From assembly GCA_902789555.1 (NCBI GenBank), contig CADAOF010000015.1, forward strand, positions 1-56,046: a stretch of DNA of 56,046 nt. Reading direction: 5' to 3'. The notes under the pieces are model-generated. The model saw only the letters and a list, made by a program, of their open reading frames with translations, did not search any database and was not told where the DNA came from. The stretch's first letter is position 1; every line of letters starts with the position of its first letter. This document shows positions 1 through 56,046 of this stretch, piece after piece. Origin of the DNA: an uncultured Lachnospiraceae bacterium. Lineage in GTDB: Bacteria > Bacillota > Clostridia > Lachnospirales > Lachnospiraceae. The position numbers were made by a program, and so were the translations under genes.

Positions 1-49
1 GCCGATATAAATCGACAGCGTCTCGTTTGAACTTGTAACTGTATCGCAT
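1..49 (-). CDS. Transposase OrfA N-terminus (partial, runs off window)
   Basis: Sixteen codons from an ATG at 47-49 read MRYSYKFKRDAVDLYR, which resembles the start of IS3-family OrfA helix-turn-helix transposases (a basic Y-x-F-K-R then a V-x-L-Y segment). The rest lies beyond the left edge. It sits just inside the terminal repeat at 53-92, the expected arrangement. The fragment is too short for a firm family call. Confidence 0.45.
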   Translation of the reverse strand, partial: MRYSYKFKRDAVDLYR

Positions 50-92
50 AAATGTACCCCCTTTGCTGGTGTTGTCCAGTAAAGGGGGTACA
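1..92 (-). mobile_element. Terminal part of an IS3-like insertion sequence
   Basis: Read on the minus strand from 92, the DNA begins TGTACCCCCTTTACTGGACA, a TG-starting terminus of the kind found on IS3/IS150-group elements. It is followed after a short spacer by the start codon of a transposase-like reading frame that runs off the window. The 53-69 and 76-92 segments also pair as a long hairpin (GTACCCCCTTT against AAAGGGGGTAC). Only one end is visible, so target duplications and the other terminus cannot be checked. Family assignment is from the terminus and the first residues only. Confidence 0.5.
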
Positions 93-97
93 TATCA

Positions 98-124
98 CGG
101 TCCTCTGTCTTTGTTTTTTTCTTT
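98..124 (+). repeat. Direct repeat copy 1 (half of a palindromic terminator-like element)
   Basis: These 27 bases recur exactly at 462-488. The second copy has the full palindrome; here the left arm is replaced by the insertion-sequence end at 92. This suggests the element inserted into or beside such a palindrome. The T-run (112-120) is retained. Confidence 0.6.
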
Positions 125-132
125 GTAAAACC

Positions 133-414
133 CTAAAAAAGTTTGGATACCCGAAAAGAAGGTCGGACGCATCCGACCTTCCTAAGTACGCTCCGAAGAG
201 ACGTACCGCAATTCACAATTGTCACATAATTTGTCCCCGTTTGTTCTTGTGATAAGATGTCATTAATTGACTTCACAGTGACATGCATTTTAATAAAACA
301 AAAATCAAGTTTGTGATTAACAACTCTTGCCGTCCAAACGTTAAAGGGATATTCGTCTTTGTTTTCAATAGGTTTGATTCCTTCGTTGGCGTTAAGGGAC
401 CGGCATTTATTGTC
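133..414 (-). pseudogene. Possible gene remnant, 93 codons without a start
   Basis: An open frame between in-frame stops (TAG at 415-417 and TAG at 133-135) runs 93 codons through AT-rich DNA where stops should be frequent. It contains ordinary-looking stretches such as EYPFNVWTARVVNHKLDFCF. There is no upstream start codon or ribosome site; the only Met is near residue 49. The end of the frame crosses the hairpin at 159-180 (AAGGTCGGA/TCCGACCTT). No family is recognised. It may be a decayed gene or chance. The rest of 93-591 holds only the repeats described separately; no intact gene is seen. Confidence 0.25.
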
Positions 415-449
415 CTACCAATTGCCGTATATCATTAAGCATACTTAAT

Positions 450-488
450 AAAGACAGAGGACGGTCCTCTGTCTTTGTTTTTTTCTTT
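450..488 (+). terminator. Palindrome with T-run; direct repeat copy 2
   Basis: Positions 450-476 form a perfect stem (13 bases, AAAGACAGAGGAC, one-base centre, then its complement) followed by GTTTTTTTC on the plus strand. It can act as an intrinsic terminator and, less well, in the minus direction for the gene ending at 592. Its right half recurs at 98-124 and a related palindrome lies at 1362-1391, so it may also be a dispersed REP-like repeat. Confidence 0.6.
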
Positions 489-591
489 ATTTTTGTGCCT
501 CGATGCTTAAGCGGTAATCGCGTCTGCTCAGTATGAAAGAGGACATCTCAAACAGCCCTTACTCTGTCTTTTTCCTGCTGTTATATCATAT

Positions 592-1005
592 TCATTTTTC
601 TTTCCATAGTGTTTGCGCTACTTCGCCTGCTCCTTCTATCAGCGTACAATAATGCAGAGATAACTCTGTTTTATCTTTTGACAAATAGAACATAATAGAT
701 TCTTGATCCGAAGCGTTTTTCAATGCCGGATACAGCTTTTCCCTCGCCTCCTCCATAATTTGATCAGCCTCATCCTCTGACGTTGCATTTTTCAGCTTGA
801 CATACAGATCATGTGACCATTCAGTAAAGTCGCCTTCGAAAAGCGACTCATCAATGCCAAACTGGTCAAACCACTCCATAGGTTTAGCTTTATCGGTTGA
901 GTTTTCCTGTCTATTATTAACAATGATAAAAACAAGGGCTGCAACCGATACGCAAACGAAAAGCAATATCCCTTTTCGTGAGTGTTTTACGTTTTCTTCG
1001 TCCAT
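592..1005 (-). CDS. Small membrane-anchored protein of unknown function
   Basis: A 137-residue protein with a short charged N-terminus (MDEENVKHSRKG), one hydrophobic segment at about residues 12-30, and an acidic, mostly helical extracytoplasmic part. No signal-peptidase site is obvious, so it is probably a single-pass type II protein. No family is recognised. The ribosome site before the ATG is weak. It starts 24 bases after the stop of the truncated frame 1030-1290, so the two may once have been one operon. Base composition is clearly more AT-rich than the window from 1448 on, which fits acquired DNA next to the insertion-sequence end. Confidence 0.6.
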   Translation of the reverse strand: MDEENVKHSRKGILLFVCVSVAALVFIIVNNRQENSTDKAKPMEWFDQFGIDESLFEGDFTEWSHDLYVKLKNATSEDEADQIMEEAREKLYPALKNASDQESIMFYLSKDKTELSLHYCTLIEGAGEVAQTLWKEK

Positions 1006-1029
1006 AGTTGTTTGCGCTTCGCTTCGTTC

Positions 1030-1290
1030 TTATTCTCCCAGTTCCCAATCATCCGGCCCATAAAGGGGAGGAAACCATGGATAGCTGTAGCCATTTGCCA
1101 TATACTCAGCCATAGCACTGTTATAAACACTCATCACTTGATCTATAACCCATGTGTAACTATTTGGATTGGTTGAGTATGGCGGAATCGTAGAGATCCA
1201 TTTAAATTCACCTGTCGCTGCTCCAATAAGAATGAGACAGGGGAGTTCTCTGATATCATTTCTTAGATTATTAACCCATTTTGCTTGTCT
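1030..1290 (-). pseudogene. 5'-truncated gene remnant (C-terminal 86 residues)
   Basis: An open frame begins after an in-frame TAG at 1291-1293 and ends at TAA 1030-1032. It reads like real protein: CLILIGAATGEFKW, then PPYSTNPNSYTWVIDQV, and an aromatic end YPWFPPLYGPDDWELGE. There is no start codon before the internal Met at about residue 49 and no ribosome site, and further stops lie upstream. It is probably the C-terminal stump of a larger protein lost by deletion. No family is recognised. Confidence 0.45.
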
Positions 1291-1361
1291 CTACCCACAT
1301 ACCAACTAAACAAATATGACTACTGACAGAATCATAGCACGAGCGTAAATGCCTTGTCAAC

Positions 1362-1391
1362 AAAAGGACAGGAGACGTCTCCTGTCCTTTT
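1362..1391. terminator. Perfect 30-base palindrome, bidirectional terminator
   Basis: AAAAGGACAGGAGAC followed directly by its exact complement gives a 15-base-pair stem without a designed loop, flanked by A and T runs on both sides. It lies between the truncated frame ending the AT-rich patch and the lipoprotein gene whose stop is at 1448, so it can terminate minus-strand transcription of the latter. It shares the GACAG/CTGTC arms of the palindrome at 450-476. The remaining bases 1291-1447 hold no gene. Confidence 0.65.
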
Positions 1392-1447
1392 TATTGGCTT
1401 CTCCGATGCTTTTATAGTGGTTCCGGAGTCTTTTCTTCCCCGCTCTT

Positions 1448-2218
1448 TCACTTCTTCGGGCCATAGATGCGCCAGTACTTCGCGAGGGTCGTTTCGATCT
1501 CGCCGAAGGCGCGCTGGCCGTCCTCCGGCATGTTCTCGCTGGAAACGCGGACTGTACGGTCCGCTTCGCGGAACTTCACCACGTACGCCGCGCCGGTGAT
1601 CGCGAGCCCGTCCTGTTCGTTCCACTTCCGCATCTTATACTTATCCACGAGTTCCAGGCAGTCATAGAGGGCGCTGTCCGTCATGACGCAGGCGCGGCAG
1701 CTTTCCGCGGCGTCGCCCCACTGCGAGTACTTCGCCATGAGCATGACGCCGTTCGGCTTCCGGTAGAGCACGAACTCGTCGTGACCGTCGCCGCCCACCG
1801 TTCCGACCGTCGCCTCGTAATAGTCAAAGACCATCTCGCAGCCGCCGTTCTTGATCTGGCTGATCCAGTCCTCCTCGGTCTCTTCGCGGTTCGCATTCGG
1901 ATCCCAGACCATGGAATTCTTCGAGTACGACTGCACGAGAACGTCGTGCTCCGGCATCGTGAAAGTAAACACATACCCGTGATCGCTGTCGTAGCTCTGC
2001 TTCATATCCACGTCGTTGCTGTAGAAAGTATAGTCGGTATCGGTGGCGATGAACTCGTAGTACAGCGTCACCTTCTCTCCCGCGCGGTAGGCGGTCTTCT
2101 TCGAGCTGAAGCCGCCGTCATGCATCACCTTGTACTTTTTTCCGAAACATCCGCCGAGGCTCATCATCAGCATCACTCCTGTCAATAGATAGATCAGAAT
2201 TTTCCGGGTCCTTTTCAT
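1448..2218 (-). CDS. Putative lipoprotein
   Basis: A 256-residue protein with a basic start (MKRTRK), a hydrophobic core and a lipobox LGGC (Cys24), so it should be exported and lipid-anchored. Residues about 30-95 have the pattern of a small beta-rich bacterial repeat (a Gly/Lys-rich strand, then AGEKVTLYYEF, then FTFTMPEHDV). The remainder (about 115-250) is a mixed domain with TVGGDGHDEFVLYRK. No enzyme motif is recognised. Upstream it is divergent from the esterase at 2402 and it appears monocistronic, ending before the palindrome at 1362-1391. Function unknown. Confidence 0.75.
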   Translation of the reverse strand: MKRTRKILIYLLTGVMLMMSLGGCFGKKYKVMHDGGFSSKKTAYRAGEKVTLYYEFIATDTDYTFYSNDVDMKQSYDSDHGYVFTFTMPEHDVLVQSYSKNSMVWDPNANREETEEDWISQIKNGGCEMVFDYYEATVGTVGGDGHDEFVLYRKPNGVMLMAKYSQWGDAAESCRACVMTDSALYDCLELVDKYKMRKWNEQDGLAITGAAYVVKFREADRTVRVSSENMPEDGQRAFGEIETTLAKYWRIYGPKK

Positions 2219-2401
2219 CCTGCCTCCTCACCGGCCGCAGCCGGACAGCCCGTTTTTCTGCTTTCATTATAAGAGCCTTCCCCCTTCTTTGCAAGCACCG
2301 AAGCCTCCCGATTCCTCTGAATCCGTCCGCGATCGCTTGCTTTTTTTCGGAAAATACGATAGTGTGATTTCAGAAACACGCAGTGAAAAAGAGGTATTTT
2401 C

Positions 2402-3139
2402 ATGACGATCTTTAACGACGGCATCCCGCTCGAGGCCGTACTGGATCTTCCGGAGAAACAGCGCGAAAACACGCCCCTGATGATCCTGGTCCATGGCTTC
2501 ACCGGCTATAAGGAAGAGCCCCACTTAAACGCGATGGCGGAAATGATGACCGGGCTCGGCTTCGCCGTGCTCCGCCCCGACCTTTACGGCCACGGAAAGA
2601 GCGGCGGGAATTTCCGCGATCACACGATCTGGAAATGGCTGTCGGACATCACCGCCCTCATCGATTACGCGCGGAAGGATCTGCCTTACCGTGAGATCTG
2701 GCTCTGCGGGCACTCGCAGGGCGGCCTTGCCGTCATGCTTGCTGCCGCGATGCACCGCGACAGGATAAAGGGCGTCGTCGCCCTCGCACCGGCTCTGACC
2801 ATTCCCGGGTGGGCAAGGGAGGGGCGCGTGCACGGCATCCGCTTCGATCCTGCCCAGGTCCCTGAGGAATTTGAAGTCGGGGAGCCCGAACCGCTCGGCG
2901 GCAATTACGTCCGCGCGGCGCAGCTGGTCCATCCCGAGGATTCCCTCCTCTACGAGGGGCCCATCCTCTTCGTCCACGGCGACGCGGACGCGACCATCCC
3001 CGTCAAGGCGTCCATCGAGTACGCCGGACGCTTCCGGGACGCCGAGCTTGCCGTGATCCCCGGCGATTCCCACTGCTACGACTATCACCTGGACGAGGCC
3101 GTCGCCGCCGTCCGGGACTGGCTCGAACGAAAAATGTAA
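2402..3139 (+). CDS. Alpha/beta hydrolase, probable esterase
   Basis: A 245-residue cytosolic serine hydrolase. The oxyanion segment HGFTG is at about 31-35, the nucleophile elbow GHSQGG puts Ser at 105, the acid is likely Asp196 in HGDADATIP, and His224 sits in GDSHCYD. Order and spacing match the alpha/beta-hydrolase fold, and the size is typical of small feruloyl/cinnamoyl-type or acyl esterases such as those of lactobacilli and butyrivibrios. AAAGAGG precedes the ATG. The 182-base gap to the divergent lipoprotein should hold both promoters, but none is clear. Substrate is not predictable; an ester of a short-chain or phenolic acid is a reasonable guess. Confidence 0.85.
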   Translation: MTIFNDGIPLEAVLDLPEKQRENTPLMILVHGFTGYKEEPHLNAMAEMMTGLGFAVLRPDLYGHGKSGGNFRDHTIWKWLSDITALIDYARKDLPYREIWLCGHSQGGLAVMLAAAMHRDRIKGVVALAPALTIPGWAREGRVHGIRFDPAQVPEEFEVGEPEPLGGNYVRAAQLVHPEDSLLYEGPILFVHGDADATIPVKASIEYAGRFRDAELAVIPGDSHCYDYHLDEAVAAVRDWLERKM

Positions 3140-3200
3140 GCCGCAGGGCTGTCCGCCGCGGCATGATCCGTCCTCCCGCACCATTCAAAGGAGAATCCCC

Positions 3201-5054
3201 ATGAAGAAAGACAGCAGGACCTGCCGGAAAGGCTTTCCCCTGAAGAAGCGCTTCCAGTACTGGTTTGACAACCGCATGACCCGCGGCTCTCTCGGCCTCA
3301 TCCGCATCCTGATCATTGCCTCGATCCTGATCGCCGTCCTCATGGGCATCGTGATCATCGTCTGCGGCTTCAGCGACGAAGGCGAGGGCGGGGCGGTCAT
3401 CTGGGACAGCATCGCCACGGTCATCAACGCCTGGATGCCCTCGTTCGGGGACGGCAGCCCCGGCTATCTCATCGTCATGAGCGTGACCGCGATCGCCGGC
3501 GTCCTCTTCACCAGCGTGCTGATCGGTATCATCACGAGTGCGATCGAGGAAAAGATCGACAGCCTGAAGCGCGGCAACTCCCTCGTCCTTGAGGAAGGCC
3601 ACATCGTCGTGCTCGGCTTCTACCCCGGCGAATACACTCTTCTGCAGCAGCTGATCCTCGCCGCTGCGGACGAGCCGGCCTGCGTGGTCGTGGCCGAGGA
3701 CATGGACCGCGCAGAGATGGAGGACAACATCCGCGAAAACCTGGACGTACCGAAGAATTTCCGCATCGTCTGCCGGACCGCGGACATCACGGATCCGGCC
3801 TCGCTGGAAAAATGCTCCGTCGAGACCTGCCGAACCGTCATCGTCAGTCCGACCGACGACGTCACGACCATGAAGGCCGTGCTTGCCGTCTCCGCCCTCC
3901 TGGAGGAAAAAGGCGCGCCGCAGATCGCCGTGAACGCCATCATTTCGCGGAACGAATACCGCTTCCCGCCGTCGCTTGCCGAAGCCAACAACATCTCGAC
4001 CCTGCAGACGAACGTTATCCTTGCCAAGATGATCGCTCACTCCTGCACGCAGACCGGCCTCTCGGAGACCTTCCGTGAGATCTTCAATTTCGAGGGTTCA
4101 GAGTTTTATCTGATCGGGGCAGACGAAGCCGCCGGTCTGAGCTTTGAAACGCTTTCGCTCCGCCTGGAGAACGCGGTTCCCGTCGGGATCGCGCGGGACG
4201 GCAGGGTCCTCATGGCGCCGCCCGCGGACACTGTCATCGAGGCTTCGGACAAACTCCTGGTCTTCTCGGAAAGAAGCGATTCCGCAAGGCTCGGAGCCGA
4301 GGCGCCGGCGCTGCCGGATGAGCCCGCTCTTACCGGAGACGCGGCCGAAGCCCCCACCGAAGCCGTCATCATCGGCAGCAACGAGATGCTGCCGGTCATC
4401 CTCGCCGAGCTGCCCGAAAACGTGACCCGCGTCTTTCTCGTTTCGCCGCTTTACAGCGGCGGCGTGCCGGAAAAAGCGGCCGCAGCCGCCCTTGCGCGAG
4501 GGATCAAAATCGAGGCGATCGCAGAGGACCCCCACACAGAAGAGACCCTGGACCGTCTGGCGCGCCTCGCCGGACACATCGTCATCCTGGGCGACCACGA
4601 AAAGACCCCCGAGGAAGCCGACATGGAAGCGGTCTTCCTGCTGCTGAATCTCCGCGACATCCGCGTGCGCTCCGGCCTTGACTTCAACATCACGGTGGAG
4701 ATGCACCTTGAACACAGCCAGAAGCTTGCCGGCCGCGGGGACCGCACCGATTTCCTCGTCTCCTCGAGCATGTCGTCCCTGATCGTGGCGCAGCTCGCGG
4801 AAAGCCCCGAACTGATCGGCGTCTTCCGCGAGATCCTGTCCAACCGCGGGAACGAACTGTATCTGAAGAACGCAGGGCTCCTGGGCCTTGCCGGGCAGCA
4901 CACCGTCCGCGGGCTTCGCCGCGCCATGCTCCGGCATGGCTATATCCTCATGGGGCATCTGGACCCCGAAAAGCAGAGCCGCTTCGACCTCGGTCTCGAC
5001 GAGACCCTGACCCTCACGGACAAAGACTGCCTGATCGTACTCGGCGAAAAATAA
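3201..5054 (+). CDS. CASTOR/POLLUX-like ion channel with two RCK-type domains
   Basis: A 617-residue membrane protein. Two hydrophobic segments (about 32-56 and 89-112) flank a pore-like loop containing NAWMPSFGDGSPG. Two cytoplasmic nucleotide-binding RCK/TrkA-N-like regions follow, the first starting HIVVLGFYPGE at about 134 and the second from about 378. This is the layout of bacterial homologues of the plant nuclear channels CASTOR/POLLUX. Family knowledge suggests cation flux gated by a cytosolic ligand, possibly calcium. A ribosome site (AAAGGAG) precedes the ATG. It follows the esterase gene by 61 bases and ends at a strong terminator. Ion selectivity cannot be judged from sequence alone. 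Confidence 0.82.
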   Translation: MKKDSRTCRKGFPLKKRFQYWFDNRMTRGSLGLIRILIIASILIAVLMGIVIIVCGFSDEGEGGAVIWDSIATVINAWMPSFGDGSPGYLIVMSVTAIAGVLFTSVLIGIITSAIEEKIDSLKRGNSLVLEEGHIVVLGFYPGEYTLLQQLILAAADEPACVVVAEDMDRAEMEDNIRENLDVPKNFRIVCRTADITDPASLEKCSVETCRTVIVSPTDDVTTMKAVLAVSALLEEKGAPQIAVNAIISRNEYRFPPSLAEANNISTLQTNVILAKMIAHSCTQTGLSETFREIFNFEGSEFYLIGADEAAGLSFETLSLRLENAVPVGIARDGRVLMAPPADTVIEASDKLLVFSERSDSARLGAEAPALPDEPALTGDAAEAPTEAVIIGSNEMLPVILAELPENVTRVFLVSPLYSGGVPEKAAAAALARGIKIEAIAEDPHTEETLDRLARLAGHIVILGDHEKTPEEADMEAVFLLLNLRDIRVRSGLDFNITVEMHLEHSQKLAGRGDRTDFLVSSSMSSLIVAQLAESPELIGVFREILSNRGNELYLKNAGLLGLAGQHTVRGLRRAMLRHGYILMGHLDPEKQSRFDLGLDETLTLTDKDCLIVLGEK

Positions 5055-5080
5055 GATGTCCGCGGAAAAATGACATGACA

Positions 5081-5108
5081 AAGGCCGCCCCGGGCGGCCT
5101 TGTTTTTT
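5081..5108 (+). terminator. Rho-independent terminator after the channel gene
   Basis: AAGGCCGCCC, one base, then GGGCGGCCTT and a run TGTTTTTT. The 10-base-pair GC-rich stem lies 26 bases after the channel stop codon. Confidence 0.85.
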
Positions 5109-5175
5109 GCGGGAAACCCGTCCCGTCGGAACGCGCTGCGGCACCGTCCGCATGCGCTGCGAAATTTCCCTCTCC

Positions 5176-5580
5176 TCAGAAGCGGACCGTTTCCGGCGCC
5201 GCCGTGAAGGAGCTGAAGACCGCCTCCGCGTTCTTAAAGTACAGCATCTGCATGTTGCCGTCGTCCGGGCTGTACATGCCCTTCAGGGACGGCATCTTCT
5301 CCAGCATGGCTTCCTTCACCGCGCGGTCGTCGTCCTCGGCGAGCTCGCCGGCGATGCGGAGCCATTTTCCGTCCTTGTAAGCGCAGATCTCCACCTTCGG
5401 GTTCGCCGCGATCTGCTTCGAGACCGCCTTCACCTTCCCGGTCTGGATATAGAGCCTGCCGTTTCTCAGCAGCGCCGTGCCGAAAGGGCGCACGCGCGGC
5501 TGGTCGCCTTCTGCCGTCGCCAGGTAGTAGGTCCCTGCCTCATCCAAAAATTCACATACTCTTTCAATGCCTTCTGCCAT
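5176..5580 (-). CDS. Pyridoxamine 5'-phosphate oxidase-family flavin-binding protein
   Basis: A 134-residue single-domain protein. It begins MAEGIERVCEFLDEAG, followed by TYYLATAEGDQPRVRPFG, the strand-turn typical of the split-barrel FMN-binding fold, then RLYIQTGK and KVEICAYKDGKWLRI. The usual family size is about 130-150. The start is fixed by AGGAGGAACGAAAT before the ATG at 5580; an upstream in-frame extension lacks this. Such proteins bind FMN or a deazaflavin and often act in general stress or in reduction of small molecules. It appears monocistronic and faces the channel terminator. Substrate unknown. Confidence 0.85.
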   Translation of the reverse strand: MAEGIERVCEFLDEAGTYYLATAEGDQPRVRPFGTALLRNGRLYIQTGKVKAVSKQIAANPKVEICAYKDGKWLRIAGELAEDDDRAVKEAMLEKMPSLKGMYSPDDGNMQMLYFKNAEAVFSSFTAAPETVRF

Positions 5581-5739
5581 ATTTCGTTCCTCCTGCCGAT
5601 CCTTTCTGGCGTTCCTGATCCGGTGCCCGCAGGGCACCTTTTTGTTCTTTCTTTGATTATAACGCATTTTCCGGCGGGTGCGGCAGTTTTTTTGCTTCCG
5701 CGGCTTCGCTCCTCATTCGCATATTTATGTATTTTTTAC

Positions 5740-5768
5740 TTTACAAACGCATTTATTTGTGTTATGTT
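5740..5768 (+). promoter_or_regulatory. Probable promoter of the DNA-damage cassette
   Basis: TTTACA, 17 bases, TATGTT, ending about 38 bases before the repressor ATG in a locally AT-rich stretch. The spacer holds ACAAA...TTTGT, a possible operator half-site pair for the XRE repressor itself. No classical Bacillus-type LexA box (GAAC-N4-GTTC) is seen. Confidence 0.45.
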
Positions 5769-5806
5769 TGATCTGCGGAAGGATCTCCGCGGAAAGAAGG
5801 TGCCTC

Positions 5807-6622
5807 ATGCCCAGACGGAAAATGGAAAGCGAAGCCGGACTGCCGGCGGTCTGCGGATGCATCCGCTCTCTTCGGGAGCGGCTCGGCATGGAACAGAAGG
5901 TTCTCGCCGCAAGGCTCGGCGTAACGGCCAATGCCGTCAGCAACTGGGAAAACGGGCGGAGCCGTCCGGATCTGAATCTGCTGCCGGCGCTCTGCCGCGC
6001 GCTGAACGTGACGCTGCCGGAGCTTTTCGGCGCGCAGATCCCTGCCGGGGACGTTTCCGCCGACGAGCTGCGCTTCATCGGGCGCTGCCGCGTCCTGAAC
6101 GCGGGCCACAGAGCTGCCGTGGAGCAGCTGGTGGATGCCCTTCTGGAGGCGCAGGGCGGGCAGGAAACACCGGACGCAGAGCCGCTTCCGCCCATCCGCC
6201 GGCTCATCCGCTTCGACCGGCCCCTCGCCGCCGGCGTCGGCGATCCCACGGAATTTGAGGAAGCCGGAACGCCCATCTGGCTGTACGATTCACCCGAGAC
6301 CGAAAAGGCCGACTGCGTATTCTCCGTTAACGGCGAAAGCATGGAGCCTGCCTTTAAGAGCGGCGACATGGTCCTCGTTTCCCGCATTCCCGACGCGCCG
6401 GCCCTGCAGTACGGCGAGATCGGCGCCTTCATCGCCGGCAACGAGACCTACATCAAGGTCTACGAAAAAGACGGCCTGCATTCCCTGAATCCGGCCTATC
6501 CGCCCCTGCACTTCGACGAAAGCACGCCGGTCTTCCTGATCGGGCGCGTGATGGGGCGGCTGGATCCGCGGCGGATCGTCCCGCCGGCGGAAGTGGAGCG
6601 GTATCTTGCCGCCCGGGAGTGA
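5807..6622 (+). CDS. LexA-like XRE-family repressor with S24 peptidase domain
   Basis: A 271-residue two-domain regulator. The N-terminus (about 16-75) is a Cro/CI-type helix-turn-helix (VLAARLGVTANAVSNWENGR). The C-terminus (about 130-255) is an S24 self-cleaving domain with the nucleophile Ser178 in GESMEP, general base Lys217 in TYIKVYE, and a candidate Ala-Gly cleavage bond at 142-143 (PLAAGVG). It should repress DNA and be inactivated by RecA-stimulated autocleavage, as for LexA and phage CI. AAAGAAGG precedes the chosen ATG; a longer in-frame extension has no ribosome site. It heads the cassette through 9364, so it probably controls the downstream mutagenic polymerase. Confidence 0.88.
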   Translation: MPRRKMESEAGLPAVCGCIRSLRERLGMEQKVLAARLGVTANAVSNWENGRSRPDLNLLPALCRALNVTLPELFGAQIPAGDVSADELRFIGRCRVLNAGHRAAVEQLVDALLEAQGGQETPDAEPLPPIRRLIRFDRPLAAGVGDPTEFEEAGTPIWLYDSPETEKADCVFSVNGESMEPAFKSGDMVLVSRIPDAPALQYGEIGAFIAGNETYIKVYEKDGLHSLNPAYPPLHFDESTPVFLIGRVMGRLDPRRIVPPAEVERYLAARE

Positions 6623-6630
6623 GGTGCACC

Positions 6631-7248
6631 ATGTGCTGCCGCTACTATGCCGACCTCTCGCCGGAGCTTAGGCCGATCGTCGAGGAAATGAACCGTTCCC
6701 CACTCGTTTCGCGCTGGCATAAGACGGGCGCCGTGAAGACCTGCGGCGAGATCCGCCCGGCCGACGTGGCGCCGGTGATCGCGCCGAACTGGAAGGGCGA
6801 GCGGGCCGTATTCCCCATGAAATGGGGCTTTTCGGCAAAGTCGCTCCTCATCAACGCCCGCGTCGAGTCCGCAGCGGAAAAGCCGCTGTTTAAGGACGCC
6901 TGGGCAAGGCGCCGCTGCGTGATCCCCGCCTCGTGGTACTACGAGTGGGAGCACCTTGCGGGCGACGGCGGCCGGAAGAAGACCGGGGACAAATTCCTCA
7001 TCCAGCCGGAAGGCGAAAGCGTCACCTGGCTCGCCGGACTCTACCGGATCGAGGAAGGGCTGCCGGTCTTCGTGGTCCTCACCCGGGAGGCGGATGAGAG
7101 CATCCGCTTCATCCACGACCGCATGCCGCTCATCCTGCCAGGCGCCCTGGTGAACGAGTGGATCCGGCCGGACGCGCGTCCGGAGGAGATGCTTGGCGCC
7201 GCTCTCGGCGCGATGTCATGCGAAAGGATCTCCGCCGAAGGAAACTGA
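6631..7248 (+). CDS. SRAP (YedK/HMCES-type) abasic-site DNA-protein crosslinker
   Basis: A 205-residue protein starting MCCRYY. The Cys next to the initiator Met is the residue that crosslinks to abasic sites in single-stranded DNA, so the ATG at 6631 is chosen over a GTG at 6619 that would bury it. The other catalytic residues match the family: Asn75 (LLINARVES), Glu105 (SWYYEWEH) and His162 (RFIHDRMPLILP), close to the E. coli YedK numbers. It begins 8 bases after the repressor stop with GAGGTG as ribosome site. The context with a LexA-like repressor and a Y-family polymerase fits damage tolerance. Confidence 0.92.
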   Translation: MCCRYYADLSPELRPIVEEMNRSPLVSRWHKTGAVKTCGEIRPADVAPVIAPNWKGERAVFPMKWGFSAKSLLINARVESAAEKPLFKDAWARRRCVIPASWYYEWEHLAGDGGRKKTGDKFLIQPEGESVTWLAGLYRIEEGLPVFVVLTREADESIRFIHDRMPLILPGALVNEWIRPDARPEEMLGAALGAMSCERISAEGN

Positions 7249-7304
7249 GGCGGCTGCTGCCGGAAGCCCCGGCAGGCCGCTCCGCGCGGCAAAGGAGAAA
7301 AACG

Positions 7305-7619
7305 ATGAAAAAAGTCCGGATCACGGTCATGAGAATATCCGAATACAGAGATCTGATGGCGCGCTACGAGAATCCCATCGAGCATGCCTGTGACATGAAG
7401 GAAGGCATGATCTTTACGGCAAACGGCCGGGAAAGGCCCGAGGGCTTTTGCGAAAGTGCCTGGGAGACGGTCTCTCCCTTTGTCATGACGCTCGCCCACG
7501 GCGGCGGGAATTTCTACGACGGCTGGATGAAGAACGAAAAGTCCGCCATGATCTCCTGCAACGACGGCTTCCGGCCGGTCAGTTTCCTGCTGGAAGCGCT
7601 GGAGGAAGACGCGGAATAA
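7305..7619 (+). CDS. TIGR04076-family small protein
   Basis: A 104-residue protein beginning MKKVRITVMRISEYRDL. It has the family pattern of a Cys after the first strand-helix (HACDMKEG), then GFCESAWETVSPFVMTLAHGG, and ends in a short helix. AAAGGAG precedes the ATG; upstream in-frame codons overlap the SRAP gene and lack a ribosome site. The biochemical role of the family is unknown. Its place between SRAP and the polymerase may be incidental or may indicate a damage-response role. Confidence 0.72.
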   Translation: MKKVRITVMRISEYRDLMARYENPIEHACDMKEGMIFTANGRERPEGFCESAWETVSPFVMTLAHGGGNFYDGWMKNEKSAMISCNDGFRPVSFLLEALEEDAE

Positions 7620-7710
7620 AATACGAGCCGCCGGGGCGCGGGCAGACGCCGCGCTTCCGCAGCGGCATGACTACAGGGAGCATCCGACGGGGGTACGGGA
7701 TGATGAGCAT

Positions 7711-9108
7711 ATGGAGAACGTCTATATCTGCATCGATCTTAAGTCCTATTACGCCTCCGTGGAATGCGTTTTCCGGGGGCTGGACCCTTTAACCACCAAT
7801 CTTCTGGTGGCGGACGAGAGCCGCTCCGAGCAGACCATCTGCCTCGCGGTCTCGCCGCCCTTAAAGGCCATCGGCGTACCGCCCAGGCCCCGCCTTTTCG
7901 AAGCCAGAAGAGCCATACGCAAATACGAAGAGACCCACCGGACGAAGGTGGATTATATTATCGCGCGGCCGCGCATGGCCGAATATGAGCGGATCTCGGT
8001 GCAGATCTACTCTGTTTACCTGCGCTATGCCGCACCGGAAGACGTGCACATCTACTCGATCGACGAGTGCTTCATCGACTGCACGCCCTATCTGCATTTC
8101 TACCGGGAGGAGGCCGAAAGGACCGGTGTCCACCCGGCGCACGTCATGGCCATGACCATGATCCGCGACGTCCTCCGGACCACCGGGATCACCGCGACCG
8201 TCGGCATCGGCACCAACCTTTATCTCGCCAAGGTCGCAATGGACATCGTGGCCAAGAAGCGGCCGGCCGACAGGGCCGGCGTCCGCATCGCGGAATTAAA
8301 CGAAGACTCGTACAAGTTTCTCCTCTGGGATCACCGGCCGCTCACGGATTTCTGGCAGATCGGACCGGGCAAGGCAAGGCGTCTCATGAACGCGCACATG
8401 CTTACCATGGGCGATATTGCGAGGCGCAGCCTCTGGGACGAGGAGTTTTTTTACAAACAGTTCGGCGTCGACGGAGAGATCCTGATTGACCACGCCTGGG
8501 GCATCGAGCCGGTCACGATGCGGGATATTAAGTCCTACAAGAGCGAAGCGCACAGCCTTTCCTCGGGCCAGGTCCTCCCGCGGGCCTACCGCTTTGACGA
8601 GGCCAGGCTCGTTCTCGGCGAGATGACGGACGAACTCTGCGCGCGCATGTTCCGCCGGCAGCTCCTTTCCGGGATCTATACCTGGTGGGTCAGCTACGAC
8701 TGGCGGAGCCTCGAGGTCTGCCCGCAATACGAAGGGCAGGTGGTCGTCGATTTTTACGGGCGCCTCCATCCGAAGCATGTGAACGGGACAGTCCGGCTGA
8801 CGGAAGAGACGAATTCCTCCGTGACAGTCGGCCGGGCATTGCTCGCCTCTTTCGACAAAAAGGCCGACCAGCGGCTTCTCTTCCGGCGGCTCGGCGTCTG
8901 CGCGGACCGCACGGTTTCGGAAAACGGCGCGGTCCAGTTAAGTCTGTTCACCGATTACGCGGCCCTGGAGAAAGAGGCCGCGGTCCAGGCGGCCATGGGG
9001 GAGGTCCGCCGCCGCTTCGGTCCGGGCGCGCTGTTCAAGGGAAAAAACCTTCTGGAGGGCTCCACCGCCCTCGAGCGCGGCATGCAGATCGGCGGCCACC
9101 GGGCATAG
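7711..9108 (+). CDS. Y-family DNA polymerase (DinB/UvrX-like)
   Basis: A 465-residue translesion polymerase. The first catalytic Asp is Asp9 in CIDLKSYYASVE; the second catalytic pair is Asp118-Glu119 in SIDECFID. The fingers/thumb segment TVGIGTNLYLAK lies at about 163-174 and a helix-hairpin-helix-like stretch at about 214-235 (FWQIGPGKARRL). A consensus beta-clamp binding peptide QLSLF is at 409-413. Size and C-terminal clamp site resemble the Bacillus YqjW/UvrX branch more than E. coli DinB. The ribosome site is weak (GATGAG). It lies in the operon headed by the LexA-like repressor and is followed by a YolD-like gene, as often seen for this polymerase branch. Confidence 0.9.
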   Translation: MENVYICIDLKSYYASVECVFRGLDPLTTNLLVADESRSEQTICLAVSPPLKAIGVPPRPRLFEARRAIRKYEETHRTKVDYIIARPRMAEYERISVQIYSVYLRYAAPEDVHIYSIDECFIDCTPYLHFYREEAERTGVHPAHVMAMTMIRDVLRTTGITATVGIGTNLYLAKVAMDIVAKKRPADRAGVRIAELNEDSYKFLLWDHRPLTDFWQIGPGKARRLMNAHMLTMGDIARRSLWDEEFFYKQFGVDGEILIDHAWGIEPVTMRDIKSYKSEAHSLSSGQVLPRAYRFDEARLVLGEMTDELCARMFRRQLLSGIYTWWVSYDWRSLEVCPQYEGQVVVDFYGRLHPKHVNGTVRLTEETNSSVTVGRALLASFDKKADQRLLFRRLGVCADRTVSENGAVQLSLFTDYAALEKEAAVQAAMGEVRRRFGPGALFKGKNLLEGSTALERGMQIGGHRA

Positions 9109-9127
9109 CAGCCGGAAAGGAGAGATC

Positions 9128-9364
9128 ATGGCCGGACTCGGAAACACCCCCATGCCGGACGGCTTCAAGTACGGGGACGTCTTTGCGAAAGGCCGCCCCA
9201 GGCATCAAAAAACGGACCCCTTCAGGATCCGTCATCCTGTCATGGACCCGGGAAAGCGGGCCAAGATCTTCGCGCCCTTTGACGCCCTGCGCGGCTTTTC
9301 CGCGGCCATCATGGCCGAGACCGCGCGGGCGATGAACGAAGAGGAAAACGCCTCCGGGCACTGA
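9128..9364 (+). CDS. YolD-like small protein
   Basis: A 78-residue protein with a central KRAKIFAPFDALRGF, resembling the (R/K)-x-x-I-x-W-A-P-F core of YolD-like proteins that accompany UvrX/YqjW polymerases. A consensus ribosome site (AAAGGAGAG) precedes the ATG and the gene starts 19 bases after the polymerase stop. Family knowledge suggests a regulatory or accessory role to the polymerase, but the mechanism is not established. The family call rests on one motif and on context. Confidence 0.65.
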   Translation: MAGLGNTPMPDGFKYGDVFAKGRPRHQKTDPFRIRHPVMDPGKRAKIFAPFDALRGFSAAIMAETARAMNEEENASGH

Positions 9365-9413
9365 GCCGGCAAACCGTTTCGCAGACTGTGCGGCACAGCC
9401 TTCCTGCCGTCCC

Positions 9414-9875
9414 TCAGGCTTCCTTTCCCTCCCCGCGCTTCAGGAAGCGCTCCGCGGCCGCCAGGATCCGCCGTGCGCTGTCGAACGTCAGGCGCTTCAT
9501 GGCGCTTTCATAGTCAAACAGTTCGATCCGGGAGACTTCACTTTCCTGCGGGACCGGCGTCTGATCCGAATAATGCGCCAGGAAATAGACCACGAGTTTG
9601 TTGATCACGGGCGCGTCCTTCCGGAAGATCATGTAGGCGTCCGTCCTGCGGAAGCCGTTCGTGAACGCAACGTTCAGGCCGGTCTCCTCCAGGATCTCCC
9701 GAAGCGCGGTATCGTGCTCCCTTTCGCCTTTCTCCATGTGCCCCTTGGGAAATCCCCAGACACCTTTCTTCGAGCAGGTCAGCAGATAGCGCCTTTCTTC
9801 TCCGTCGGTGCAGATGACCACTGCACCGCAGGATTTTTCACGCTTCACGGCGCTTTTTTCGTCTTCAGTCCGCAT
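9414..9875 (-). CDS. NUDIX hydrolase
   Basis: A 153-residue protein with a complete NUDIX box at about residues 45-67: Gly-x5-Glu-x7-REILEETG. The first strands (KSCGAVVICTDGEERRYLL) and the GVWGFPKGH run are typical of Ap4A-hydrolase-like members. It cleaves nucleoside diphosphate-linked compounds using Mg2+; the exact substrate is not predictable, though GFPKGH favours the diadenosine polyphosphate type. Its start overlaps the end of the GNAT gene by 11 bases, indicating translational coupling in a two-gene unit. Confidence 0.88.
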   Translation of the reverse strand: MRTEDEKSAVKREKSCGAVVICTDGEERRYLLTCSKKGVWGFPKGHMEKGEREHDTALREILEETGLNVAFTNGFRRTDAYMIFRKDAPVINKLVVYFLAHYSDQTPVPQESEVSRIELFDYESAMKRLTFDSARRILAAAERFLKRGEGKEA

Positions 9876-10440
9876 CCTTCTGCCCCCGTACGATCTTTTT
9901 CATCATGACATATTCGTTCCGGAACGACCCGTCCTTCAGGCGGATCGCGTCCGGATTCACACCCGTGATGCGGAAGCCCATCTTTTCGTAAAGGGCCCGC
10001 GCGCGGCTGTTTCCTTCGATAAATTCCAGTTCAAGCTGAAGGATGGCCGGGTCGGCCTCGGCGATCCGGATCATTTCCTCAAACATCCGGGTCCCGATCC
10101 CGAGCCCCCAGAACTCCTTAAGCAGCGCGATGGCAACGCTCGCCCGGTGCCCGGTCTTGATCCGCCGGTTCCAGGTGATCTGGCAGTTGCCGGCGATCCT
10201 TCCGTCCACGGTGCAGGCCAGCATGGCTTCCGTTTCGGAAGCATTCATGCGCTCGAACAGGGCTTTCTCCGCCTCCGGGGTGTATTTTCCGCACTCCTCC
10301 GGGTAGCGCAGAAGGAAATCCGTTTCTCCGGCGCTTTGGACAAGATACTTGAGCATGCCAGGGACGTCCTCCTCCCGCGGGCTGTGAAGCACGGCTTTCC
10401 TGCCGTCCTTCAGCGTAAATTCAATATCCCTGATGAGCAC
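9865..10440 (-). CDS. GNAT-family N-acetyltransferase
   Basis: A 191-residue protein. The acetyl-CoA loop is ALLKEFWGLGIGTRMFEEM (motif A, Q/R-x-x-G-x-G/A in the variant form WGLGIGTR) at about 108-126, followed by LELEFIEGNSRARALYEKMGF (motif B). It resembles RimJ/RimL-like or ribosomal-type GNATs in layout; the acceptor is unknown. It lies upstream of, and overlaps, the NUDIX gene. A 132-base gap separates it from the P-ATPase gene upstream. Confidence 0.85.
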   Translation of the reverse strand: MLIRDIEFTLKDGRKAVLHSPREEDVPGMLKYLVQSAGETDFLLRYPEECGKYTPEAEKALFERMNASETEAMLACTVDGRIAGNCQITWNRRIKTGHRASVAIALLKEFWGLGIGTRMFEEMIRIAEADPAILQLELEFIEGNSRARALYEKMGFRITGVNPDAIRLKDGSFRNEYVMMKKIVRGQKDAD

Positions 10441-10507
10441 TGCCCCGTCCTCCGTTCTTCAGTGTTTTTTCGTATGAATTATAGCGCAGAAACGCCGTCA
10501 GTTCAAT

Positions 10508-10537
10508 CTCCCCGCCTCATGCCGATGAAGCGGGGAG
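10508..10537. terminator. Stem-loop after the P-ATPase gene
   Basis: CTCCCCGC pairs with GCGGGGAG, and inside it TCAT pairs with ATGA around a GCCG loop, with one mismatch. The T-run (GTTTTT) lies on the plus-strand side, so termination of the minus-strand ATPase transcript is uncertain; it may instead slow or process the mRNA. Confidence 0.4.
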
Positions 10538-10572
10538 AACGTTTTTCCGTCCGCCGGACGGCGCAGGTTCCC

Positions 10573-12486
10573 TTACAGGTCCTTCACGAACAGGCAGCGG
10601 ATAGCGTTCAGCACGGCCAGGACCATGACCCCGACGTCTGCGAGGATCGCGATCCACATGTCCGCACGGCCGAGCGCGCTGAGGATCAGGCAGACTGCCT
10701 TCACACCCAGGGCAAAGCCGATGTTCTCCCGGACGATGCGGATGCATTTCCGGGCAATCCGGATCGCCTTCGCGATCTTCACGGGATCGTCGTCCATCAG
10801 CACGACGTCCGCCGCTTCGATGGCCGCGTCCGAACCGAGCGCACCCATGGCGATCCCGATGTCCGCCCGCGAAAGGACCGGTGCGTCGTTGATGCCGTCG
10901 CCGACAAAGGCCAGTTTCTTCCCGCCGGTGCTCCCGGCTAACAGTTCCTCCACGCAGGCGACCTTATCCTGCGGCAGCAGCTCCGCGCGGTATTCACTGA
11001 TCCCGACTTCCTCCGCGACGCTCTTCGCGACCGCGTTTATGTCTCCGGTCAGCATGACCGTCCGTCCGACGCCCGCCTTCGCAAGTGCTTCCATCGCCTC
11101 TTTCGCACGTTCCTTGACCTCGTCCGCGATCACGAAGTGCCCGGCGTATTCGCCGTCCAGAGCAACATGGATGATCGTTCCCGCCGAATGGCAGTGCTCC
11201 GGCAGGACGCCGAGACGGTTCATCAGCCGTTCGTTCCCGACCGCGACCGCTCTCCCGTCCACCTTTGCCGTGATGCCGTGCCCGCTGATCTCCTGCACGT
11301 CGGCAACGCGCGCCGGGTCCACGGGCTTCCCGTAAGCTCTCTGCAGGCTCAGGCTGATCGGGTGCGAGGAGTGGCACTCCGCGTGCGCCGCGAGTTCCAG
11401 CAGTTCGTTCCCGTCGAGCGTATTGTGATGCACCGCCGTGACCTCGAAGGTTCCCTTCGTGATCGTCCCGGTCTTGTCAAAGGCGACCGTACCGACCGAG
11501 GCCAGCGTTTCGAGGTAGTTCGCGCCCTTGATGAGGATGCCGCGGCTGCCCGCGCCGCCGAGCCCCGCAAAGAAGCTGAGCGGCACGCTGATCACGATCG
11601 CGCAGGGGCAGCTGATCACGAGGAAGGTGCAGGCCCGAAGGAGCCAGTCACGCAGGAGCTGCCCGGCCGTCACGCCCCCGCCGAGGCCGATCCCGGTGAT
11701 CATGCAGAAAAGCGGCGGCAGGACTGCGAGTGCCAGCGCGGCGAAACACACGGCCGGCGTATAGATCCGCGCGAATTTCGCAACAAAATGCTCCGATTTT
11801 GCCTTGCGCGAAGCCGCATTTTCCACAAGTTCCAGGATCTTCGACGCCGTCGACTCCCCGAACTCCGCCGTAGTACGGATCTTCAGCACGCCGGTAAGGT
11901 TCACGGAGCCGGAAAGGACCGTATCGTCCACGCTCACGCCGCGCGGCCGGCTCTCACCGGTCAGGGCGGCGGTATCGAGCGCCGATGTTCCTTCCGTCAC
12001 CACGCCGTCGATCGGGACCTTTTCCCCCGGCTGGACCACGATGACCGAACCGGTCTCCACCTCATCCGGATCGACGCGCTCCAGTGTCCCGTCCTCCGCC
12101 TCGATGTTCGCGTAGTCCGGGCGGATATCCATGAGCGCGCTGATGTTCCGGCGGCTCCGTCCGACTGCGATGCCCTGGAAGAGCTCGCCCACCTGGTACA
12201 GCAGCATGACTGCCGCGCCTTCCCCGTACTCTCCGAGCACGATCGCGCCGACCGTCGCCACCGTCATCAGAAAGCATTCGTCAAACGGCCTGCGGTTTTT
12301 AATGCCGATGAGTGCCTTTCGGATGACGTCGTGGCCGGCCGTCAGATAGGGGATGAGGAACAGGACCAGAATGGCCCATTTCGGCAGTTCGTTCGGGATG
12401 ATGCCCTCCGACAGCAGATACAGCGGCACGAAAAAGACCGCCGCGACGATGATGCGGATAAGCAGCTGTTTTTGCTTTTTCGTCAT
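10573..12486 (-). CDS. Heavy-metal P1B-type ATPase (Zn/Cd/Pb efflux type)
   Basis: A 637-residue metal pump. It has TGES at 176-179 (actuator), the metal-selective CPC in SCPCAIV at 293-295, the phosphorylated Asp337 in DKTGT, the SSHP motif of P1B pumps, and GDGINDAP near the C-terminus. The last membrane helix reads ADVGVMVLAVLNA, where the early Asp is typical of Zn/Cd/Pb exporters. The cytosolic N-terminal metal-binding domain usual for ZntA/CadA is absent and is supplied as the separate gene at 12539. GGGAGG precedes the ATG. It is third in the operon behind an SmtB/CadC regulator, which supports efflux of Zn or Cd. Confidence 0.92.
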   Translation of the reverse strand: MTKKQKQLLIRIIVAAVFFVPLYLLSEGIIPNELPKWAILVLFLIPYLTAGHDVIRKALIGIKNRRPFDECFLMTVATVGAIVLGEYGEGAAVMLLYQVGELFQGIAVGRSRRNISALMDIRPDYANIEAEDGTLERVDPDEVETGSVIVVQPGEKVPIDGVVTEGTSALDTAALTGESRPRGVSVDDTVLSGSVNLTGVLKIRTTAEFGESTASKILELVENAASRKAKSEHFVAKFARIYTPAVCFAALALAVLPPLFCMITGIGLGGGVTAGQLLRDWLLRACTFLVISCPCAIVISVPLSFFAGLGGAGSRGILIKGANYLETLASVGTVAFDKTGTITKGTFEVTAVHHNTLDGNELLELAAHAECHSSHPISLSLQRAYGKPVDPARVADVQEISGHGITAKVDGRAVAVGNERLMNRLGVLPEHCHSAGTIIHVALDGEYAGHFVIADEVKERAKEAMEALAKAGVGRTVMLTGDINAVAKSVAEEVGISEYRAELLPQDKVACVEELLAGSTGGKKLAFVGDGINDAPVLSRADIGIAMGALGSDAAIEAADVVLMDDDPVKIAKAIRIARKCIRIVRENIGFALGVKAVCLILSALGRADMWIAILADVGVMVLAVLNAIRCLFVKDL

Positions 12487-12538
12487 TGCCTTCGCCTCCC
12501 GGGGAGACGGGCGGCGCCGAAGCGCCGCCCTTCCGTTC

Positions 12539-12757
12539 TCAAAGATAGATCTCGCAGTCGCTTTCGACCTTCTTGCAGTTTGCGAGGACTTTCTGCATGA
12601 CCGCAGCCGCGTCCGCGCCTTCTTCGAATTCGACCTTCATCTTCAGGGTCATGAAGCTGACCGACGCATCCTTCACGCCTTCGGTCTTCTTTGCGGCTTC
12701 CTCCATGAGGTTCGCGCAGTTTGCGCAGTCCACTTCGATCTTATAGCTCTTTTTCAT
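12539..12757 (-). CDS. Free-standing heavy-metal-associated (HMA) domain protein
   Basis: A 72-residue ferredoxin-like metal carrier starting MKKSYKIEVDCANCANLMEE. The CANC motif (Cys11 and Cys14) replaces the common M-x-C-x-x-C loop, and an additional Cys lies in LANCKKVESDCEIYL. It should bind a soft divalent metal and pass it to the P-ATPase encoded next, whose own HMA domain is missing. Its start overlaps the end of the regulator gene by 17 bases, so the two are translationally coupled. Confidence 0.85.
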   Translation of the reverse strand: MKKSYKIEVDCANCANLMEEAAKKTEGVKDASVSFMTLKMKVEFEEGADAAAVMQKVLANCKKVESDCEIYL

Positions 12758-13136
12758 CTTTTCTGCCTCCTGCTCTTTCCGAAATATGCTCCATGCCCTG
12801 CCCGATGACGGTGCGGACGTGGTCGTCGTCGAGGAAATAATAGACGGTCTTGCCTTCCCGGCGGCTGCGCACGAGGCGCGCCTGCTTGAGCAGCCGCAGC
12901 TGGTGCGAGATCGCCGACTGAGTCATGTTCAGGAGCGCCGCAATGTCGCAGACGCACATTTCCGACTCAAACAGCACGTAGAGGATGCGGATCCTCGTCG
13001 TATCACCGAAGACCTTGAAAAGCTCCGCAAGGTCGTAAAGGCGCTCTTCATCCGGCATTTCCGGCTGCACTTTTTCCAGGATCTCCCGGTGCGTGCAGAC
13101 CTCGTCGCACAGTTCAACGTATGCCTGTTTTGCCAT
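12741..13136 (-). CDS. ArsR/SmtB/CadC-family metal-sensing repressor
   Basis: A 131-residue winged-helix repressor. CVC at 61-63 in SEMCVCDIA marks a Cd/Pb-type helix-3 site, and DDDHVRTVIGQGMEHISE supplies Asp104, His106, His117 and Glu120, the helix-5 Zn site ligands of SmtB in the same spacing. The recognition helix is MTQSAISHQLRLLK. It should leave its operator when Zn or Cd binds. The ATG at 13136 is preceded by AAGGAG; an in-frame ATG eight codons upstream lies within the leader and lacks a ribosome site. It heads the regulator-HMA-ATPase operon and faces a matching operator at 13156. Confidence 0.92.
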   Translation of the reverse strand: MAKQAYVELCDEVCTHREILEKVQPEMPDEERLYDLAELFKVFGDTTRIRILYVLFESEMCVCDIAALLNMTQSAISHQLRLLKQARLVRSRREGKTVYYFLDDDHVRTVIGQGMEHISERAGGRKDEKEL

Positions 13137-13155
13137 GACGCCGTTCTCCTTTGCA

Positions 13156-13181
13156 AACATATGAACAACTGTTCATATGTT
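13156..13181. promoter_or_regulatory. SmtB/CadC-type operator
   Basis: AACATATGAAC, four bases, GTTCATATGTT: a perfect 11-4-11 inverted repeat just downstream of the -10 box and 20 bases before the regulator ATG. ATATGAACA-type arms are typical for ArsR/SmtB repressors, so this is very likely the autoregulatory site. Confidence 0.88.
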
Positions 13182-13182
13182 G

Positions 13183-13210
13183 ATGATAGCACTTTTTCCG
13201 GGGCTGTCAA
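13183..13210 (-). promoter_or_regulatory. Promoter of the metal-efflux operon
   Basis: On the minus strand: TTGACA (13205-13210), 16 bases, TATCAT (13183-13188). Transcription should start inside the operator at 13156-13181, so a bound repressor would block initiation. Confidence 0.8.
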
Positions 13211-13231
13211 GACTTTTTTGCAGCGAAAAAG

Positions 13232-13260
13232 AAAAAACGGCGGAAGTTCCCGCCGTTTTC
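13232..13260 (-). terminator. Terminator at the end of catabolic cluster 1
   Basis: AAAACGGCGG, six-base loop, CCGCCGTTTT, with a T-rich minus-strand continuation (TTTTTTCTTTTT). It lies 43 bases past the stop at 13303. Confidence 0.85.
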
Positions 13261-13302
13261 CCGTATCGCTGCTGTTCTCCGGAAGATGCAGCCGTCCCCG
13301 CT

Positions 13303-14295
13303 TCAGTCTTCCGGCGCGCTCCGTTTTCTTTCCGCTCCGATCGGACGCTCCATGAAGTACCGCGCCAGACGAACGCTTTCAATGAGGTACCGGTCCCGGA
13401 GGCGCATCGCTTCTTCGCTGCCGGTCTCCCCGTAATCGTAGAAACCCGCACCGGACTTGACGCCGAGTTCTCCTCTTTCCGCCATCTCTGCAATGACGTT
13501 GTCTTCCGGCGGCGCGCCGAAGGGCTCAAAACTCCGGTTTCTGAGGCCTCTCGCCACCATGTCGAGCCCGTTGAAATCCATCCGCTGCACGACGCCCAGA
13601 AGGAGTCCCCGCGGCATCAGGGAAGCCTTCACCGCCCGGTCCAGCATCTCCGGCGAAACATAGCCTTCCTGCATCAGCCCGATCACTTCGCGGTTCATCG
13701 CGCTCTGCAGACGGTTCAGGATGAAGCCGGGAATGTATTTTTCCATCCGGACCGGCAGTTTTCCGCAGGCTTCGTGAAGCGCCATCATGGCCTCCATCGT
13801 CTCCTCGGCGGTTTCCGGTCCCCTGACCACCTCGACAAGGGGCAGGATGTGCGGCGGTGCGACCCAGTGGACGATCGCGAGCCGCGCCTGCCTTCTTTCG
13901 GGCGCGAGCTCAAAAACGTTCATATAGGAGGTGTTGCTGGAAAGAAAAACGTCTTCGGGGAGGAGTTCATCCAGCTGCCGGAAGATCTCCTTTTTCACCT
14001 CCGGCACCTCCGCGACGGTCTCAGACACGTAAAACGCCCCGCGGACGGCGGCGGATAGGTCCGTAACGTATGAGATCCTCCCGGCAGCCGGGATCACCGC
14101 CTCCTCGGGGAAGAGTTTCTCCTCCCGGAAGAGTTCCAGGATGCCTTCGACCGTGACCCGTGCTTTCTCCAGCGTTTTCTCCGTCCGCGAATACAGCACG
14201 GTCTCATATCCGTTCACCGCGTAGACTGCGGCGATCCCTGGCCCCATCGTCCCCGCACCCAGAACCGCGATCTTTCCTTTCGTTTCCGTCGTCAT
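13303..14295 (-). CDS. 3-hydroxyacyl-CoA dehydrogenase-family NAD-dependent dehydrogenase
   Basis: A 330-residue protein with the N-terminal Rossmann motif GAGTMGPGIA (about 13-22), the NTSYM segment near the active site, a conserved His in IVHWVAPPHILPLVEVV, and an all-helical C-terminal domain ending in an extra helix (RDRYLIESVRLARYF). That extension and the APPH variant are reminiscent of the L-carnitine/L-gulonate dehydrogenase side of the superfamily rather than classical 3-hydroxybutyryl-CoA dehydrogenase. It is the last gene of cluster 1. The likely reaction is NAD-linked oxidation of a 3-hydroxy acid or its CoA ester. Confidence 0.82.
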   Translation of the reverse strand: MTTETKGKIAVLGAGTMGPGIAAVYAVNGYETVLYSRTEKTLEKARVTVEGILELFREEKLFPEEAVIPAAGRISYVTDLSAAVRGAFYVSETVAEVPEVKKEIFRQLDELLPEDVFLSSNTSYMNVFELAPERRQARLAIVHWVAPPHILPLVEVVRGPETAEETMEAMMALHEACGKLPVRMEKYIPGFILNRLQSAMNREVIGLMQEGYVSPEMLDRAVKASLMPRGLLLGVVQRMDFNGLDMVARGLRNRSFEPFGAPPEDNVIAEMAERGELGVKSGAGFYDYGETGSEEAMRLRDRYLIESVRLARYFMERPIGAERKRSAPED

Positions 14296-14317
14296 GCTTT
14301 CCCCTTTCCGGCAGACT

Positions 14318-15280
14318 TCAGCCTCCGTAGAGTTCCTTCTTATTCGCGCAGGAATCGGGCACCCGGCCGCAGAGGACGTCGTCGATCCCCTCCGCCAGTT
14401 TCAGCGACATGCGCCGCAGGGCGTCCACGCTGTTTCCCGCGATATGCGGCGAGAGCAGCACATTTTCCAGCTGATAAAGCGGATGCGAAAAGTCCGGCGG
14501 CTCGGGCACGTGAGCGTCAAGGGCAGCGCCGGCGAGGCGGCCTTCCGAGAGCGCCCCGTACAGGGCATCGCTGTCCACTACGAGACCCCGCGAAAAGTTG
14601 AGCAGCAGGGCAGTCGGCTTCATCCATGAGAGGCTCTGCGCGTTGATGAGGTGCCGGTTTTCCGCCGTGAGGGGAACGTGCAGCGAAATGACGTCCGCGT
14701 TCCGGCAGAGTTCTTCAAGCGACGCCGCGAAAAGGCACCCCTCCCGCTCGACCGCTTCCCGCGAAAGATAGGGATCGTAAGCCATGACCTTCATCCGGAA
14801 GGCTTTGACGATGCCGGCGACGTCCCGGCCGATCCGCCCGAAGCCGACGATTCCGAAGGTCTTTCCCGCCGCATCGAAAACGCCGCCGTCGTCACGGCTC
14901 TTCCAGTTTCCTTCGCGCATGCGGGCGTCATAATAGGTAATGCGCTTGAGGAGCGCCCCCATCGCGAAGACGGTATGTTCCGCCGCCGACCAGAGATTGG
15001 CCTGCCCGGTCGTCAGCACCGGGATGCCTTTTTCCGTCGCGTAAGCCACGTCGATGTTGTCGACGCCGACGCCGTTCTTGGCAATGGCCTCGAGCTTTTC
15101 GGCCGCGTCGATGATGTCCCGGTCGATCACCGAGAGGCGCGAAACGATCGCGGAGGCGTCTTTCACCTCCTTCAAGACCTCTTCCTTATCGGGGCTCTTC
15201 GCCACAGCGACTTCATATTTTTCCCGCAGCAGATCCATGCCCGCCGGATGGATCGCCTGCACGTAAAGGATCTTTTTCAC
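14318..15280 (-). CDS. D-isomer-specific 2-hydroxyacid dehydrogenase
   Basis: A 320-residue protein related to phosphoglycerate dehydrogenase. It has NGVGVDNID, the NAD motif GFGRIG at about 147-152, Arg in LNFSRGLVVD, Glu in DAHVPEPPDF and His in LLSPHIAGN, the family's Arg-Glu-His triad. It interconverts a 2-oxo acid and a D-2-hydroxy acid with NAD(H). The start is a GTG at 15280 behind GGAAGAGGC. Together with the LarA-like protein upstream in the same operon it could handle both enantiomers of a 2-hydroxy acid, which is inference. Confidence 0.87.
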   Translation of the reverse strand: MKKILYVQAIHPAGMDLLREKYEVAVAKSPDKEEVLKEVKDASAIVSRLSVIDRDIIDAAEKLEAIAKNGVGVDNIDVAYATEKGIPVLTTGQANLWSAAEHTVFAMGALLKRITYYDARMREGNWKSRDDGGVFDAAGKTFGIVGFGRIGRDVAGIVKAFRMKVMAYDPYLSREAVEREGCLFAASLEELCRNADVISLHVPLTAENRHLINAQSLSWMKPTALLLNFSRGLVVDSDALYGALSEGRLAGAALDAHVPEPPDFSHPLYQLENVLLSPHIAGNSVDALRRMSLKLAEGIDDVLCGRVPDSCANKKELYGG

Positions 15281-15301
15281 GCCTCTTCCTCCGTCATCCG
15301 A

Positions 15302-16108
15302 TTATCCGTTTTTCTGCGCTTCCGAAGCGCGGTATTTCCAGCCGTAGAGCGCATCCTGTGAAGCGAACTTTCCTCCGGCCACAACAAGCGAGATGCCGGT
15401 CACATAGCCCGCCATCACCTCAGAGGCCAGGAACAGATAAGCTCCCTTCAGGTCGTCCGGCGCGGCAAAGCGGCGCATGGGGATGGCAGAGAGCATCGTC
15501 TCCCGGTTCTTCGCGATGTTCTTTTCCGTGAGCGGCGTGACCGTCATGCCCGGCACCACGGCGTTCACGCGGATGTGATCCGGCGCGAGCGATGCTGCGA
15601 GATTGGCCGTCAGATTGCTGACGCCTGCCTTTGCCGCCGAGTACGGCGCGACGTTCCCGGAGGGGATGAGCGCGGTAAAGGAGGAGGTGTTGATGATCGC
15701 CCCGCCGCCGCATTTCCGCATCTCTTCCGCCGCGTAGCGGGTCCCGAAAAACACCGCCTTCAGGTCGGTGTTCATGATCTCGTCAAACTCCTCGGGCGTA
15801 TATTCCTCGAAATATTTGCGGATGTTCAGCCCCGCGTTGTTGATGAAAACGTCGAGGTGTCCCTGCCAGGCCGCCGCATTCCTTACGAAGCGTTCCAGCG
15901 CCGCAAGGTCACTTACGTCCGCAGCCTCTGCATAAAGCGGATGCCCCGCCGCCTCAAACTTTTTCCGCAGCGCTTCAAGCTTTTCGGGGTTCCGGCCGCA
16001 GACCGCGACGTACGCGCCTTCTTCGGCAAACGCCAGGGCGACGGCTTCGCCGATGCCGCTGGTCCCTCCGGTGATCGCGACAACCTTGTCTTTCAGTCCA
16101 AGATCCAT
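15302..16108 (-). CDS. Short-chain dehydrogenase/reductase
   Basis: A 268-residue SDR. It has TGGTSGIGEA (cofactor loop, about 14-23), NNAG at about 90-93, the catalytic Ser in INTSSFTAL and the Y-x3-K pair in APYSAAKAG. After TGGTSGIG, VCGRNPEK suggests NADP or dual cofactor use. It resembles gluconate 5-dehydrogenase-like and 3-oxoacyl reductase-like SDRs. AAAAGGAGG precedes the ATG. It differs from the FabG-like SDRs at 27273 and 36398 and so probably acts on another intermediate of the same pathway. Confidence 0.85.
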   Translation of the reverse strand: MDLGLKDKVVAITGGTSGIGEAVALAFAEEGAYVAVCGRNPEKLEALRKKFEAAGHPLYAEAADVSDLAALERFVRNAAAWQGHLDVFINNAGLNIRKYFEEYTPEEFDEIMNTDLKAVFFGTRYAAEEMRKCGGGAIINTSSFTALIPSGNVAPYSAAKAGVSNLTANLAASLAPDHIRVNAVVPGMTVTPLTEKNIAKNRETMLSAIPMRRFAAPDDLKGAYLFLASEVMAGYVTGISLVVAGGKFASQDALYGWKYRASEAQKNG

Positions 16109-16141
16109 CTGAAGACCTCCTTTTCCTGCGGTGCTTCCGGC

Positions 16142-17071
16142 TTATCCCCTGCGTTTTTCCTTAAACGCGCGGTACATTTCGTCGATCTTCTTCACCTGCG
16201 CGGCAATCCGCGCCTCGTCTTCCGGCGTCGTTCCGTCCTGCGGCCATATGACGCGCTTATCGGTCATCCCGCGCAGCGAGATCGCGTACTTGGCCGACGC
16301 CGTCGCATTTTTGCTCATGCCGAGGATCTTCGAGGTCTCGGCAAGAAGCGCATCGTATTCCCAGGTGAGCGCGGCGTCGCCGCTCGCGGCAGCATCGTAG
16401 GCTTCGGCAAAGAGTTCGGGGAAGACCGGGCAGACGCTCGGGAGGAAGCCCGCAGCGCCCATCAGGATCTCGCTCAGGGCCTGCGGCGTCGCACCGTTCA
16501 TGAGCGAGAAGGACGTCCCCTTAAAGTGATGAAGCAGCGTCATGAAGCCGGAGTAGTCACCCGAACTGTCCTTGCAGCCGACGATGCGGCTGTCCAGTTC
16601 GCTGATCCGGATGATCGTCTGCGGCGTCAGCTTGATGCCCACAAAGGGCGGGATATTGTAGATCACGAGCTCCGGGATGTCTGTTTCCTGCAGGATCCGT
16701 TCAAAATGGCGGACTGTTTCATCCTGCGAGGTGTGACGGTCATAAAAGACCGGCGTGACCGCGGCGCAGGTCACACCTACATCCTGCGCGGCCTTGATGT
16801 TTTCCACGACCCGCCTCGTGCTCGTGTCCATGCAGCCGGCCATCACCGGGATCCGTCCGCCGATCTGGTCGACCGCGATCCGGATCGCCCGCAGCCGTTC
16901 CTTCTGCGTTAAAGCCATCGTTTCGCCGTTCGTTCCGGCCACCAGGATGCCGTGCAGGCCGCCCGCGACGCACCAGTCGAGCAGCGCGCGGAATCCTTTC
17001 TCATCTACGTTTTCATGCTCGTCCACCGGTGTCACGATGGGCGCGATACATCCGTGAAATTTCGGTACCAT
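16142..17071 (-). CDS. DapA-family (dihydrodipicolinate synthase-like) aldolase/lyase
   Basis: A 309-residue (beta/alpha)8 class I lyase. It has GTNGETMAL (the GTTGE-type substrate loop), the catalytic Tyr in VIYNIPPF, and the Schiff-base Lys in IVGCKDSSGD. Family members condense or cleave pyruvate with an aldehyde; besides DapA these include N-acetylneuraminate lyase, KDG aldolases and hydroxy-oxo-glutarate aldolases. Given the surrounding catabolic genes and the lack of lysine-pathway neighbours, a degradative role releasing pyruvate is more likely than lysine synthesis. GGGAGGAAAGAC precedes the ATG. Confidence 0.87.
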   Translation of the reverse strand: MVPKFHGCIAPIVTPVDEHENVDEKGFRALLDWCVAGGLHGILVAGTNGETMALTQKERLRAIRIAVDQIGGRIPVMAGCMDTSTRRVVENIKAAQDVGVTCAAVTPVFYDRHTSQDETVRHFERILQETDIPELVIYNIPPFVGIKLTPQTIIRISELDSRIVGCKDSSGDYSGFMTLLHHFKGTSFSLMNGATPQALSEILMGAAGFLPSVCPVFPELFAEAYDAAASGDAALTWEYDALLAETSKILGMSKNATASAKYAISLRGMTDKRVIWPQDGTTPEDEARIAAQVKKIDEMYRAFKEKRRG

Positions 17072-17155
17072 GTCTTTCCTCCCTGCGGTTCCTTCCGTAA
17101 GGCAAGGCGGCGCCTCCCCCGAGGGGCTGCGCCGCCGCTTCTGCGGATCCGTATT

Positions 17156-18013
17156 TCATTCGTAATCGTAAAAGCCGTGTTTCGTCTTCTTGCCGTAGCG
17201 GCCTTCCTTGTAAAGCTTCTCGATCATGTCGAAGCCTTCGGACTTGACGCCGGTCTCTTCGTAGCGGCGCTTCAGCACGTTGTAGCGGACGTCGATGCCG
17301 GACAGGTCGTCCAGTTCGTACGGGCCCATCGGATGGCCGAGGCCGAGCTTCACCGCGGTGTCCAGGTCTTCCATGGAGCAGACGCCGGCATTCACCAGGC
17401 GGTAGGCTTCTTCCTTGATGACCTTCAGCACATTGTTGACGATGAAGCCGTCTTCTTCCTTACGGACCAGGACCGGGGTCTTGCCGACTTCGCGGCACCA
17501 GGCCATGGCGCGCTCCGCCGCCTCGTCGGAGACGTGCTCGCCCTTCACCACCTCGACCAGTTTCATGACAAGAGCCGGGGCAAAGAAATGCGTATTCATC
17601 AGGCGGGACGGGTTCTTCACCACGTCCTTGAAGAGCGACGAGACCATGAAGCTTGAGTTCGTGCCGATCACGGCGTTTTCCGGCGCCAGTTCGCCGATCT
17701 GCTGCAGGACTGCGGTCTTCGCCGCGCGGTCCTCGATGATTGCTTCGATGACGACGTCGGCGTCCTTTACGGCCGCAGCCAGGTCGTCGGTCACGCGGAA
17801 GCGGCCCTTGATCTCCGCCACCTGCTCTTCGGTCATCTTGCCCTTCGCGATCCTGCCTGCCAGATAGCTTTCTTCCCAGGCAAGGAGGCTTTCCCGCACC
17901 GCGGGGACCGGCTCGCAGACCGTCGTGTCATATCCGTGGATCGCTGCGTTCAGCCCGATCTGACGGCCCATCGTGCCGCCGCCGACTACCGCGCATTTTC
18001 CCTTGATACCCAT
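17156..18013 (-). CDS. 3-hydroxybutyryl-CoA dehydrogenase-like protein (cluster 1)
   Basis: A 285-residue enzyme. It has VVGGGTMGRQIGLNAA (NAD fold), TNSSFMV, the catalytic His in NTHFFAPALVMKLVEVVKG, and the C-terminal helical domain with GHPMGPYELDDLSGID and a closing GFYDYE. It oxidises L-3-hydroxyacyl-CoA to 3-oxoacyl-CoA. The ATG at 18013 is preferred because AAGAGG lies 8 bases before it; a GTG three codons earlier is too close. It is strongly similar to the cluster 2 paralogue at 35533 (shared YLAGRIAKG and GHPMGP or NHPMGP). Confidence 0.9.
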   Translation of the reverse strand: MGIKGKCAVVGGGTMGRQIGLNAAIHGYDTTVCEPVPAVRESLLAWEESYLAGRIAKGKMTEEQVAEIKGRFRVTDDLAAAVKDADVVIEAIIEDRAAKTAVLQQIGELAPENAVIGTNSSFMVSSLFKDVVKNPSRLMNTHFFAPALVMKLVEVVKGEHVSDEAAERAMAWCREVGKTPVLVRKEEDGFIVNNVLKVIKEEAYRLVNAGVCSMEDLDTAVKLGLGHPMGPYELDDLSGIDVRYNVLKRRYEETGVKSEGFDMIEKLYKEGRYGKKTKHGFYDYE

Positions 18014-18034
18014 CTTTCGCACCTCTTTTCGTTT

Positions 18035-19303
18035 TCAGTAAAGTCCCTTGCAGCGCCACATGCCGAGTGCGGCGTTGCGGACGAAATAGATCTCTTCGCC
18101 GTTTTCCAGCGTTTTCCAGCCGGTCTTCCAGTCCCGGCAGGGATATTTTTCGAGCGCTTCCTCCACGCTCATGTAAGCAAAATTCGCGTGTTCCACCTCT
18201 TCGCGGCTGAGCCTGTCGGTGCAGTAAGTCACACGTATGCCGTCCGGCGCCCCGTGGATCAGATGCCCGGCCATAGAGAGGTTCTTCGAAAGCGTTTCGT
18301 CCGTTTTCCGCATTTCGAGCACAGTCTCGCGCGGCAGATACCCGTATTTTCGGATGATGCCGTCCGCGAGGTCGTTTTCACCGAACATACGGACGCCCGG
18401 CGCAATGATGACGATCTCGCCACCCTGTTCCACCGCAAGCTGCGTCCGGTAGATGGCCTTGTTCGTGACCCAGGTGCTGTGGTAGCTCGCCGGATCCATC
18501 CAGACCACGCATTTATGAACGGGCTTCTCCACGTAATTGAAATTGACCTGCTGGCAAAGAGCGACCGCCGCCTCATAGGCACTCCGGTCACGGCTGATGT
18601 AGACGCCGCGGTAGGTATCCTTGCCGTCCTCCTGGACCATGACCGTCTGGATGAAGGTGAGCGGGATCAGACGGTCCAGCATGTTCGTCTGCACGTAGTC
18701 GAACAGGTCGCGCACCGGGTTATGGTCAACGCCGAGCAGCTTTTCCAGGCCGTAAAAAACGCCCAGGAAATGGCTGACGTTGATCATCTCTCCGCCGCCG
18801 CAGCCGACCACGATGTTCTTCGTGTAGCCGGCCATGCCCGCGATCTCGTGAGAGATGACCTGCCCGATCGACAGGACCGCGTCATACTTTCCGCCGAGAA
18901 GCTCCCGGTTTACCGAAACATGAACATCCTCCGTGAACAGCCCTTCGGAGATCTTCTCCATCACGTCCCCCGGTACCGTGCCGATCTCCTCGATAGACTT
19001 CCGGAAGTCGTGGACCAGATACGCGTCCTCCGGTATCCCGTCGCCGAACATGCGGAGCAGTTCCTCACGGCTCATGGCGACATGGGTACCGAGCGCCGGC
19101 ATGACCTTAACGGAAACGCCCCTGCCCGTGAGCTCACGGTAATAATATGCCGTGATGGGGCCCGCGCCCGAATGGGAACGCGTGATGTCCGGCGGAAGGA
19201 GCAGGACCTTCTTCCACTCCGGGTGCGCGTCCATGTGCTGCCTGAGCAGTCCCTCGACCTCGGAAATGGCAAGGCCGTTTCTGTTTTCCAGCTTATTGAT
19301 CAT
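18035..19303 (-). CDS. LarA-like (lactate racemase domain) protein
   Basis: A 422-residue protein of the LarA/DUF2088 family. The N-terminal domain has LLPPDITRSHSGAG. The centre has SHEIAGMAGYTKNIVVGCGG followed by NVSH, placing His-Lys-His where LarA binds its nickel-pincer cofactor. This suggests a 2-hydroxy-acid racemase or epimerase, although no cofactor genes (larB, larC, larE) are in the window. The ATG at 19303 follows GAGAGGTG; a longer frame upstream overlaps the tctA terminator and is rejected. Its substrate may be the acid imported by TctABC or an intermediate. Confidence 0.82.
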   Translation of the reverse strand: MINKLENRNGLAISEVEGLLRQHMDAHPEWKKVLLLPPDITRSHSGAGPITAYYYRELTGRGVSVKVMPALGTHVAMSREELLRMFGDGIPEDAYLVHDFRKSIEEIGTVPGDVMEKISEGLFTEDVHVSVNRELLGGKYDAVLSIGQVISHEIAGMAGYTKNIVVGCGGGEMINVSHFLGVFYGLEKLLGVDHNPVRDLFDYVQTNMLDRLIPLTFIQTVMVQEDGKDTYRGVYISRDRSAYEAAVALCQQVNFNYVEKPVHKCVVWMDPASYHSTWVTNKAIYRTQLAVEQGGEIVIIAPGVRMFGENDLADGIIRKYGYLPRETVLEMRKTDETLSKNLSMAGHLIHGAPDGIRVTYCTDRLSREEVEHANFAYMSVEEALEKYPCRDWKTGWKTLENGEEIYFVRNAALGMWRCKGLY

Positions 19304-19327
19304 TGCGGACACCTCTCTGCAAGATAA

Positions 19328-19363
19328 GAAGAGCCTGCCTCCGCAGGGAGCTGCAGGCTCTTC
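19328..19363 (-). terminator. Stem-loop between tctA and the LarA-like gene
   Basis: GAAGAGCCTGC pairs perfectly with GCAGGCTCTTC (11 base pairs, 14-base loop) directly after the tctA stop. The following minus-strand bases (TTATCTT) are only moderately T-rich, so partial termination or attenuation is likely. Confidence 0.6.
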
Positions 19364-19367
19364 GGGA

Positions 19368-20873
19368 TCAGTCTTCGTCGGTATGCTTCGTACCCCGTAT
19401 CTCGCCGACGGCACTGAATATCAGCATGATGACCGTGATCGCGAAGATCGTGATCGCGATCGGCCGCCCGGAGAACATCTTGATAATGCTCCCGCGCTTG
19501 GCAATCAGCCCGCGCCGCAGATAAGCCTCGACGGTCTCGCCCAGGATCAGGGCCAGCAAGGCCGGCGCAGTCGGCATTTTCAGTTTTTTCATGAAATAGG
19601 CGACTACCGCGATGACCAGCATTACCCGCAGCTCATAGATACGCTTGCTGGCGGCATAGGTGCCCACGCAGCAGAGCGCAAGCACGATGGGCTGCAGGAT
19701 CTCCTTCGGGATATCCGTCACCTTGGCAAAGAGCGGCAGACCGATCTTGCCGAAGAGCAGCATGAAGATGTTGCAGACGATCAGCAGGGCGAAAATGCCG
19801 AAGATCGTCTTTGCCGTTTCGCCGCGGAACAGGCTCGGGCCCGGAGTCAGGCCCTGGATCATCAGGGCGCCGAGGAGGACGGCCGTGACCGCGTCGCCGG
19901 GGATACCGAGGGTCAGCAGCGGGATCAGGGTCGCACCGGTAACGCCGTTGTTGCCGGCCTCGGAAGCTGCAATGCCTTCGATCGTACCTTTGCCGAATTC
20001 CTCTTTATGTTTCGAAGCTTTCTGTGCGAAGTTGTAAGCCGTAAAAGCCGCGATGCCGCCGCCCGTACCGGGCACGGCGCCGATAAAGCAGCCGATCAGG
20101 GAACTGACGATCATCTGCCACCAATATGCGATAAACTCCTTGAATTTCAGGTGTTCGCCCTTGACGGCCTGGATCTCGAGATCGACTTTCTGATAGATGT
20201 CCTCTCCCTGCAGCAGCAGTTCACCGCAGGCAAAGAGGGCAATAAGAGCCGGGATAGTGGTAATGCCTGCCTGCATCGCGGTGGACCCGAAGGTCAGCCG
20301 CTGCGCAGCATTGATATGGTCCAGTCCGATGAACGACAGCGTCAGACCGAAGCAGGCCGCGATCAGACCCTTGACCATGTTGCCGGCGGCCAGCGACGCC
20401 ACGATGGAAATGCCGAACAGGCCCAGCACGAAGTATTCGGGGTTGCCGAATTTCGAAGCAAAAGCCGCGAGCAGCGGGGAGATGAAAATCAGGGAAACAC
20501 AGGAGATGATGCCGCCCACGAAGGAAGCGTACAGCGCCATTTCCAGCGCTTTCAGTGCCTTCCCTTTCTTGGACATCTCATAGCCTTCAATTGCCGTGGC
20601 AGCCGCCGAGGGCGTGCCGGGCGTATTGATCAGAATGGCTGTGATGGATCCGCCGTAGGTCCCGCCGCAGTAAATGCCGAGCAGGAAACCAAATGAAGGA
20701 ATAGGATCCATGTAGAAAGTCAGCGGCAGGAAGATCGAAACACCTGTCGTTGCCGTCAGTCCCGGCAGCGCCCCGATAATGATACCGAGAATCGTGCCGA
20801 AGGCGGCCATCATATAGTTATACCAGCCGAACGAGAAGGAAAAACCTTGGACCAGATTTTGTAATGCACCCAT
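19368..20873 (-). CDS. tctA: Tripartite tricarboxylate transporter, large permease TctA
   Basis: A 501-residue polytopic protein, the usual TctA size. It begins with a long amphipathic/hydrophobic stretch and carries the family signatures GALPGLTATTG (about 34-44), GGTYGGSITAILINTPG (about 70-86), the second-half repeat GAVPGTGGGIAAF, and LLTLGIPGDAVTAVLLGAL. It forms the ion-coupled channel of the TTT system with TctB and receives substrate from TctC. AAGGAGG precedes the ATG, 12 bases after tctB. Known TTT substrates include citrate, dicarboxylates and aromatic acids; the present one is unknown. Confidence 0.95.
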   Translation of the reverse strand: MGALQNLVQGFSFSFGWYNYMMAAFGTILGIIIGALPGLTATTGVSIFLPLTFYMDPIPSFGFLLGIYCGGTYGGSITAILINTPGTPSAAATAIEGYEMSKKGKALKALEMALYASFVGGIISCVSLIFISPLLAAFASKFGNPEYFVLGLFGISIVASLAAGNMVKGLIAACFGLTLSFIGLDHINAAQRLTFGSTAMQAGITTIPALIALFACGELLLQGEDIYQKVDLEIQAVKGEHLKFKEFIAYWWQMIVSSLIGCFIGAVPGTGGGIAAFTAYNFAQKASKHKEEFGKGTIEGIAASEAGNNGVTGATLIPLLTLGIPGDAVTAVLLGALMIQGLTPGPSLFRGETAKTIFGIFALLIVCNIFMLLFGKIGLPLFAKVTDIPKEILQPIVLALCCVGTYAASKRIYELRVMLVIAVVAYFMKKLKMPTAPALLALILGETVEAYLRRGLIAKRGSIIKMFSGRPIAITIFAITVIMLIFSAVGEIRGTKHTDED

Positions 20874-20885
20874 GATCTTGCCTCC

Positions 20886-21404
20886 TTACTTCAGTATCCC
20901 GCTCAGGATCCCTGCCGGAAGCTGGATCTTCAGAGAAGTATGGAAGAACAGCCAGGAGGCTGTCGTAAACAGCACCGCCACCAGGATGCATTTCCACCAT
21001 TTTTTCCCGCCTGACAGCCAGTACATTATGCTCATCATGATAAAATTAGCGACCGGATACCCCAGCGGAATCAGAGTAAAAACAAACAGCACCATGTCGA
21101 GAAAGATCGCCAGGCTGATCAGATGGAACTGTACCGTTTTTTCGTTCTCTTTCTTTTTTCTGAATTCGGTGAAGCCCCGGATGATCATCAGGATGGAAAG
21201 CACGCATGCCGCAATGAATATGGCACGCGGAAATGTCCGCGGTGAAATGCCGTATTTATTGCCGTATCCTTCCTCAATGAATTTACTCGTGCCGATCGTC
21301 GCCAGAAACAGGTTCAGGGCAAAAATAAATCCGCCCAGCACCATATCTACCAGGGAAGCACGCAGGACAATTTTCCGATCCAGAGCTTTTACAAGTTTAT
21401 TCAT
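20886..21404 (-). CDS. tctB: Tripartite tricarboxylate transporter, small permease TctB
   Basis: A 172-residue membrane protein with four predicted helices (about 22-42, 63-80, 96-125, 140-160), typical of TctB. Sequence conservation in this family is low; the call rests on size, topology and its place between tctC and tctA. GGAGGATAGT precedes the ATG. Confidence 0.88.
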   Translation of the reverse strand: MNKLVKALDRKIVLRASLVDMVLGGFIFALNLFLATIGTSKFIEEGYGNKYGISPRTFPRAIFIAACVLSILMIIRGFTEFRKKKENEKTVQFHLISLAIFLDMVLFVFTLIPLGYPVANFIMMSIMYWLSGGKKWWKCILVAVLFTTASWLFFHTSLKIQLPAGILSGILK

Positions 21405-21427
21405 ACTATCCTCCGGATTGTGGGAGA

Positions 21428-21454
21428 GCAGGGCGGAGCCGCACTCCGCCCTGC
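21428..21454. other. Intercistronic stem-loop between tctC and tctB
   Basis: GCAGGGCGGAG, five-base loop, CTCCGCCCTGC: a perfect 11-base-pair stem. There is no T-run on the minus strand, so it more likely stabilises the upstream binding-protein message or lowers read-through than ends it. The plus-strand side has CTTTTT. Confidence 0.55.
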
Positions 21455-21506
21455 CTTTTTCAAAGACAAATACTAATGGTTCTTTGCAGTGGCCGTGTCG
21501 CCGTTA

Positions 21507-22637
21507 TCAGTCGACCATGCCGGCCTGCTTCAGAAGCTTCAGGACTTCGGGCATGGAATCCTTCAGCGCCTTGGTGACTTCGGCGCCGGTCTGGAACAGG
21601 ATATCCTGGTTGCAGTTGGCGGAAGCTTTCAGGAATTCAGGATCCTTGCACATTTCTCTGCAGGCGTCTTCGAGTTTCTGACGGATGCCTTCATCAAGGC
21701 CCTTAGGGGCTTCAAGAACCAGGCAGTTCGCAGCAACTTCGGCAACTTCGGGATGACCCAGTTCGCCGATGGTCGGGCAGTCAGGGTGCATCGGGTTGCG
21801 GGCCGCTTCGAAAGAGCAGATGGTAGCAATGGTGCCTTCATTCATCTCGGAAGTGAAGGTCGCGGTCTCCAGCAGGCAGAAGTCAAGGTCGCCGTTCATG
21901 ACCTGCTGTGCCACTTCCTTGGCGGATTTCTGCGGAACTTCTTCGCACAGATCGGCTACGCCGTAGGCATTCAGGAAGTTCAGCATGATCAGCAGCTGCC
22001 AGCTGCTGGCGGCGCCGCAGCCGTAGTTCAGTTCACCGGGGTGATCCTTGATGTACTGGATCAGGCTGTCCACGTCATGATAACGGGTCTCGTCCTTGCG
22101 GATGAACAGGGTGTTGCGCTGGATGGTGATGCCGGCGATCATGGTGAAATCATCCATCGAGTAAGTCGCATCCGGCAGGAACTGCGGCCGGAAGTTGAAG
22201 GAAGCATACCAGTTGTAGCCGAGAACGTAACCGGTCGCGTTCGGGTCTTCCTGGAACACCGCCATGGTGCCGGGGACGGCAGCGCCGCCGGCCTGGTTCT
22301 CACATACGAAGCTGGAGCCGGGGATCATCTTCTTCAGGTACTCCGCTACGACACGGCCGCCCATATCGGTGGACCCGCCTTCGCCGTAAGGAATAATGAT
22401 CTTGACAGCCTGCTCCGGATACTTCGCAGCCGCATCGCTCTGCGTGGGAGCCGGGGCGGCTTCCGTGGTCTGAGGAACGGGCGCTTCCGTCGAAGCGGGC
22501 GCAGTGGCTGCCGTCGAAGCGGGCGCAGGAGCTTCCGTGGTCTTGGGGGCTTCCGTGGTGGTCGGAGGCTGTTCGCCGCAGGCCGCCAGGGAAAGAACCA
22601 TTGCCAGCGCCAGGAACATTGCAAGCAGTTTCTTCAT
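21507..22637 (-). CDS. tctC: TctC/Bug-type substrate-binding lipoprotein
   Basis: A 376-residue lipoprotein: signal peptide and lipobox LAAC (Cys20), then a Thr/Glu/Ala/Pro linker to about residue 65, then the TctC fold (KIIIPYGEGGSTDMGGRVVAEYL, with Pro-rich start and GG loop that grips carboxylates; ENQAGGAAVPG follows). It captures a carboxylic acid outside the membrane and delivers it to TctAB. AAAGGAG precedes the ATG at 22637; an upstream extension runs into the thiolase-like gene. The signal sequence is almost identical at DNA level to that of the lipoprotein at 42496. Confidence 0.93.
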   Translation of the reverse strand: MKKLLAMFLALAMVLSLAACGEQPPTTTEAPKTTEAPAPASTAATAPASTEAPVPQTTEAAPAPTQSDAAAKYPEQAVKIIIPYGEGGSTDMGGRVVAEYLKKMIPGSSFVCENQAGGAAVPGTMAVFQEDPNATGYVLGYNWYASFNFRPQFLPDATYSMDDFTMIAGITIQRNTLFIRKDETRYHDVDSLIQYIKDHPGELNYGCGAASSWQLLIMLNFLNAYGVADLCEEVPQKSAKEVAQQVMNGDLDFCLLETATFTSEMNEGTIATICSFEAARNPMHPDCPTIGELGHPEVAEVAANCLVLEAPKGLDEGIRQKLEDACREMCKDPEFLKASANCNQDILFQTGAEVTKALKDSMPEVLKLLKQAGMVD

Positions 22638-22702
22638 TTTGTTTCTCCTTTGTTCTTTTTTATTTTCTTCGAAGTGCCTCTTCGAATGGGTTCCGTTGTT
22701 TT

Positions 22703-23812
22703 TCAGCATTTCTGCAGCAAAGCTGCCATGCCCATTCCGCCGGCGGAGTACAGGGCGATCACGCCGCATTCACCGGGTCTCAGGGCGTGCAGCAGGCGCT
22801 GCAGCATCAGGATGCCTTCCGCGCCGTCGCAGCGGCCGAAAGCCAGGGCACCGCCGAAAGGATTGATCTTTCCGGCCGGGATGTTCAGGGATGCGGCCAG
22901 CGCCAGAACGTCGTCCGCGCTGTTTTCCGCGATCTCAAAGAGGGCAACGTCTTCCGCCTTCAGCCCTTTCTTTGCAAGAAGCTTCTTCACCGCTTCCGCG
23001 CCGGCCTTCACGGGATCATCCGGTGAGCCGCCGAGGGAGGCGAAGCCGAGAAGTTCGGCTGCGGGCTTAAGGCCTTTTGCCGCCAGTGCCTCTTCGCTGA
23101 CTGCAAGCGTCACGGCCGCGCAGTCCGCGTTCGGGGAAAGCGGGCCTTCCTTGGCTTTTCCGGGCCATTCATCGGCATTAATGACGATCTCGCCTTTCTT
23201 CCGGTCCACCCAGGACATGGGAACGAGCTCGTCGCCCAGTAGTCCTGCGAGGGCTGCTGCCTTTTCTTCCTCCGCTGCGCGGAAGGCTTTCGCCGCTTCG
23301 CTTTCCTCGCCGTGCGCCTTTTCGAACTGTTCCTTCCGGCTCATCGGTTCGGGCTGCGTGCAGCATTCCGCTTCATCCAGCGAATCGATCACGATCCGGT
23401 CCTGGGGGAAGAAATGCAGGCGGACGTCGCGCATCACGAAGGGCGCCGCCGAGTAGCTGTCCGCGCCGCCGGCGAGCACGATCTGCTCGTTGCCGGAAGC
23501 GATCAGGTTGTACGCGTTCCGGAGGGCCTGCAGGCCGGAGTCCGCGTTGGACTGCACCGTATAGCCGGGAACGTCGACCGGGAGTTCCGCCTTCAGCCAG
23601 GCGAAGTGGCCGATGTTGTTGGGCATCGTGGACGGCAGGGACTGACCGAGCACCACCTGATCCACCGCGAGGGGATCGAGGCTGTTCTTTTCCAGCAGAC
23701 GAAGGATCGCCTTTGCCGCGAGATCCGAGGACATGAATCTGTCCAGGCCTTTTCCGGGTGCGCCGAGAGGCGTCCGGACCACGCTCGTTACGAATACTCT
23801 CTGTTCGTTCAT
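22703..23812 (-). CDS. Thiolase-fold protein lacking catalytic residues
   Basis: A 369-residue thiolase homologue by overall pattern (VRTPLGAPGKGL, VVLGQSLPS, LAGGADSYS, GGALAFG, AGGMGMAALLQ). By comparison with its neighbour, the nucleophile Cys is Ala90 (SNADSGLQA instead of RACSSG), the His of GHP is Arg327 (GRCDGAEG), the second Cys is Tyr355 (LYSAGGMG), and the NEAFA loop is replaced by AENSADD. It is therefore unlikely to do Claisen chemistry alone. It starts 4 bases after the true thiolase stop with AGGAGG, so it is probably co-translated and may be a structural or substrate-binding partner. Confidence 0.85.
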   Translation of the reverse strand: MNEQRVFVTSVVRTPLGAPGKGLDRFMSSDLAAKAILRLLEKNSLDPLAVDQVVLGQSLPSTMPNNIGHFAWLKAELPVDVPGYTVQSNADSGLQALRNAYNLIASGNEQIVLAGGADSYSAAPFVMRDVRLHFFPQDRIVIDSLDEAECCTQPEPMSRKEQFEKAHGEESEAAKAFRAAEEEKAAALAGLLGDELVPMSWVDRKKGEIVINADEWPGKAKEGPLSPNADCAAVTLAVSEEALAAKGLKPAAELLGFASLGGSPDDPVKAGAEAVKKLLAKKGLKAEDVALFEIAENSADDVLALAASLNIPAGKINPFGGALAFGRCDGAEGILMLQRLLHALRPGECGVIALYSAGGMGMAALLQKC

Positions 23813-23816
23813 GCCG

Positions 23817-25016
23817 TCACCTCCTGCAGGCTTCGAAGATCGAAGCAAAGCCCATGCCGCCGCCGATGCACATGGTCACCATGGCGTAGCGGACCTCCGG
23901 ACGAAGCTTCAGCTCGTAGAAGAGCTTCGTGGTCAGGATGCCGCCGGTCGCCGCCAGGGGATGTCCGAGCGATATGCCGCTGCCGTTGACGTTCGTGCGT
24001 TCCCAGATGGTATCGAAGGTCTCTTTTTCGCTCCAGGAAGCCCATTCGCGCATGACCGCCACAGACTGGGAAGCGAAGGCTTCGTTCAGTTCGATGAGGC
24101 CGATGTCCTCGATCGTCAGGCCGGCCTTCGCGAGCGCCTTTTTCGACGCGCCGATGGGGCCGATGCCCATGATGGAAGGGTGGACGCCGACGACGGCCGA
24201 AGCCACGTGGCGCAGGTAATAATCGTAGCCGAGGGCGTCGGCTTTTTCGCGGGCCATGACGAGCACCGCGGAGGCGCCGTCGTTGCGGCCGGAGGAGTTG
24301 CCCGCCGTGACGCAGCCGCCCTTCTTGAAGGCGCTCTTTAAGGCCGCCAGCTTTTCCAGGGTGGTCTCGCGGGGGAATTCATCGGTATCGAAGCCGTTCA
24401 CCGGCACGATCTGCTCCTTGAACTTGCCTTCCGCAATGGCCTTCTTTGCCCGCAGCTGACTGTTGTAGGCAAAAAGGTCCTGGATCTCCCGCTCGATATG
24501 GTACTGTTCCGCAACATTCTCCGCGGTGAGGCCCATCGGCAGGTCTCCGAAAAGCTCCTCCGGCGAGTTGCCGGCCGTGCCCTCCAGGATATTGTCCATC
24601 AGGGTGACGTTCTTCGTTCCGAAGCCCCGGCGCACGCCGCGCAGGTAATAGCAGGACTTGGTCATGTTCTCCACACCGCCGGCCAGGATCACGTCCGCGT
24701 CGCCGAGGCCGATGGTCATACTCGCGTCGTAGATCGACTGGGATCCCGAGGAGCAGGCCCGCTGCAGGGTATAGCCCGCGGTCTTTTCCGGAAGCCCCGC
24801 CTCCAGCCACGCATAGCGCGCGACGTCCATGGGGTAGGTGTTCATCTTGACGTGGCCGAAATAGACCTCGTCCACGTCTTCCGCCTCGATTTTGGAGCGT
24901 TTCAGGACCTCTTTCATAACGATGGCGGCCAGCACCTGCTCGTCATACTCGGCGAGCGAGCCGTTCATCTTGCCGACCGCTGTCCTGACGCAATCGGTTA
25001 CGACCGCATCACGCAT
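23817..25016 (-). CDS. Acetyl-CoA acyltransferase (thiolase)
   Basis: A 399-residue thiolase with the complete active site: Cys88 in LQRACSSGSQ, His352 in LGHPLAATGG, and Cys383 in TMCIGGGMG, plus the NEAFASQ loop. It cleaves 3-oxoacyl-CoA with CoA or condenses acetyl-CoA. The ATG at 25016 is preceded by AAGGAGG; the longer frame is rejected. It is the first gene of the minus-strand run through tctCBA and beyond, with the catalytically dead homologue next, suggesting a hetero-oligomer. Confidence 0.95.
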   Translation of the reverse strand: MRDAVVTDCVRTAVGKMNGSLAEYDEQVLAAIVMKEVLKRSKIEAEDVDEVYFGHVKMNTYPMDVARYAWLEAGLPEKTAGYTLQRACSSGSQSIYDASMTIGLGDADVILAGGVENMTKSCYYLRGVRRGFGTKNVTLMDNILEGTAGNSPEELFGDLPMGLTAENVAEQYHIEREIQDLFAYNSQLRAKKAIAEGKFKEQIVPVNGFDTDEFPRETTLEKLAALKSAFKKGGCVTAGNSSGRNDGASAVLVMAREKADALGYDYYLRHVASAVVGVHPSIMGIGPIGASKKALAKAGLTIEDIGLIELNEAFASQSVAVMREWASWSEKETFDTIWERTNVNGSGISLGHPLAATGGILTTKLFYELKLRPEVRYAMVTMCIGGGMGFASIFEACRR

Positions 25017-25067
25017 GCGTTTTACCTCCTTCTTTCTGCCGCCCCGTCCGTCCCCGGACAGGCGGCA

Positions 25068-25096
25068 TTGACAAATCAAAAGTTTCGTCTCATAAT
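25068..25096 (+). promoter_or_regulatory. Promoter of the LysR-type gene
   Basis: TTGACA, 17 bases, CATAAT, ending 53 bases before the ATG. The region 25017-25149 must also hold the divergent thiolase promoter and the regulator's binding site; no clear T-N11-A palindrome was picked out. Confidence 0.65.
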
Positions 25097-25149
25097 CAAG
25101 ATGACATTCATCAGTTTTTTCTTATGGATATGCGTCCCGGGAGGATACC

Positions 25150-26037
25150 ATGATCACGCTTCTTCAGCTCGACTATTTCCGGCGCCTTGCCGCCACCGAA
25201 CACATCACCGCGACGGCCAGGGAGCTTTTCATTTCCCAGACAGCCCTTTCCAGCATGATCATTTCCCTGGAAAAGGAACTCGGCGTGCAGCTCTTCGACC
25301 GCTCGCGCCGTTCCATCCGGCTGAATGCCGCCGGCAGGACCTATCTTGGCTATGTCAACCAGGTCTTCACTGCGCTGGAGAACGGGCAGGCTGCGATCCG
25401 GGATCTCGGCGCCGCGCGCGAACAGCAGGTCAGCATGGCCGTCGGTTCATCGCTCGTCTGGATGCCCATGATCCACGCCTTCCACTCGCGCTACCCGAAC
25501 ACCGTTCTGAAGCAGCTGAACCTGTCCGCCGAAAAGCTGAACACGGCGCTCGAGGAAATGACGGTGGATTATGTGATCGCCGCCACCGCGGACATCACCG
25601 TCTCCGGTCTTTCCTCCCGTCATATCAAGGACGACGCGATCTATCTCGTGGTCCCCGAAAACCACCCGCTCGCCGGGCGGGAATCCGTCTATCTGCGGGA
25701 GGTGGAGAAGGAATCCTTCATCAGCCTGCCGGCCGGTTCGCCCTGGCGGAACTGCTGCGACCGCCTGTTTGAGAAGTCCGGACTGAACATCCACATCAGC
25801 GTGGAATGCGATTATACCATGCGCGGACCGCTGATCGCCTCCGGCTTCGGCGTGGCGCTTACCACGTCGACCGCCAAATCCGTGGACCTCTTAAAGCCCA
25901 ACCGCTACATCCGCGTCGCGGACGAATATGCCCGCCGCGACATGTGCCTCTTCTGGAACCCGGCCAGATACATGTCCCAGGCCGATCTGGTCTTCCGGGA
26001 TTTCTGTGTCGATTTCTACAAGGGTGCGGAGCTGTAA
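25150..26037 (+). CDS. LysR-family transcriptional regulator
   Basis: A 295-residue regulator. The N-terminal winged helix begins MITLLQLDYFRRLAATEHIT and contains ARELFISQTALSSMIISLEKELG (recognition helix), the linker helix follows, and residues about 90-290 form the periplasmic-binding-like co-inducer domain. GGGAGG precedes the ATG. It is transcribed away from the thiolase-tct operon and towards the CoA-transferase/SDR pair, so it is placed to control both arms of cluster 1, probably in response to the imported acid or its CoA ester. Confidence 0.92.
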   Translation: MITLLQLDYFRRLAATEHITATARELFISQTALSSMIISLEKELGVQLFDRSRRSIRLNAAGRTYLGYVNQVFTALENGQAAIRDLGAAREQQVSMAVGSSLVWMPMIHAFHSRYPNTVLKQLNLSAEKLNTALEEMTVDYVIAATADITVSGLSSRHIKDDAIYLVVPENHPLAGRESVYLREVEKESFISLPAGSPWRNCCDRLFEKSGLNIHISVECDYTMRGPLIASGFGVALTTSTAKSVDLLKPNRYIRVADEYARRDMCLFWNPARYMSQADLVFRDFCVDFYKGAEL

Positions 26038-26053
26038 ACAGGGCGCGATCTTT

Positions 26054-27262
26054 TTATTTGAACACTCCCGCTTCGGTCATCGCGGCGATCTCCTCCTCCG
26101 CGTAGCCGAGGCCCTTCAGGATCTCTTCGTTGCCGGTGCCGTACATGACGGGTTTTCCGAGCGGGAAGACGCCCTGGGAGCCGAGACGCACCGGGCAGCT
26201 CGGCAGAACACGCTTCGCGCCGTTCGTGCATTCATATTCCTGCAGGTATCCGTTTGCCCAGGCCTGTTCGTCCGTCAGCACATCGCGGAAATGGTTCAGC
26301 CGTCCGCAGACGATATCCAGATCCGCAAAGATCTTCAGCCATTCGTCGGAGGTCTTCTCACGGAAGATGGGTTCGAAGATCGGGACCAGCTTGTCGGCGT
26401 TCTCCATGGAGATATCCAGGTTGGTGATCCCCAGCTCCGCCATTTCCTTCGTCACGCCGAGCGCGTCAAAGAATTTCGGCGCGTAGCGGTCGAATTCGAA
26501 AAAGGTGCAGCGGATCCACTCCCCGTCCTTGCATTTGTAGGCAAGGTTCATGGGGATGCCCATGTTGCGGATCTCGGGATAGCGGTGTTCGTAGGGCTTT
26601 TCGGCCATGACGATGCAGCCCGAGAAGTTCCAGATGCCGGCGTTGTACAGGGACATGGTCACGAAGTCGCCCTTGCCGGTGCGTTCTCTCTGATAAAGCG
26701 CCGTCATCACGCCGCCGAAGAGAGTCGTTCCGGAAATGGTGTCGCCCATCGCGTAGCGGCTGTTGACGGGATAGCTCCCCGGCCCTTCGATGGTCATGTC
26801 GGCGGAGAAGCCGGGACGCGACCAGAAGGCGATGTTATCAAAGCCCGGCGCGTTGCAGTCGGGGCCTTCGTAGCCGTAGCCGGTCAGGGTGGCGTAGATG
26901 AGCCGCGGGAAGCGGTCCTTCAGGCTGTCGTAGTCGACGCCCAGCTTCACGAGCGACTGCTGACGGGTATTGGTGATCAAAACGTCCGCCTTTTCCAGCA
27001 GCTCAAAGAAGATCTTCTTTCCTTCCGGCGTCTTCATGTTCAGGCTTAACGACTTCTTGCCCACGTTGAACAGGTCAAACAGCGGGTTTTCATCCCAGCC
27101 GGTCTGCGTGTGGCTGGCCGAAGTGTTGCGCCAGGCGTCGCCGCCGCGTCCTTCGATCTTGATGACCTCGGCGCCCATGTCGGCGAGCATGCGGCCCACG
27201 ATCGGCGCCGCCACGTAGTTGGCCATTTCAATGACTCGGATGCCTTCCAAAGGCTTGCTCAT
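26054..27262 (-). CDS. Family III CoA-transferase (CaiB/BaiF type), cluster 1
   Basis: A 402-residue enzyme beginning MSKPLEGIRVIEMANYVAAP. The catalytic Asp is probably Asp174 in YAMGDTISG, after the GFDNIAFWSRPG segment; GYGYEGP and the IKIEGRGGDAWR motif are family hallmarks. It transfers CoA between acids through an aspartyl anhydride. The close relation in pattern to 2-hydroxyacid CoA-transferases such as HadA/FldA and to BaiF is noted but not decisive. It follows the SDR gene by 10 bases and likely activates the imported carboxylic acid. Confidence 0.92.
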   Translation of the reverse strand: MSKPLEGIRVIEMANYVAAPIVGRMLADMGAEVIKIEGRGGDAWRNTSASHTQTGWDENPLFDLFNVGKKSLSLNMKTPEGKKIFFELLEKADVLITNTRQQSLVKLGVDYDSLKDRFPRLIYATLTGYGYEGPDCNAPGFDNIAFWSRPGFSADMTIEGPGSYPVNSRYAMGDTISGTTLFGGVMTALYQRERTGKGDFVTMSLYNAGIWNFSGCIVMAEKPYEHRYPEIRNMGIPMNLAYKCKDGEWIRCTFFEFDRYAPKFFDALGVTKEMAELGITNLDISMENADKLVPIFEPIFREKTSDEWLKIFADLDIVCGRLNHFRDVLTDEQAWANGYLQEYECTNGAKRVLPSCPVRLGSQGVFPLGKPVMYGTGNEEILKGLGYAEEEIAAMTEAGVFK

Positions 27263-27272
27263 GTTATCCCCC

Positions 27273-27995
27273 TTACTTGCCGCCGTTGACCAGGATCCAC
27301 TGGCCGTTCAGATAGGACGCTCTCTCGCTGGCGACGAAGGCAATCACCTCGCCGATCTCGGACGGCTTGCCGAGACGGTGCATCGGATTGGATTCGATCA
27401 TCGCGTCCATGACGTGCTGCGGCACGGCCTGATACATATCGGTATCCGTCGCACCCGGCGCCACGCAGTTCACGGTGATGCCCTTCTTGGCCGATTCCTT
27501 GGCCAGCGTATTGGTAAAGCCGATCATGGCAGCCTTGGTCGCGGCGTAGTTGCACTGTCCCACAACGCCCCTCACGGAAGCGGAGCTGATATTGATGATC
27601 CTGCCGTAGCCCTGATTCCTCATGTCGTTAATGACCTCATGGCACCAGAAGAAGGTCCCGTTCAGGTTCGTGTTGATGACCTTCATCCATTGGTCGACCG
27701 TCATCTTGTGGAACATGGCGTCGCGGGTGACCCCGGCATTGTTGACCAGAATGTCGATGCGCCCGAAATGGTCCTTGATGAGCCTTGCGGCAGCTGCGAC
27801 CTGCTCCGGATCTGAGATGTCGCATTTCACCGGGAAGGCTGCCGGCCCCAGTTCTTCGGCCGTCTTGCAGGCGGTCTCATAATCGTAGTCAACGATGGCG
27901 ATCCCTTCCACTTCTTCGCGCACAAAGATTTCGGCAGTAGCTCTGCCGATGCCCTTGGCGGAACCGGTAACGACCGCAATTTTACCCTTCAGCAT
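27273..27995 (-). CDS. FabG-like short-chain dehydrogenase (cluster 1)
   Basis: A 240-residue SDR. It has TGSAKGIGRATA (cofactor loop), VDYDYE with an acidic residue after strand 2 that favours NAD, NNAG, Ser in NISSASVRG, Y-x3-K in NYAATKAAM, and the typical end YLNGQWILVNGGK. It is a 3-oxoacyl/3-hydroxyacyl oxidoreductase of the FabG type. It is very similar throughout to the cluster 2 SDR at 36398 (shared RDAMFHKMT or RDVMFHKMT and the MYQAVP or MYAQVP region). GGGAGGAAACT precedes the ATG and it heads the SDR/CoA-transferase unit. Confidence 0.9.
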   Translation of the reverse strand: MLKGKIAVVTGSAKGIGRATAEIFVREEVEGIAIVDYDYETACKTAEELGPAAFPVKCDISDPEQVAAAARLIKDHFGRIDILVNNAGVTRDAMFHKMTVDQWMKVINTNLNGTFFWCHEVINDMRNQGYGRIINISSASVRGVVGQCNYAATKAAMIGFTNTLAKESAKKGITVNCVAPGATDTDMYQAVPQHVMDAMIESNPMHRLGKPSEIGEVIAFVASERASYLNGQWILVNGGK

Positions 27996-28106
27996 GATAG
28001 TTTCCTCCCGCTTTCCGATATTTTGATATCTTGCTGTTATGGCGTTATTTGTTTTACGAATGATTTCATTTCTATAATAGCAGAAGTTTTTTCTTATATC
28101 TACAGG

Positions 28107-28156
28107 TTGAGAAACTGTTTTATCTTATGCATACAAAACAAAAAACAGGTTCTCAG
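28107..28156. promoter_or_regulatory. Imperfect inverted repeat upstream of the SDR/CoA-transferase unit
   Basis: TTGAGAAACTGTTTT and AAAACAGGTTCTCAG pair at 13 of 15 positions around a 20-base AT-rich centre. It lies between the end of the PH-domain gene (28184) and the SDR start (27995). It could be a regulator site for cluster 1 or a weak terminator for the upstream gene. A short GATAT-ATATC palindrome also lies at 28018-28031. Confidence 0.35.
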
Positions 28157-28183
28157 GGTTTTGGGTTAAAAAAAAGAGGAGGC

Positions 28184-28621
28184 TTAAATCATCTCGTCCT
28201 CCTCCAGGCTCCGGCCGCTTCTGTGCCGGAGGGTTTTGATAAAGTCATCCCGGTTTTCGGGACTTAAGATCAGGAAGCGTTCCTTCCCGCTCTCTTCATA
28301 GATCAGATAAATATCATAGAGCCGTCCCATCCGGCCGCCCCCGCGGCCGCCGATGCGGTAGTTCTTCATTGCCGCGTAGGGAATGCTGCGGCCTCTGAAG
28401 GGCGGATGCTCCCGTATTATCAGGGTCTCCTCCGTCAGTTCGTACTCCGTCCGGAAGAAATAAAAGAACAGCATCCCGGCTTCCAGAAGCGCCAGGACAA
28501 GGCTCAGCGTCAGCGTCCGGCTGCCGTAGACAAAACAGGCGTAAAGGGAAAGGAGCAGAAGCGCTCCGATAAAAAGGATCAGGATCAGTTCCCCGATCCC
28601 CCGTTTGCTTTTGTATTGCAT
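28184..28621 (-). CDS. Small membrane protein with bacterial PH-like domain
   Basis: A 145-residue protein. Two helices (about 10-32 and 36-56) are followed by a cytosolic module with strands YELTEETLIIREHPPFRGRS and IPYAAMKNYRIGG, the pattern of the bacterial PH domains of YdbT/YyaB-like proteins. It ends in an acidic tail. Function unknown. It lies between the two CoA-catabolism clusters and no neighbour suggests a shared role. Confidence 0.7.
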   Translation of the reverse strand: MQYKSKRGIGELILILFIGALLLLSLYACFVYGSRTLTLSLVLALLEAGMLFFYFFRTEYELTEETLIIREHPPFRGRSIPYAAMKNYRIGGRGGGRMGRLYDIYLIYEESGKERFLILSPENRDDFIKTLRHRSGRSLEEDEMI

Positions 28622-28673
28622 CGCTTTCTGCTCCTTTCGCCTCCTGCCGCGGCCAGCGGAATGCCGCTCTCCT

Positions 28674-29891
28674 CTAGATCGTTCCGGACGCTTTCAGGAC
28701 GGCTGCCGCCTCTTCGTCATAGCCGAACTGCTTCAGGACGGCCAGCGTATCTTCGCCGTTTAATGGCGCGCCCTTCGCTAACGGGACCTCCTGCGAGGCC
28801 AGCCGGATGGGCGGCGTCGGCATCATGCACTCGCTGCCGTCGTGGCAGCGGTAGCTCTGCACGAACTGATTGACGATTGCCTGCTCGTCAAAAGAGACTT
28901 CACGCATGTGGTTCAGACGGCCGCAAACAACATCCTCCGCCTTCAGCAACTTCAGCCACTCGTTACAGGTCTTTTTCGCAAATGCCCGTTCCATGATCGG
29001 AATGATCGCGGCGCACTGCTTCTTCAGATCCGCCTGCGTGGGGATGTCGAAGGCAGCCATCTCCTCTTCAATGCCCAGGATCCGGAAGATGGTATCCCGG
29101 TAGCGGTCATAGTCCAGCACCGTGATGCACAGCCACTCCCCGTCCAGACAGCGGTAGGGCGAGGAGAACGGCGAGGACATGGTTCGCGTCTTAGGGAACT
29201 TCACACCGTACTTGTCCTGGGCCTGCAGGATCATGCTGGCCAGCATCCAGACCGAATTATTGTACAGAGCGGTCGTCACATGATCGCCCTCCCCGGTCCG
29301 CTCACGATTGTAAAGCGCCGTCATCACGCCGCCGAAAAGCATGGCGCCGGCTACGGTATCGCCGCTGCCGGTCGGTGAGAGCACCGGATAGGACTGTTCC
29401 GACCGGACCGACATGTCCATCAGGAAGCCGGATCTGGTCCAGAAGGCCACATTGTCGAAGCCGGGCGCCGCCGCATCAGGGCCCAGGTCTCCGTATCCGT
29501 TGATGGTCACACAGATCAGGCGCGGGAATCTCGCGTGCAGGGTCTCGTAATCCAGGCCGTTCCGCACTAACGAAGCCGTCCGGTTGTTGCTGATGAAAAT
29601 ATCCGCCTGCGCGATCATCTCATCCAGCAGGCGTTTTCCCTCCGGTGTCTTGATATTCATCCGGATGCTCTTCTTGCCTGCGTTGTAGATGTCAAAGACC
29701 GGGTTTTCCTCGTCTCCCGTAAAGGTGCAGGCTTTCGCTGTCTCCCGCCAGGGATCGCCCTTAAAGCCTTCGATCTTGATGACCTCCGCGCCGAAATCCG
29801 CCAACATCCTACCGCAGACCGGAGCTGCCACGTAGGTGGCGAGTTCCACGACTTTTATCCCCTCCAGGGGCTTTCTTGTCTGTTCGCTCAT
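28674..29891 (-). CDS. Family III CoA-transferase (CaiB/BaiF type), cluster 2
   Basis: A 405-residue paralogue of the enzyme at 26054. It has GIKVVELATYVAAPV, IKIEGFKGDPWR, NGYGDLGPDAAAPGFDNVAFW, and the probable catalytic Asp178 in SGDTVAGAM. It is the last gene of the peptide-ABC/dehydrogenase operon, 21 bases after the second ATP-binding gene. It presumably activates the acid taken up by that importer. Sequence differences from the cluster 1 copy near the active site (TGSGDTV against YAMGDTI) fit a different acid. Confidence 0.92.
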   Translation of the reverse strand: MSEQTRKPLEGIKVVELATYVAAPVCGRMLADFGAEVIKIEGFKGDPWRETAKACTFTGDEENPVFDIYNAGKKSIRMNIKTPEGKRLLDEMIAQADIFISNNRTASLVRNGLDYETLHARFPRLICVTINGYGDLGPDAAAPGFDNVAFWTRSGFLMDMSVRSEQSYPVLSPTGSGDTVAGAMLFGGVMTALYNRERTGEGDHVTTALYNNSVWMLASMILQAQDKYGVKFPKTRTMSSPFSSPYRCLDGEWLCITVLDYDRYRDTIFRILGIEEEMAAFDIPTQADLKKQCAAIIPIMERAFAKKTCNEWLKLLKAEDVVCGRLNHMREVSFDEQAIVNQFVQSYRCHDGSECMMPTPPIRLASQEVPLAKGAPLNGEDTLAVLKQFGYDEEAAAVLKASGTI

Positions 29892-29912
29892 TCTTTTTTC
29901 CTGCTTTCTGTC

Positions 29913-30866
29913 TTATTCCAGCGGAAAATGACATGCTACGAAATGGTTCGGACTAATCTCCCGCAGCACCGGCTCGCCGGCCGTACACTGCTCGCAGCAA
30001 TAATTGCAGCGCTTTGCAAAGCGGCACTGCGGCGGCGGATTGATGGGGGAGGAGATCTCGCCCTTCAGCAGGAGCCTGTTGCGGGGCGCGTCGATATCCG
30101 GATTCGGGATCGCGGAAAGCAGGGCCTGCGTATACGGATGCATCGGGTGGGCAAAGAGCTCCTCCGCCGGCGCCTTTTCCACGAGCCGGCCCAGATACAT
30201 GACCGCAATGTCATCCGCAAAATAGTAGATCACGGACAGGTTGTGGGTGATGAACATGTAGGTCAGGCCCAGATCCTTCTGCAGTTCCTTGAGCAGGTTC
30301 AGGACCTGTGCCTGGATCGAAACGTCCAGGGCGGAGACCGGTTCGTCACAGACAATGAATTTCGGGTTTACCGCCAGGGCCCGCGCGATGCCGATCCGCT
30401 GCCGCCTGCCGCCGTCCAGTTCATGCGGGTAAGTGTTGTACAAACGCTCCGCCAGACCGACGGTGCTCATCAGTTCCAGCACGCGTTTTTCGATTTCCAT
30501 CTTATCCGTCAGGAGCTTATTGTTTACGATGGGCTCCCGGATCAGCTGATTGACTGTCTTGCGGGGATCCAGCGAAGAATACGGATCCTGAAAGATGATC
30601 TGCATCTCGCGGCGCATCTGGTGCATTTCCCGGCGTTTCATCTTCAGGATGTCCTTCCCTTCGAAATACACCTCGCCGGCTGTCGGTTCCTGCAGTCTGA
30701 GGATTGCCCGGCCGGTCGTCGATTTACCGCAGCCGGATTCGCCCACGACGCCCAGGGTCTTTCCTTTATCGATCGTGAAACTGACGCCGTCCACCGCATG
30801 CAGCAAGCCTCTTGGCGTGGAGAAATACTTTGTCAGATTCCTGACTTCCAGCAACGTTTCGCTCAC
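29913..30866 (-). CDS. Peptide-type ABC transporter ATP-binding protein (DppF/OppF-like)
   Basis: A 317-residue ATPase. It has Walker [10 protein letters not shown], a Q-loop in IIFQDPYSS, the signature as [14 protein letters not shown] (a variant of LSGGQRQR), Walker [13 protein letters not shown], and the C-terminal oligopeptide-type extension with a Cys cluster ([14 protein letters not shown]) that may hold an iron-sulfur cluster as in DppD-type proteins. The start is a GTG overlapping the upstream stop by four bases, so translation is coupled. The D-G-G variation in the signature is unusual; it should still form a heterodimer with the 30863 product. Confidence 0.92.
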
Positions 30867-31882
30867 GGCTTCCGGCTCCTTTCGATGGCAAAGCCTTCCC
30901 GTTCATAGGCCAGGCATGCGACTTTGTGGTTCTCTCCCGCGTCTTTTAACTGCGGGCGGCGCTTCAGGCACTCTTCCGAGGCGTAGGGGCAGCGTTCCGC
31001 GAAGGTGCAGCCTTCGTAAATCTTCGTGGGATCCGGCGTCAGTCCTTTGATCGGCCGCAGCTCCGAGGCACGGTCGCCCATGTTCGGCAGGGAATTAAAC
31101 AGCCCTTCGGTATAGGGATGCAGGGTATTTTTGTAAACTTCCCGCAGGGAGCCGATCTCCACGATGGACCCGGCGTACATGACCGCGACCTCATCGCAGA
31201 TCTCTGCCACAACGCCCAGATCATGCGTGATCAGGATCGTGGAGGTATGGTAGCTTTCCTTCAGCTTCCGCATCAGATCCAGCACCTGCGCCTGAATGGT
31301 CACGTCCAGTGCCGTCGTCGGTTCGTCAGCGATCAGAACGTTGGGATGGCAGGCCAGGGCAATGGCGATCACCACGCGCTGCTTCATGCCACCGGAAAAC
31401 TGGTGCGGATACTCGCCCGCGCGTTCTCCGGGAATGCCGACCGTCTCCAGCGTCTTCTTGGCCATCTCGTAGGCCGTTTTCTTGTCGACGTTCTCGTGGA
31501 GCAGGATACTTTCCGCGATCTGCTCGCCCACGGTCATGACCGGGTTCAGGGAGGTCATCGGATCCTGGAAGATCATGGAGACCTCCTTGCCGCGCATCTC
31601 GGAAAGCTCTGCCGGCGTCATTTCCCGCACGTTTCTGCCGTTGACGAAGATCTCGCCGCTGTCGATGACACCGGGCGGCGTCTGGATCAGGTTGAGGATG
31701 GAAAGCACGGTCGTGGTCTTGCCGGCGCCGGTTTCGCCGACCAGGCCGAGCGTACCCTGAGGCCTTAATTTCAGATCGATGTGATTCACCGCATAGACCG
31801 TGGCCTCATCCGTCACATAACGGATGGCCAGGTCGCGGATCTCCATCGCGTATTCGGAACTTCTTTCCTGAACTACTCCCAT
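30863..31882 (-). CDS. Peptide-type ABC transporter ATP-binding protein (DppD/OppD-like)
   Basis: A 339-residue ATPase. It has Walker [11 protein letters not shown]-loop [13 protein letters not shown], signature [15 protein letters not shown], Walker [13 protein letters not shown], and the C-terminal oligo/dipeptide domain with [25 protein letters not shown] precedes the ATG. It pairs with the DppF-like protein to power import. The order B-C-D-F behind the binding protein is the common dpp/opp arrangement. Confidence 0.95.
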
Positions 31883-31891
31883 GACGCTCTC

Positions 31892-32791
31892 CTATCGTTT
31901 CAGCTTCGGATCCAGCGCGTCCCGAAGGCCGTCACCGACCAGGTTGATCGCCAGGACCGTGACCATGATCGCAAGCCCCGGGAAGATGACCAAGTGCGGG
32001 AAATCCCGCATGTTCTGGCGCGCGTCCGAAAGCATGGCGCCCCATTCGGGCGTAGGCGAAGGAACACCCAGGCCGATGAAGCTGAAGGTCGCCGCGGAGA
32101 TGATGGCACTGGCCACGCGGGTCGTCGCCTGCACCAGAATCGCAGAAAGCGCGTTGGGCAGCACGTGGGTAAAGATGATCTTGAAGTCCGAGACCCCCAT
32201 TGCCTTGGCTGCTTCCACGTATTCGTTGCCCCGCACTGTCATGACCGACGAGCGGGCCGTTCTGGCGAAATGCGGCACCGTTGAGAGGCCCAGTGCCAGC
32301 ATCAGGTTCGTCAGGCTGATGCCGAAGGCTGCCACGAAGATGATGCCTAACAGGATGTTCGGGATCATCATGAAGATTTCCACGATGCGCATGATTACCG
32401 TCTCGATCTTGCCGCCGTAATAGCCTGCGATGGCGCCCAGCATGGTACCGATGCCCGTGGAAACGCCCACGACCACGATGCCGATCAGCAGAGAGTAACG
32501 GGTCCCGTACAGCACCCTGGCGAGAACGCTGCGTCCCATCTGGTCCGTGCCGAAGGGATGCTCCAGGCAGGGCTTGATGAGGCGGGTGGCGGCGTGCCGT
32601 GCGCAGATGTCTTCCTTATAATCGAAGACAAAACCGGAGACGATCGCGATCCCGATGATGATGATCAGCATGATCAAGCCGACCACGGCGCCCTTGTTCT
32701 TCTGGAACTGGTGCCAGATCTCCTGCATTCGGCTCTTCTTAACGTAGATGCTCCGGCCGTCGTCGATCTTTTTCGATTTCTTGAACAGCAT
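31892..32791 (-). CDS. Peptide-type ABC transporter permease (DppC-like)
   Basis: A 299-residue permease with an N-terminal OppC-type helix and five further helices. The EAA loop is YVEAAKAMGVSDFKIIFTHVLPNA. The ATG at 32791 is taken because GGGAGG lies 8 bases before it, inside the end of the DppB gene; a GTG at 32800 overlaps that ribosome site. It forms the membrane channel with the 32797 product. Confidence 0.93.
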   Translation of the reverse strand: MLFKKSKKIDDGRSIYVKKSRMQEIWHQFQKNKGAVVGLIMLIIIIGIAIVSGFVFDYKEDICARHAATRLIKPCLEHPFGTDQMGRSVLARVLYGTRYSLLIGIVVVGVSTGIGTMLGAIAGYYGGKIETVIMRIVEIFMMIPNILLGIIFVAAFGISLTNLMLALGLSTVPHFARTARSSVMTVRGNEYVEAAKAMGVSDFKIIFTHVLPNALSAILVQATTRVASAIISAATFSFIGLGVPSPTPEWGAMLSDARQNMRDFPHLVIFPGLAIMVTVLAINLVGDGLRDALDPKLKR

Positions 32792-32796
32792 GTGCC

Positions 32797-33726
32797 TCAC
32801 CTCCCGGTATACTGCGCCTTGATGCGGGGATCCACAAAGGCATAGAGGATGTCAACGATCAGCAGCAGGATGGAGACGATGACCGTGGTCATCAGGACGC
32901 AGCCTGTTACCATGTTGTAGTCGTTGCCCCGGATGGACGTCACGATCAGGTAGCCGATCCCCGGCCAGGTGAAGACCGTCTCCACGGCGACCGTACCGGC
33001 GAAGAGGATGGACATGTCGTTGCCCAGGATCGTAATGATGGGAATCAGCGCGTTGCTTAAGGCATGCCGCGTTACGACCTTCCGTTCAGGAACGCCCTTG
33101 GCGCGGGCCGTACGCAGATAATCCGCGTTAAGCTGATCCAGCATGGAGGTCCGGGTCGTACGGGTAAGCAGCGCGATGTGGGACAGGCTGCAGCAGACAG
33201 CCGGCATGATGACCGAGTCAGCCGTCTCCGCGCCGGAAACCGGCAGCCAGCCAAGTTTCACGGCGAACAGAATGATCATCAGAAGCCCTGCCCAGAAACT
33301 GGGGATCGACAGCGTCACCATCGCGAAGCCGGACAGAATCGAATCCAGCCAGGACCCGTGTTTCAGCGCTGCCAGTATGCCCAGCGGCAGGGAGACGACG
33401 ATCAGGATCAGTACCGAGACTACGGCAAGCCATATCGTATAGGGCATGCGTGCCGCGTATTCAGCCCAGACGTCCTTGTTCCCGTTGATGCTCCGGCCCA
33501 GGTCGCCGCGCAGCACATTGCCCATATATTCTGCGTAACGGACGACCAGCGGACGGTTTAAGCCCATTTTTTCCCGCATCGCTTCGATTTCTTCCTCCGT
33601 GGCGTTGTCCCCCACGAGGGAAAGGACCGGGTCTCCGGAAAAGCTCATCAGAAAATATACGATAAAGGAAACCGCGAGAATGCAGGGAATCAGGTAGAGA
33701 ATTCTTTTCAGTACATATTTCCACAT
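32797..33726 (-). CDS. Peptide-type ABC transporter permease (DppB-like)
   Basis: A 309-residue permease. The N-terminus MWKYVLKRILYLIPCILAVS, helices throughout, and the EAA loop DYLRTARAKGVPERKVVTRHAL are typical of DppB/OppB. The ribosome site (AAAGGCGG) is moderate. A 117-base gap with strong hairpins separates it from the binding-protein gene, which usually means that gene is expressed more highly. Confidence 0.94.
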   Translation of the reverse strand: MWKYVLKRILYLIPCILAVSFIVYFLMSFSGDPVLSLVGDNATEEEIEAMREKMGLNRPLVVRYAEYMGNVLRGDLGRSINGNKDVWAEYAARMPYTIWLAVVSVLILIVVSLPLGILAALKHGSWLDSILSGFAMVTLSIPSFWAGLLMIILFAVKLGWLPVSGAETADSVIMPAVCCSLSHIALLTRTTRTSMLDQLNADYLRTARAKGVPERKVVTRHALSNALIPIITILGNDMSILFAGTVAVETVFTWPGIGYLIVTSIRGNDYNMVTGCVLMTTVIVSILLLIVDILYAFVDPRIKAQYTGR

Positions 33727-33781
33727 ACAGATTCCGCCTTTAAAGAGGCGGCCAAGGGGCGGTGCCTGCCGTTCGCGGCGC

Positions 33782-33825
33782 CGTCCCCCGGCCGGGAACC
33801 CCGGGGACGAAGGCAGCTTCCTTCG
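33782..33825 (-). other. GC-rich intercistronic stem-loops between binding protein and permease genes
   Basis: CGTCCCC (33782-33788) pairs with GGGGACG (33803-33809), and CGAAGG (33808-33813) pairs with CCTTCG (33820-33825). The two stems share bases 33808-33809, so they overlap and compete slightly. There is no T-run. They probably protect the upstream binding-protein mRNA or attenuate the permease genes. Confidence 0.5.
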
Positions 33826-33843
33826 CCCCGGAAAAAGAGAGGT

Positions 33844-35433
33844 TTATTCCGCGATGCGGATGTGAGAGAAGTTCATGTAGTTGGTGCCGGGAGCCAAGGT
33901 GACGCCTTCCACGTCAAGCTTGCCGGCCGCGATCTGGTTGCCGACCGCAAGAGGAACCAGCGGCAGGTTTTCCGCGACGAATTTCTGCAGATCGGCAAAC
34001 TTGGCAACCATTTTCTCGTAGCTGCCTGCCGTCAGCACTTCATTCTCCAGCTTCACGTACTCTTCGTTGTCGTAGCCGAACATGTTGGCGGAGCCGGCCG
34101 GATCGAAGAAGCGGTGGAAGTTGTAGAGCAGAGCGCCCTGATACGCCGCATAGTCGGTGAACAGATCGTATTCATCGGCCTTCTTGAAGGCGGTCCAGTT
34201 GGAGGCGTCGACCTGACGCAGCTCGACCGTCACGCCGATATCGCCCAGGCAGTCCTGAACGACTTCCGCGATGGCCTTGGTGGTGGCCGTGTGGCCCAGG
34301 ACCAGCTTCAGATCGGTATAGCCGGCCGCCGCCAGGAGCTTCTTGGCTTCTTCCACGTTGTAATCGGGAGCCTTGGCGTCCGCGCTGTAGCCCGCGCCGG
34401 AAGGCACGCAGAAGTTGAAGTTTTCCACGCCGCCGATGCCGTTGTTGAAGGAGATGTCCTTAATGTCCGTACGGTTGATGCCCATGGCCAGTGCCTTACG
34501 GACGTCCGGATTCTTCATGGCTTCTTTTCTGTGGTTGAAGCCCATGTAGTAGGAGTTCGCGCCCTTGCGGGTGAACATCTGCAGATTCTTGTCGCTGGAC
34601 AGGGTGTTGTAGCTGGCCGCGTTTACGTTGAAGATGAAGTCAACGCTGCCGGCCTGTACGGCCGCCACGCGGGAGTCTTCGTCCAGGAGGACTTTGAAGA
34701 TGATGGACTTGGTCGGATATTCTTCGATGCCTGCCCAGTAGTCATCAAAGCGTTCCGCGGTGAACTGCACGCCGGAGGTGTGTTTGGATTTGTCGTAGTA
34801 GTAAGGACCGGTGCCGATAACGGCAGCCTCTTCAGCGGGAAGCTTATCAAAGGCCGCCTTGTTGTAGATCTTGGTCTCCATATAGCTCGGCCAGTCGAAC
34901 ATGGCGGTCTTCAGTTTGAAGCGGACGGTGTTGTCATCCACGACTTCGATGCTGTCGACGTAGGAGGAGTTGGCATTGCTCTTCACTACGTTGCCGGCGC
35001 CGGAAGCCGTATACTCCCAGGTGAATTTCACGTCTTCCGCTTTCAGAACGTTGCCGTTGTGGAACTTGACGTTCTTGCGGAGAATGAATTCCCAGACAAG
35101 GCCGTCGCCGTTCACGTCCTTCCAGGACTCGGCAAGCTGAGGAACCAGTTCTCCGGTGTCCGGATCGTTGAAGACGACGTTGTCAAAGGTGAAGTTGGTG
35201 TAGAACTGCTGCGCAGCCGTGGTGGAGCCGTAAGGGTCAGCCGTATCCAAATCGAACCAGTAGGCGATCGTTACGCTTTCCTTATACTTTTTGGTGTTGT
35301 CCACGGGAGCGACAGTGCCCTGCGTCTGATCCGGGATCGTGGCCGCAGGCGTTGATTCCTTGGGCTGATTGCCGCAGGCGGCCAGACCGATGATCATGAC
35401 AGCCGCCAAAAGGATTGAAACCAGTTTTTTCAT
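33844..35433 (-). CDS. Solute-binding protein family 5 lipoprotein (DppA/OppA-like)
   Basis: A 529-residue lipoprotein. The signal peptide ends at LAAC (Cys20), followed by a short linker and the family 5 fold: IAYWFDLDTADPYGST, then FTNFTFDNVVFNDPDTGELVPQLAESW, and FHNGNVLKAEDVKFTWEY. Size is typical. AAGGAGG precedes the ATG at 35433; the longer in-frame extension lacks support. Family 5 proteins bind peptides but also nickel, opines, glutathione or small acids. Being embedded in an acid-CoA catabolic operon, this one may bind a non-peptide acid or an acyl-amino acid. Confidence 0.94.
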   Translation of the reverse strand: MKKLVSILLAAVMIIGLAACGNQPKESTPAATIPDQTQGTVAPVDNTKKYKESVTIAYWFDLDTADPYGSTTAAQQFYTNFTFDNVVFNDPDTGELVPQLAESWKDVNGDGLVWEFILRKNVKFHNGNVLKAEDVKFTWEYTASGAGNVVKSNANSSYVDSIEVVDDNTVRFKLKTAMFDWPSYMETKIYNKAAFDKLPAEEAAVIGTGPYYYDKSKHTSGVQFTAERFDDYWAGIEEYPTKSIIFKVLLDEDSRVAAVQAGSVDFIFNVNAASYNTLSSDKNLQMFTRKGANSYYMGFNHRKEAMKNPDVRKALAMGINRTDIKDISFNNGIGGVENFNFCVPSGAGYSADAKAPDYNVEEAKKLLAAAGYTDLKLVLGHTATTKAIAEVVQDCLGDIGVTVELRQVDASNWTAFKKADEYDLFTDYAAYQGALLYNFHRFFDPAGSANMFGYDNEEYVKLENEVLTAGSYEKMVAKFADLQKFVAENLPLVPLAVGNQIAAGKLDVEGVTLAPGTNYMNFSHIRIAE

Positions 35434-35532
35434 ATTTTCCTCCTTATTTTTTCTCCTTGATCCGGAGTGTGGGGTACTGGTTGCCGAAGGGTTCTCATGG
35501 AAAGGCTGTCTTCCGCGCCTTTCCGGCTTCAC

Positions 35533-36387
35533 TTAACTGTAATCGTAAAATCCTTTGCCCGCCTTTTTACCAAGGCGGCCTTCTTCCACATATTTTTTGA
35601 ACAGATCGTAACCTGTCGGCTTGACGCCGGTCTGCTCGTATTCGTTCCGGCGGATATCAAAGTTCAGGTCGATGCCGGTGAGGTCCATCAGGCGAAACGG
35701 CCCCATCGGGTGGTTAAGGCCTTCCGTGCATGCCTTGTCCACGTCCTCGATGCTGCAGTATCCGCCCTCGACCAGATGCAGGGCTTCCTCGTTGATCGCG
35801 TGCAGGATGCGGCTGACGACCAGCCCGTCGATCTCCTTGCGCACGCGGATGGGCGTTTTTTTATTCGCCAGGCAGAAATCCACCAGCGCCTGCACCGTCT
35901 CTTCCGAAGTCTGCTCATTCTGCTCGATCTCCACCACCTTCATCACCAGTGCGGGATTGTTGTAGTGGGTGTTGGCAAGCCTCGACGGATCCTTTACGCA
36001 GTCGATGAAAAGGGAGGAGGGCATCCGGCTGGAATTGGTCGTCAGGATCGCCTTATCCGGCGCCAGACGGCTGATCTCGCGGAAGACTTCCTTCTTCACG
36101 TCCTCCCGCTCGATCACCGCTTCAATGACCAGGTCGGCGTCGCTGACCGCTTCCTCCGTGCTTTCCGCCACCAGAAAGCGCTTCCCTGTTTCTTCCACCT
36201 GCTCCGCCGTCATGCGTCCTTTCGCGATGCGGCCTGCCAGATAGTCCCCGGCCCATTTTCTTACGTTCTCCCGGACCGCGGGGATCGTATCCGTTACTTT
36301 TGTCTCAAACCCGCTGATCGCCGCGTTGAGGGCGATCTGACGTCCCATCGTGCCGCCGCCGACGACGGCAACCTTTCTGATCTCCAT
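35533..36387 (-). CDS. 3-hydroxybutyryl-CoA dehydrogenase-like protein (cluster 2)
   Basis: A 284-residue enzyme. It has MEIRKVAVVGGGTMGRQIAL (NAD fold), TNSSRMPSS, the expected His region as NTHYNNPALVMKVVEIEQ, and the C-terminal domain with NHPMGPFRLMDLTGID and a closing GFYDYS. AAAGGAGCGAAG fixes the ATG at 36387. It oxidises an L-3-hydroxyacyl-CoA. The THYNNPA variant (HFFNPAP is usual) is shared in position with THFFAPA of the cluster 1 copy but changed, consistent with another acyl group. Confidence 0.9.
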   Translation of the reverse strand: MEIRKVAVVGGGTMGRQIALNAAISGFETKVTDTIPAVRENVRKWAGDYLAGRIAKGRMTAEQVEETGKRFLVAESTEEAVSDADLVIEAVIEREDVKKEVFREISRLAPDKAILTTNSSRMPSSLFIDCVKDPSRLANTHYNNPALVMKVVEIEQNEQTSEETVQALVDFCLANKKTPIRVRKEIDGLVVSRILHAINEEALHLVEGGYCSIEDVDKACTEGLNHPMGPFRLMDLTGIDLNFDIRRNEYEQTGVKPTGYDLFKKYVEEGRLGKKAGKGFYDYS

Positions 36388-36397
36388 CTTCGCTCCT

Positions 36398-37129
36398 TTA
36401 CTTTCCGCCGTTGACCAGGAACCACTGTCCGTTGACGTAAGAGGCCCGTTCACTGGCCAGGAAGGCGATGACCTCCCCGATTTCTTCGGGTCGTCCAAGG
36501 CGGTGCATCGGGTTGCTTTCCAGCATGGCCTGCAGCACGTGGTCCGGGACCTGGGCATACATTTCCGTGTCCGTCGCGCCGGGTGCCACGCAGTTCACGG
36601 TGATGCCCTTCCTTGCGCTTTCCTTGGCCAGGGAATTGGTAAAACCGATCATGGCGGCCTTGGTGGCGGCGTAATTGGTCTGTCCCGGAATGCCCCGTAC
36701 GGAGCCGGAACTCAGGTTGACGATCCGGCCGTATCCCCGGTCCCGCATGCCGCCTATGACCGCGCGGCACCAGTTGTACATGCCGCCCAGATTGACGTCG
36801 ATCACGGCATGCCACTGGGCGTCAGTCATCTTATGAAACATCACGTCGCGCGTGATGCCGGCGTTGTTGACCAGGATGTCGATGCGTCCGAAGGCTTCCG
36901 TGACTCTTGCCGCCGCCGCGCGTACGGATTCCGCATCCGCCACGTTGCAGGAGACGGCAATTGCCTGCGTGCCCATGCCGCGCAGTTCCTCCGCCACTTT
37001 TTCTGCCTGCTCCTCCCGGATATCCACGACGGCAATGCCTGCCGCGTGCTCACGTGCAAAGATCCGGGCTGTCGCTGCGCCGATACCGGCACCTGCCCCC
37101 GTAATCACAGCAAATTTACCGCTTAACAT
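36398..37129 (-). CDS. FabG-like short-chain dehydrogenase (cluster 2)
   Basis: A 243-residue SDR. It has TGAGAGIGAATA (cofactor loop), VDIREE after strand 2 (NAD-favouring), NNAG, Ser in NLSSGSVRG, Y-x3-K in NYAATKAAM, and the end YVNGQWFLVNGGK. It is closely related along its whole length to the cluster 1 SDR at 27273. First gene of the cluster 2 minus-strand operon, 10 bases before the dehydrogenase gene, with CGGAGGCAATTT before the ATG. Confidence 0.9.
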   Translation of the reverse strand: MLSGKFAVITGAGAGIGAATARIFAREHAAGIAVVDIREEQAEKVAEELRGMGTQAIAVSCNVADAESVRAAAARVTEAFGRIDILVNNAGITRDVMFHKMTDAQWHAVIDVNLGGMYNWCRAVIGGMRDRGYGRIVNLSSGSVRGIPGQTNYAATKAAMIGFTNSLAKESARKGITVNCVAPGATDTEMYAQVPDHVLQAMLESNPMHRLGRPEEIGEVIAFLASERASYVNGQWFLVNGGK

Positions 37130-37143
37130 AAATTGCCTCCGAT

Positions 37144-37155
37144 ATGAACGTTCAT
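37144..37155. promoter_or_regulatory. Palindrome ATGAACGTTCAT, possible operator
   Basis: A perfect 12-base palindrome between the -10 box (37169) and the SDR start codon (37129), placed to block transcription if bound. The binding factor is unknown. Confidence 0.4.
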
Positions 37156-37168
37156 GCTTCTATAAAAA

Positions 37169-37197
37169 TAATTACAGCAAATATGTTTCCTTGTCAA
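37169..37197 (-). promoter_or_regulatory. Promoter of the cluster 2 operon
   Basis: On the minus strand: TTGACA (37192-37197), 17 bases, TAATTA (37169-37174), about 40 bases before the ATG in an AT-rich intergenic stretch. Confidence 0.7.
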
Positions 37198-37274
37198 TAT
37201 ATTTATTCGATAATTAAGAATAATTTGCAACAATTTTCACTCTGCAGCATCCTGCATCGACAAAAAATAATTAA

Positions 37275-37302
37275 TTGCAATAATATTATTTTGTGTTATA
37301 CT
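37275..37302 (+). promoter_or_regulatory. Promoter of the AraC-type gene
   Basis: TTGCAA, 16 bases, TATACT, ending 31 bases before the ATG. A similar TTGCAACAATTTT lies 50 bases upstream at 37225 (11 of 13 bases match 37275-37287), a possible pair of AraC-family half-sites. Confidence 0.6.
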
Positions 37303-37333
37303 GTTTTCAGCAACGAAAAGGACAGCGGACAGC

Positions 37334-38242
37334 ATGAAAAATCTTCAGCTTCTTTGGGTCTCAGACAGTACGCTGCAGCCCGGACACAGCGTCAAAACGC
37401 ATACACATGACGATTATTACCATCTCGTCTGCGTTAAGCACGGTGAAATGCATTTTACCCTGGATAAGGAAACCTTCCTCCTTCATGACGGGGACACCGT
37501 TCTGGTCCACAAGGGCGTGCAGCACGGTTTCGTCAACAATACCGGGGAAATCATCCTCTCCTGCGAGATCAAGTTCGTCGTGCTGAACAAGGCGCTGGAA
37601 CGGATCCTCACCCACTCCTCCGAGGGGCCTTTCCGCGACAGTTTTGTTACGCAGCTCATCTCTCACATCGCCCGAGAATACCGCCTGAACAAGGCCATGA
37701 AGGACGATGCCGCTGCCGTCGCTCTGGAAACGCTGATTTATCATCTGACCGCCGACATGCGGGAAGGCGACAGTTCCCGAATCATCGACACCGGCGGCTA
37801 TTCTGAGCTTTCCCGCCGTGTGATCGACTATCTGACAGAGCACTACGACGAAACCATTTCCCTGGATGACATCTCGCAGGGCGTCGGCATTACCAAGACC
37901 TATCTCTGCAATGCGTTCCGGAAAAACACCGGCATGACCATCTTCGACTGCCTGAAGCTCATCCGCATCCGAAAGGCGGCGGAGTTCCTGGTTTACAGCG
38001 ACCTGTCCCTCAACCAGATCGCGCAGATGTGCGGTCTGGTCTCTGCCAGCCACTTCAACCGCGTCTTCATGCATTACGTGGGGATCCCGCCGGGACAGTG
38101 CCGCCGGGCCTACGCCTACAACCTCTTAGCCGGCGCGGGCGACACCCAGCGCAGCGCGGACTCCTTCATGTACAGCGTACTTGCCGGCAAAGCGATCTCG
38201 CCGGAGATCATCAACAGCTTCGAATCCTTAAATCACGCATAA
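37334..38242 (+). CDS. AraC-family regulator with N-terminal cupin domain
   Basis: A 302-residue regulator. Residues about 20-75 form a cupin sensor (HTHDDYYHLVCV, LLHDGDTVLVHKGVQHGF). Residues about 155-255 carry two helix-turn-helix motifs (SLDDISQGVGITKTYLCNAFRKN and LNQIAQMCGLVSASHFNRVF). Divergent from the cluster 2 operon and upstream of the thiolase, so it probably activates both. The ribosome site is weak (AAAGGACAGC). The C-terminal tail of about 40 residues is longer than usual. Confidence 0.92.
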   Translation: MKNLQLLWVSDSTLQPGHSVKTHTHDDYYHLVCVKHGEMHFTLDKETFLLHDGDTVLVHKGVQHGFVNNTGEIILSCEIKFVVLNKALERILTHSSEGPFRDSFVTQLISHIAREYRLNKAMKDDAAAVALETLIYHLTADMREGDSSRIIDTGGYSELSRRVIDYLTEHYDETISLDDISQGVGITKTYLCNAFRKNTGMTIFDCLKLIRIRKAAEFLVYSDLSLNQIAQMCGLVSASHFNRVFMHYVGIPPGQCRRAYAYNLLAGAGDTQRSADSFMYSVLAGKAISPEIINSFESLNHA

Positions 38243-38249
38243 ATCGGAA

Positions 38250-38280
38250 GGCGGCGCCTTAAAAAGCGCCGCCCTTTGCT
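38250..38280 (+). terminator. Terminator of the AraC-type gene
   Basis: GGCGGCGC, eight-base loop, GCGCCGCC, then CTTTGCTTATTG. It lies 7 bases past the stop codon. Confidence 0.75.
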
Positions 38281-38317
38281 TATTGTTATTTATTTTTCAT
38301 TTATTTTACGTTTTCTC

Positions 38318-38346
38318 TTGCTTTTCTTGTCTTATATTATTATGAT
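38318..38346 (+). promoter_or_regulatory. Promoter of the cluster 2 thiolase
   Basis: TTGCTT, 17 bases, TATGAT, in a T-rich region about 70 bases before the start codon. Confidence 0.5.
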
Positions 38347-38414
38347 AAACATACAAGGACGAACGTTTCCTATACCGGCCGCAGTCTGCGGAAGAATTGA
38401 TACGGGAGGACCTC

Positions 38415-39611
38415 ATGATGCGTGAAGTTGTACTGGTGGACGGTGCCCGCACCGCCTTCGGCCGTCTGGGCGGCGGCTTAAGAAACTTTTATCCGGCGGA
38501 ACTGGCCGGTCTGGTGATCCGCGGACTGCTTGAAAAGACCGCTCTTTTGGAAAAGACGCCGGTTGACAACGTCTTTATCGGCTCCGCCTTCGGCGACGCC
38601 CGATCCTCGAACGTTGCCCGTTACGCTTCCCTTTATGCCGGTCTGCCTTACGAAGTCTCTGCCAGCTTTCTGGAGATGCAGTGCGGTTCGTCCGTGGACT
38701 GCATTAACCATGCGGCCTGGAAGATCGCCACAGGCAATGCAGACGTGATCATCGCCGGCGGCACCGAATCCTACAGTCAGAAATTCGCCAAGTTCAGCAT
38801 GTCCGTCGACCCCTACAAGCTAATCCCTCCCACGGCCATTCCGAATCAGCTTTCCCCGCGGAAAGAGGAAGCGATCGACATGGTCACGATCTCCGATTTG
38901 ATGGCAGCCCGCTGGGAGATCTCCCGCGAAGAGAGCGACGCCTTTGCCCTCAGAAGCCAGCAGCGCGCACAGAGAGCGGCAGAGAGCGGCTGGACCGGGC
39001 GGCAGATCACGCCGGTCGTGATCCCCGCGACGAAGCGCAGCCCCGAGACCGTTGTTTCGGAGGACGAAGGTCCCCGCAAAGACATGACGATCGAGCAGCT
39101 GAAAAAACTCCGCAGCGTCCGTGAAGGCGGCGTCACTACTGCCGGCAATGCCTGCGGCCGCAACGACGGCGCCGCCGCCGTGCTCCTGATGAGCGCCGAG
39201 AGAGCCCGGGAATGCGGCCTGAAGCCTCTCGCCTACTGGCGCGGGTCGGCCGAACACGGCGTCGATCCCCGCTACATGGGCATCGCCCCGGCGTACTCCA
39301 ACCTGAAACTGCTGAAAAAAGCCGGTTTGAGCTTAAAGGATATTGACATCTTCGAATGCAATGAGGCCTTTGCCGCCCAGAACCTCTCCGTGATCAAGGT
39401 CATGCAGGAGGAAAGCGGCGATACCGTCGACGAGACCCGCTGGAATCCCAACGGCGGCGCCATCGCCTACGGCCACCCCAACGGCGCCTCCGGTGCCCGC
39501 ATCGCTCTTTTCGCGGCGCAGGAATTAAGCGACTTCGACGGCCGCTACGCCCTCGTCTCCACCTGCTGCGGCGGCGGGCTGGGTATCTCCGCCCTCCTGG
39601 AACGCGCCTGA
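38415..39611 (+). CDS. Acetyl-CoA acyltransferase (thiolase), cluster 2
   Basis: A 398-residue thiolase with an intact site: Cys90 in EMQCGSSVDC, His in YGHPNGASG, the second Cys in STCCGGGLG, and NEAFAAQ. GGGAGGA lies 4 bases before the first ATG (38415) and 7 before the second (38418), so either may be used. It is transcribed apart from, but next to, the regulator of the cluster 2 operon and completes that pathway by cleaving the 3-oxoacyl-CoA. Confidence 0.95.
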   Translation: MMREVVLVDGARTAFGRLGGGLRNFYPAELAGLVIRGLLEKTALLEKTPVDNVFIGSAFGDARSSNVARYASLYAGLPYEVSASFLEMQCGSSVDCINHAAWKIATGNADVIIAGGTESYSQKFAKFSMSVDPYKLIPPTAIPNQLSPRKEEAIDMVTISDLMAARWEISREESDAFALRSQQRAQRAAESGWTGRQITPVVIPATKRSPETVVSEDEGPRKDMTIEQLKKLRSVREGGVTTAGNACGRNDGAAAVLLMSAERARECGLKPLAYWRGSAEHGVDPRYMGIAPAYSNLKLLKKAGLSLKDIDIFECNEAFAAQNLSVIKVMQEESGDTVDETRWNPNGGAIAYGHPNGASGARIALFAAQELSDFDGRYALVSTCCGGGLGISALLERA

Positions 39612-39621
39612 GCGATCAAGC

Positions 39622-39672
39622 AAAAACTGCTGCCTGCCGAAGGACCGTCCCTCGGAAGGCAGCAGTTTTTTT
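39622..39672. terminator. Terminator between the thiolase and the PGA operon
   Basis: AAAAACTGCTGCCT and AGGCAGCAGTTTTT pair over 14 bases, with A and T runs on both sides, between convergent genes ending at 39611 and 39695. It works in both directions. Confidence 0.85.
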
Positions 39673-39694
39673 ACGGCCCAAACGCCGCTTTTTA

Positions 39695-40789
39695 TTATTC
39701 CCTATCAGAGTTTTCCCCCTCCCGCAGGCTCTTTTTCCGGTCCTTTTCGATCAGGATCAGCGCAGTGAACGTGATTGCCGCAGTCATCGCGATCAGGCCG
39801 CGGTCATAGCGGCGCTCGAAGTAGACGCCTTCGGTGCCGGGCTCCGGCAGCCGGTCAGGATCGAAGCCGATGCCGTATTCCAGACAGAGCTTTTTGATAT
39901 TAAGGAAGGAAATGACTGGGATCCCCTCATTCAGATAGTATTCCATGAGGCCGCTGCCCGCGTTCAGTTCGGTCCGCTGCGGGGCCAGGATCCCGTAGGA
40001 ATTATCCAGTGCGAAGGCGTTCCGGCCGATCCCCGCAACGTTCCCGCCGACGTTGACGAAGGCGGCGGGGCTCCCGTAGATCCCGAGCCGCAGGCGGACC
40101 GCCTCCTCCAGGGAAACGACCGGCGTTACGGCCAGCCCTTCCGCGGCAAGCCGTGCCTTCACGGCCTCGATCTCTTCGGTCTCCTCCATCAGAGCGCCCG
40201 TCATGTCGGTGCCGGCGTCGTTCTGTCCGCCCATCGTGACGAGGGCAGGCGCCGCTCCGATCAGGCCGGCTTCATAGGCTGTCAAGAGCATTTCCGGCGC
40301 GGTATATTCCGGAATGTTGGCCCCGTAGAACGAAGCGCCGACCGCGGCGCTGTAGATGAGCTTAAGCCCCATGGCGTCCGCCGCGCAGACGGCGGCAAGG
40401 TCGATCCCCGGGAAGGAGCCGGAAAAGCAGGCAGCAAGAGTATCCCCCTCCTTCAGCCCGGCTTCGGTAAAAAGCCGCACGCAGAGGGCTGCCATTTCCG
40501 GCAGTTCGGCCGTGCGCTTCGCTTCCAGCTGGCCGACCGAGGTGGAGATAGAGGAATTCGGCAGACCGATCAGGCCGAGTCCCAGCGTATCCTCCGCGCT
40601 GATCGGGATCCCGCGGCGCAGCCTTTCGTTCCGCACGCATTCAAGCGCGCGCACATAGCGCTCTGCCGCCTCCCGCATCGTATCAAAGGCTTCCGCTTTC
40701 CGGCGGGAGCCTTCCTTATATATCAGCGCAGCCGCAGCAAGGACAAAGAGCAGCAGCCCGCAGTAAAATAGCAGCGTTCGTTTCTTCAT
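39695..40789 (-). CDS. pgsW: Poly-gamma-glutamate system protein PgsW-like
   Basis: A 364-residue protein. One N-terminal helix (about 6-24), then an extracytoplasmic domain with LGLIGLPNSSISTSVGQLEAK, GDTLAACFSGSFPGIDLA and VNVGGNVAGIG, and a second hydrophobic stretch near the C-terminus (about 330-350). This matches the poly-gamma-glutamate system protein that follows PgsB and PgsC in some anaerobes. Its role is not established. ATG at 40789 overlaps the PgsC stop (ATGA). No PgsA/CapA or PgsE is present nearby. Confidence 0.78.
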   Translation of the reverse strand: MKKRTLLFYCGLLLFVLAAAALIYKEGSRRKAEAFDTMREAAERYVRALECVRNERLRRGIPISAEDTLGLGLIGLPNSSISTSVGQLEAKRTAELPEMAALCVRLFTEAGLKEGDTLAACFSGSFPGIDLAAVCAADAMGLKLIYSAAVGASFYGANIPEYTAPEMLLTAYEAGLIGAAPALVTMGGQNDAGTDMTGALMEETEEIEAVKARLAAEGLAVTPVVSLEEAVRLRLGIYGSPAAFVNVGGNVAGIGRNAFALDNSYGILAPQRTELNAGSGLMEYYLNEGIPVISFLNIKKLCLEYGIGFDPDRLPEPGTEGVYFERRYDRGLIAMTAAITFTALILIEKDRKKSLREGENSDRE

Positions 40790-41208
40790 AGCACCCCGAA
40801 CCACAGCAGGCAGAGCGCGCACAGCCCGGTAACGATGCCGAGTGAGACGCCCGTCTTCGCGAAGCCCTGTTTCTGCAGATCCCGTACCAGCAGAGCAGGA
40901 ACGATATAGCCGATCATGCGGATGCCGCCCGGCAGAAGGCCCGTCGCTCCGATGAGAAGCGAGAGGCCGAGCCCCAGCACCACGTTGACGGCAAAAAGGC
41001 GCCGCCCGTAGAGGATAAGGAAGCGGCCGAGCAGCTTATCCAGCCCGTATACGGCAAGCACGATCAGCAGCGTATAGGCGATCCTCACCGGCTGGGCAAG
41101 GCAGAGCGCAAAATAGACCGGGGTCACCAGTCCGCCCGGAGAATAATGCGCGATCTCGGCGTACAGCACCGCCAGCAGGATCCCGACGGCAACGATCTCA
41201 GTGTACAT
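40786..41208 (-). CDS. pgsC: Poly-gamma-glutamate synthetase membrane subunit PgsC/CapC
   Basis: A 140-residue membrane protein starting MYTEIVAVGILLAVLYAE, with YSPGGLVTPVYFAL and four to five helices, the CapC pattern and size. The ATG at 41208 lies inside the end of pgsB with GGAGGAAG upstream; the longer frame extends into pgsB and is rejected. With PgsB it forms the membrane complex that polymerises or exports gamma-linked glutamate. Confidence 0.85.
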   Translation of the reverse strand: MYTEIVAVGILLAVLYAEIAHYSPGGLVTPVYFALCLAQPVRIAYTLLIVLAVYGLDKLLGRFLILYGRRLFAVNVVLGLGLSLLIGATGLLPGGIRMIGYIVPALLVRDLQKQGFAKTGVSLGIVTGLCALCLLWFGVL

Positions 41209-42349
41209 CGGCAGCTTCCTCCCTTCCGAGTTCCCTCTCCGCGCGCTGCGCGAGACGGATCCCTTCATTTTTAATATTGCCTGCCGCAAGGATCAGCGTC
41301 GGCGTCTCCGCCGAAAGCGGGATCTCGTCCGCGTTCGTGAAGACGCGGATCTCCGCTCCCGGGCACTTTTTCCGGCAGAGGCGGGCCAGCGCCGGCAGGC
41401 TTTCGCCGAGGAGCCAGATCTCCGCCGGCTGCAGTTCTCCCGCGAGCCTTGCCATGTCGGCGGCGCGGGCCGGACGGTCTTCGCGGTTGTTGAGGAGCAG
41501 GATCAGCCGTTCTCCTTCTCCGCCGCGGGTCCGTTCCCAGATCATCTTCGTTGACGTCACGTCATTCGCGGAGAGCGCATTCACGAAAGTGAGGCTGCCC
41601 TCATGGTAGACCGCGAGCGCGAAGGGATCCGGGCGGAATTGCGTGAAGCCCTTGACGGCCGCCTCGTCCGAAACGCCCAGGCTCCGGCAGACGGCAAGGG
41701 CCAGCGCGACGTTTTCGGAAAAATCGATCCCGGCAGCTCCCGGCACGCCCTCAAGGTCCTCCGGCGACGTGAAGCAGATGCTGCTCCCAAGCGCCTTCGC
41801 GCGTTCGCTCATGCGTTCCCGGAAATCCTGCTCCGCCGTAAAGATGCTGCCGCCCTCCGGAAGCATTTCCATGAGGCAGTCCAGGATCTCCCCCCGCGTC
41901 TCTCCCATCACGTCCATGTGGTCGAGCCGCGCATTGGTGATCACGCCGATATCGTTTCGGAGCATGTTTCGGGCCGAGACCCGCTGGTATTCCGGCTGCA
42001 GCGCCATGCACTCGATCACCAGGATGTCGGCCTTTTCCTCCGCGGCGGCATGCAGATATTTCAGCTGCTCGCGGATGTTCGCCGGTCCGCGTCTTCTGAT
42101 CTCCTCCTCGCGGCCATCCGGATGGAGGCAGAGCGGAAGCGTCCCCGTCGTCTTGCACATGACCCGGTACCCGCCGGCAGCCAGTCCGGCCGCAATAAGG
42201 CGCGAGACCGTCGATTTGCCCCGGGTCCCGTTCACATAGATCACATGCTGCAGTTTTTTCCTGTCCTGCCGCGCCCTTACCGCCTCTGCCGTGAGATAGG
42301 CAAAAAGCAGGCCGGAAAGGACCAGGATCGTTATCCATACCTTATCCAT
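41198..42349 (-). CDS. pgsB: Poly-gamma-glutamate synthetase ligase PgsB/CapB
   Basis: A 383-residue amide ligase of the Mur-ligase fold. It has an N-terminal helix (about 6-24), the P-loop VNGTRGKSTVSR, NARLDHMDVMGET, and LNNREDRPARAADMA. This is CapB/PgsB in layout and size. It uses ATP to link the gamma-carboxyl of glutamate, via an acyl phosphate, to the growing chain. The ribosome site is weak. First gene of the minus-strand pgsB-C-W unit, divergent from the lipoprotein operon at 42496, which encodes possible cleavage and uptake functions. Confidence 0.88.
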   Translation of the reverse strand: MDKVWITILVLSGLLFAYLTAEAVRARQDRKKLQHVIYVNGTRGKSTVSRLIAAGLAAGGYRVMCKTTGTLPLCLHPDGREEEIRRRGPANIREQLKYLHAAAEEKADILVIECMALQPEYQRVSARNMLRNDIGVITNARLDHMDVMGETRGEILDCLMEMLPEGGSIFTAEQDFRERMSERAKALGSSICFTSPEDLEGVPGAAGIDFSENVALALAVCRSLGVSDEAAVKGFTQFRPDPFALAVYHEGSLTFVNALSANDVTSTKMIWERTRGGEGERLILLLNNREDRPARAADMARLAGELQPAEIWLLGESLPALARLCRKKCPGAEIRVFTNADEIPLSAETPTLILAAGNIKNEGIRLAQRAERELGREEAADVH

Positions 42350-42415
42350 GGCTCGATTCTACACTGAAAAAAGCGGAAATACCACCCATACTTTTTCTGC
42401 TAAAGAAAAAATTCC

Positions 42416-42442
42416 TTGCCTTAACGAAAAATATGATATAAT
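42416..42442 (+). promoter_or_regulatory. Extended -10 promoter of the surface-hydrolase operon
   Basis: TTGCCT, 15 bases, TATAAT with TG one base upstream (TGATATAAT), ending 53 bases before the lipoprotein ATG. The short spacing is compensated by the extended -10. It lies between the divergent pgsB and lipoprotein genes. Confidence 0.65.
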
Positions 42443-42495
42443 GTGTTTCTGGATCAAACCACGTAGCATTTACATAACGTGAAAGGAGAACTCTT

Positions 42496-43887
42496 ATGAA
42501 GAAACTGCTTGCCATGTTCCTGGCGCTGGCAATGGTTCTTTCTCTGGCGGCCTGCGGCGAGCCCGTGACCACTACGGAAGCACCTAAGACCACCGAAGCG
42601 CCGACCACCGAAGCTCCCACCACTGCGCCCGAGACCACCGAAGCGCCCACCACGGCAGAGCCCACCACCACTGCGGCTCCCGAACCCGTCGTGATCGCTT
42701 CCATCCAGGTCATGAACCCTCTGCTGGAAGGCCTGGAAGAAGTCAAGGACCCGAACGCCACCCGCTATAACGCCTACTGGCTGACGGGCTATGCGATGAA
42801 GGACATCGTCGAGAAGAACTTCTGGTTCGACGTTGCCGATGACGCCGTGCTGAGCGCGGTTTCCTACGTCGACATGTATGCCGCGGAATTCGGCGACCTG
42901 GCCACGATGAAGGAACAGGGCCTCTGCCTGAACGTTCCGGAAGGCCTGCAGAAGAACTATCACGAAGGCCTGATGTTCGGCACCGGCATCAAGAAGGACA
43001 ACACCCCTTACAACCTCGGCTGGCTGGTCGTCGGCCCCGAAGCGATCGTTCTGGTCAATGAAGACGGCTATGCCGCGACCGACCTCTTCGAAGATCTGAA
43101 GATGGCGGAAGCCGACTCCTACGATTTCGTCTGCGCCGACGGTTACGCCGAAGAGATCGCCAAGGAAGATCTGGCAGACGTCGAGATCTTCTTCAACGAA
43201 GGCCGCACCGATGCCACCTCCATCGCCTATCCGGATTACACGCTGCAGAACATCCTCTACGTTGTCCCTCACGGCGTGGAAAAAGACAAGACGGCTGACG
43301 TGGAAGTTGCCGAAGGCACCGTTTACAAGATCACCGTAGCCAACACCGCTGTCACGGAGCTGGAAGAGAACTTCGTCGGCCCGTTCGGCGGCACCGTACA
43401 GACCGGTTTCAGAGTCAGCGACATCCTGAAGGCTGCCGAACTCGAAAACGCGAAAGTGGACGTGCAGGCCGTCTCCCTGGGCGACTCCGCCACCACGACC
43501 ATTCCTTTCGATCAGTTCGTTGAACGCTTCATCGTTCCGGTCGACTCCAAGGACCGCGGCGCCTACACGGTAGGCACGAACCAGGAGTACGGCGCAGTGA
43601 CCATCAACTGCGGCTGCTACGTGCTGGGCGAAAACATCCTGCTCTATGTCCCTGAAAGCTACACCAACGAAGCCGGCCTTCCGCTTGCTGACGTCCTTGC
43701 CAAAGTTGGCATCACGGAATGCACTGCCGTGAACGTCATCTGCGCCGACGGCTACAGCGAGACCATCGAAGCTGCCGATCTGGAAGGCGTCTGCATCTTC
43801 CACAATGACGGCCGCATCGACACCAACTCCGTGGCGTACCCTGACTATACGCTGCAGGATGCTGTCAAGATCGAAGTCGTGAAATAA
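42496..43887 (+). CDS. Lipoprotein with duplicated C-terminal motif, unknown function
   Basis: A 463-residue lipoprotein: signal and lipobox LAAC (Cys20), a Thr/Glu/Ala/Pro linker to about 65, then two related halves. Residues 210-259 and 413-463 share CADGY, a following acidic helix, IF-x-N-x-GR-x-D, and AYPDYTLQ (about 25 of 48 identical). The CADGYSE pattern resembles loops of the sulfite-oxidase-type molybdopterin-binding fold, but no cofactor Cys is established. AAAGGAG precedes the ATG. It heads the operon with GGT and the transport-hydrolase modules, so a substrate-binding role is plausible. Confidence 0.72.
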   Translation: MKKLLAMFLALAMVLSLAACGEPVTTTEAPKTTEAPTTEAPTTAPETTEAPTTAEPTTTAAPEPVVIASIQVMNPLLEGLEEVKDPNATRYNAYWLTGYAMKDIVEKNFWFDVADDAVLSAVSYVDMYAAEFGDLATMKEQGLCLNVPEGLQKNYHEGLMFGTGIKKDNTPYNLGWLVVGPEAIVLVNEDGYAATDLFEDLKMAEADSYDFVCADGYAEEIAKEDLADVEIFFNEGRTDATSIAYPDYTLQNILYVVPHGVEKDKTADVEVAEGTVYKITVANTAVTELEENFVGPFGGTVQTGFRVSDILKAAELENAKVDVQAVSLGDSATTTIPFDQFVERFIVPVDSKDRGAYTVGTNQEYGAVTINCGCYVLGENILLYVPESYTNEAGLPLADVLAKVGITECTAVNVICADGYSETIEAADLEGVCIFHNDGRIDTNSVAYPDYTLQDAVKIEVVK

Positions 43888-43903
43888 TCCGATCTGCTGC
43901 AGG

Positions 43904-43937
43904 GGGCGGAGCACTGTGTCTCCGCCCTTTGCCTTTT
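43904..43937 (+). terminator. Terminator or attenuator after the first lipoprotein gene
   Basis: GGGCGGAG, eight-base loop, CTCCGCCC, then TTTGCCTTTTT. It may lower expression of the downstream genes relative to the lipoprotein. A second stem (ACCGGATGCC with GGCTTCCGGT, one mismatch) lies at 43969-43992, followed by TCTTATATCTTC, before the GGT gene. Confidence 0.65.
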
Positions 43938-44037
43938 TAAGGGAGTTTTCCCTATCCCTTCGAGTATAACCGGATGCCGCATGGCTTCCGGTTCTTATAT
44001 CTTCACCAGTAAAGAAAACGAATGAAGGAGAAAACGA

Positions 44038-45858
44038 ATGAAAAAAGCACTTTCTCTGCTGCTCGTGTTCTGCCTGATCCTGGGCACGGCCGCCTGCGGA
44101 CAGAAGCCTGTCGAAACGTCGACGGCGGCGCCTTCCACCGCTGCCCCGCAGACCACGCAGGCAACGGAAGCCCCGACAGAGCCCGCACCGACCGAGCCTG
44201 CTCCGGCCTTCGACGGCGACACCTATAAGACCGGCGCGGCGGGCACGAACGGCGCAGCAGCCTGCGCCTCTTCCCTGGCATCTGACATCGCCGTGCAGAT
44301 CCTGGAGAAGGGCGGCAACGCGGTCGACGCGGCCGTCGCCATGATCTACGCGGTCGGCCTTCTGGAACCGGCAGCCTCCGGCATGGGCGGCGCCGGACAG
44401 ATGGTGATCTATCTGGCTGAAACGAACGAGTACGTATCCATCGAATACATGACGCAGGCGCCGGCAGCAGCCCTGCCCGGCGCGCTGGACGTTTCGACCT
44501 CCAGCACCCCGCCTTCGGTGGAGGCCATCGCGATCCCCGGCGTGGTGCACGGCACCCTGACGGCACTGGAAAAATTCGGCACCATGAGCGCAGCCGAAGT
44601 CCTGCAGCCGGTCATCGACCTGGCCCGGAACGGCTTCCCCTGCACGGCGCGCTGGAACACCAACATTGAAGGCCGTCTGGACAATCTGAAGGCCTACGAC
44701 TACACCCTCGGCCTGTACACCGACGAAGGTTTCCTGTACGAGGTCGGCGACACCATCAAGAACCCCGATCTGGCCGATACGCTGGAAATGCTTGCGAAGG
44801 ACGGCATCAAGGGTTTCTACGACAGCGAATTCACCGACAAGATGGTCAGCCACATCCAGAGCCTGGGCGGCGTGCTGACGCACGAGGATTTTGCCCAATA
44901 CAAGTCCGTGATGCGCGATCCGCTTTCCACCACCTACAACGGCTACACGGTCTATACCACCGGCGGTCCCTCCAACGGTGGCGTAGCCCTGCTGGAAGCC
45001 CTGAACATCCTGGAGCATTTCGATCTGAAGAGTTACGGCTTTGACAGCCCCGAGACCGTACAGATCATGGCGGACGCCTACGCGATGGCCTATCAGGACG
45101 GCGTTTCCTTCATGGGCGACCCCGACTACTACGACCTGCCCGTGGAAACGATCATCTCCAAGGAATATGCCGAAGAGCGCGCCAAGGCGATCACGCCCGG
45201 CGAACGCATCAAGACCGCCAAGGCCGGACGCCTGACGGTGACCCTGTCCGAGACCGGCCAGAAGGTGCTTGACGACTGCACGCCGGATCAGGGCGGCACG
45301 ACCCACCTGGTCTGCGCCGACAAGTTCGGCAACGTGGTCTCCACCACCAATACCAACGGCATCAACTTCGGTTCCGCCGTTGCAGTCCCCGGCACCGGCT
45401 TCGTCTTCTCTGCCCACCTGGGCAACCTGAACAACTCCACTTCCGCCCGTGTCAACATGGTCATGCCGTACATCCGCGTACGTTCGACGACCTGCCCGAC
45501 CATCGTTGCCGGTCCCGACGGCAAGCCGGTCCTCGCGATCGGTTCCCCGGGCAACTGGGCGCTCGTCTCCGCCGCCATCGAAGGCGTCGTGAACTACGCG
45601 ACCTTCGGCATGGGCCTCGGAAACGTGATCAACTCCCCCCGCAGCTACCGCGACGGCATCAGCAAGAACCTGACGATCGAATCCGGCTACAGCGAGGAAA
45701 CGATCAAAAAGCTGGAAGAAATGGGCTTCGTTCTGGAAGATTACGACAAGGATTTCAGTTCCCACGTCGGATCGCTCGCGGGCATTCAGATCAATTCTGA
45801 CGGCTCCTTCTGGGCGCTGGGCGATTTCCGCCGCAATTACGGCGCTTCCGCCTATTAA
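44038..45858 (+). CDS. Gamma-glutamyltransferase-like lipoprotein with altered substrate site
   Basis: A 606-residue Ntn-hydrolase: lipobox TAAC (Cys20), a Pro/Thr/Glu linker to about 58, then the GGT fold. The autoprocessing nucleophile is Thr421 in DQGGTTHLVCAD. Residues that hold the glutamyl group in E. coli GGT are changed by my alignment: Arg114 is Met138 (IEYMTQAP for DFREMAP), Gln430 is His460, Asp433 is Asn463, and oxyanion Gly484 is Asn (GSPGNW). It should therefore self-process but may not use ordinary gamma-glutamyl peptides. AAGGAG precedes the ATG. Its neighbours are pgsB/C/W and zinc hydrolases. Confidence 0.85.
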   Translation: MKKALSLLLVFCLILGTAACGQKPVETSTAAPSTAAPQTTQATEAPTEPAPTEPAPAFDGDTYKTGAAGTNGAAACASSLASDIAVQILEKGGNAVDAAVAMIYAVGLLEPAASGMGGAGQMVIYLAETNEYVSIEYMTQAPAAALPGALDVSTSSTPPSVEAIAIPGVVHGTLTALEKFGTMSAAEVLQPVIDLARNGFPCTARWNTNIEGRLDNLKAYDYTLGLYTDEGFLYEVGDTIKNPDLADTLEMLAKDGIKGFYDSEFTDKMVSHIQSLGGVLTHEDFAQYKSVMRDPLSTTYNGYTVYTTGGPSNGGVALLEALNILEHFDLKSYGFDSPETVQIMADAYAMAYQDGVSFMGDPDYYDLPVETIISKEYAEERAKAITPGERIKTAKAGRLTVTLSETGQKVLDDCTPDQGGTTHLVCADKFGNVVSTTNTNGINFGSAVAVPGTGFVFSAHLGNLNNSTSARVNMVMPYIRVRSTTCPTIVAGPDGKPVLAIGSPGNWALVSAAIEGVVNYATFGMGLGNVINSPRSYRDGISKNLTIESGYSEETIKKLEEMGFVLEDYDKDFSSHVGSLAGIQINSDGSFWALGDFRRNYGASAY

Positions 45859-45873
45859 GGAAAGAAGAACGTC

Positions 45874-47145
45874 ATGCGTGAAGAATATCTCGTCGCTCTC
45901 GTGATGTTCGCGGTGCTGATCATCGGCCAGATCGTCACGAAAAACGAAAAGAAATGGGCTGCGGTCTTTCTGCTCCTGGCATCGGTCGCCGGGAGCCTGG
46001 CCGCCGGCATGGGCATCCGCTTCCGCGAGATCGTGGAAGGCCCCTTCGGTTTCCTGGACGCGGCCTTAAGCGTGTGCGCGGGCGCCCTGTTCACGGGGCT
46101 CCTCTACCGCTGCGGCTTCATGGAAAAGCTGCTTGACCGCATCCTCCGGGTCCGCGGAGACTTCCTGCGGGCGCTGTGCCTTCTGCTCTTCATCGGCATG
46201 CCCGGCATGTTTTCCGGCCTCGCCTCCCTGTCGGTGCTGACGACCGGGAAACTGGCCGGCGAAAAGATGAAGGCGCAGGGGATCGCTGACGGGAAGATCG
46301 CGGTCACCGTCATCGGCGGCGCCTTTTTCGGCATGATGCTGCCTCCCAACTGCCTGCCGGCGATCATCGCCTCGAACGGTGCGGGAAGCGTGCTGCCGAC
46401 GCCGTACGTGGGCTTTTTCATGCCCCTCCTGGTACTGACGCTGCCCTGCCTTCTCCTGTTCACCCTGCTGAACCGGAAGACGCTTTCTCTCCTCCGTGAG
46501 GAAGGAAAAGCGGAAAAGCTTCCTGTTCTGCCTCTCACCGTCTTCATTCTGGTCTGGGCTGCCCTCCTCGTGGAAGGCCTCCTGACCTCTTACGTTTACA
46601 TCGGCGGTAATACGTTAGTCTTCTTCATCGCGTCCCTCCTGCTGGTCTTTGCCGGCGGCGGTGTTTCCGCAGCCGTGGACAGCCTCTATGACGCGGTGAT
46701 CCCCGTGGCGCTCATGTTTGCGCTCGGCAGCTTCATCGAAGTCAGCTCCATGACGGGCGTCCGCGGCATCTACAGCCTGCTGACGCTTCCGCAGACGACG
46801 GGCGGACAGACCACGGCGGTCATGCTGGTCCTGATGGCGATCTCCATTGCCCTCGGCTTCGTCCTTTCCGTCCCGATCCCGGCCTTCCTCGTCACCTACG
46901 CGGTCTTCCCGATCGGCTGGCTGGCCAATCCGGTCATCGTCACCGGGATCTCGGTCGCCGCAGGCATTGCTTATCTTGCCGCGGTCCGCGGCGGACTCTT
47001 CACCGAGACCGCAAGGACCCTGCAGCTGAAGGACGCGAAGTGGGGCGAAAGCCTGAAGCCCCTGCTCCTTCCCGTGCTCCTGATGCTGGTGCTGGCGGTG
47101 ATCATGGTCCTTTACGGAGATCCTCTGGATTTCCTCATCATGTAA
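45874..47145 (+). CDS. DctM-like/ion-transporter-superfamily permease (module 1)
   Basis: A 423-residue protein with about 11-12 hydrophobic helices and two re-entrant-type regions: GMFSGLASLSVLTTG with GGAFFGMMLPPNCLP in the first half, and a similar PIPAFLVTYAVFP stretch in the second. Size and the GG-x-x-x-G-x-x-x-PP loop recall the large TRAP/ion-transporter permeases. It has a full-length paralogue at 49213. A ribosome site (GGAAAGAAG) precedes the ATG, 15 bases after the GGT stop. Substrate is unknown; products of the surface hydrolases are likely. Confidence 0.78.
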   Translation: MREEYLVALVMFAVLIIGQIVTKNEKKWAAVFLLLASVAGSLAAGMGIRFREIVEGPFGFLDAALSVCAGALFTGLLYRCGFMEKLLDRILRVRGDFLRALCLLLFIGMPGMFSGLASLSVLTTGKLAGEKMKAQGIADGKIAVTVIGGAFFGMMLPPNCLPAIIASNGAGSVLPTPYVGFFMPLLVLTLPCLLLFTLLNRKTLSLLREEGKAEKLPVLPLTVFILVWAALLVEGLLTSYVYIGGNTLVFFIASLLLVFAGGGVSAAVDSLYDAVIPVALMFALGSFIEVSSMTGVRGIYSLLTLPQTTGGQTTAVMLVLMAISIALGFVLSVPIPAFLVTYAVFPIGWLANPVIVTGISVAAGIAYLAAVRGGLFTETARTLQLKDAKWGESLKPLLLPVLLMLVLAVIMVLYGDPLDFLIM

Positions 47146-47158
47146 GGAGGCGTTCGTC

Positions 47159-47305
47159 ATGCTGGAAATCATTTATTACGTGATCATAGCCGTCATGGCC
47201 GTGCTCCTGTTTGTCAACATCCTCAAAAAGCGGGATCTCCCGGAACTGATCTGCATCGCCGCGGTGCTGGTCACTTTCGCGCTCCGGGCCCTGCACATCA
47301 AGTAG
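47159..47305 (+). CDS. 48-residue two-helix membrane protein (module 1)
   Basis: Forty-eight codons from an ATG with AAGGAGG eight bases before it, ending in TAG. Two hydrophobic helices (about 3-21 and 28-43) flank a basic turn, NILKKRDLPE, and it closes with LRALHIK. It has exactly the same length and plan as the gene at 50506 in the paralogous module, including VN-x-x-KK-x-D and an LR near the end. It lies 13 bases after the permease and 10 before the hydrolase. I infer a small permease subunit, comparable in position to DctQ of TRAP systems but far smaller. No family is recognised. Confidence 0.82.
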   Translation: MLEIIYYVIIAVMAVLLFVNILKKRDLPELICIAAVLVTFALRALHIK

Positions 47306-47315
47306 GAGGGCGAAG

Positions 47316-48479
47316 ATGAAGAAATTTTCTTATCTCTGGAAAAACGCCCTCGTCCTGGTCCTGGCACTGGTCTTTGCCATCCCCGCCGCCCTTGATTTCA
47401 AGGCCATGCAGAAGCGGGAACCCATTGCGGAGAACGAAGCCCTGACCGAAACGCGCATGCTTTCCGAATACTGCGAAGGTCTGAAAGGAACGCCCGCGGA
47501 TACCGAGATCTACATCCTGGACAGCGGCGTCCCCGGCGGGACCTTCCTGATCTTCGGCGGCACCCATCCTAACGAAACGGCAGGCATGCTGGCCGCCGTC
47601 TCGCTCGTGGAAAACATGAAGCCCACTGCGGGCCGCTTCTTCATCATCCCCTGGCTGAACAAGAGCGGCTTCACCCACACCTCGCCGCTCGACGGCATGC
47701 AGGACTTCTTCGACATCAAGCTGGATGACGGCTCCGTCCGCACCTTCCGCGTGGGCAACCGCCTGACGAATCCCATCCACCAGTGGCCGGACCGCACCTA
47801 CTACGAAGGGACCAGCGGCCGCAAGCTCGTGGGCACGGAGACTGCGGAGATCCGCAACGTCAACCGCATGTACTACGGCAATCCGGACGGCGTTCTGACC
47901 GAGAAGGTCTGCTGGGGCATCTATCAGCTGATCCTGAAAGAAGGCGTCAACCTCACCATGGACATGCACGAAGGCTCGCCGGAATTCCTCTACCTTGACT
48001 GCACGATGGTCAACGAGAAGGCCGACAATCCCACGGCGATGTCGATCGCCCAGGGCATGTCCCTCGACATGGAATTCGACGACCTGACCATGCGGGCGGA
48101 ATTCTCCGGCATGAAGTCCTACGGCCTGTCCCACCGCTCGCTGGGCGACAACACGCCGTCCATGATGACGCTGATGGAGACCTACAACCCGTCCATGGGT
48201 CCGCTCCACGGCAAGATGGATGACGACCTGATCATTAACGGCAACGAGCCGAATTACGTGGAAGCCTATGAGCGCGGCCTGAACTATTTCAAGGTCGACG
48301 ACAGCGGCTATCCGCTCATCAACCGCGTGGCAAGGCACATCACCTGCATCAGTTATCTGGCCAAGAACTACACGGAAGCCCATCCCGACAGAGCCATGGG
48401 CTTCGAAGGCCTGGGAAGCTATGCGGACATGGTGGCCAAAGGCCTCGGCGGCCTGCTGAAACCCGTCGGTCAGAAATGA
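47316..48479 (+). CDS. Membrane-anchored AstE/AspA-type zinc hydrolase (module 1)
   Basis: A 387-residue protein with one N-terminal helix (about 11-26, no lipobox), then an M14-like domain of the succinylglutamate desuccinylase/aspartoacylase type. Zinc ligands are His84 and Glu87 in GGTHPNE and His218 in TMDMHEGSPE; NVNR (183-184) matches the substrate-binding N-R pair, and Glu288 in LMET is the likely general base. It should act outside the membrane on an N-acyl or amide-linked amino acid. TAGGAGGG precedes the ATG. Paralogue of the 50664 product (shared EIYILDSGVPG and NPI-x-QWPD). Confidence 0.88.
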   Translation: MKKFSYLWKNALVLVLALVFAIPAALDFKAMQKREPIAENEALTETRMLSEYCEGLKGTPADTEIYILDSGVPGGTFLIFGGTHPNETAGMLAAVSLVENMKPTAGRFFIIPWLNKSGFTHTSPLDGMQDFFDIKLDDGSVRTFRVGNRLTNPIHQWPDRTYYEGTSGRKLVGTETAEIRNVNRMYYGNPDGVLTEKVCWGIYQLILKEGVNLTMDMHEGSPEFLYLDCTMVNEKADNPTAMSIAQGMSLDMEFDDLTMRAEFSGMKSYGLSHRSLGDNTPSMMTLMETYNPSMGPLHGKMDDDLIINGNEPNYVEAYERGLNYFKVDDSGYPLINRVARHITCISYLAKNYTEAHPDRAMGFEGLGSYADMVAKGLGGLLKPVGQK

Positions 48480-48522
48480 CCGCTCTCTCATATCACATCA
48501 AGAAGCTTTGGAGGAAAGAAAA

Positions 48523-49200
48523 ATGAAGAAGATCTTTGTTCTGCTGCTAGCGGCCCTGCTGCTGCTTATCTCTGCCTGCGGAAGGCAGGAAAACACCCCG
48601 GCTACCGGCCAGAAGGAAACGAACGCCGGAACGGAAGCCTATGATCCCAGCAAGACCGTCGAATTCGAAATGAAGACCAGCGAGACCAACCGTATCGTCA
48701 CGGTCGGCACCGTGGACAAGAGCCTTTACAGCGCTCCGATCCTGATCACCTCCTTCGGTCAGAGCACCGACGCGGCGACCCTGGATACCGCCATGAAGCG
48801 TGCCGGCGCGAATTACGACTACAAGCCGCAGGCGACTGCCGATGAGATCGGCAGCTACAAGACCCTCGTCATCGCCGTCGGCGCCAGCACCAAGGGCCTC
48901 GGCCAGGCCGGCATTTCCGAAAAGGACGAGACCGCCCGTGCGGAAGCCATCATGGCCAAGGCGAAAGAAACCGGTGCGCAGGTCGTCTGCGTGCACATCG
49001 GCGGCGAGACCCGCCGCGGCGTCCTTTCCGACGCGCTTGCCGATCTGGTCCTGCCGCAGTGCAGCCTGATCATCCTGAAGGAAGACGCCAACTGGGACGG
49101 CAAGTTCACGAACTACGCCGATCAGAACAAGCTTCCGATCATTCTGATCTTCGGCCAGAAGGATACCGTCCAGGTCATGACGGACGTCTTCGGCAAATAA
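48523..49200 (+). CDS. DUF6305-like lipoprotein
   Basis: A 225-residue lipoprotein: lipobox ISAC (Cys19), a short linker, then an alpha/beta domain with strands SAPILITSFGQS, YKTLVIAVGAS, GAQVVCVHIGGE, SLIILKE and LPIILIFGQ, the alternation of a Rossmann-like fold. It resembles DUF6305 proteins, whose function is not known. A TTG five codons upstream is rejected because GGAGGAAAG sits directly before the ATG at 48523. It stands just ahead of permease 2 and is my candidate binding component of module 2. Confidence 0.72.
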   Translation: MKKIFVLLLAALLLLISACGRQENTPATGQKETNAGTEAYDPSKTVEFEMKTSETNRIVTVGTVDKSLYSAPILITSFGQSTDAATLDTAMKRAGANYDYKPQATADEIGSYKTLVIAVGASTKGLGQAGISEKDETARAEAIMAKAKETGAQVVCVHIGGETRRGVLSDALADLVLPQCSLIILKEDANWDGKFTNYADQNKLPIILIFGQKDTVQVMTDVFGK

Positions 49201-49212
49201 GGAGAAAAATTC

Positions 49213-50490
49213 TTGGACAGAGAACTGATTTGCTTACTGGTGATGCTGGCAGTCTTTCTGTTGGCTAACCTGCTGGCGAAGCTCCCGGTCAGCATTTCGA
49301 TGGTGCTGGGAGCCGTCGCCGGCGCGCTGGCGGGCGGACAGGGCATTCCTCTGCGGCATCTGTTTGAAGGGACCTTCACCTATCTGGATACGATCCTGAT
49401 CATCTCCGCGGCCATGCTGTTCATGACCGTGATCCAGGAATCCGGCGCACTGGAAGCCCTCAATGCCGTGATCGTGACCCGTTTCTACAAGAAGCCGGCG
49501 CTCATGCTGATCCTGCTCATGTTCATGATCATGTTCCCCGGGATGATCACCGGTTCCTCCACGGCCGCCGTGCTTTCCGCCGGCGCCCTCGTGGCCCCGG
49601 TGCTGCTCCTCATCGGCATCCCGAAGGAAAAGACCGGCGCCATCATCGCGATGGGCGCCATCATGGGCATGGCGGCACCGCCCATCAACATCCCCGCCCT
49701 GCTGATCGCGGGCGGCGTGGACATGCCGTACATCGGCTTCGAAGGCCCGCTCTTCTTCATCACCGTCCCCTGCGCGGTCATCGCGGTCCTGATCCTGGGC
49801 CTTAAGCACTGCAAGGGACTGGACATTGAAAAGCTGAAGGCGGAGCTCGATCTGGAGATCGGAAAGAAATACGGCTTCCGGCTGTACATCCCGATCTTCG
49901 TGCTGATCATCCTGCTGGTCGTCTCCAAGCTGGTGCCGTCGCTTCCGCAGCTCGGCACGGCGCTGATCTTCCTGATCTCCGCTGCCGTAGGCTGCTTCAC
50001 CGGCCGCCGCTTCAACGTCTGGGAGAAGTCCCTGAGCGCCATGGAGACCACGATCCCGGTCCTCGGCAAGCTCATGGGCGTGGGCATGTTCATTCAGGTG
50101 CTTACGCTGGTTGGCGCGCGCGGCTGGATCGTCGTCAGCGCCCTCAGCCTCGGTACCGTGATGCTCTACATCTTCTCCTGCACCATCATGCCCGCCTTCG
50201 GCGCCATCAGTTCCTACGGCGCGGCGTCGGTCATGGGCGTTCCCTTCCTGCTGGTGCTGCTGCAGACCGGCGGGAGCAACGATATCGTGCTGTGCTGCAT
50301 GCTTTCCTTCCTCTGCTGTCTGGGCGACCTGATGCCGCCGACGGCGCTGGCCGGCAACTATGCCGCACAGATCGTGGGCCTCAAATACGGCCCCGTCCTG
50401 GAGAAATGCGTGATCCCCTTCCTGATCTGCCTGGCCGCCGGCCTGCTCTGCCTGATCTTCTCGGGATCGCTGTCATTCCTTACGGCTTAA
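49213..50490 (+). CDS. DctM-like/ion-transporter-superfamily permease (module 2)
   Basis: A 425-residue permease with about 11-12 helices. It has GMITGSSTAAVLSAG with MGAIMGMAAPPINIP (first re-entrant loop) and AFGAISSYGAA with GDLMPPTALAG (second). The helix plan equals that of the 45874 product, though residues differ widely. The start is a TTG at 49213, eight bases after AAGGAG; no in-frame ATG is near. It follows the DUF6305-like lipoprotein by 12 bases. Clear TRAP-type features support carboxylate or amino-acid-derivative import. Confidence 0.82.
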   Translation: MDRELICLLVMLAVFLLANLLAKLPVSISMVLGAVAGALAGGQGIPLRHLFEGTFTYLDTILIISAAMLFMTVIQESGALEALNAVIVTRFYKKPALMLILLMFMIMFPGMITGSSTAAVLSAGALVAPVLLLIGIPKEKTGAIIAMGAIMGMAAPPINIPALLIAGGVDMPYIGFEGPLFFITVPCAVIAVLILGLKHCKGLDIEKLKAELDLEIGKKYGFRLYIPIFVLIILLVVSKLVPSLPQLGTALIFLISAAVGCFTGRRFNVWEKSLSAMETTIPVLGKLMGVGMFIQVLTLVGARGWIVVSALSLGTVMLYIFSCTIMPAFGAISSYGAASVMGVPFLLVLLQTGGSNDIVLCCMLSFLCCLGDLMPPTALAGNYAAQIVGLKYGPVLEKCVIPFLICLAAGLLCLIFSGSLSFLTA

Positions 50491-50505
50491 GGAGGGCCTG
50501 AAAAC

Positions 50506-50652
50506 ATGCAGATCGTATATCTCATCATTCTGGCCTTCGTGCTGGTGCTGATCGTCGTCAACATGTTCAAAAAGAAGGATAACTTCTTTTTCCAGCTGGA
50601 CGCGGCGCTCGTGATGATCACGCTGCTGCTGCGCCTGCTGCTGCTGAAGTAG
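50506..50652 (+). CDS. 48-residue two-helix membrane protein (module 2)
   Basis: Forty-eight codons starting MQIVYLIILAF, with a first helix about 2-20, a basic turn NMFKKKDN, a second helix about 30-46 and the end LRLLLLK. AAGGAGGG lies before the ATG. It occupies the same slot, 15 bases after the permease and 11 before the hydrolase, as the gene at 47159 and has the same length. Conservation of length, turn and position between two diverged modules argues that it is a real functional gene rather than a chance frame. Confidence 0.82.
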   Translation: MQIVYLIILAFVLVLIVVNMFKKKDNFFFQLDAALVMITLLLRLLLLK

Positions 50653-50663
50653 GGGGTGAACGC

Positions 50664-51791
50664 ATGAAAAAGATCCCCCGCCACATTCTGACCGCTTCGC
50701 TGCTGACCCTCTTCGTCATCGCGATGGTCGTTTATCTGGGTCTGAACTTCCGCTCCATGAAGGAAGAAGAGCCCATCTACCCCGGCCCCGGCGTGACAAG
50801 CCGGGAAATGCTCAGCAAATACTGTCCTTCCCTGGAAGGGACCTCAGGCGACACCGAGATCTACATTCTGGACAGCGGCGTTCCGGGCGCCAGCATGCTG
50901 GTCCTCGGCGGAACGCATCCGAACGAACCGTCCGGCTTCATCTCCGCCATCTCCCTGATCGAGACGCTGAAGCCCTCAGCCGGCGTATTCTACGTGATTC
51001 CGCGGGCCAATAACAGTGCCTTCACCTGCAATGACCCGCAGGAAGGCTCGCCTCAGCGCTTCACCATCGAAACGGCCGGCGGCAGCCGCTGGTTCCGCTT
51101 CGGGTCCCGCGCCACCAATCCCATCGACCAGTGGCCGGACAGCGAAGTCTACGTGCACGCCTCCTCCGGGCAGACCCTCTCCGGCAGTGAGATCCGGAAC
51201 CTGAACCGCGCCTATCCGGGCCGTGAGGACGGTACGCTCACCGAAAAGGTCGCCTACGGCATCACGCAGTTCATCCTGAAGCATGACGTCACCATCACCG
51301 TGGACCTGCACGAAGCGTCTCCGGAATACACGACCGTCAACGCCATCGTGGCGCATGAGAACGCGATGGATCTCGCGACCCTCTCCCTCTGGGAACTTGA
51401 GGACGTGATGAAGATCTCCGTGGAAGCTTCCCCGAAGAAACTGCACGGACTGACCCACCGCGAGCTGGGCGACTTCACGAGTACGCTGGCTCTCCTGATG
51501 GAGACCGCGAACGCTTCCCAGGGCCGTCTGCACGGAACGGTCACGCCTGAAATGATCGTCACGGGGCAGGACAAGTTCTACGTCCGCGCCGGCCGCTACG
51601 GCGCCCTGACCGTGGACTACCCGGAGAGCGGCATCGGCATGAGCGAACGCTGTGCGCGTCACCTGACGGCGCTCTTTGAGTTCTGCCGGGCCTACGACGG
51701 CCCTGCCGGCACGATCGATCCGGGCGATGTCCCCGGCTACAAAGACATCCTGACCAACGGGATCGGGGCCTATCTGGCCTCCCCGAAGTAA
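50664..51791 (+). CDS. Membrane-anchored AstE/AspA-type zinc hydrolase (module 2)
   Basis: A 375-residue protein: N-terminal helix about 8-28, then the zinc hydrolase domain. Ligands are His85 and Glu88 in GGTHPNE and His216 in TVDLHEASPE; NLNR ends at Arg182, and Glu280 in LLMET is the likely general base. EIYILDSGVPG and NPIDQWPD are shared with the module 1 enzyme, while the substrate loops differ. GGGGGTGAACGC precedes the ATG. It should cleave an acyl- or amide-linked amino acid at the cell surface before uptake by permease 2. Confidence 0.88.
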   Translation: MKKIPRHILTASLLTLFVIAMVVYLGLNFRSMKEEEPIYPGPGVTSREMLSKYCPSLEGTSGDTEIYILDSGVPGASMLVLGGTHPNEPSGFISAISLIETLKPSAGVFYVIPRANNSAFTCNDPQEGSPQRFTIETAGGSRWFRFGSRATNPIDQWPDSEVYVHASSGQTLSGSEIRNLNRAYPGREDGTLTEKVAYGITQFILKHDVTITVDLHEASPEYTTVNAIVAHENAMDLATLSLWELEDVMKISVEASPKKLHGLTHRELGDFTSTLALLMETANASQGRLHGTVTPEMIVTGQDKFYVRAGRYGALTVDYPESGIGMSERCARHLTALFEFCRAYDGPAGTIDPGDVPGYKDILTNGIGAYLASPK

Positions 51792-51802
51792 ACTGAGAAA
51801 GG

Positions 51803-51827
51803 CGGGCGGAGGTTCCTCCTCCGCCCG
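51803..51827 (+). other. Perfect stem-loop just before a start codon
   Basis: CGGGCGGAGG, loop TTCCT, CCTCCGCCCG, ending 9 bases before the ATG at 51837. The only AGG-like sequence lies in the left arm, so the stem may control translation. No T-run follows, so termination is unlikely. Confidence 0.5.
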
Positions 51828-51836
51828 ACAGACAAA

Positions 51837-52787
51837 ATGCCTCGTATTTTTCGAATCACCGCCCTGTTTCTGATCCTCTGCACCCTGCTTTCCGCCTGCG
51901 GCGGAAGTCCCTCCGAAAGCACCGCGCCGGCAGAGACGCCTGCGGCCGCCTCTTCGGAAACGGAGACCCATCTGCAGACTGAGGAGGGCTGGTCGGTCGT
52001 GACCGTCCACGGCGTGGAAATGCTCTGGGACGGCAGCCGTGTGAAGGATCAGTACGCAGATCTGGACATCGACGCCATGCACTTCTCCGATTTCGGAGAG
52101 GACCTCTTCACGGAGACCTATCCGGTGGAAACGGAACGTTACGTTCTCTGCCCCGGCGAGATCACCGAAGCGGAGGTCCTGCACATCCGCGGAGCGGAGG
52201 AAGGCCCCGTCATCTACATCGTGGCCGGCGTGCACGGCGACGAGATCGCTGCCTGGTACGCAGGACGCCTCCTGCGCGCCGCGACCCTGAAAAAAGGCGA
52301 GCTCTACGTCATCGCTCCGGCCAATACGAACGGTGCGAAAAATGTTACGCGCTACGTAAAGGACCGCCAGGACTTAAACCGCTCCTTCCCCGGCAGCGAG
52401 ACCGGGAACGAAGCCGAGCGGATGGCGAACGCGATCTTCCGGGACATCGAACGGGTCAAACCGTACCTGGTCTTCGACCTGCACGAAGCGATCGTCTACA
52501 CGAGCGGCCGGGATTTCCTGGGCAGCAGCCTGATCTTTACGGAACTCGGTGACGCGAAAGACATGTTCTTTGATCTGCTGTTCGCGACGCAGGACGGCGA
52601 GCTCTGCGCGAACGAGTACGTCAGCTATGGCCCCGGCCCGCAGGGAAGCATCAACAATACGGTATCCAACGAACTGGGCATCCCCGCGATCACGGTCGAG
52701 ACCTTCCGCGGTTTCGAGATCGGCCGCCGCGTCAGCGACCAGCTGCAGATCGTGCAGTACGTGCTGCGGTATCTGGACATGAGATAG
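51837..52787 (+). CDS. AstE/AspA-type zinc hydrolase, lipoprotein form
   Basis: A 316-residue lipoprotein (lipobox LSAC, Cys21) with an Ala/Ser/Glu/Pro linker and a compact zinc hydrolase domain: His133 and Glu136 in GVHGDE, QDLNRSFPG (Asn181, Arg182), His216 in FDLHEA, and Glu288 in TVETFRG. It is closer to classical succinylglutamate desuccinylase/aspartoacylase spacing than the other two. No good ribosome site is seen; the start is set by the signal peptide. It probably belongs to the same surface system, with a distinct bond preference. Confidence 0.85.
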   Translation: MPRIFRITALFLILCTLLSACGGSPSESTAPAETPAAASSETETHLQTEEGWSVVTVHGVEMLWDGSRVKDQYADLDIDAMHFSDFGEDLFTETYPVETERYVLCPGEITEAEVLHIRGAEEGPVIYIVAGVHGDEIAAWYAGRLLRAATLKKGELYVIAPANTNGAKNVTRYVKDRQDLNRSFPGSETGNEAERMANAIFRDIERVKPYLVFDLHEAIVYTSGRDFLGSSLIFTELGDAKDMFFDLLFATQDGELCANEYVSYGPGPQGSINNTVSNELGIPAITVETFRGFEIGRRVSDQLQIVQYVLRYLDMR

Positions 52788-52796
52788 GAGAAGAAA

Positions 52797-53180
52797 ATGA
52801 CCAATAAGCAGAAAGAGACCGTCCTGGCCGGCTTTCAGGCTGCGGCCGCCGGGCTCAGAACGGATGAACTGCCGGAATGGCTCCTTGCGAAGGGAAGGGC
52901 GCTGCCTTTCTATCAGAAGGCCTTAACGGCAGGGAGCGCCGATGAAGCTTTCCTGGCGCTGTACAATGCCTACGGGATGATGCTGGGCTTCCGGCCGGGT
53001 GTGACTGCCATGGCCGAAGCGCTTGGCCTTTCCGCCCGCGAGGTCCGTGCGATGCTGACCCGGGTCCGCCGGGATGACGGCGACACCGCCCCTGCAGAAG
53101 AAAAAGGCCCCGCCCCCTCCGCGGCGCAGCTGGCCGTCCTGGAAAGCAGCTTCCGCCGCCTGCTCCTCCGGCAGCCGTAA
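52797..53180 (+). CDS. Small helical protein of unknown function
   Basis: A 127-residue soluble protein with no signal. It is mainly helical: TNKQKETVLAGFQAAAAG, then a Leu/Ala-rich middle, then a possible helix-turn-helix-like segment AMAEALGLSAREVRAMLTRVRR. That segment could bind DNA, but the evidence is weak. TAGGAGAAGAAA precedes the ATG, 9 bases after the hydrolase stop, so it is the last gene of the operon. No family recognised. Confidence 0.65.
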   Translation: MTNKQKETVLAGFQAAAAGLRTDELPEWLLAKGRALPFYQKALTAGSADEAFLALYNAYGMMLGFRPGVTAMAEALGLSAREVRAMLTRVRRDDGDTAPAEEKGPAPSAAQLAVLESSFRRLLLRQP

Positions 53181-53228
53181 GGGGATCCGAAAGGCCGCAG
53201 AAGCAGTCCACAACATAAAGTGACAGAA

Positions 53229-53274
53229 AAAACGTGTCATTCCGAGCGGTGCTCCGTTCAGAATGACACGTTTT
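53229..53274. terminator. Bidirectional terminator ending the surface-hydrolase operon
   Basis: AAAACGTGTCATTC and GAATGACACGTTTT pair over 14 bases; the loop itself folds as GAGC-GGT-GCTC. It lies between convergent genes ending at 53180 and 53288. Confidence 0.88.
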
Positions 53275-53287
53275 ATGGTTGGTGGCT

Positions 53288-54412
53288 TTACTCCCTTTGT
53301 GCTGTCTCCTGTTCCTCCGCGGCCTCTTCCTCCTCTTGCACGGCGCCGGGCACTTCCGCCCGCGCGCGGATGCTCTTCTTCAGGCCGGCAGCGACTTCAA
53401 AGCCAGCGGCCGCCTCCTGCGGCACGAAAAGCATGTTCTGCTTCTCAAAGTACAGGAAAAGGCCCTCCGCATCCCTCACTTTCTTCTGCAGCTTGTCCAT
53501 CGAATACGAGGTCCCGCTGTCCGCACCGAGGAAATAGGCCGTCCTGCCTTTTACCGCCAGCAGGTATCCGTCCTCACCCGGGTCCGGGAGCTTCCCCTCG
53601 ATCAAGTTCCGGTAGGAAGGCGTGAAGATGACGAACAGGCGGAGATTGAACAGAACAAAGGCCAGAAGGCAGAGCGCTACGGTCGGCCACGCACCTCCGA
53701 CAGCGCTGTACACGGCGAGAGCCAGCGGAAAGCCCAGGCTGAAGACCATGAAGCCCGTCCAGCCGCAGGCATAGCGGAGACTCCGTTTTTTCATGAGCGC
53801 GAGCTCCTTAGCCAGTTCCTCCTTGCTTATCGAGAGATTCTTCGCGAAGGAGGCTTCCTTAACGAGCGACTTTCTCGTCCCTTCCATCTTTTTCGCCTTC
53901 GCGGCGCTCCACGCCTGCAGGAAGGTCTCCCTGAATCCGTCCGCCGCCCGCTTCGGGACCAGTTCAAAGACGTCGCGTCCGCGGAAAATCAGATGCAGCG
54001 ACTCCGTTTCCGCGATCTCGGTGACTTCGTCGTACGGCAGTTCCAGCCGCTCGCTGCCGAAGGAAAGATGCAGACTGTCTTCCCAGAGTTCCAGGCGGTG
54101 ATCCTTCCAGAAGTTCCCGGCATGCGGGCCGCTTTTTGCCTGCGCAAGCAGCATCTTCGCCCTGAAGCCGACGAAAAAGTACTGAAAAAGCGAGAGCAGC
54201 GCCCACAGGAGGGACAGGATCCCGAGCGACCATTTCATCCAGGGAGCGACCCCCTCGTTATAGCGGAAGATCAGCAGGGCTGCCGCGGTCATCTGAACCA
54301 CCGTCTTGAGCAGCAGTTTCGGAACGGCGGTCTTCGGGCCGCCGCGGCGCTTTTTCAGCATGAAGGCTGACATTTCCAGGTATTCTTCTTCAGTGATCGT
54401 ATAGCGGAACAT
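53288..54412 (-). CDS. YcxB-like membrane protein
   Basis: A 374-residue protein with two similar halves. Each has a pair of hydrophobic helices (about 33-80 and 215-262) followed by a PH-like cytosolic module (LELWEDSLHLSFGSERLELPYDEV, then YLLAVKGRTAYFLGAD), the pattern of YcxB-like proteins. The N-terminus FRYTITEEEYLEMSAFML matches the family lead-in. It ends in a glutamate-rich tail. GAAGGAGCGAAA precedes the ATG at 54412; the longer frame is rejected. Function of the family is unknown. Confidence 0.78.
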   Translation of the reverse strand: MFRYTITEEEYLEMSAFMLKKRRGGPKTAVPKLLLKTVVQMTAAALLIFRYNEGVAPWMKWSLGILSLLWALLSLFQYFFVGFRAKMLLAQAKSGPHAGNFWKDHRLELWEDSLHLSFGSERLELPYDEVTEIAETESLHLIFRGRDVFELVPKRAADGFRETFLQAWSAAKAKKMEGTRKSLVKEASFAKNLSISKEELAKELALMKKRSLRYACGWTGFMVFSLGFPLALAVYSAVGGAWPTVALCLLAFVLFNLRLFVIFTPSYRNLIEGKLPDPGEDGYLLAVKGRTAYFLGADSGTSYSMDKLQKKVRDAEGLFLYFEKQNMLFVPQEAAAGFEVAAGLKKSIRARAEVPGAVQEEEEAAEEQETAQRE

Positions 54413-54548
54413 TTTCGCTCCTTCCGTTCCCGCCGCCTTTTCGGCTGCATGCTGCAGGCCTCGGCTTTGCAGCGGATTCCTGACAACCAATATAGCAAAC
54501 AGACGCCGTTTTCGCAATGACCGCGGTGAAAACCGTGCAGATCCCGAT

Positions 54549-54594
54549 AAAAAACCTGCCCCTGTCCGGCCCGAAGGCCGGCAGGGGCAGGTTT
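54549..54594 (-). terminator. Terminator of the SHIRT-repeat gene
   Basis: AAACCTGCCCCTG pairs with CAGGGGCAGGTTT, and inside it CCGGCC-CGAA-GGCCGG forms a second stem. The minus-strand side continues TTTTTTATC, 42 bases past the stop at 54636. Confidence 0.9.
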
Positions 54595-54635
54595 GATCAT
54601 CAGGATCACCTGATGTGACTGAGAAGAGCCGATAT

Positions 54636-56046
54636 TCAGCCGGCAGGGGTGATGGCGGCAGTGACTCTGCCGCCGTCGTAAGAAGTGTTGCCCTCTTCGG
54701 GATCAATAAGGAAGAATACTTCGTCGCCGGCCAGCACGTCCCACGGCAGATCAAACGGTTTTACCTGGTCTTCCGTAAAGTTGCCCTTCACTCCGATGAA
54801 CTGTTCCATGCCATCCACGGGATTGCCGCCGCGGTACAGTTTGACACGGAAGCAGACACCGTTCGCGTTCGGATCCGCACTGTTGGCAAATTTCACATAC
54901 TCGCCTTCGATCCGGATCTTGCCGGCCTCAGCCACGACCCACTTATAGGCGGCATTCCTGCCGCGCGGTTCGGCAAAGTCCGCTTTCACTTCCGCCTTGC
55001 CGTCGGCGAGATATGCGCCGTTTGCATAAGGCAGTTCCTCAAAACTCGCGCCGTTCCAGTCGGCGGCGCCGTAATACCAGCCGTTCGTGCCCTGCACGGC
55101 GCTGAAATCATCCTTCAGCACCGCATTGTTCGTTCTTCTGAATGTCCAGGTACCGGTGAAAACGATGTTCGCACCGTTAACGGTTTCGCTGTCCTTATCC
55201 CAGCCCTGGAATTCCCAGACACCGCGATTGCCGCCATCTGTCCCTGCCACGGAGGTGCTGCTCGGAGCGGCCGGCGTTACCGTCGTACCGTCCGTATGCT
55301 CCTCAGCTGCGGGCAGCGTCGCCATGACAGCGTCAGGATATGTTCCGTCGTATGCGTAGCTTACCGTATACTTGGTCGGTTCCACCGGATCGGGGGTAAA
55401 CGTCCAGGTGCCGGTGAAGGTGACGTTCGCGCCGTTCACCGTCTTCGTGTTTGCATCCCAACCGTCGAATTTCCAGGTCCCGGACACGCCGTCCTGTTCC
55501 CCTGCGATCTCCGCCGGATCAGGCTGGATCGCGGTCACTTCCGCGCCGTCTTCGTATTCGGCGCCGTCCGAAGGCAGCGTCGCCATGACGGCTTCGGGAT
55601 ACGTTCCTTCGTAAACGTAGCTCACCGTATACTTCTGGGTCGGTTCCGCCGGGCCGGCGGTAAACGTCCAGGTGCCGGTAAAGGTGACGTTCGCGCCGTT
55701 CACCGTCTTCGTGTTTGCATCCCAGCCGTCGAACTTCCAGGTCCCGGACACGCCGTCCTGTTCCCCAGCGATCTCCGCCGGATTCGGCTGGATCGCGGTC
55801 ACTTCCGCGCCGTCTTCGTATTCGGCGCCGTCCGAAGGCAGCGTCGCCATTACGGCTTCCGGATACGTTCCTTCGTAAACGTAGCTTACCGTATACTTCT
55901 GGGGCGGTTCCGCAGGCTCGTCAACGGCCGTGATGGCGACGCTCAGGCGTCCGCCGTCATAGCTGTCGTTGCCTTCGGGGTTGATCGCGAAGAGGATCTC
56001 GTCGCCCGCGTGAACGTCATACTTCTCGTCGAACTCGACCTTCCGT
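54636..56046 (-). CDS. SHIRT-repeat secreted or surface protein (5' end beyond window)
   Basis: The frame is open to the right edge, so at least 469 residues are encoded and the start is missing. From its visible start: a beta-domain piece with AGDEILFAINPEGNDSYDGG, three SHIRT-type repeats (each KYTVSY-x-Y-x-GTYP-x-AVMATLP ... GW ... VNGAN ... FTGTWTF), then a lectin-like domain starting NGWYYGAADWNGASFEELPY and ending in a second AGDEVFFLIDPEEGN. No LPXTG or membrane anchor follows; it ends AAITPAG. SHIRT repeats form stiff rods in adhesins, so this is probably an exported adhesion or carbohydrate-binding protein. Confidence 0.82.
   Translation of the reverse strand, partial: RKVEFDEKYDVHAGDEILFAINPEGNDSYDGGRLSVAITAVDEPAEPPQKYTVSYVYEGTYPEAVMATLPSDGAEYEDGAEVTAIQPNPAEIAGEQDGVSGTWKFDGWDANTKTVNGANVTFTGTWTFTAGPAEPTQKYTVSYVYEGTYPEAVMATLPSDGAEYEDGAEVTAIQPDPAEIAGEQDGVSGTWKFDGWDANTKTVNGANVTFTGTWTFTPDPVEPTKYTVSYAYDGTYPDAVMATLPAAEEHTDGTTVTPAAPSSTSVAGTDGGNRGVWEFQGWDKDSETVNGANIVFTGTWTFRRTNNAVLKDDFSAVQGTNGWYYGAADWNGASFEELPYANGAYLADGKAEVKADFAEPRGRNAAYKWVVAEAGKIRIEGEYVKFANSADPNANGVCFRVKLYRGGNPVDGMEQFIGVKGNFTEDQVKPFDLPWDVLAGDEVFFLIDPEEGNTSYDGGRVTAAITPAG
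55140..55898 (-). repeat. Three tandem SHIRT-encoding repeats
   Basis: Repeat units lie at 55635-55898, 55374-55634 and 55140-55373. The first two differ by only about a dozen bases over 260; the third has diverged strongly in its middle. This indicates recent duplication of one unit, with copy number likely to vary between strains. Confidence 0.88.

What the first reader, a model, noticed from the sequence alone, without database searches (positions are those of the whole stretch)
45874..51791. Duplicated permease / 48-residue protein / surface zinc-hydrolase module
Two adjacent gene sets have the same order and plan: a DctM-like permease (423 and 425 residues), a 48-residue two-helix protein, and a membrane-anchored AstE/AspA-type hydrolase. 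The second set is preceded by a DUF6305-like lipoprotein, the first by a GGT-like lipoprotein. Seen directly: order, lengths, zinc motifs, shared segments such as EIYILDSGVPG. Inference: a surface cleavage-and-import machine in which the hydrolase releases an amino acid or acyl group that the cognate permease imports. I know of no described transporter with this composition.
Basis: partly seen in the sequence, partly recalled or inferred. Interest (0 to 1): 0.88.

Follow-up and report, generated by a model that had tools for sequence, protein, structure and literature searches.

The report
Polyglutamate locus with duplicated import cassettes
A bacterium close to rumen Lachnospiraceae carries two copies of a small surface-enzyme-plus-transporter cassette next to genes for making poly-gamma-glutamate, and in the sampled genomes such cassettes occur almost only together with that polymer's synthase, which points to a polyglutamate system of a kind for which we found no description.

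Summary
In detail: two paralogous sets (permease 423/425 aa, 48-aa two-helix protein, membrane-anchored AstE/AspA-type hydrolase) lie at 45874-51791. Divergently upstream (39695-42349) are pgsB, pgsC and pgsW of poly-gamma-glutamate (PGA) synthesis; a third hydrolase, a lipoprotein, follows at 51837-52787. Loci L009, L010 and L085 carry GGT, DUF6305, permease, small protein, hydrolase, hydrolase C, pgsB, pgsC, pgsW on one strand. In 398 Bacillota genomes the membrane hydrolase occurs in 24; 23 of these have PgsB (10 of 374 others do), and 24 of 24 have PgsW against 0 of 10 PgsB genomes without it. In 98 relatives the match is 12 of 12 against 0 of 86. CapA/PgsA is beside pgsB in 6 of the 10, and in 0 of the 23. 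Best reading: a CapA-less PGA system whose surface enzymes trim gamma-glutamyl material and whose TRAP-like permease, with its small partner, imports the products. The link to PGA is strong; substrate and direction of transport are inferred.

The parts
39695..40822 (-). pgsW: poly-gamma-glutamate system protein (true start probably near 40789, my reading)
   Evidence: TIGR04332 265 bits, cut-off 100
40786..41289 (-). pgsC/capC: poly-gamma-glutamate synthase membrane subunit (true start probably near 41208, my reading)
   Evidence: PF14102 Caps_synth_CapC 83 bits, over cut-off; TIGR04011 81 bits, below its 96.45 cut-off
41198..42349 (-). pgsB/capB: poly-gamma-glutamate synthase, Mur-ligase-like
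   Evidence: TIGR04012 314 bits, cut-off 222.7
42496..43887 (+). Lipoprotein of unknown family, conserved before GGT in same-genus loci; probably a separate transcript (terminator-like site 43899-43932)
44038..45858 (+). Gamma-glutamyltransferase with a lipoprotein signal
   Evidence: TIGR00066 390 bits and PF01019 415 bits, both over cut-off; lipobox read from the sequence
45874..47145 (+). Permease A (423 aa), divergent paralogue of permease B
   Evidence: lacks the second-repeat PP motif
47159..47305 (+). 48-aa two-helix protein A
47316..48479 (+). Membrane-anchored AstE/AspA-type zinc hydrolase A
   Evidence: PF24827 26.6 bits, cut-off 25; catalytic residues conserved
48523..49200 (+). DUF6305 lipoprotein
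   Evidence: PF19823 154 bits; lipobox read from the sequence
49213..50490 (+). Permease B (425 aa), DctM-family permease
   Evidence: PF06808 51.5 bits, cut-off 23.8
50506..50652 (+). 48-aa two-helix protein B
50664..51791 (+). Membrane-anchored AstE/AspA-type zinc hydrolase B
   Evidence: PF24827 32.8 bits
51837..52787 (+). AstE/AspA-type hydrolase C, predicted lipoprotein
   Evidence: PF24827 62.5 bits; the profile of its relatives also matches solved chains 4wck/4wcm ('conserved hypothetical secreted protein') and MpaA

Best explanation
The duplicated module is the surface-processing and transport arm of a poly-gamma-glutamate (PGA) system that has PgsB, PgsC and PgsW but no CapA/PgsA beside pgsB. 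PgsB/PgsC (with PgsW) make a gamma-glutamyl polymer (inferred from family). On the outside, a lipoprotein gamma-glutamyltransferase and exo-acting zinc hydrolases A, B and C remove gamma-glutamyl units or cut gamma-glutamyl peptides (inferred; conserved catalytic residues are shown). DUF6305 works with the hydrolases (a fusion is shown). The DctM-like permease, with the 48-residue two-helix protein as its small subunit (shown: linkage and invariant residues; inferred: physical complex), imports the released glutamate or short gamma-glutamyl compounds (inferred). Shown: composition, conserved order, near-exclusive co-occurrence with PgsB/PgsW in two samples. My confidence is about 0.85 that the cassette belongs functionally with the PGA synthase, and about 0.5 for the whole trim-and-import mechanism.
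For: pgsB/C/W beside the module and beside the cassette in L005, L009, L010, L013, L014 and L085. Phylum sample: full-length hydrolase (E <= 3.2e-75; next-best row 2.3e-13) in 24 of 398 genomes, from 13 families; PgsB over its cut-off in 23 of 24 against 10 of 374 (Fisher 1.7e-28, relatedness not corrected; four further genomes matched PgsB below the cut-off, none with the hydrolase); PgsW in 24 of 24 against 0 of 10 PgsB-only genomes; the one genome without a PgsB match (G369) has PgsW cut off at a contig end. Relatives: 12 of 12 against 0 of 86, though only 3 of the 12 have both on one contig. pgsB within 10 kb of the hydrolase in 18 of 23, plus G211 and G296 in fetched regions L078 and L083. 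Cassettes from several branches of the hydrolase tree are the ones near pgsB. 48-aa protein: Tyr5 and Arg43 in 57 of 57 rows (54 distinct), last residue Lys 54 / Arg 3, the Burkholderiales locus L014 included. Hydrolase family (66 rows, 64 distinct): zinc His/Glu/His 66 of 66, catalytic Glu 65, Asn-Arg pair N 64 and R 66. DUF6305-AstE/AspA fusion in L087. ggt is named among the PGA-degrading genes of Bacillus (PMC5751247, passages).
Against: No PGA was measured in any carrier. Cassettes outnumber the synthase: G211 has nine permease-small-hydrolase sets but one PgsB, and a C69-dipeptidase-like family (18 ORFs in 8 of 20 fetched regions, three checked by Pfam) sits beside a number of cassettes, which suggests wider peptide substrates. 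Of 11 named loci, L006, L007, L008, L011, L012 and L015 show no pgsB in the DNA held. DUF6305 also occurs in 23 genomes without the hydrolase, and GGT in 8 of 10 PgsB-only genomes, so neither is specific. No match to the gamma-PGA hydrolase PghP was found. Permease A lacks the second PP motif.
Confidence: 0.5

Rival explanations
1. General amino-acid or peptide scavenging: the cassettes are surface peptidase-plus-importer units for different N-acyl or peptide-bound amino acids; PGA synthesis is only a shared lifestyle trait (for example a matrix that holds the surface enzymes).
For: Nine cassettes with one PgsB in G211; C69-dipeptidase-like ORFs in 8 of 20 fetched regions; a 2-oxoacid:ferredoxin-oxidoreductase-type protein beside one cassette in G204 (L088; a similar gene pair in G211, L071, is named from reading the sequence only); solved relatives include N-acetyl-diaminobutyrate deacetylases.
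Against: Co-occurrence with PgsB/PgsW is nearly exclusive in two samples, also where the assembly has them on different contigs; a scavenging unit should also occur without PGA synthase.
Confidence: 0.25
2. Export or assembly arm: the permease and the 48-aa protein replace CapA/PgsA and PgsE and help PGA or its precursors out of the cell, while the hydrolases and GGT set chain length or anchor it, as CapD does (CapD recalled).
For: A CapA homologue lies beside pgsB in 0 of 23 cassette genomes with PgsB, and the window's genome has no PF09587 match; the classical system also has a further component, PgsE/CapE (PMC5751247 passages; that it is a small membrane protein is recalled).
Against: DctM-type and related permeases are in the known cases mostly importers of small anions (general knowledge); cassettes occur several times per genome and away from pgsB; homology between the 48-aa protein and PgsE was not tested.
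Confidence: 0.13
3. N-acyl-amino-acid uptake, with no link to PGA.
For: AstE/AspA family of the hydrolases; order and linkage of the cassette.
Against: Does not explain the PgsB/PgsW association.
Confidence: 0.07

Closest known systems
Classical PgsBCA(E)/CapBCAE poly-gamma-glutamate loci (Bacillus)
   Same: PgsB and PgsC homologues; a GGT-family enzyme in the same organism
   Different: No CapA/PgsA near pgsB; PgsW instead; permease, 48-aa protein, membrane zinc hydrolase and DUF6305 added, in several genomes in more than one copy
TRAP transporters (DctP-DctQ-DctM)
   Same: Permease B matches DctM (PF06808); a family profile aligns, at insignificant E 2.3, over nearly the whole M part of an isethionate TRAP protein
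   Different: No DctQ or DctP-type family hit among the cassette proteins; a 48-aa two-helix protein follows the permease
AstE/AspA-type zinc acylases and M14 carboxypeptidases (AspA, AstE, DoeB, MpaA, Csd4)
   Same: His-x-x-Glu ... His zinc site, Asn-Arg pair, distal Glu
   Different: Membrane-anchored and outside by charge pattern in 56 of 66 rows; a family insert with QWPD; substrate unknown. That chain 4wck is H. pylori Csd4 and that MpaA and Csd4 cut gamma-D-Glu amide bonds is recalled, not from a call
Phage-type gamma-PGA hydrolases PghP/PghL
   Same: Zinc enzymes compared with carboxypeptidases (PMC6506827 passages)
   Different: PghL has His77/Thr79/Ser80 where carboxypeptidase A has Arg127/Asn144/Arg145; hydrolase B keeps Asn-Arg and its profile does not hit PghP

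Membership tests
Poly-gamma-glutamate synthase locus | PgsB above its curated cut-off | tested here: met
   TIGR04012 314 bits against 222.7
Poly-gamma-glutamate synthase locus | PgsC/CapC beside PgsB | tested here: met
   PF14102 over cut-off; TIGR04011 below its cut-off
Poly-gamma-glutamate synthase locus | CapA/PgsA (PF09587) beside PgsB | tested here: not met
   No PF09587 match in G000; near pgsB in 0 of 23 cassette genomes with PgsB, in 6 of 10 others
Poly-gamma-glutamate synthase locus | PgsE/CapE | not tested
   No PgsE model or sequence was compared with the 48-aa protein
Poly-gamma-glutamate synthase locus | PGA actually produced | not testable with these tools
   Needs culture or biochemistry
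TRAP transporter | Large permease of the DctM family | tested here: met
   Permease B 51.5 bits, cut-off 23.8; 8 of 11 aligned homologues match at E <= 0.001. Permease A: no match
TRAP transporter | DctQ small permease and DctP-type binding protein with it | tested here: not met
   No such family hit among the ten window proteins scanned; the small protein has 48 aa and two hydrophobic stretches
AstE/AspA (PF24827) | Family match and zinc/catalytic residues | tested here: met
   26.6, 32.8 and 62.5 bits, cut-off 25; residues conserved
AstE/AspA (PF24827) | Known substrate class (N-acyl amino acid) | not testable with these tools
   No assay; NCBIfam equivalogs far below cut-off
Gamma-glutamyltransferase | TIGR00066 above cut-off | tested here: met
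   390 bits against 357.85
PghP-type gamma-PGA hydrolase | Sequence relationship to PghP/PghL | tested here: not met
   No PghP chain among the 9 profile hits to E 10

The most novel reading that the evidence does not exclude
PGA serves here as an extracellular gamma-glutamyl donor for uptake: surface GGT passes gamma-glutamyl groups from the polymer to captured amino acids or peptides, each cassette's zinc hydrolase and DUF6305 set its specificity, and the TRAP-like permease with its 48-residue subunit imports the gamma-glutamyl conjugates. This would be a polymer-driven counterpart of Meister's gamma-glutamyl cycle (recalled), and would explain why as many as nine cassettes (G211) share one synthase and why, in the two samples, they are hardly ever found without it.
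Probability: 0.12. Interest if true: 0.88.

Novelty: new variant of a known kind. Interest (0 to 1): 0.68.

Why it matters
PGA is known mainly as the capsule or slime of Bacillus made by PgsBCA. If this reading is right, a range of Bacillota (13 families in our sample, rumen Lachnospiraceae among the named contigs) carry a second, CapA-less type of PGA system tied to dedicated surface enzymes and a transporter of unusual make-up (a DctM-like permease with a 48-residue partner instead of the TRAP Q and P subunits). It gives testable roles to DUF6305, to PgsW (in NCBIfam a system name without a stated activity) and to a tiny protein family that gene finders may drop, and it turns the question of why such bacteria make PGA into defined enzyme and transport assays.

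Tried and rejected
Recent tandem duplication: rejected. Permease A and hydrolase A form long, supported branches away from copy B and are otherwise seen in 4 same-genus genomes of the 98 relatives. Copy A as chance similarity: rejected. Phage family match for the permeases: nothing useful. PghP-like endo-hydrolase: no support. DUF6305 and PgsW function from solved relatives: no convincing hit. Promoter scan: no sigma-70-like site reported between pgsB and the forward genes; one good terminator-like site at 43899-43932. Literature: DUF6305, no paper; poly-gamma-glutamate with DctM, none; poly-gamma-glutamate + PgsB + TRAP transporter, none; PgsW / TIGR04332 / 'poly-gamma-glutamate system protein', 25 papers of which 20 were listed, by their titles unrelated uses of the letters except one Francisella paper, seen in the listing only. 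The listings (20 of 27; 15 of 374; 15 of 24; 12 of 20) show no title on such cassettes; the unlisted papers were not seen. A Cloacimonadota PGA paper reports CapB, CapC and CapA (PMC13082233, passages); another mentions CapBC (PMC8542988, passages). The library holds only open-licence papers, so absence from print is not shown. Rows dropped before the counts: 3 of 57 small-protein matches (E >= 0.038); 11 of 58 permease rows (3 second halves of split matches, 2 fragments, 6 weak rows); hydrolase rows with E >= 2.3e-13; 4 genomes with PgsB below the cut-off (G120, G299, G324, G335); G025 and G043 (weak partial hydrolase matches) in the relatives.
Full report
What is in the window. The finding's genes are real: permease A, 48-aa A, hydrolase A, DUF6305 lipoprotein, permease B, 48-aa B, hydrolase B, all on the plus strand with gaps of 10 to 45 bases and ribosome-binding-like sites. 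The two sets are paralogous. GGT with a lipoprotein signal ends 15 bases upstream of permease A, and a third AstE/AspA-type hydrolase, also a predicted lipoprotein, follows hydrolase B. A terminator-like site at 43899-43932 separates GGT from the lipoprotein gene before it.

The setting that was missed. On the minus strand, divergently, lie PgsB (TIGR04012, 314 bits), PgsC/CapC (PF14102) and PgsW (TIGR04332, 'poly-gamma-glutamate system protein') at 42349-39695. So the finding lies beside a poly-gamma-glutamate (PGA) synthase operon. In other genomes the same genes form one run: L009 reads GGT, DUF6305, permease, 49-aa protein, hydrolase B, hydrolase C, pgsB, pgsC, pgsW on one strand; L010 and L085 are alike. 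L014, a Burkholderiales contig, has pgsB/C/W converging on the cassette and a 53-codon ORF between permease and hydrolase that matches the small-protein profile (E 1.1e-8) and ends in the same LRxLxxK signature. Of the 11 named loci (L005, L009, L010, L013, L014) show pgsB in the DNA held; L006, L007, L008, L011, L012 and L015 do not.

Co-occurrence. In 398 Bacillota genomes, full-length hydrolase matches (E <= 3.2e-75; the next row is 2.3e-13) are in 24 genomes of 13 families. PgsB over its cut-off is in 33 genomes, 23 of them among the 24 (Fisher 1.7e-28, without correction for relatedness); four more genomes match PgsB below the cut-off and none of these has the hydrolase. PgsW is in 24 of 24 and in 0 of the 10 PgsB genomes without the hydrolase. 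The exception for PgsB, G369, has PgsW at a contig end. In 98 relatives, the 12 genomes with a strong hydrolase match are exactly the 12 with PgsB; 86 have neither; two weak partial matches (G025, G043; E about 1e-4) were not counted. In 9 of those 12 the two are on different contigs of draft assemblies, which suggests, but with drafts does not prove, that the association is more than linkage. The two samples share the window's own genome. pgsB lies within 10 kb of the hydrolase in 18 of 23, and also beside cassettes in G211 and G296 by direct inspection (L078, L083). B. subtilis, among the 14 control genomes, matches PgsB but not DUF6305 or PgsW. The CapA/PgsA family PF09587 is within about 1 kb of pgsB in 6 of 10 PgsB-only genomes; in the 23 cassette genomes with PgsB the nearest on the same contig is 183 kb away, and the window's genome has no match at all. 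DUF6305 is in 23 of the 24 but also in 23 other genomes, and GGT is in 23 of 24 and in 8 of the 10; these two are not specific.

The cassette. By script, 42 of 47 permease matches have a 48-aa match within 500 bp; in three of the five misses (G271, G146, G374) only the first half of a split permease match was used and a small gene is listed just beyond the second half; the other two (G133:C33, G436:C48) have none listed. Of 54 small-gene matches, 36 have both permease and hydrolase within 500 bp; the permease and hydrolase searches scored at most 4 candidates per genome, which hides some partners. Across 57 small-protein rows (54 distinct) Tyr5 and Arg43 are invariant and the last residue is Lys (54) or Arg (3). 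Across 66 hydrolase rows (64 distinct) the zinc residues are invariant, the catalytic Glu is present in 65, and the Asn-Arg pair that in carboxypeptidases and acylases holds the free carboxylate (recalled) is kept (N 64, R 66). These rows were chosen by profile match, and include the window copies and near-copies. 61 of 66 have an N-terminal hydrophobic stretch by a simple hydropathy rule, 56 of them with a charge pattern that puts the enzyme outside. PghL, a gamma-PGA hydrolase, has other residues in the clamp place (PMC6506827, passages), so hydrolase B looks exo-acting rather than PghP-like. The profile of hydrolase C matches AstE/AspA proteins and also 4wck-type and MpaA chains, which I recall as Csd4 and as an enzyme cutting gamma-D-Glu-diaminopimelate bonds. 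DUF6305 is fused to an AstE/AspA domain in L087.

Amplification. G211 has 9 small-protein, 9 DUF6305 and 8 GGT matches, nine permease-small-hydrolase sets in the fetched regions and the match list, and one PgsB. I fetched 20 regions of my choice. Cassettes there stand beside GGT, beside C69-dipeptidase-like ORFs (18 in 8 of 20 regions; three members checked by Pfam), or near both. Eight of the 20 regions hold members of two further similarity clusters, named by three checked members as histidine kinase (two) and response regulator (one); in L086 and L089 these are long or overlapping frames. Cassettes of several tree branches are the ones near pgsB. Copy A of the window is a deep branch with long stem; among the 98 relatives it is otherwise seen in G005, G010, G011 and G013. 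Permease A lacks the PP motif of the second repeat that 54 of 60 permease rows keep; the six without it are all copy A.

How it most likely works. PgsB/C/W make a gamma-glutamyl polymer; surface GGT and exo-acting zinc hydrolases trim it or gamma-glutamyl peptides; the TRAP-like permease with its two-helix partner imports the product. Shown: parts, order, residues, co-occurrence. Inferred: polymer, substrate, direction, complex. ggt is named among PGA-degrading genes in a review of Bacillus PGA (PMC5751247, passages), which gives a precedent for synthesis and breakdown in one organism. The number of cassettes per synthase is the main difficulty; it leaves room for a scavenging system, or for PGA as a common gamma-glutamyl donor (novel case).

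Known or new. I found no paper describing the cassette (and the part-listings), in a library of open-licence papers only. NCBI's name for the PgsW model shows that curators had tied that family to PGA. I file the locus as a new variant of PGA systems and the cassette as a TRAP-like transporter arrangement that I could not match to a described one, not as a TRAP transporter, because the Q and P subunits are missing.

Noticed in passing
42496-43887: 463-aa lipoprotein with two similar stretches (each with a CADGY... NxGR... AYPDYTLQ pattern, read by eye) and no confident family; kept before GGT in same-genus loci L005-L008 (partial in L007).
   Followed up: partly
L076:10884-12020 and 12094-13344: D-glutamate-cyclase-like protein (PF14336) beside a GGT cassette, next to a gene that reads like a TRAP large permease (not checked by a family search); would fit D-glutamate from a PGA.
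   Followed up: partly
L070, L072, L077, L078, L079, L080, L082, L087: C69-dipeptidase-like ORFs recur in cassette regions: 18 ORFs in 8 of 20 fetched regions by similarity, three checked by Pfam.
   Followed up: partly
L071, L079, L082, L084, L085, L086, L087, L089: Two similarity clusters recur together in 8 of 20 fetched regions; three checked members are histidine kinases and a response regulator.
   Followed up: partly
L087:8813-10021 (-): DUF6305 fused to an AstE/AspA catalytic domain; searches suggest the same fusion in G323 and G371.
   Followed up: yes
54636-55850 (-): Long ORF of near-identical repeats (YTVSY.Y.GTYP.AVMATLP...), a probable surface repeat protein, by reading only.
   Followed up: no
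L088:5989-8118: CDC48-like AAA ATPase in a bacterial genome, between pgsW and a cassette.
   Followed up: no
29913-39611: By reading only: a peptide-type ABC importer (minus strand), then 3-hydroxyacyl-CoA dehydrogenase, short-chain dehydrogenase and thiolase-like genes.
   Followed up: no
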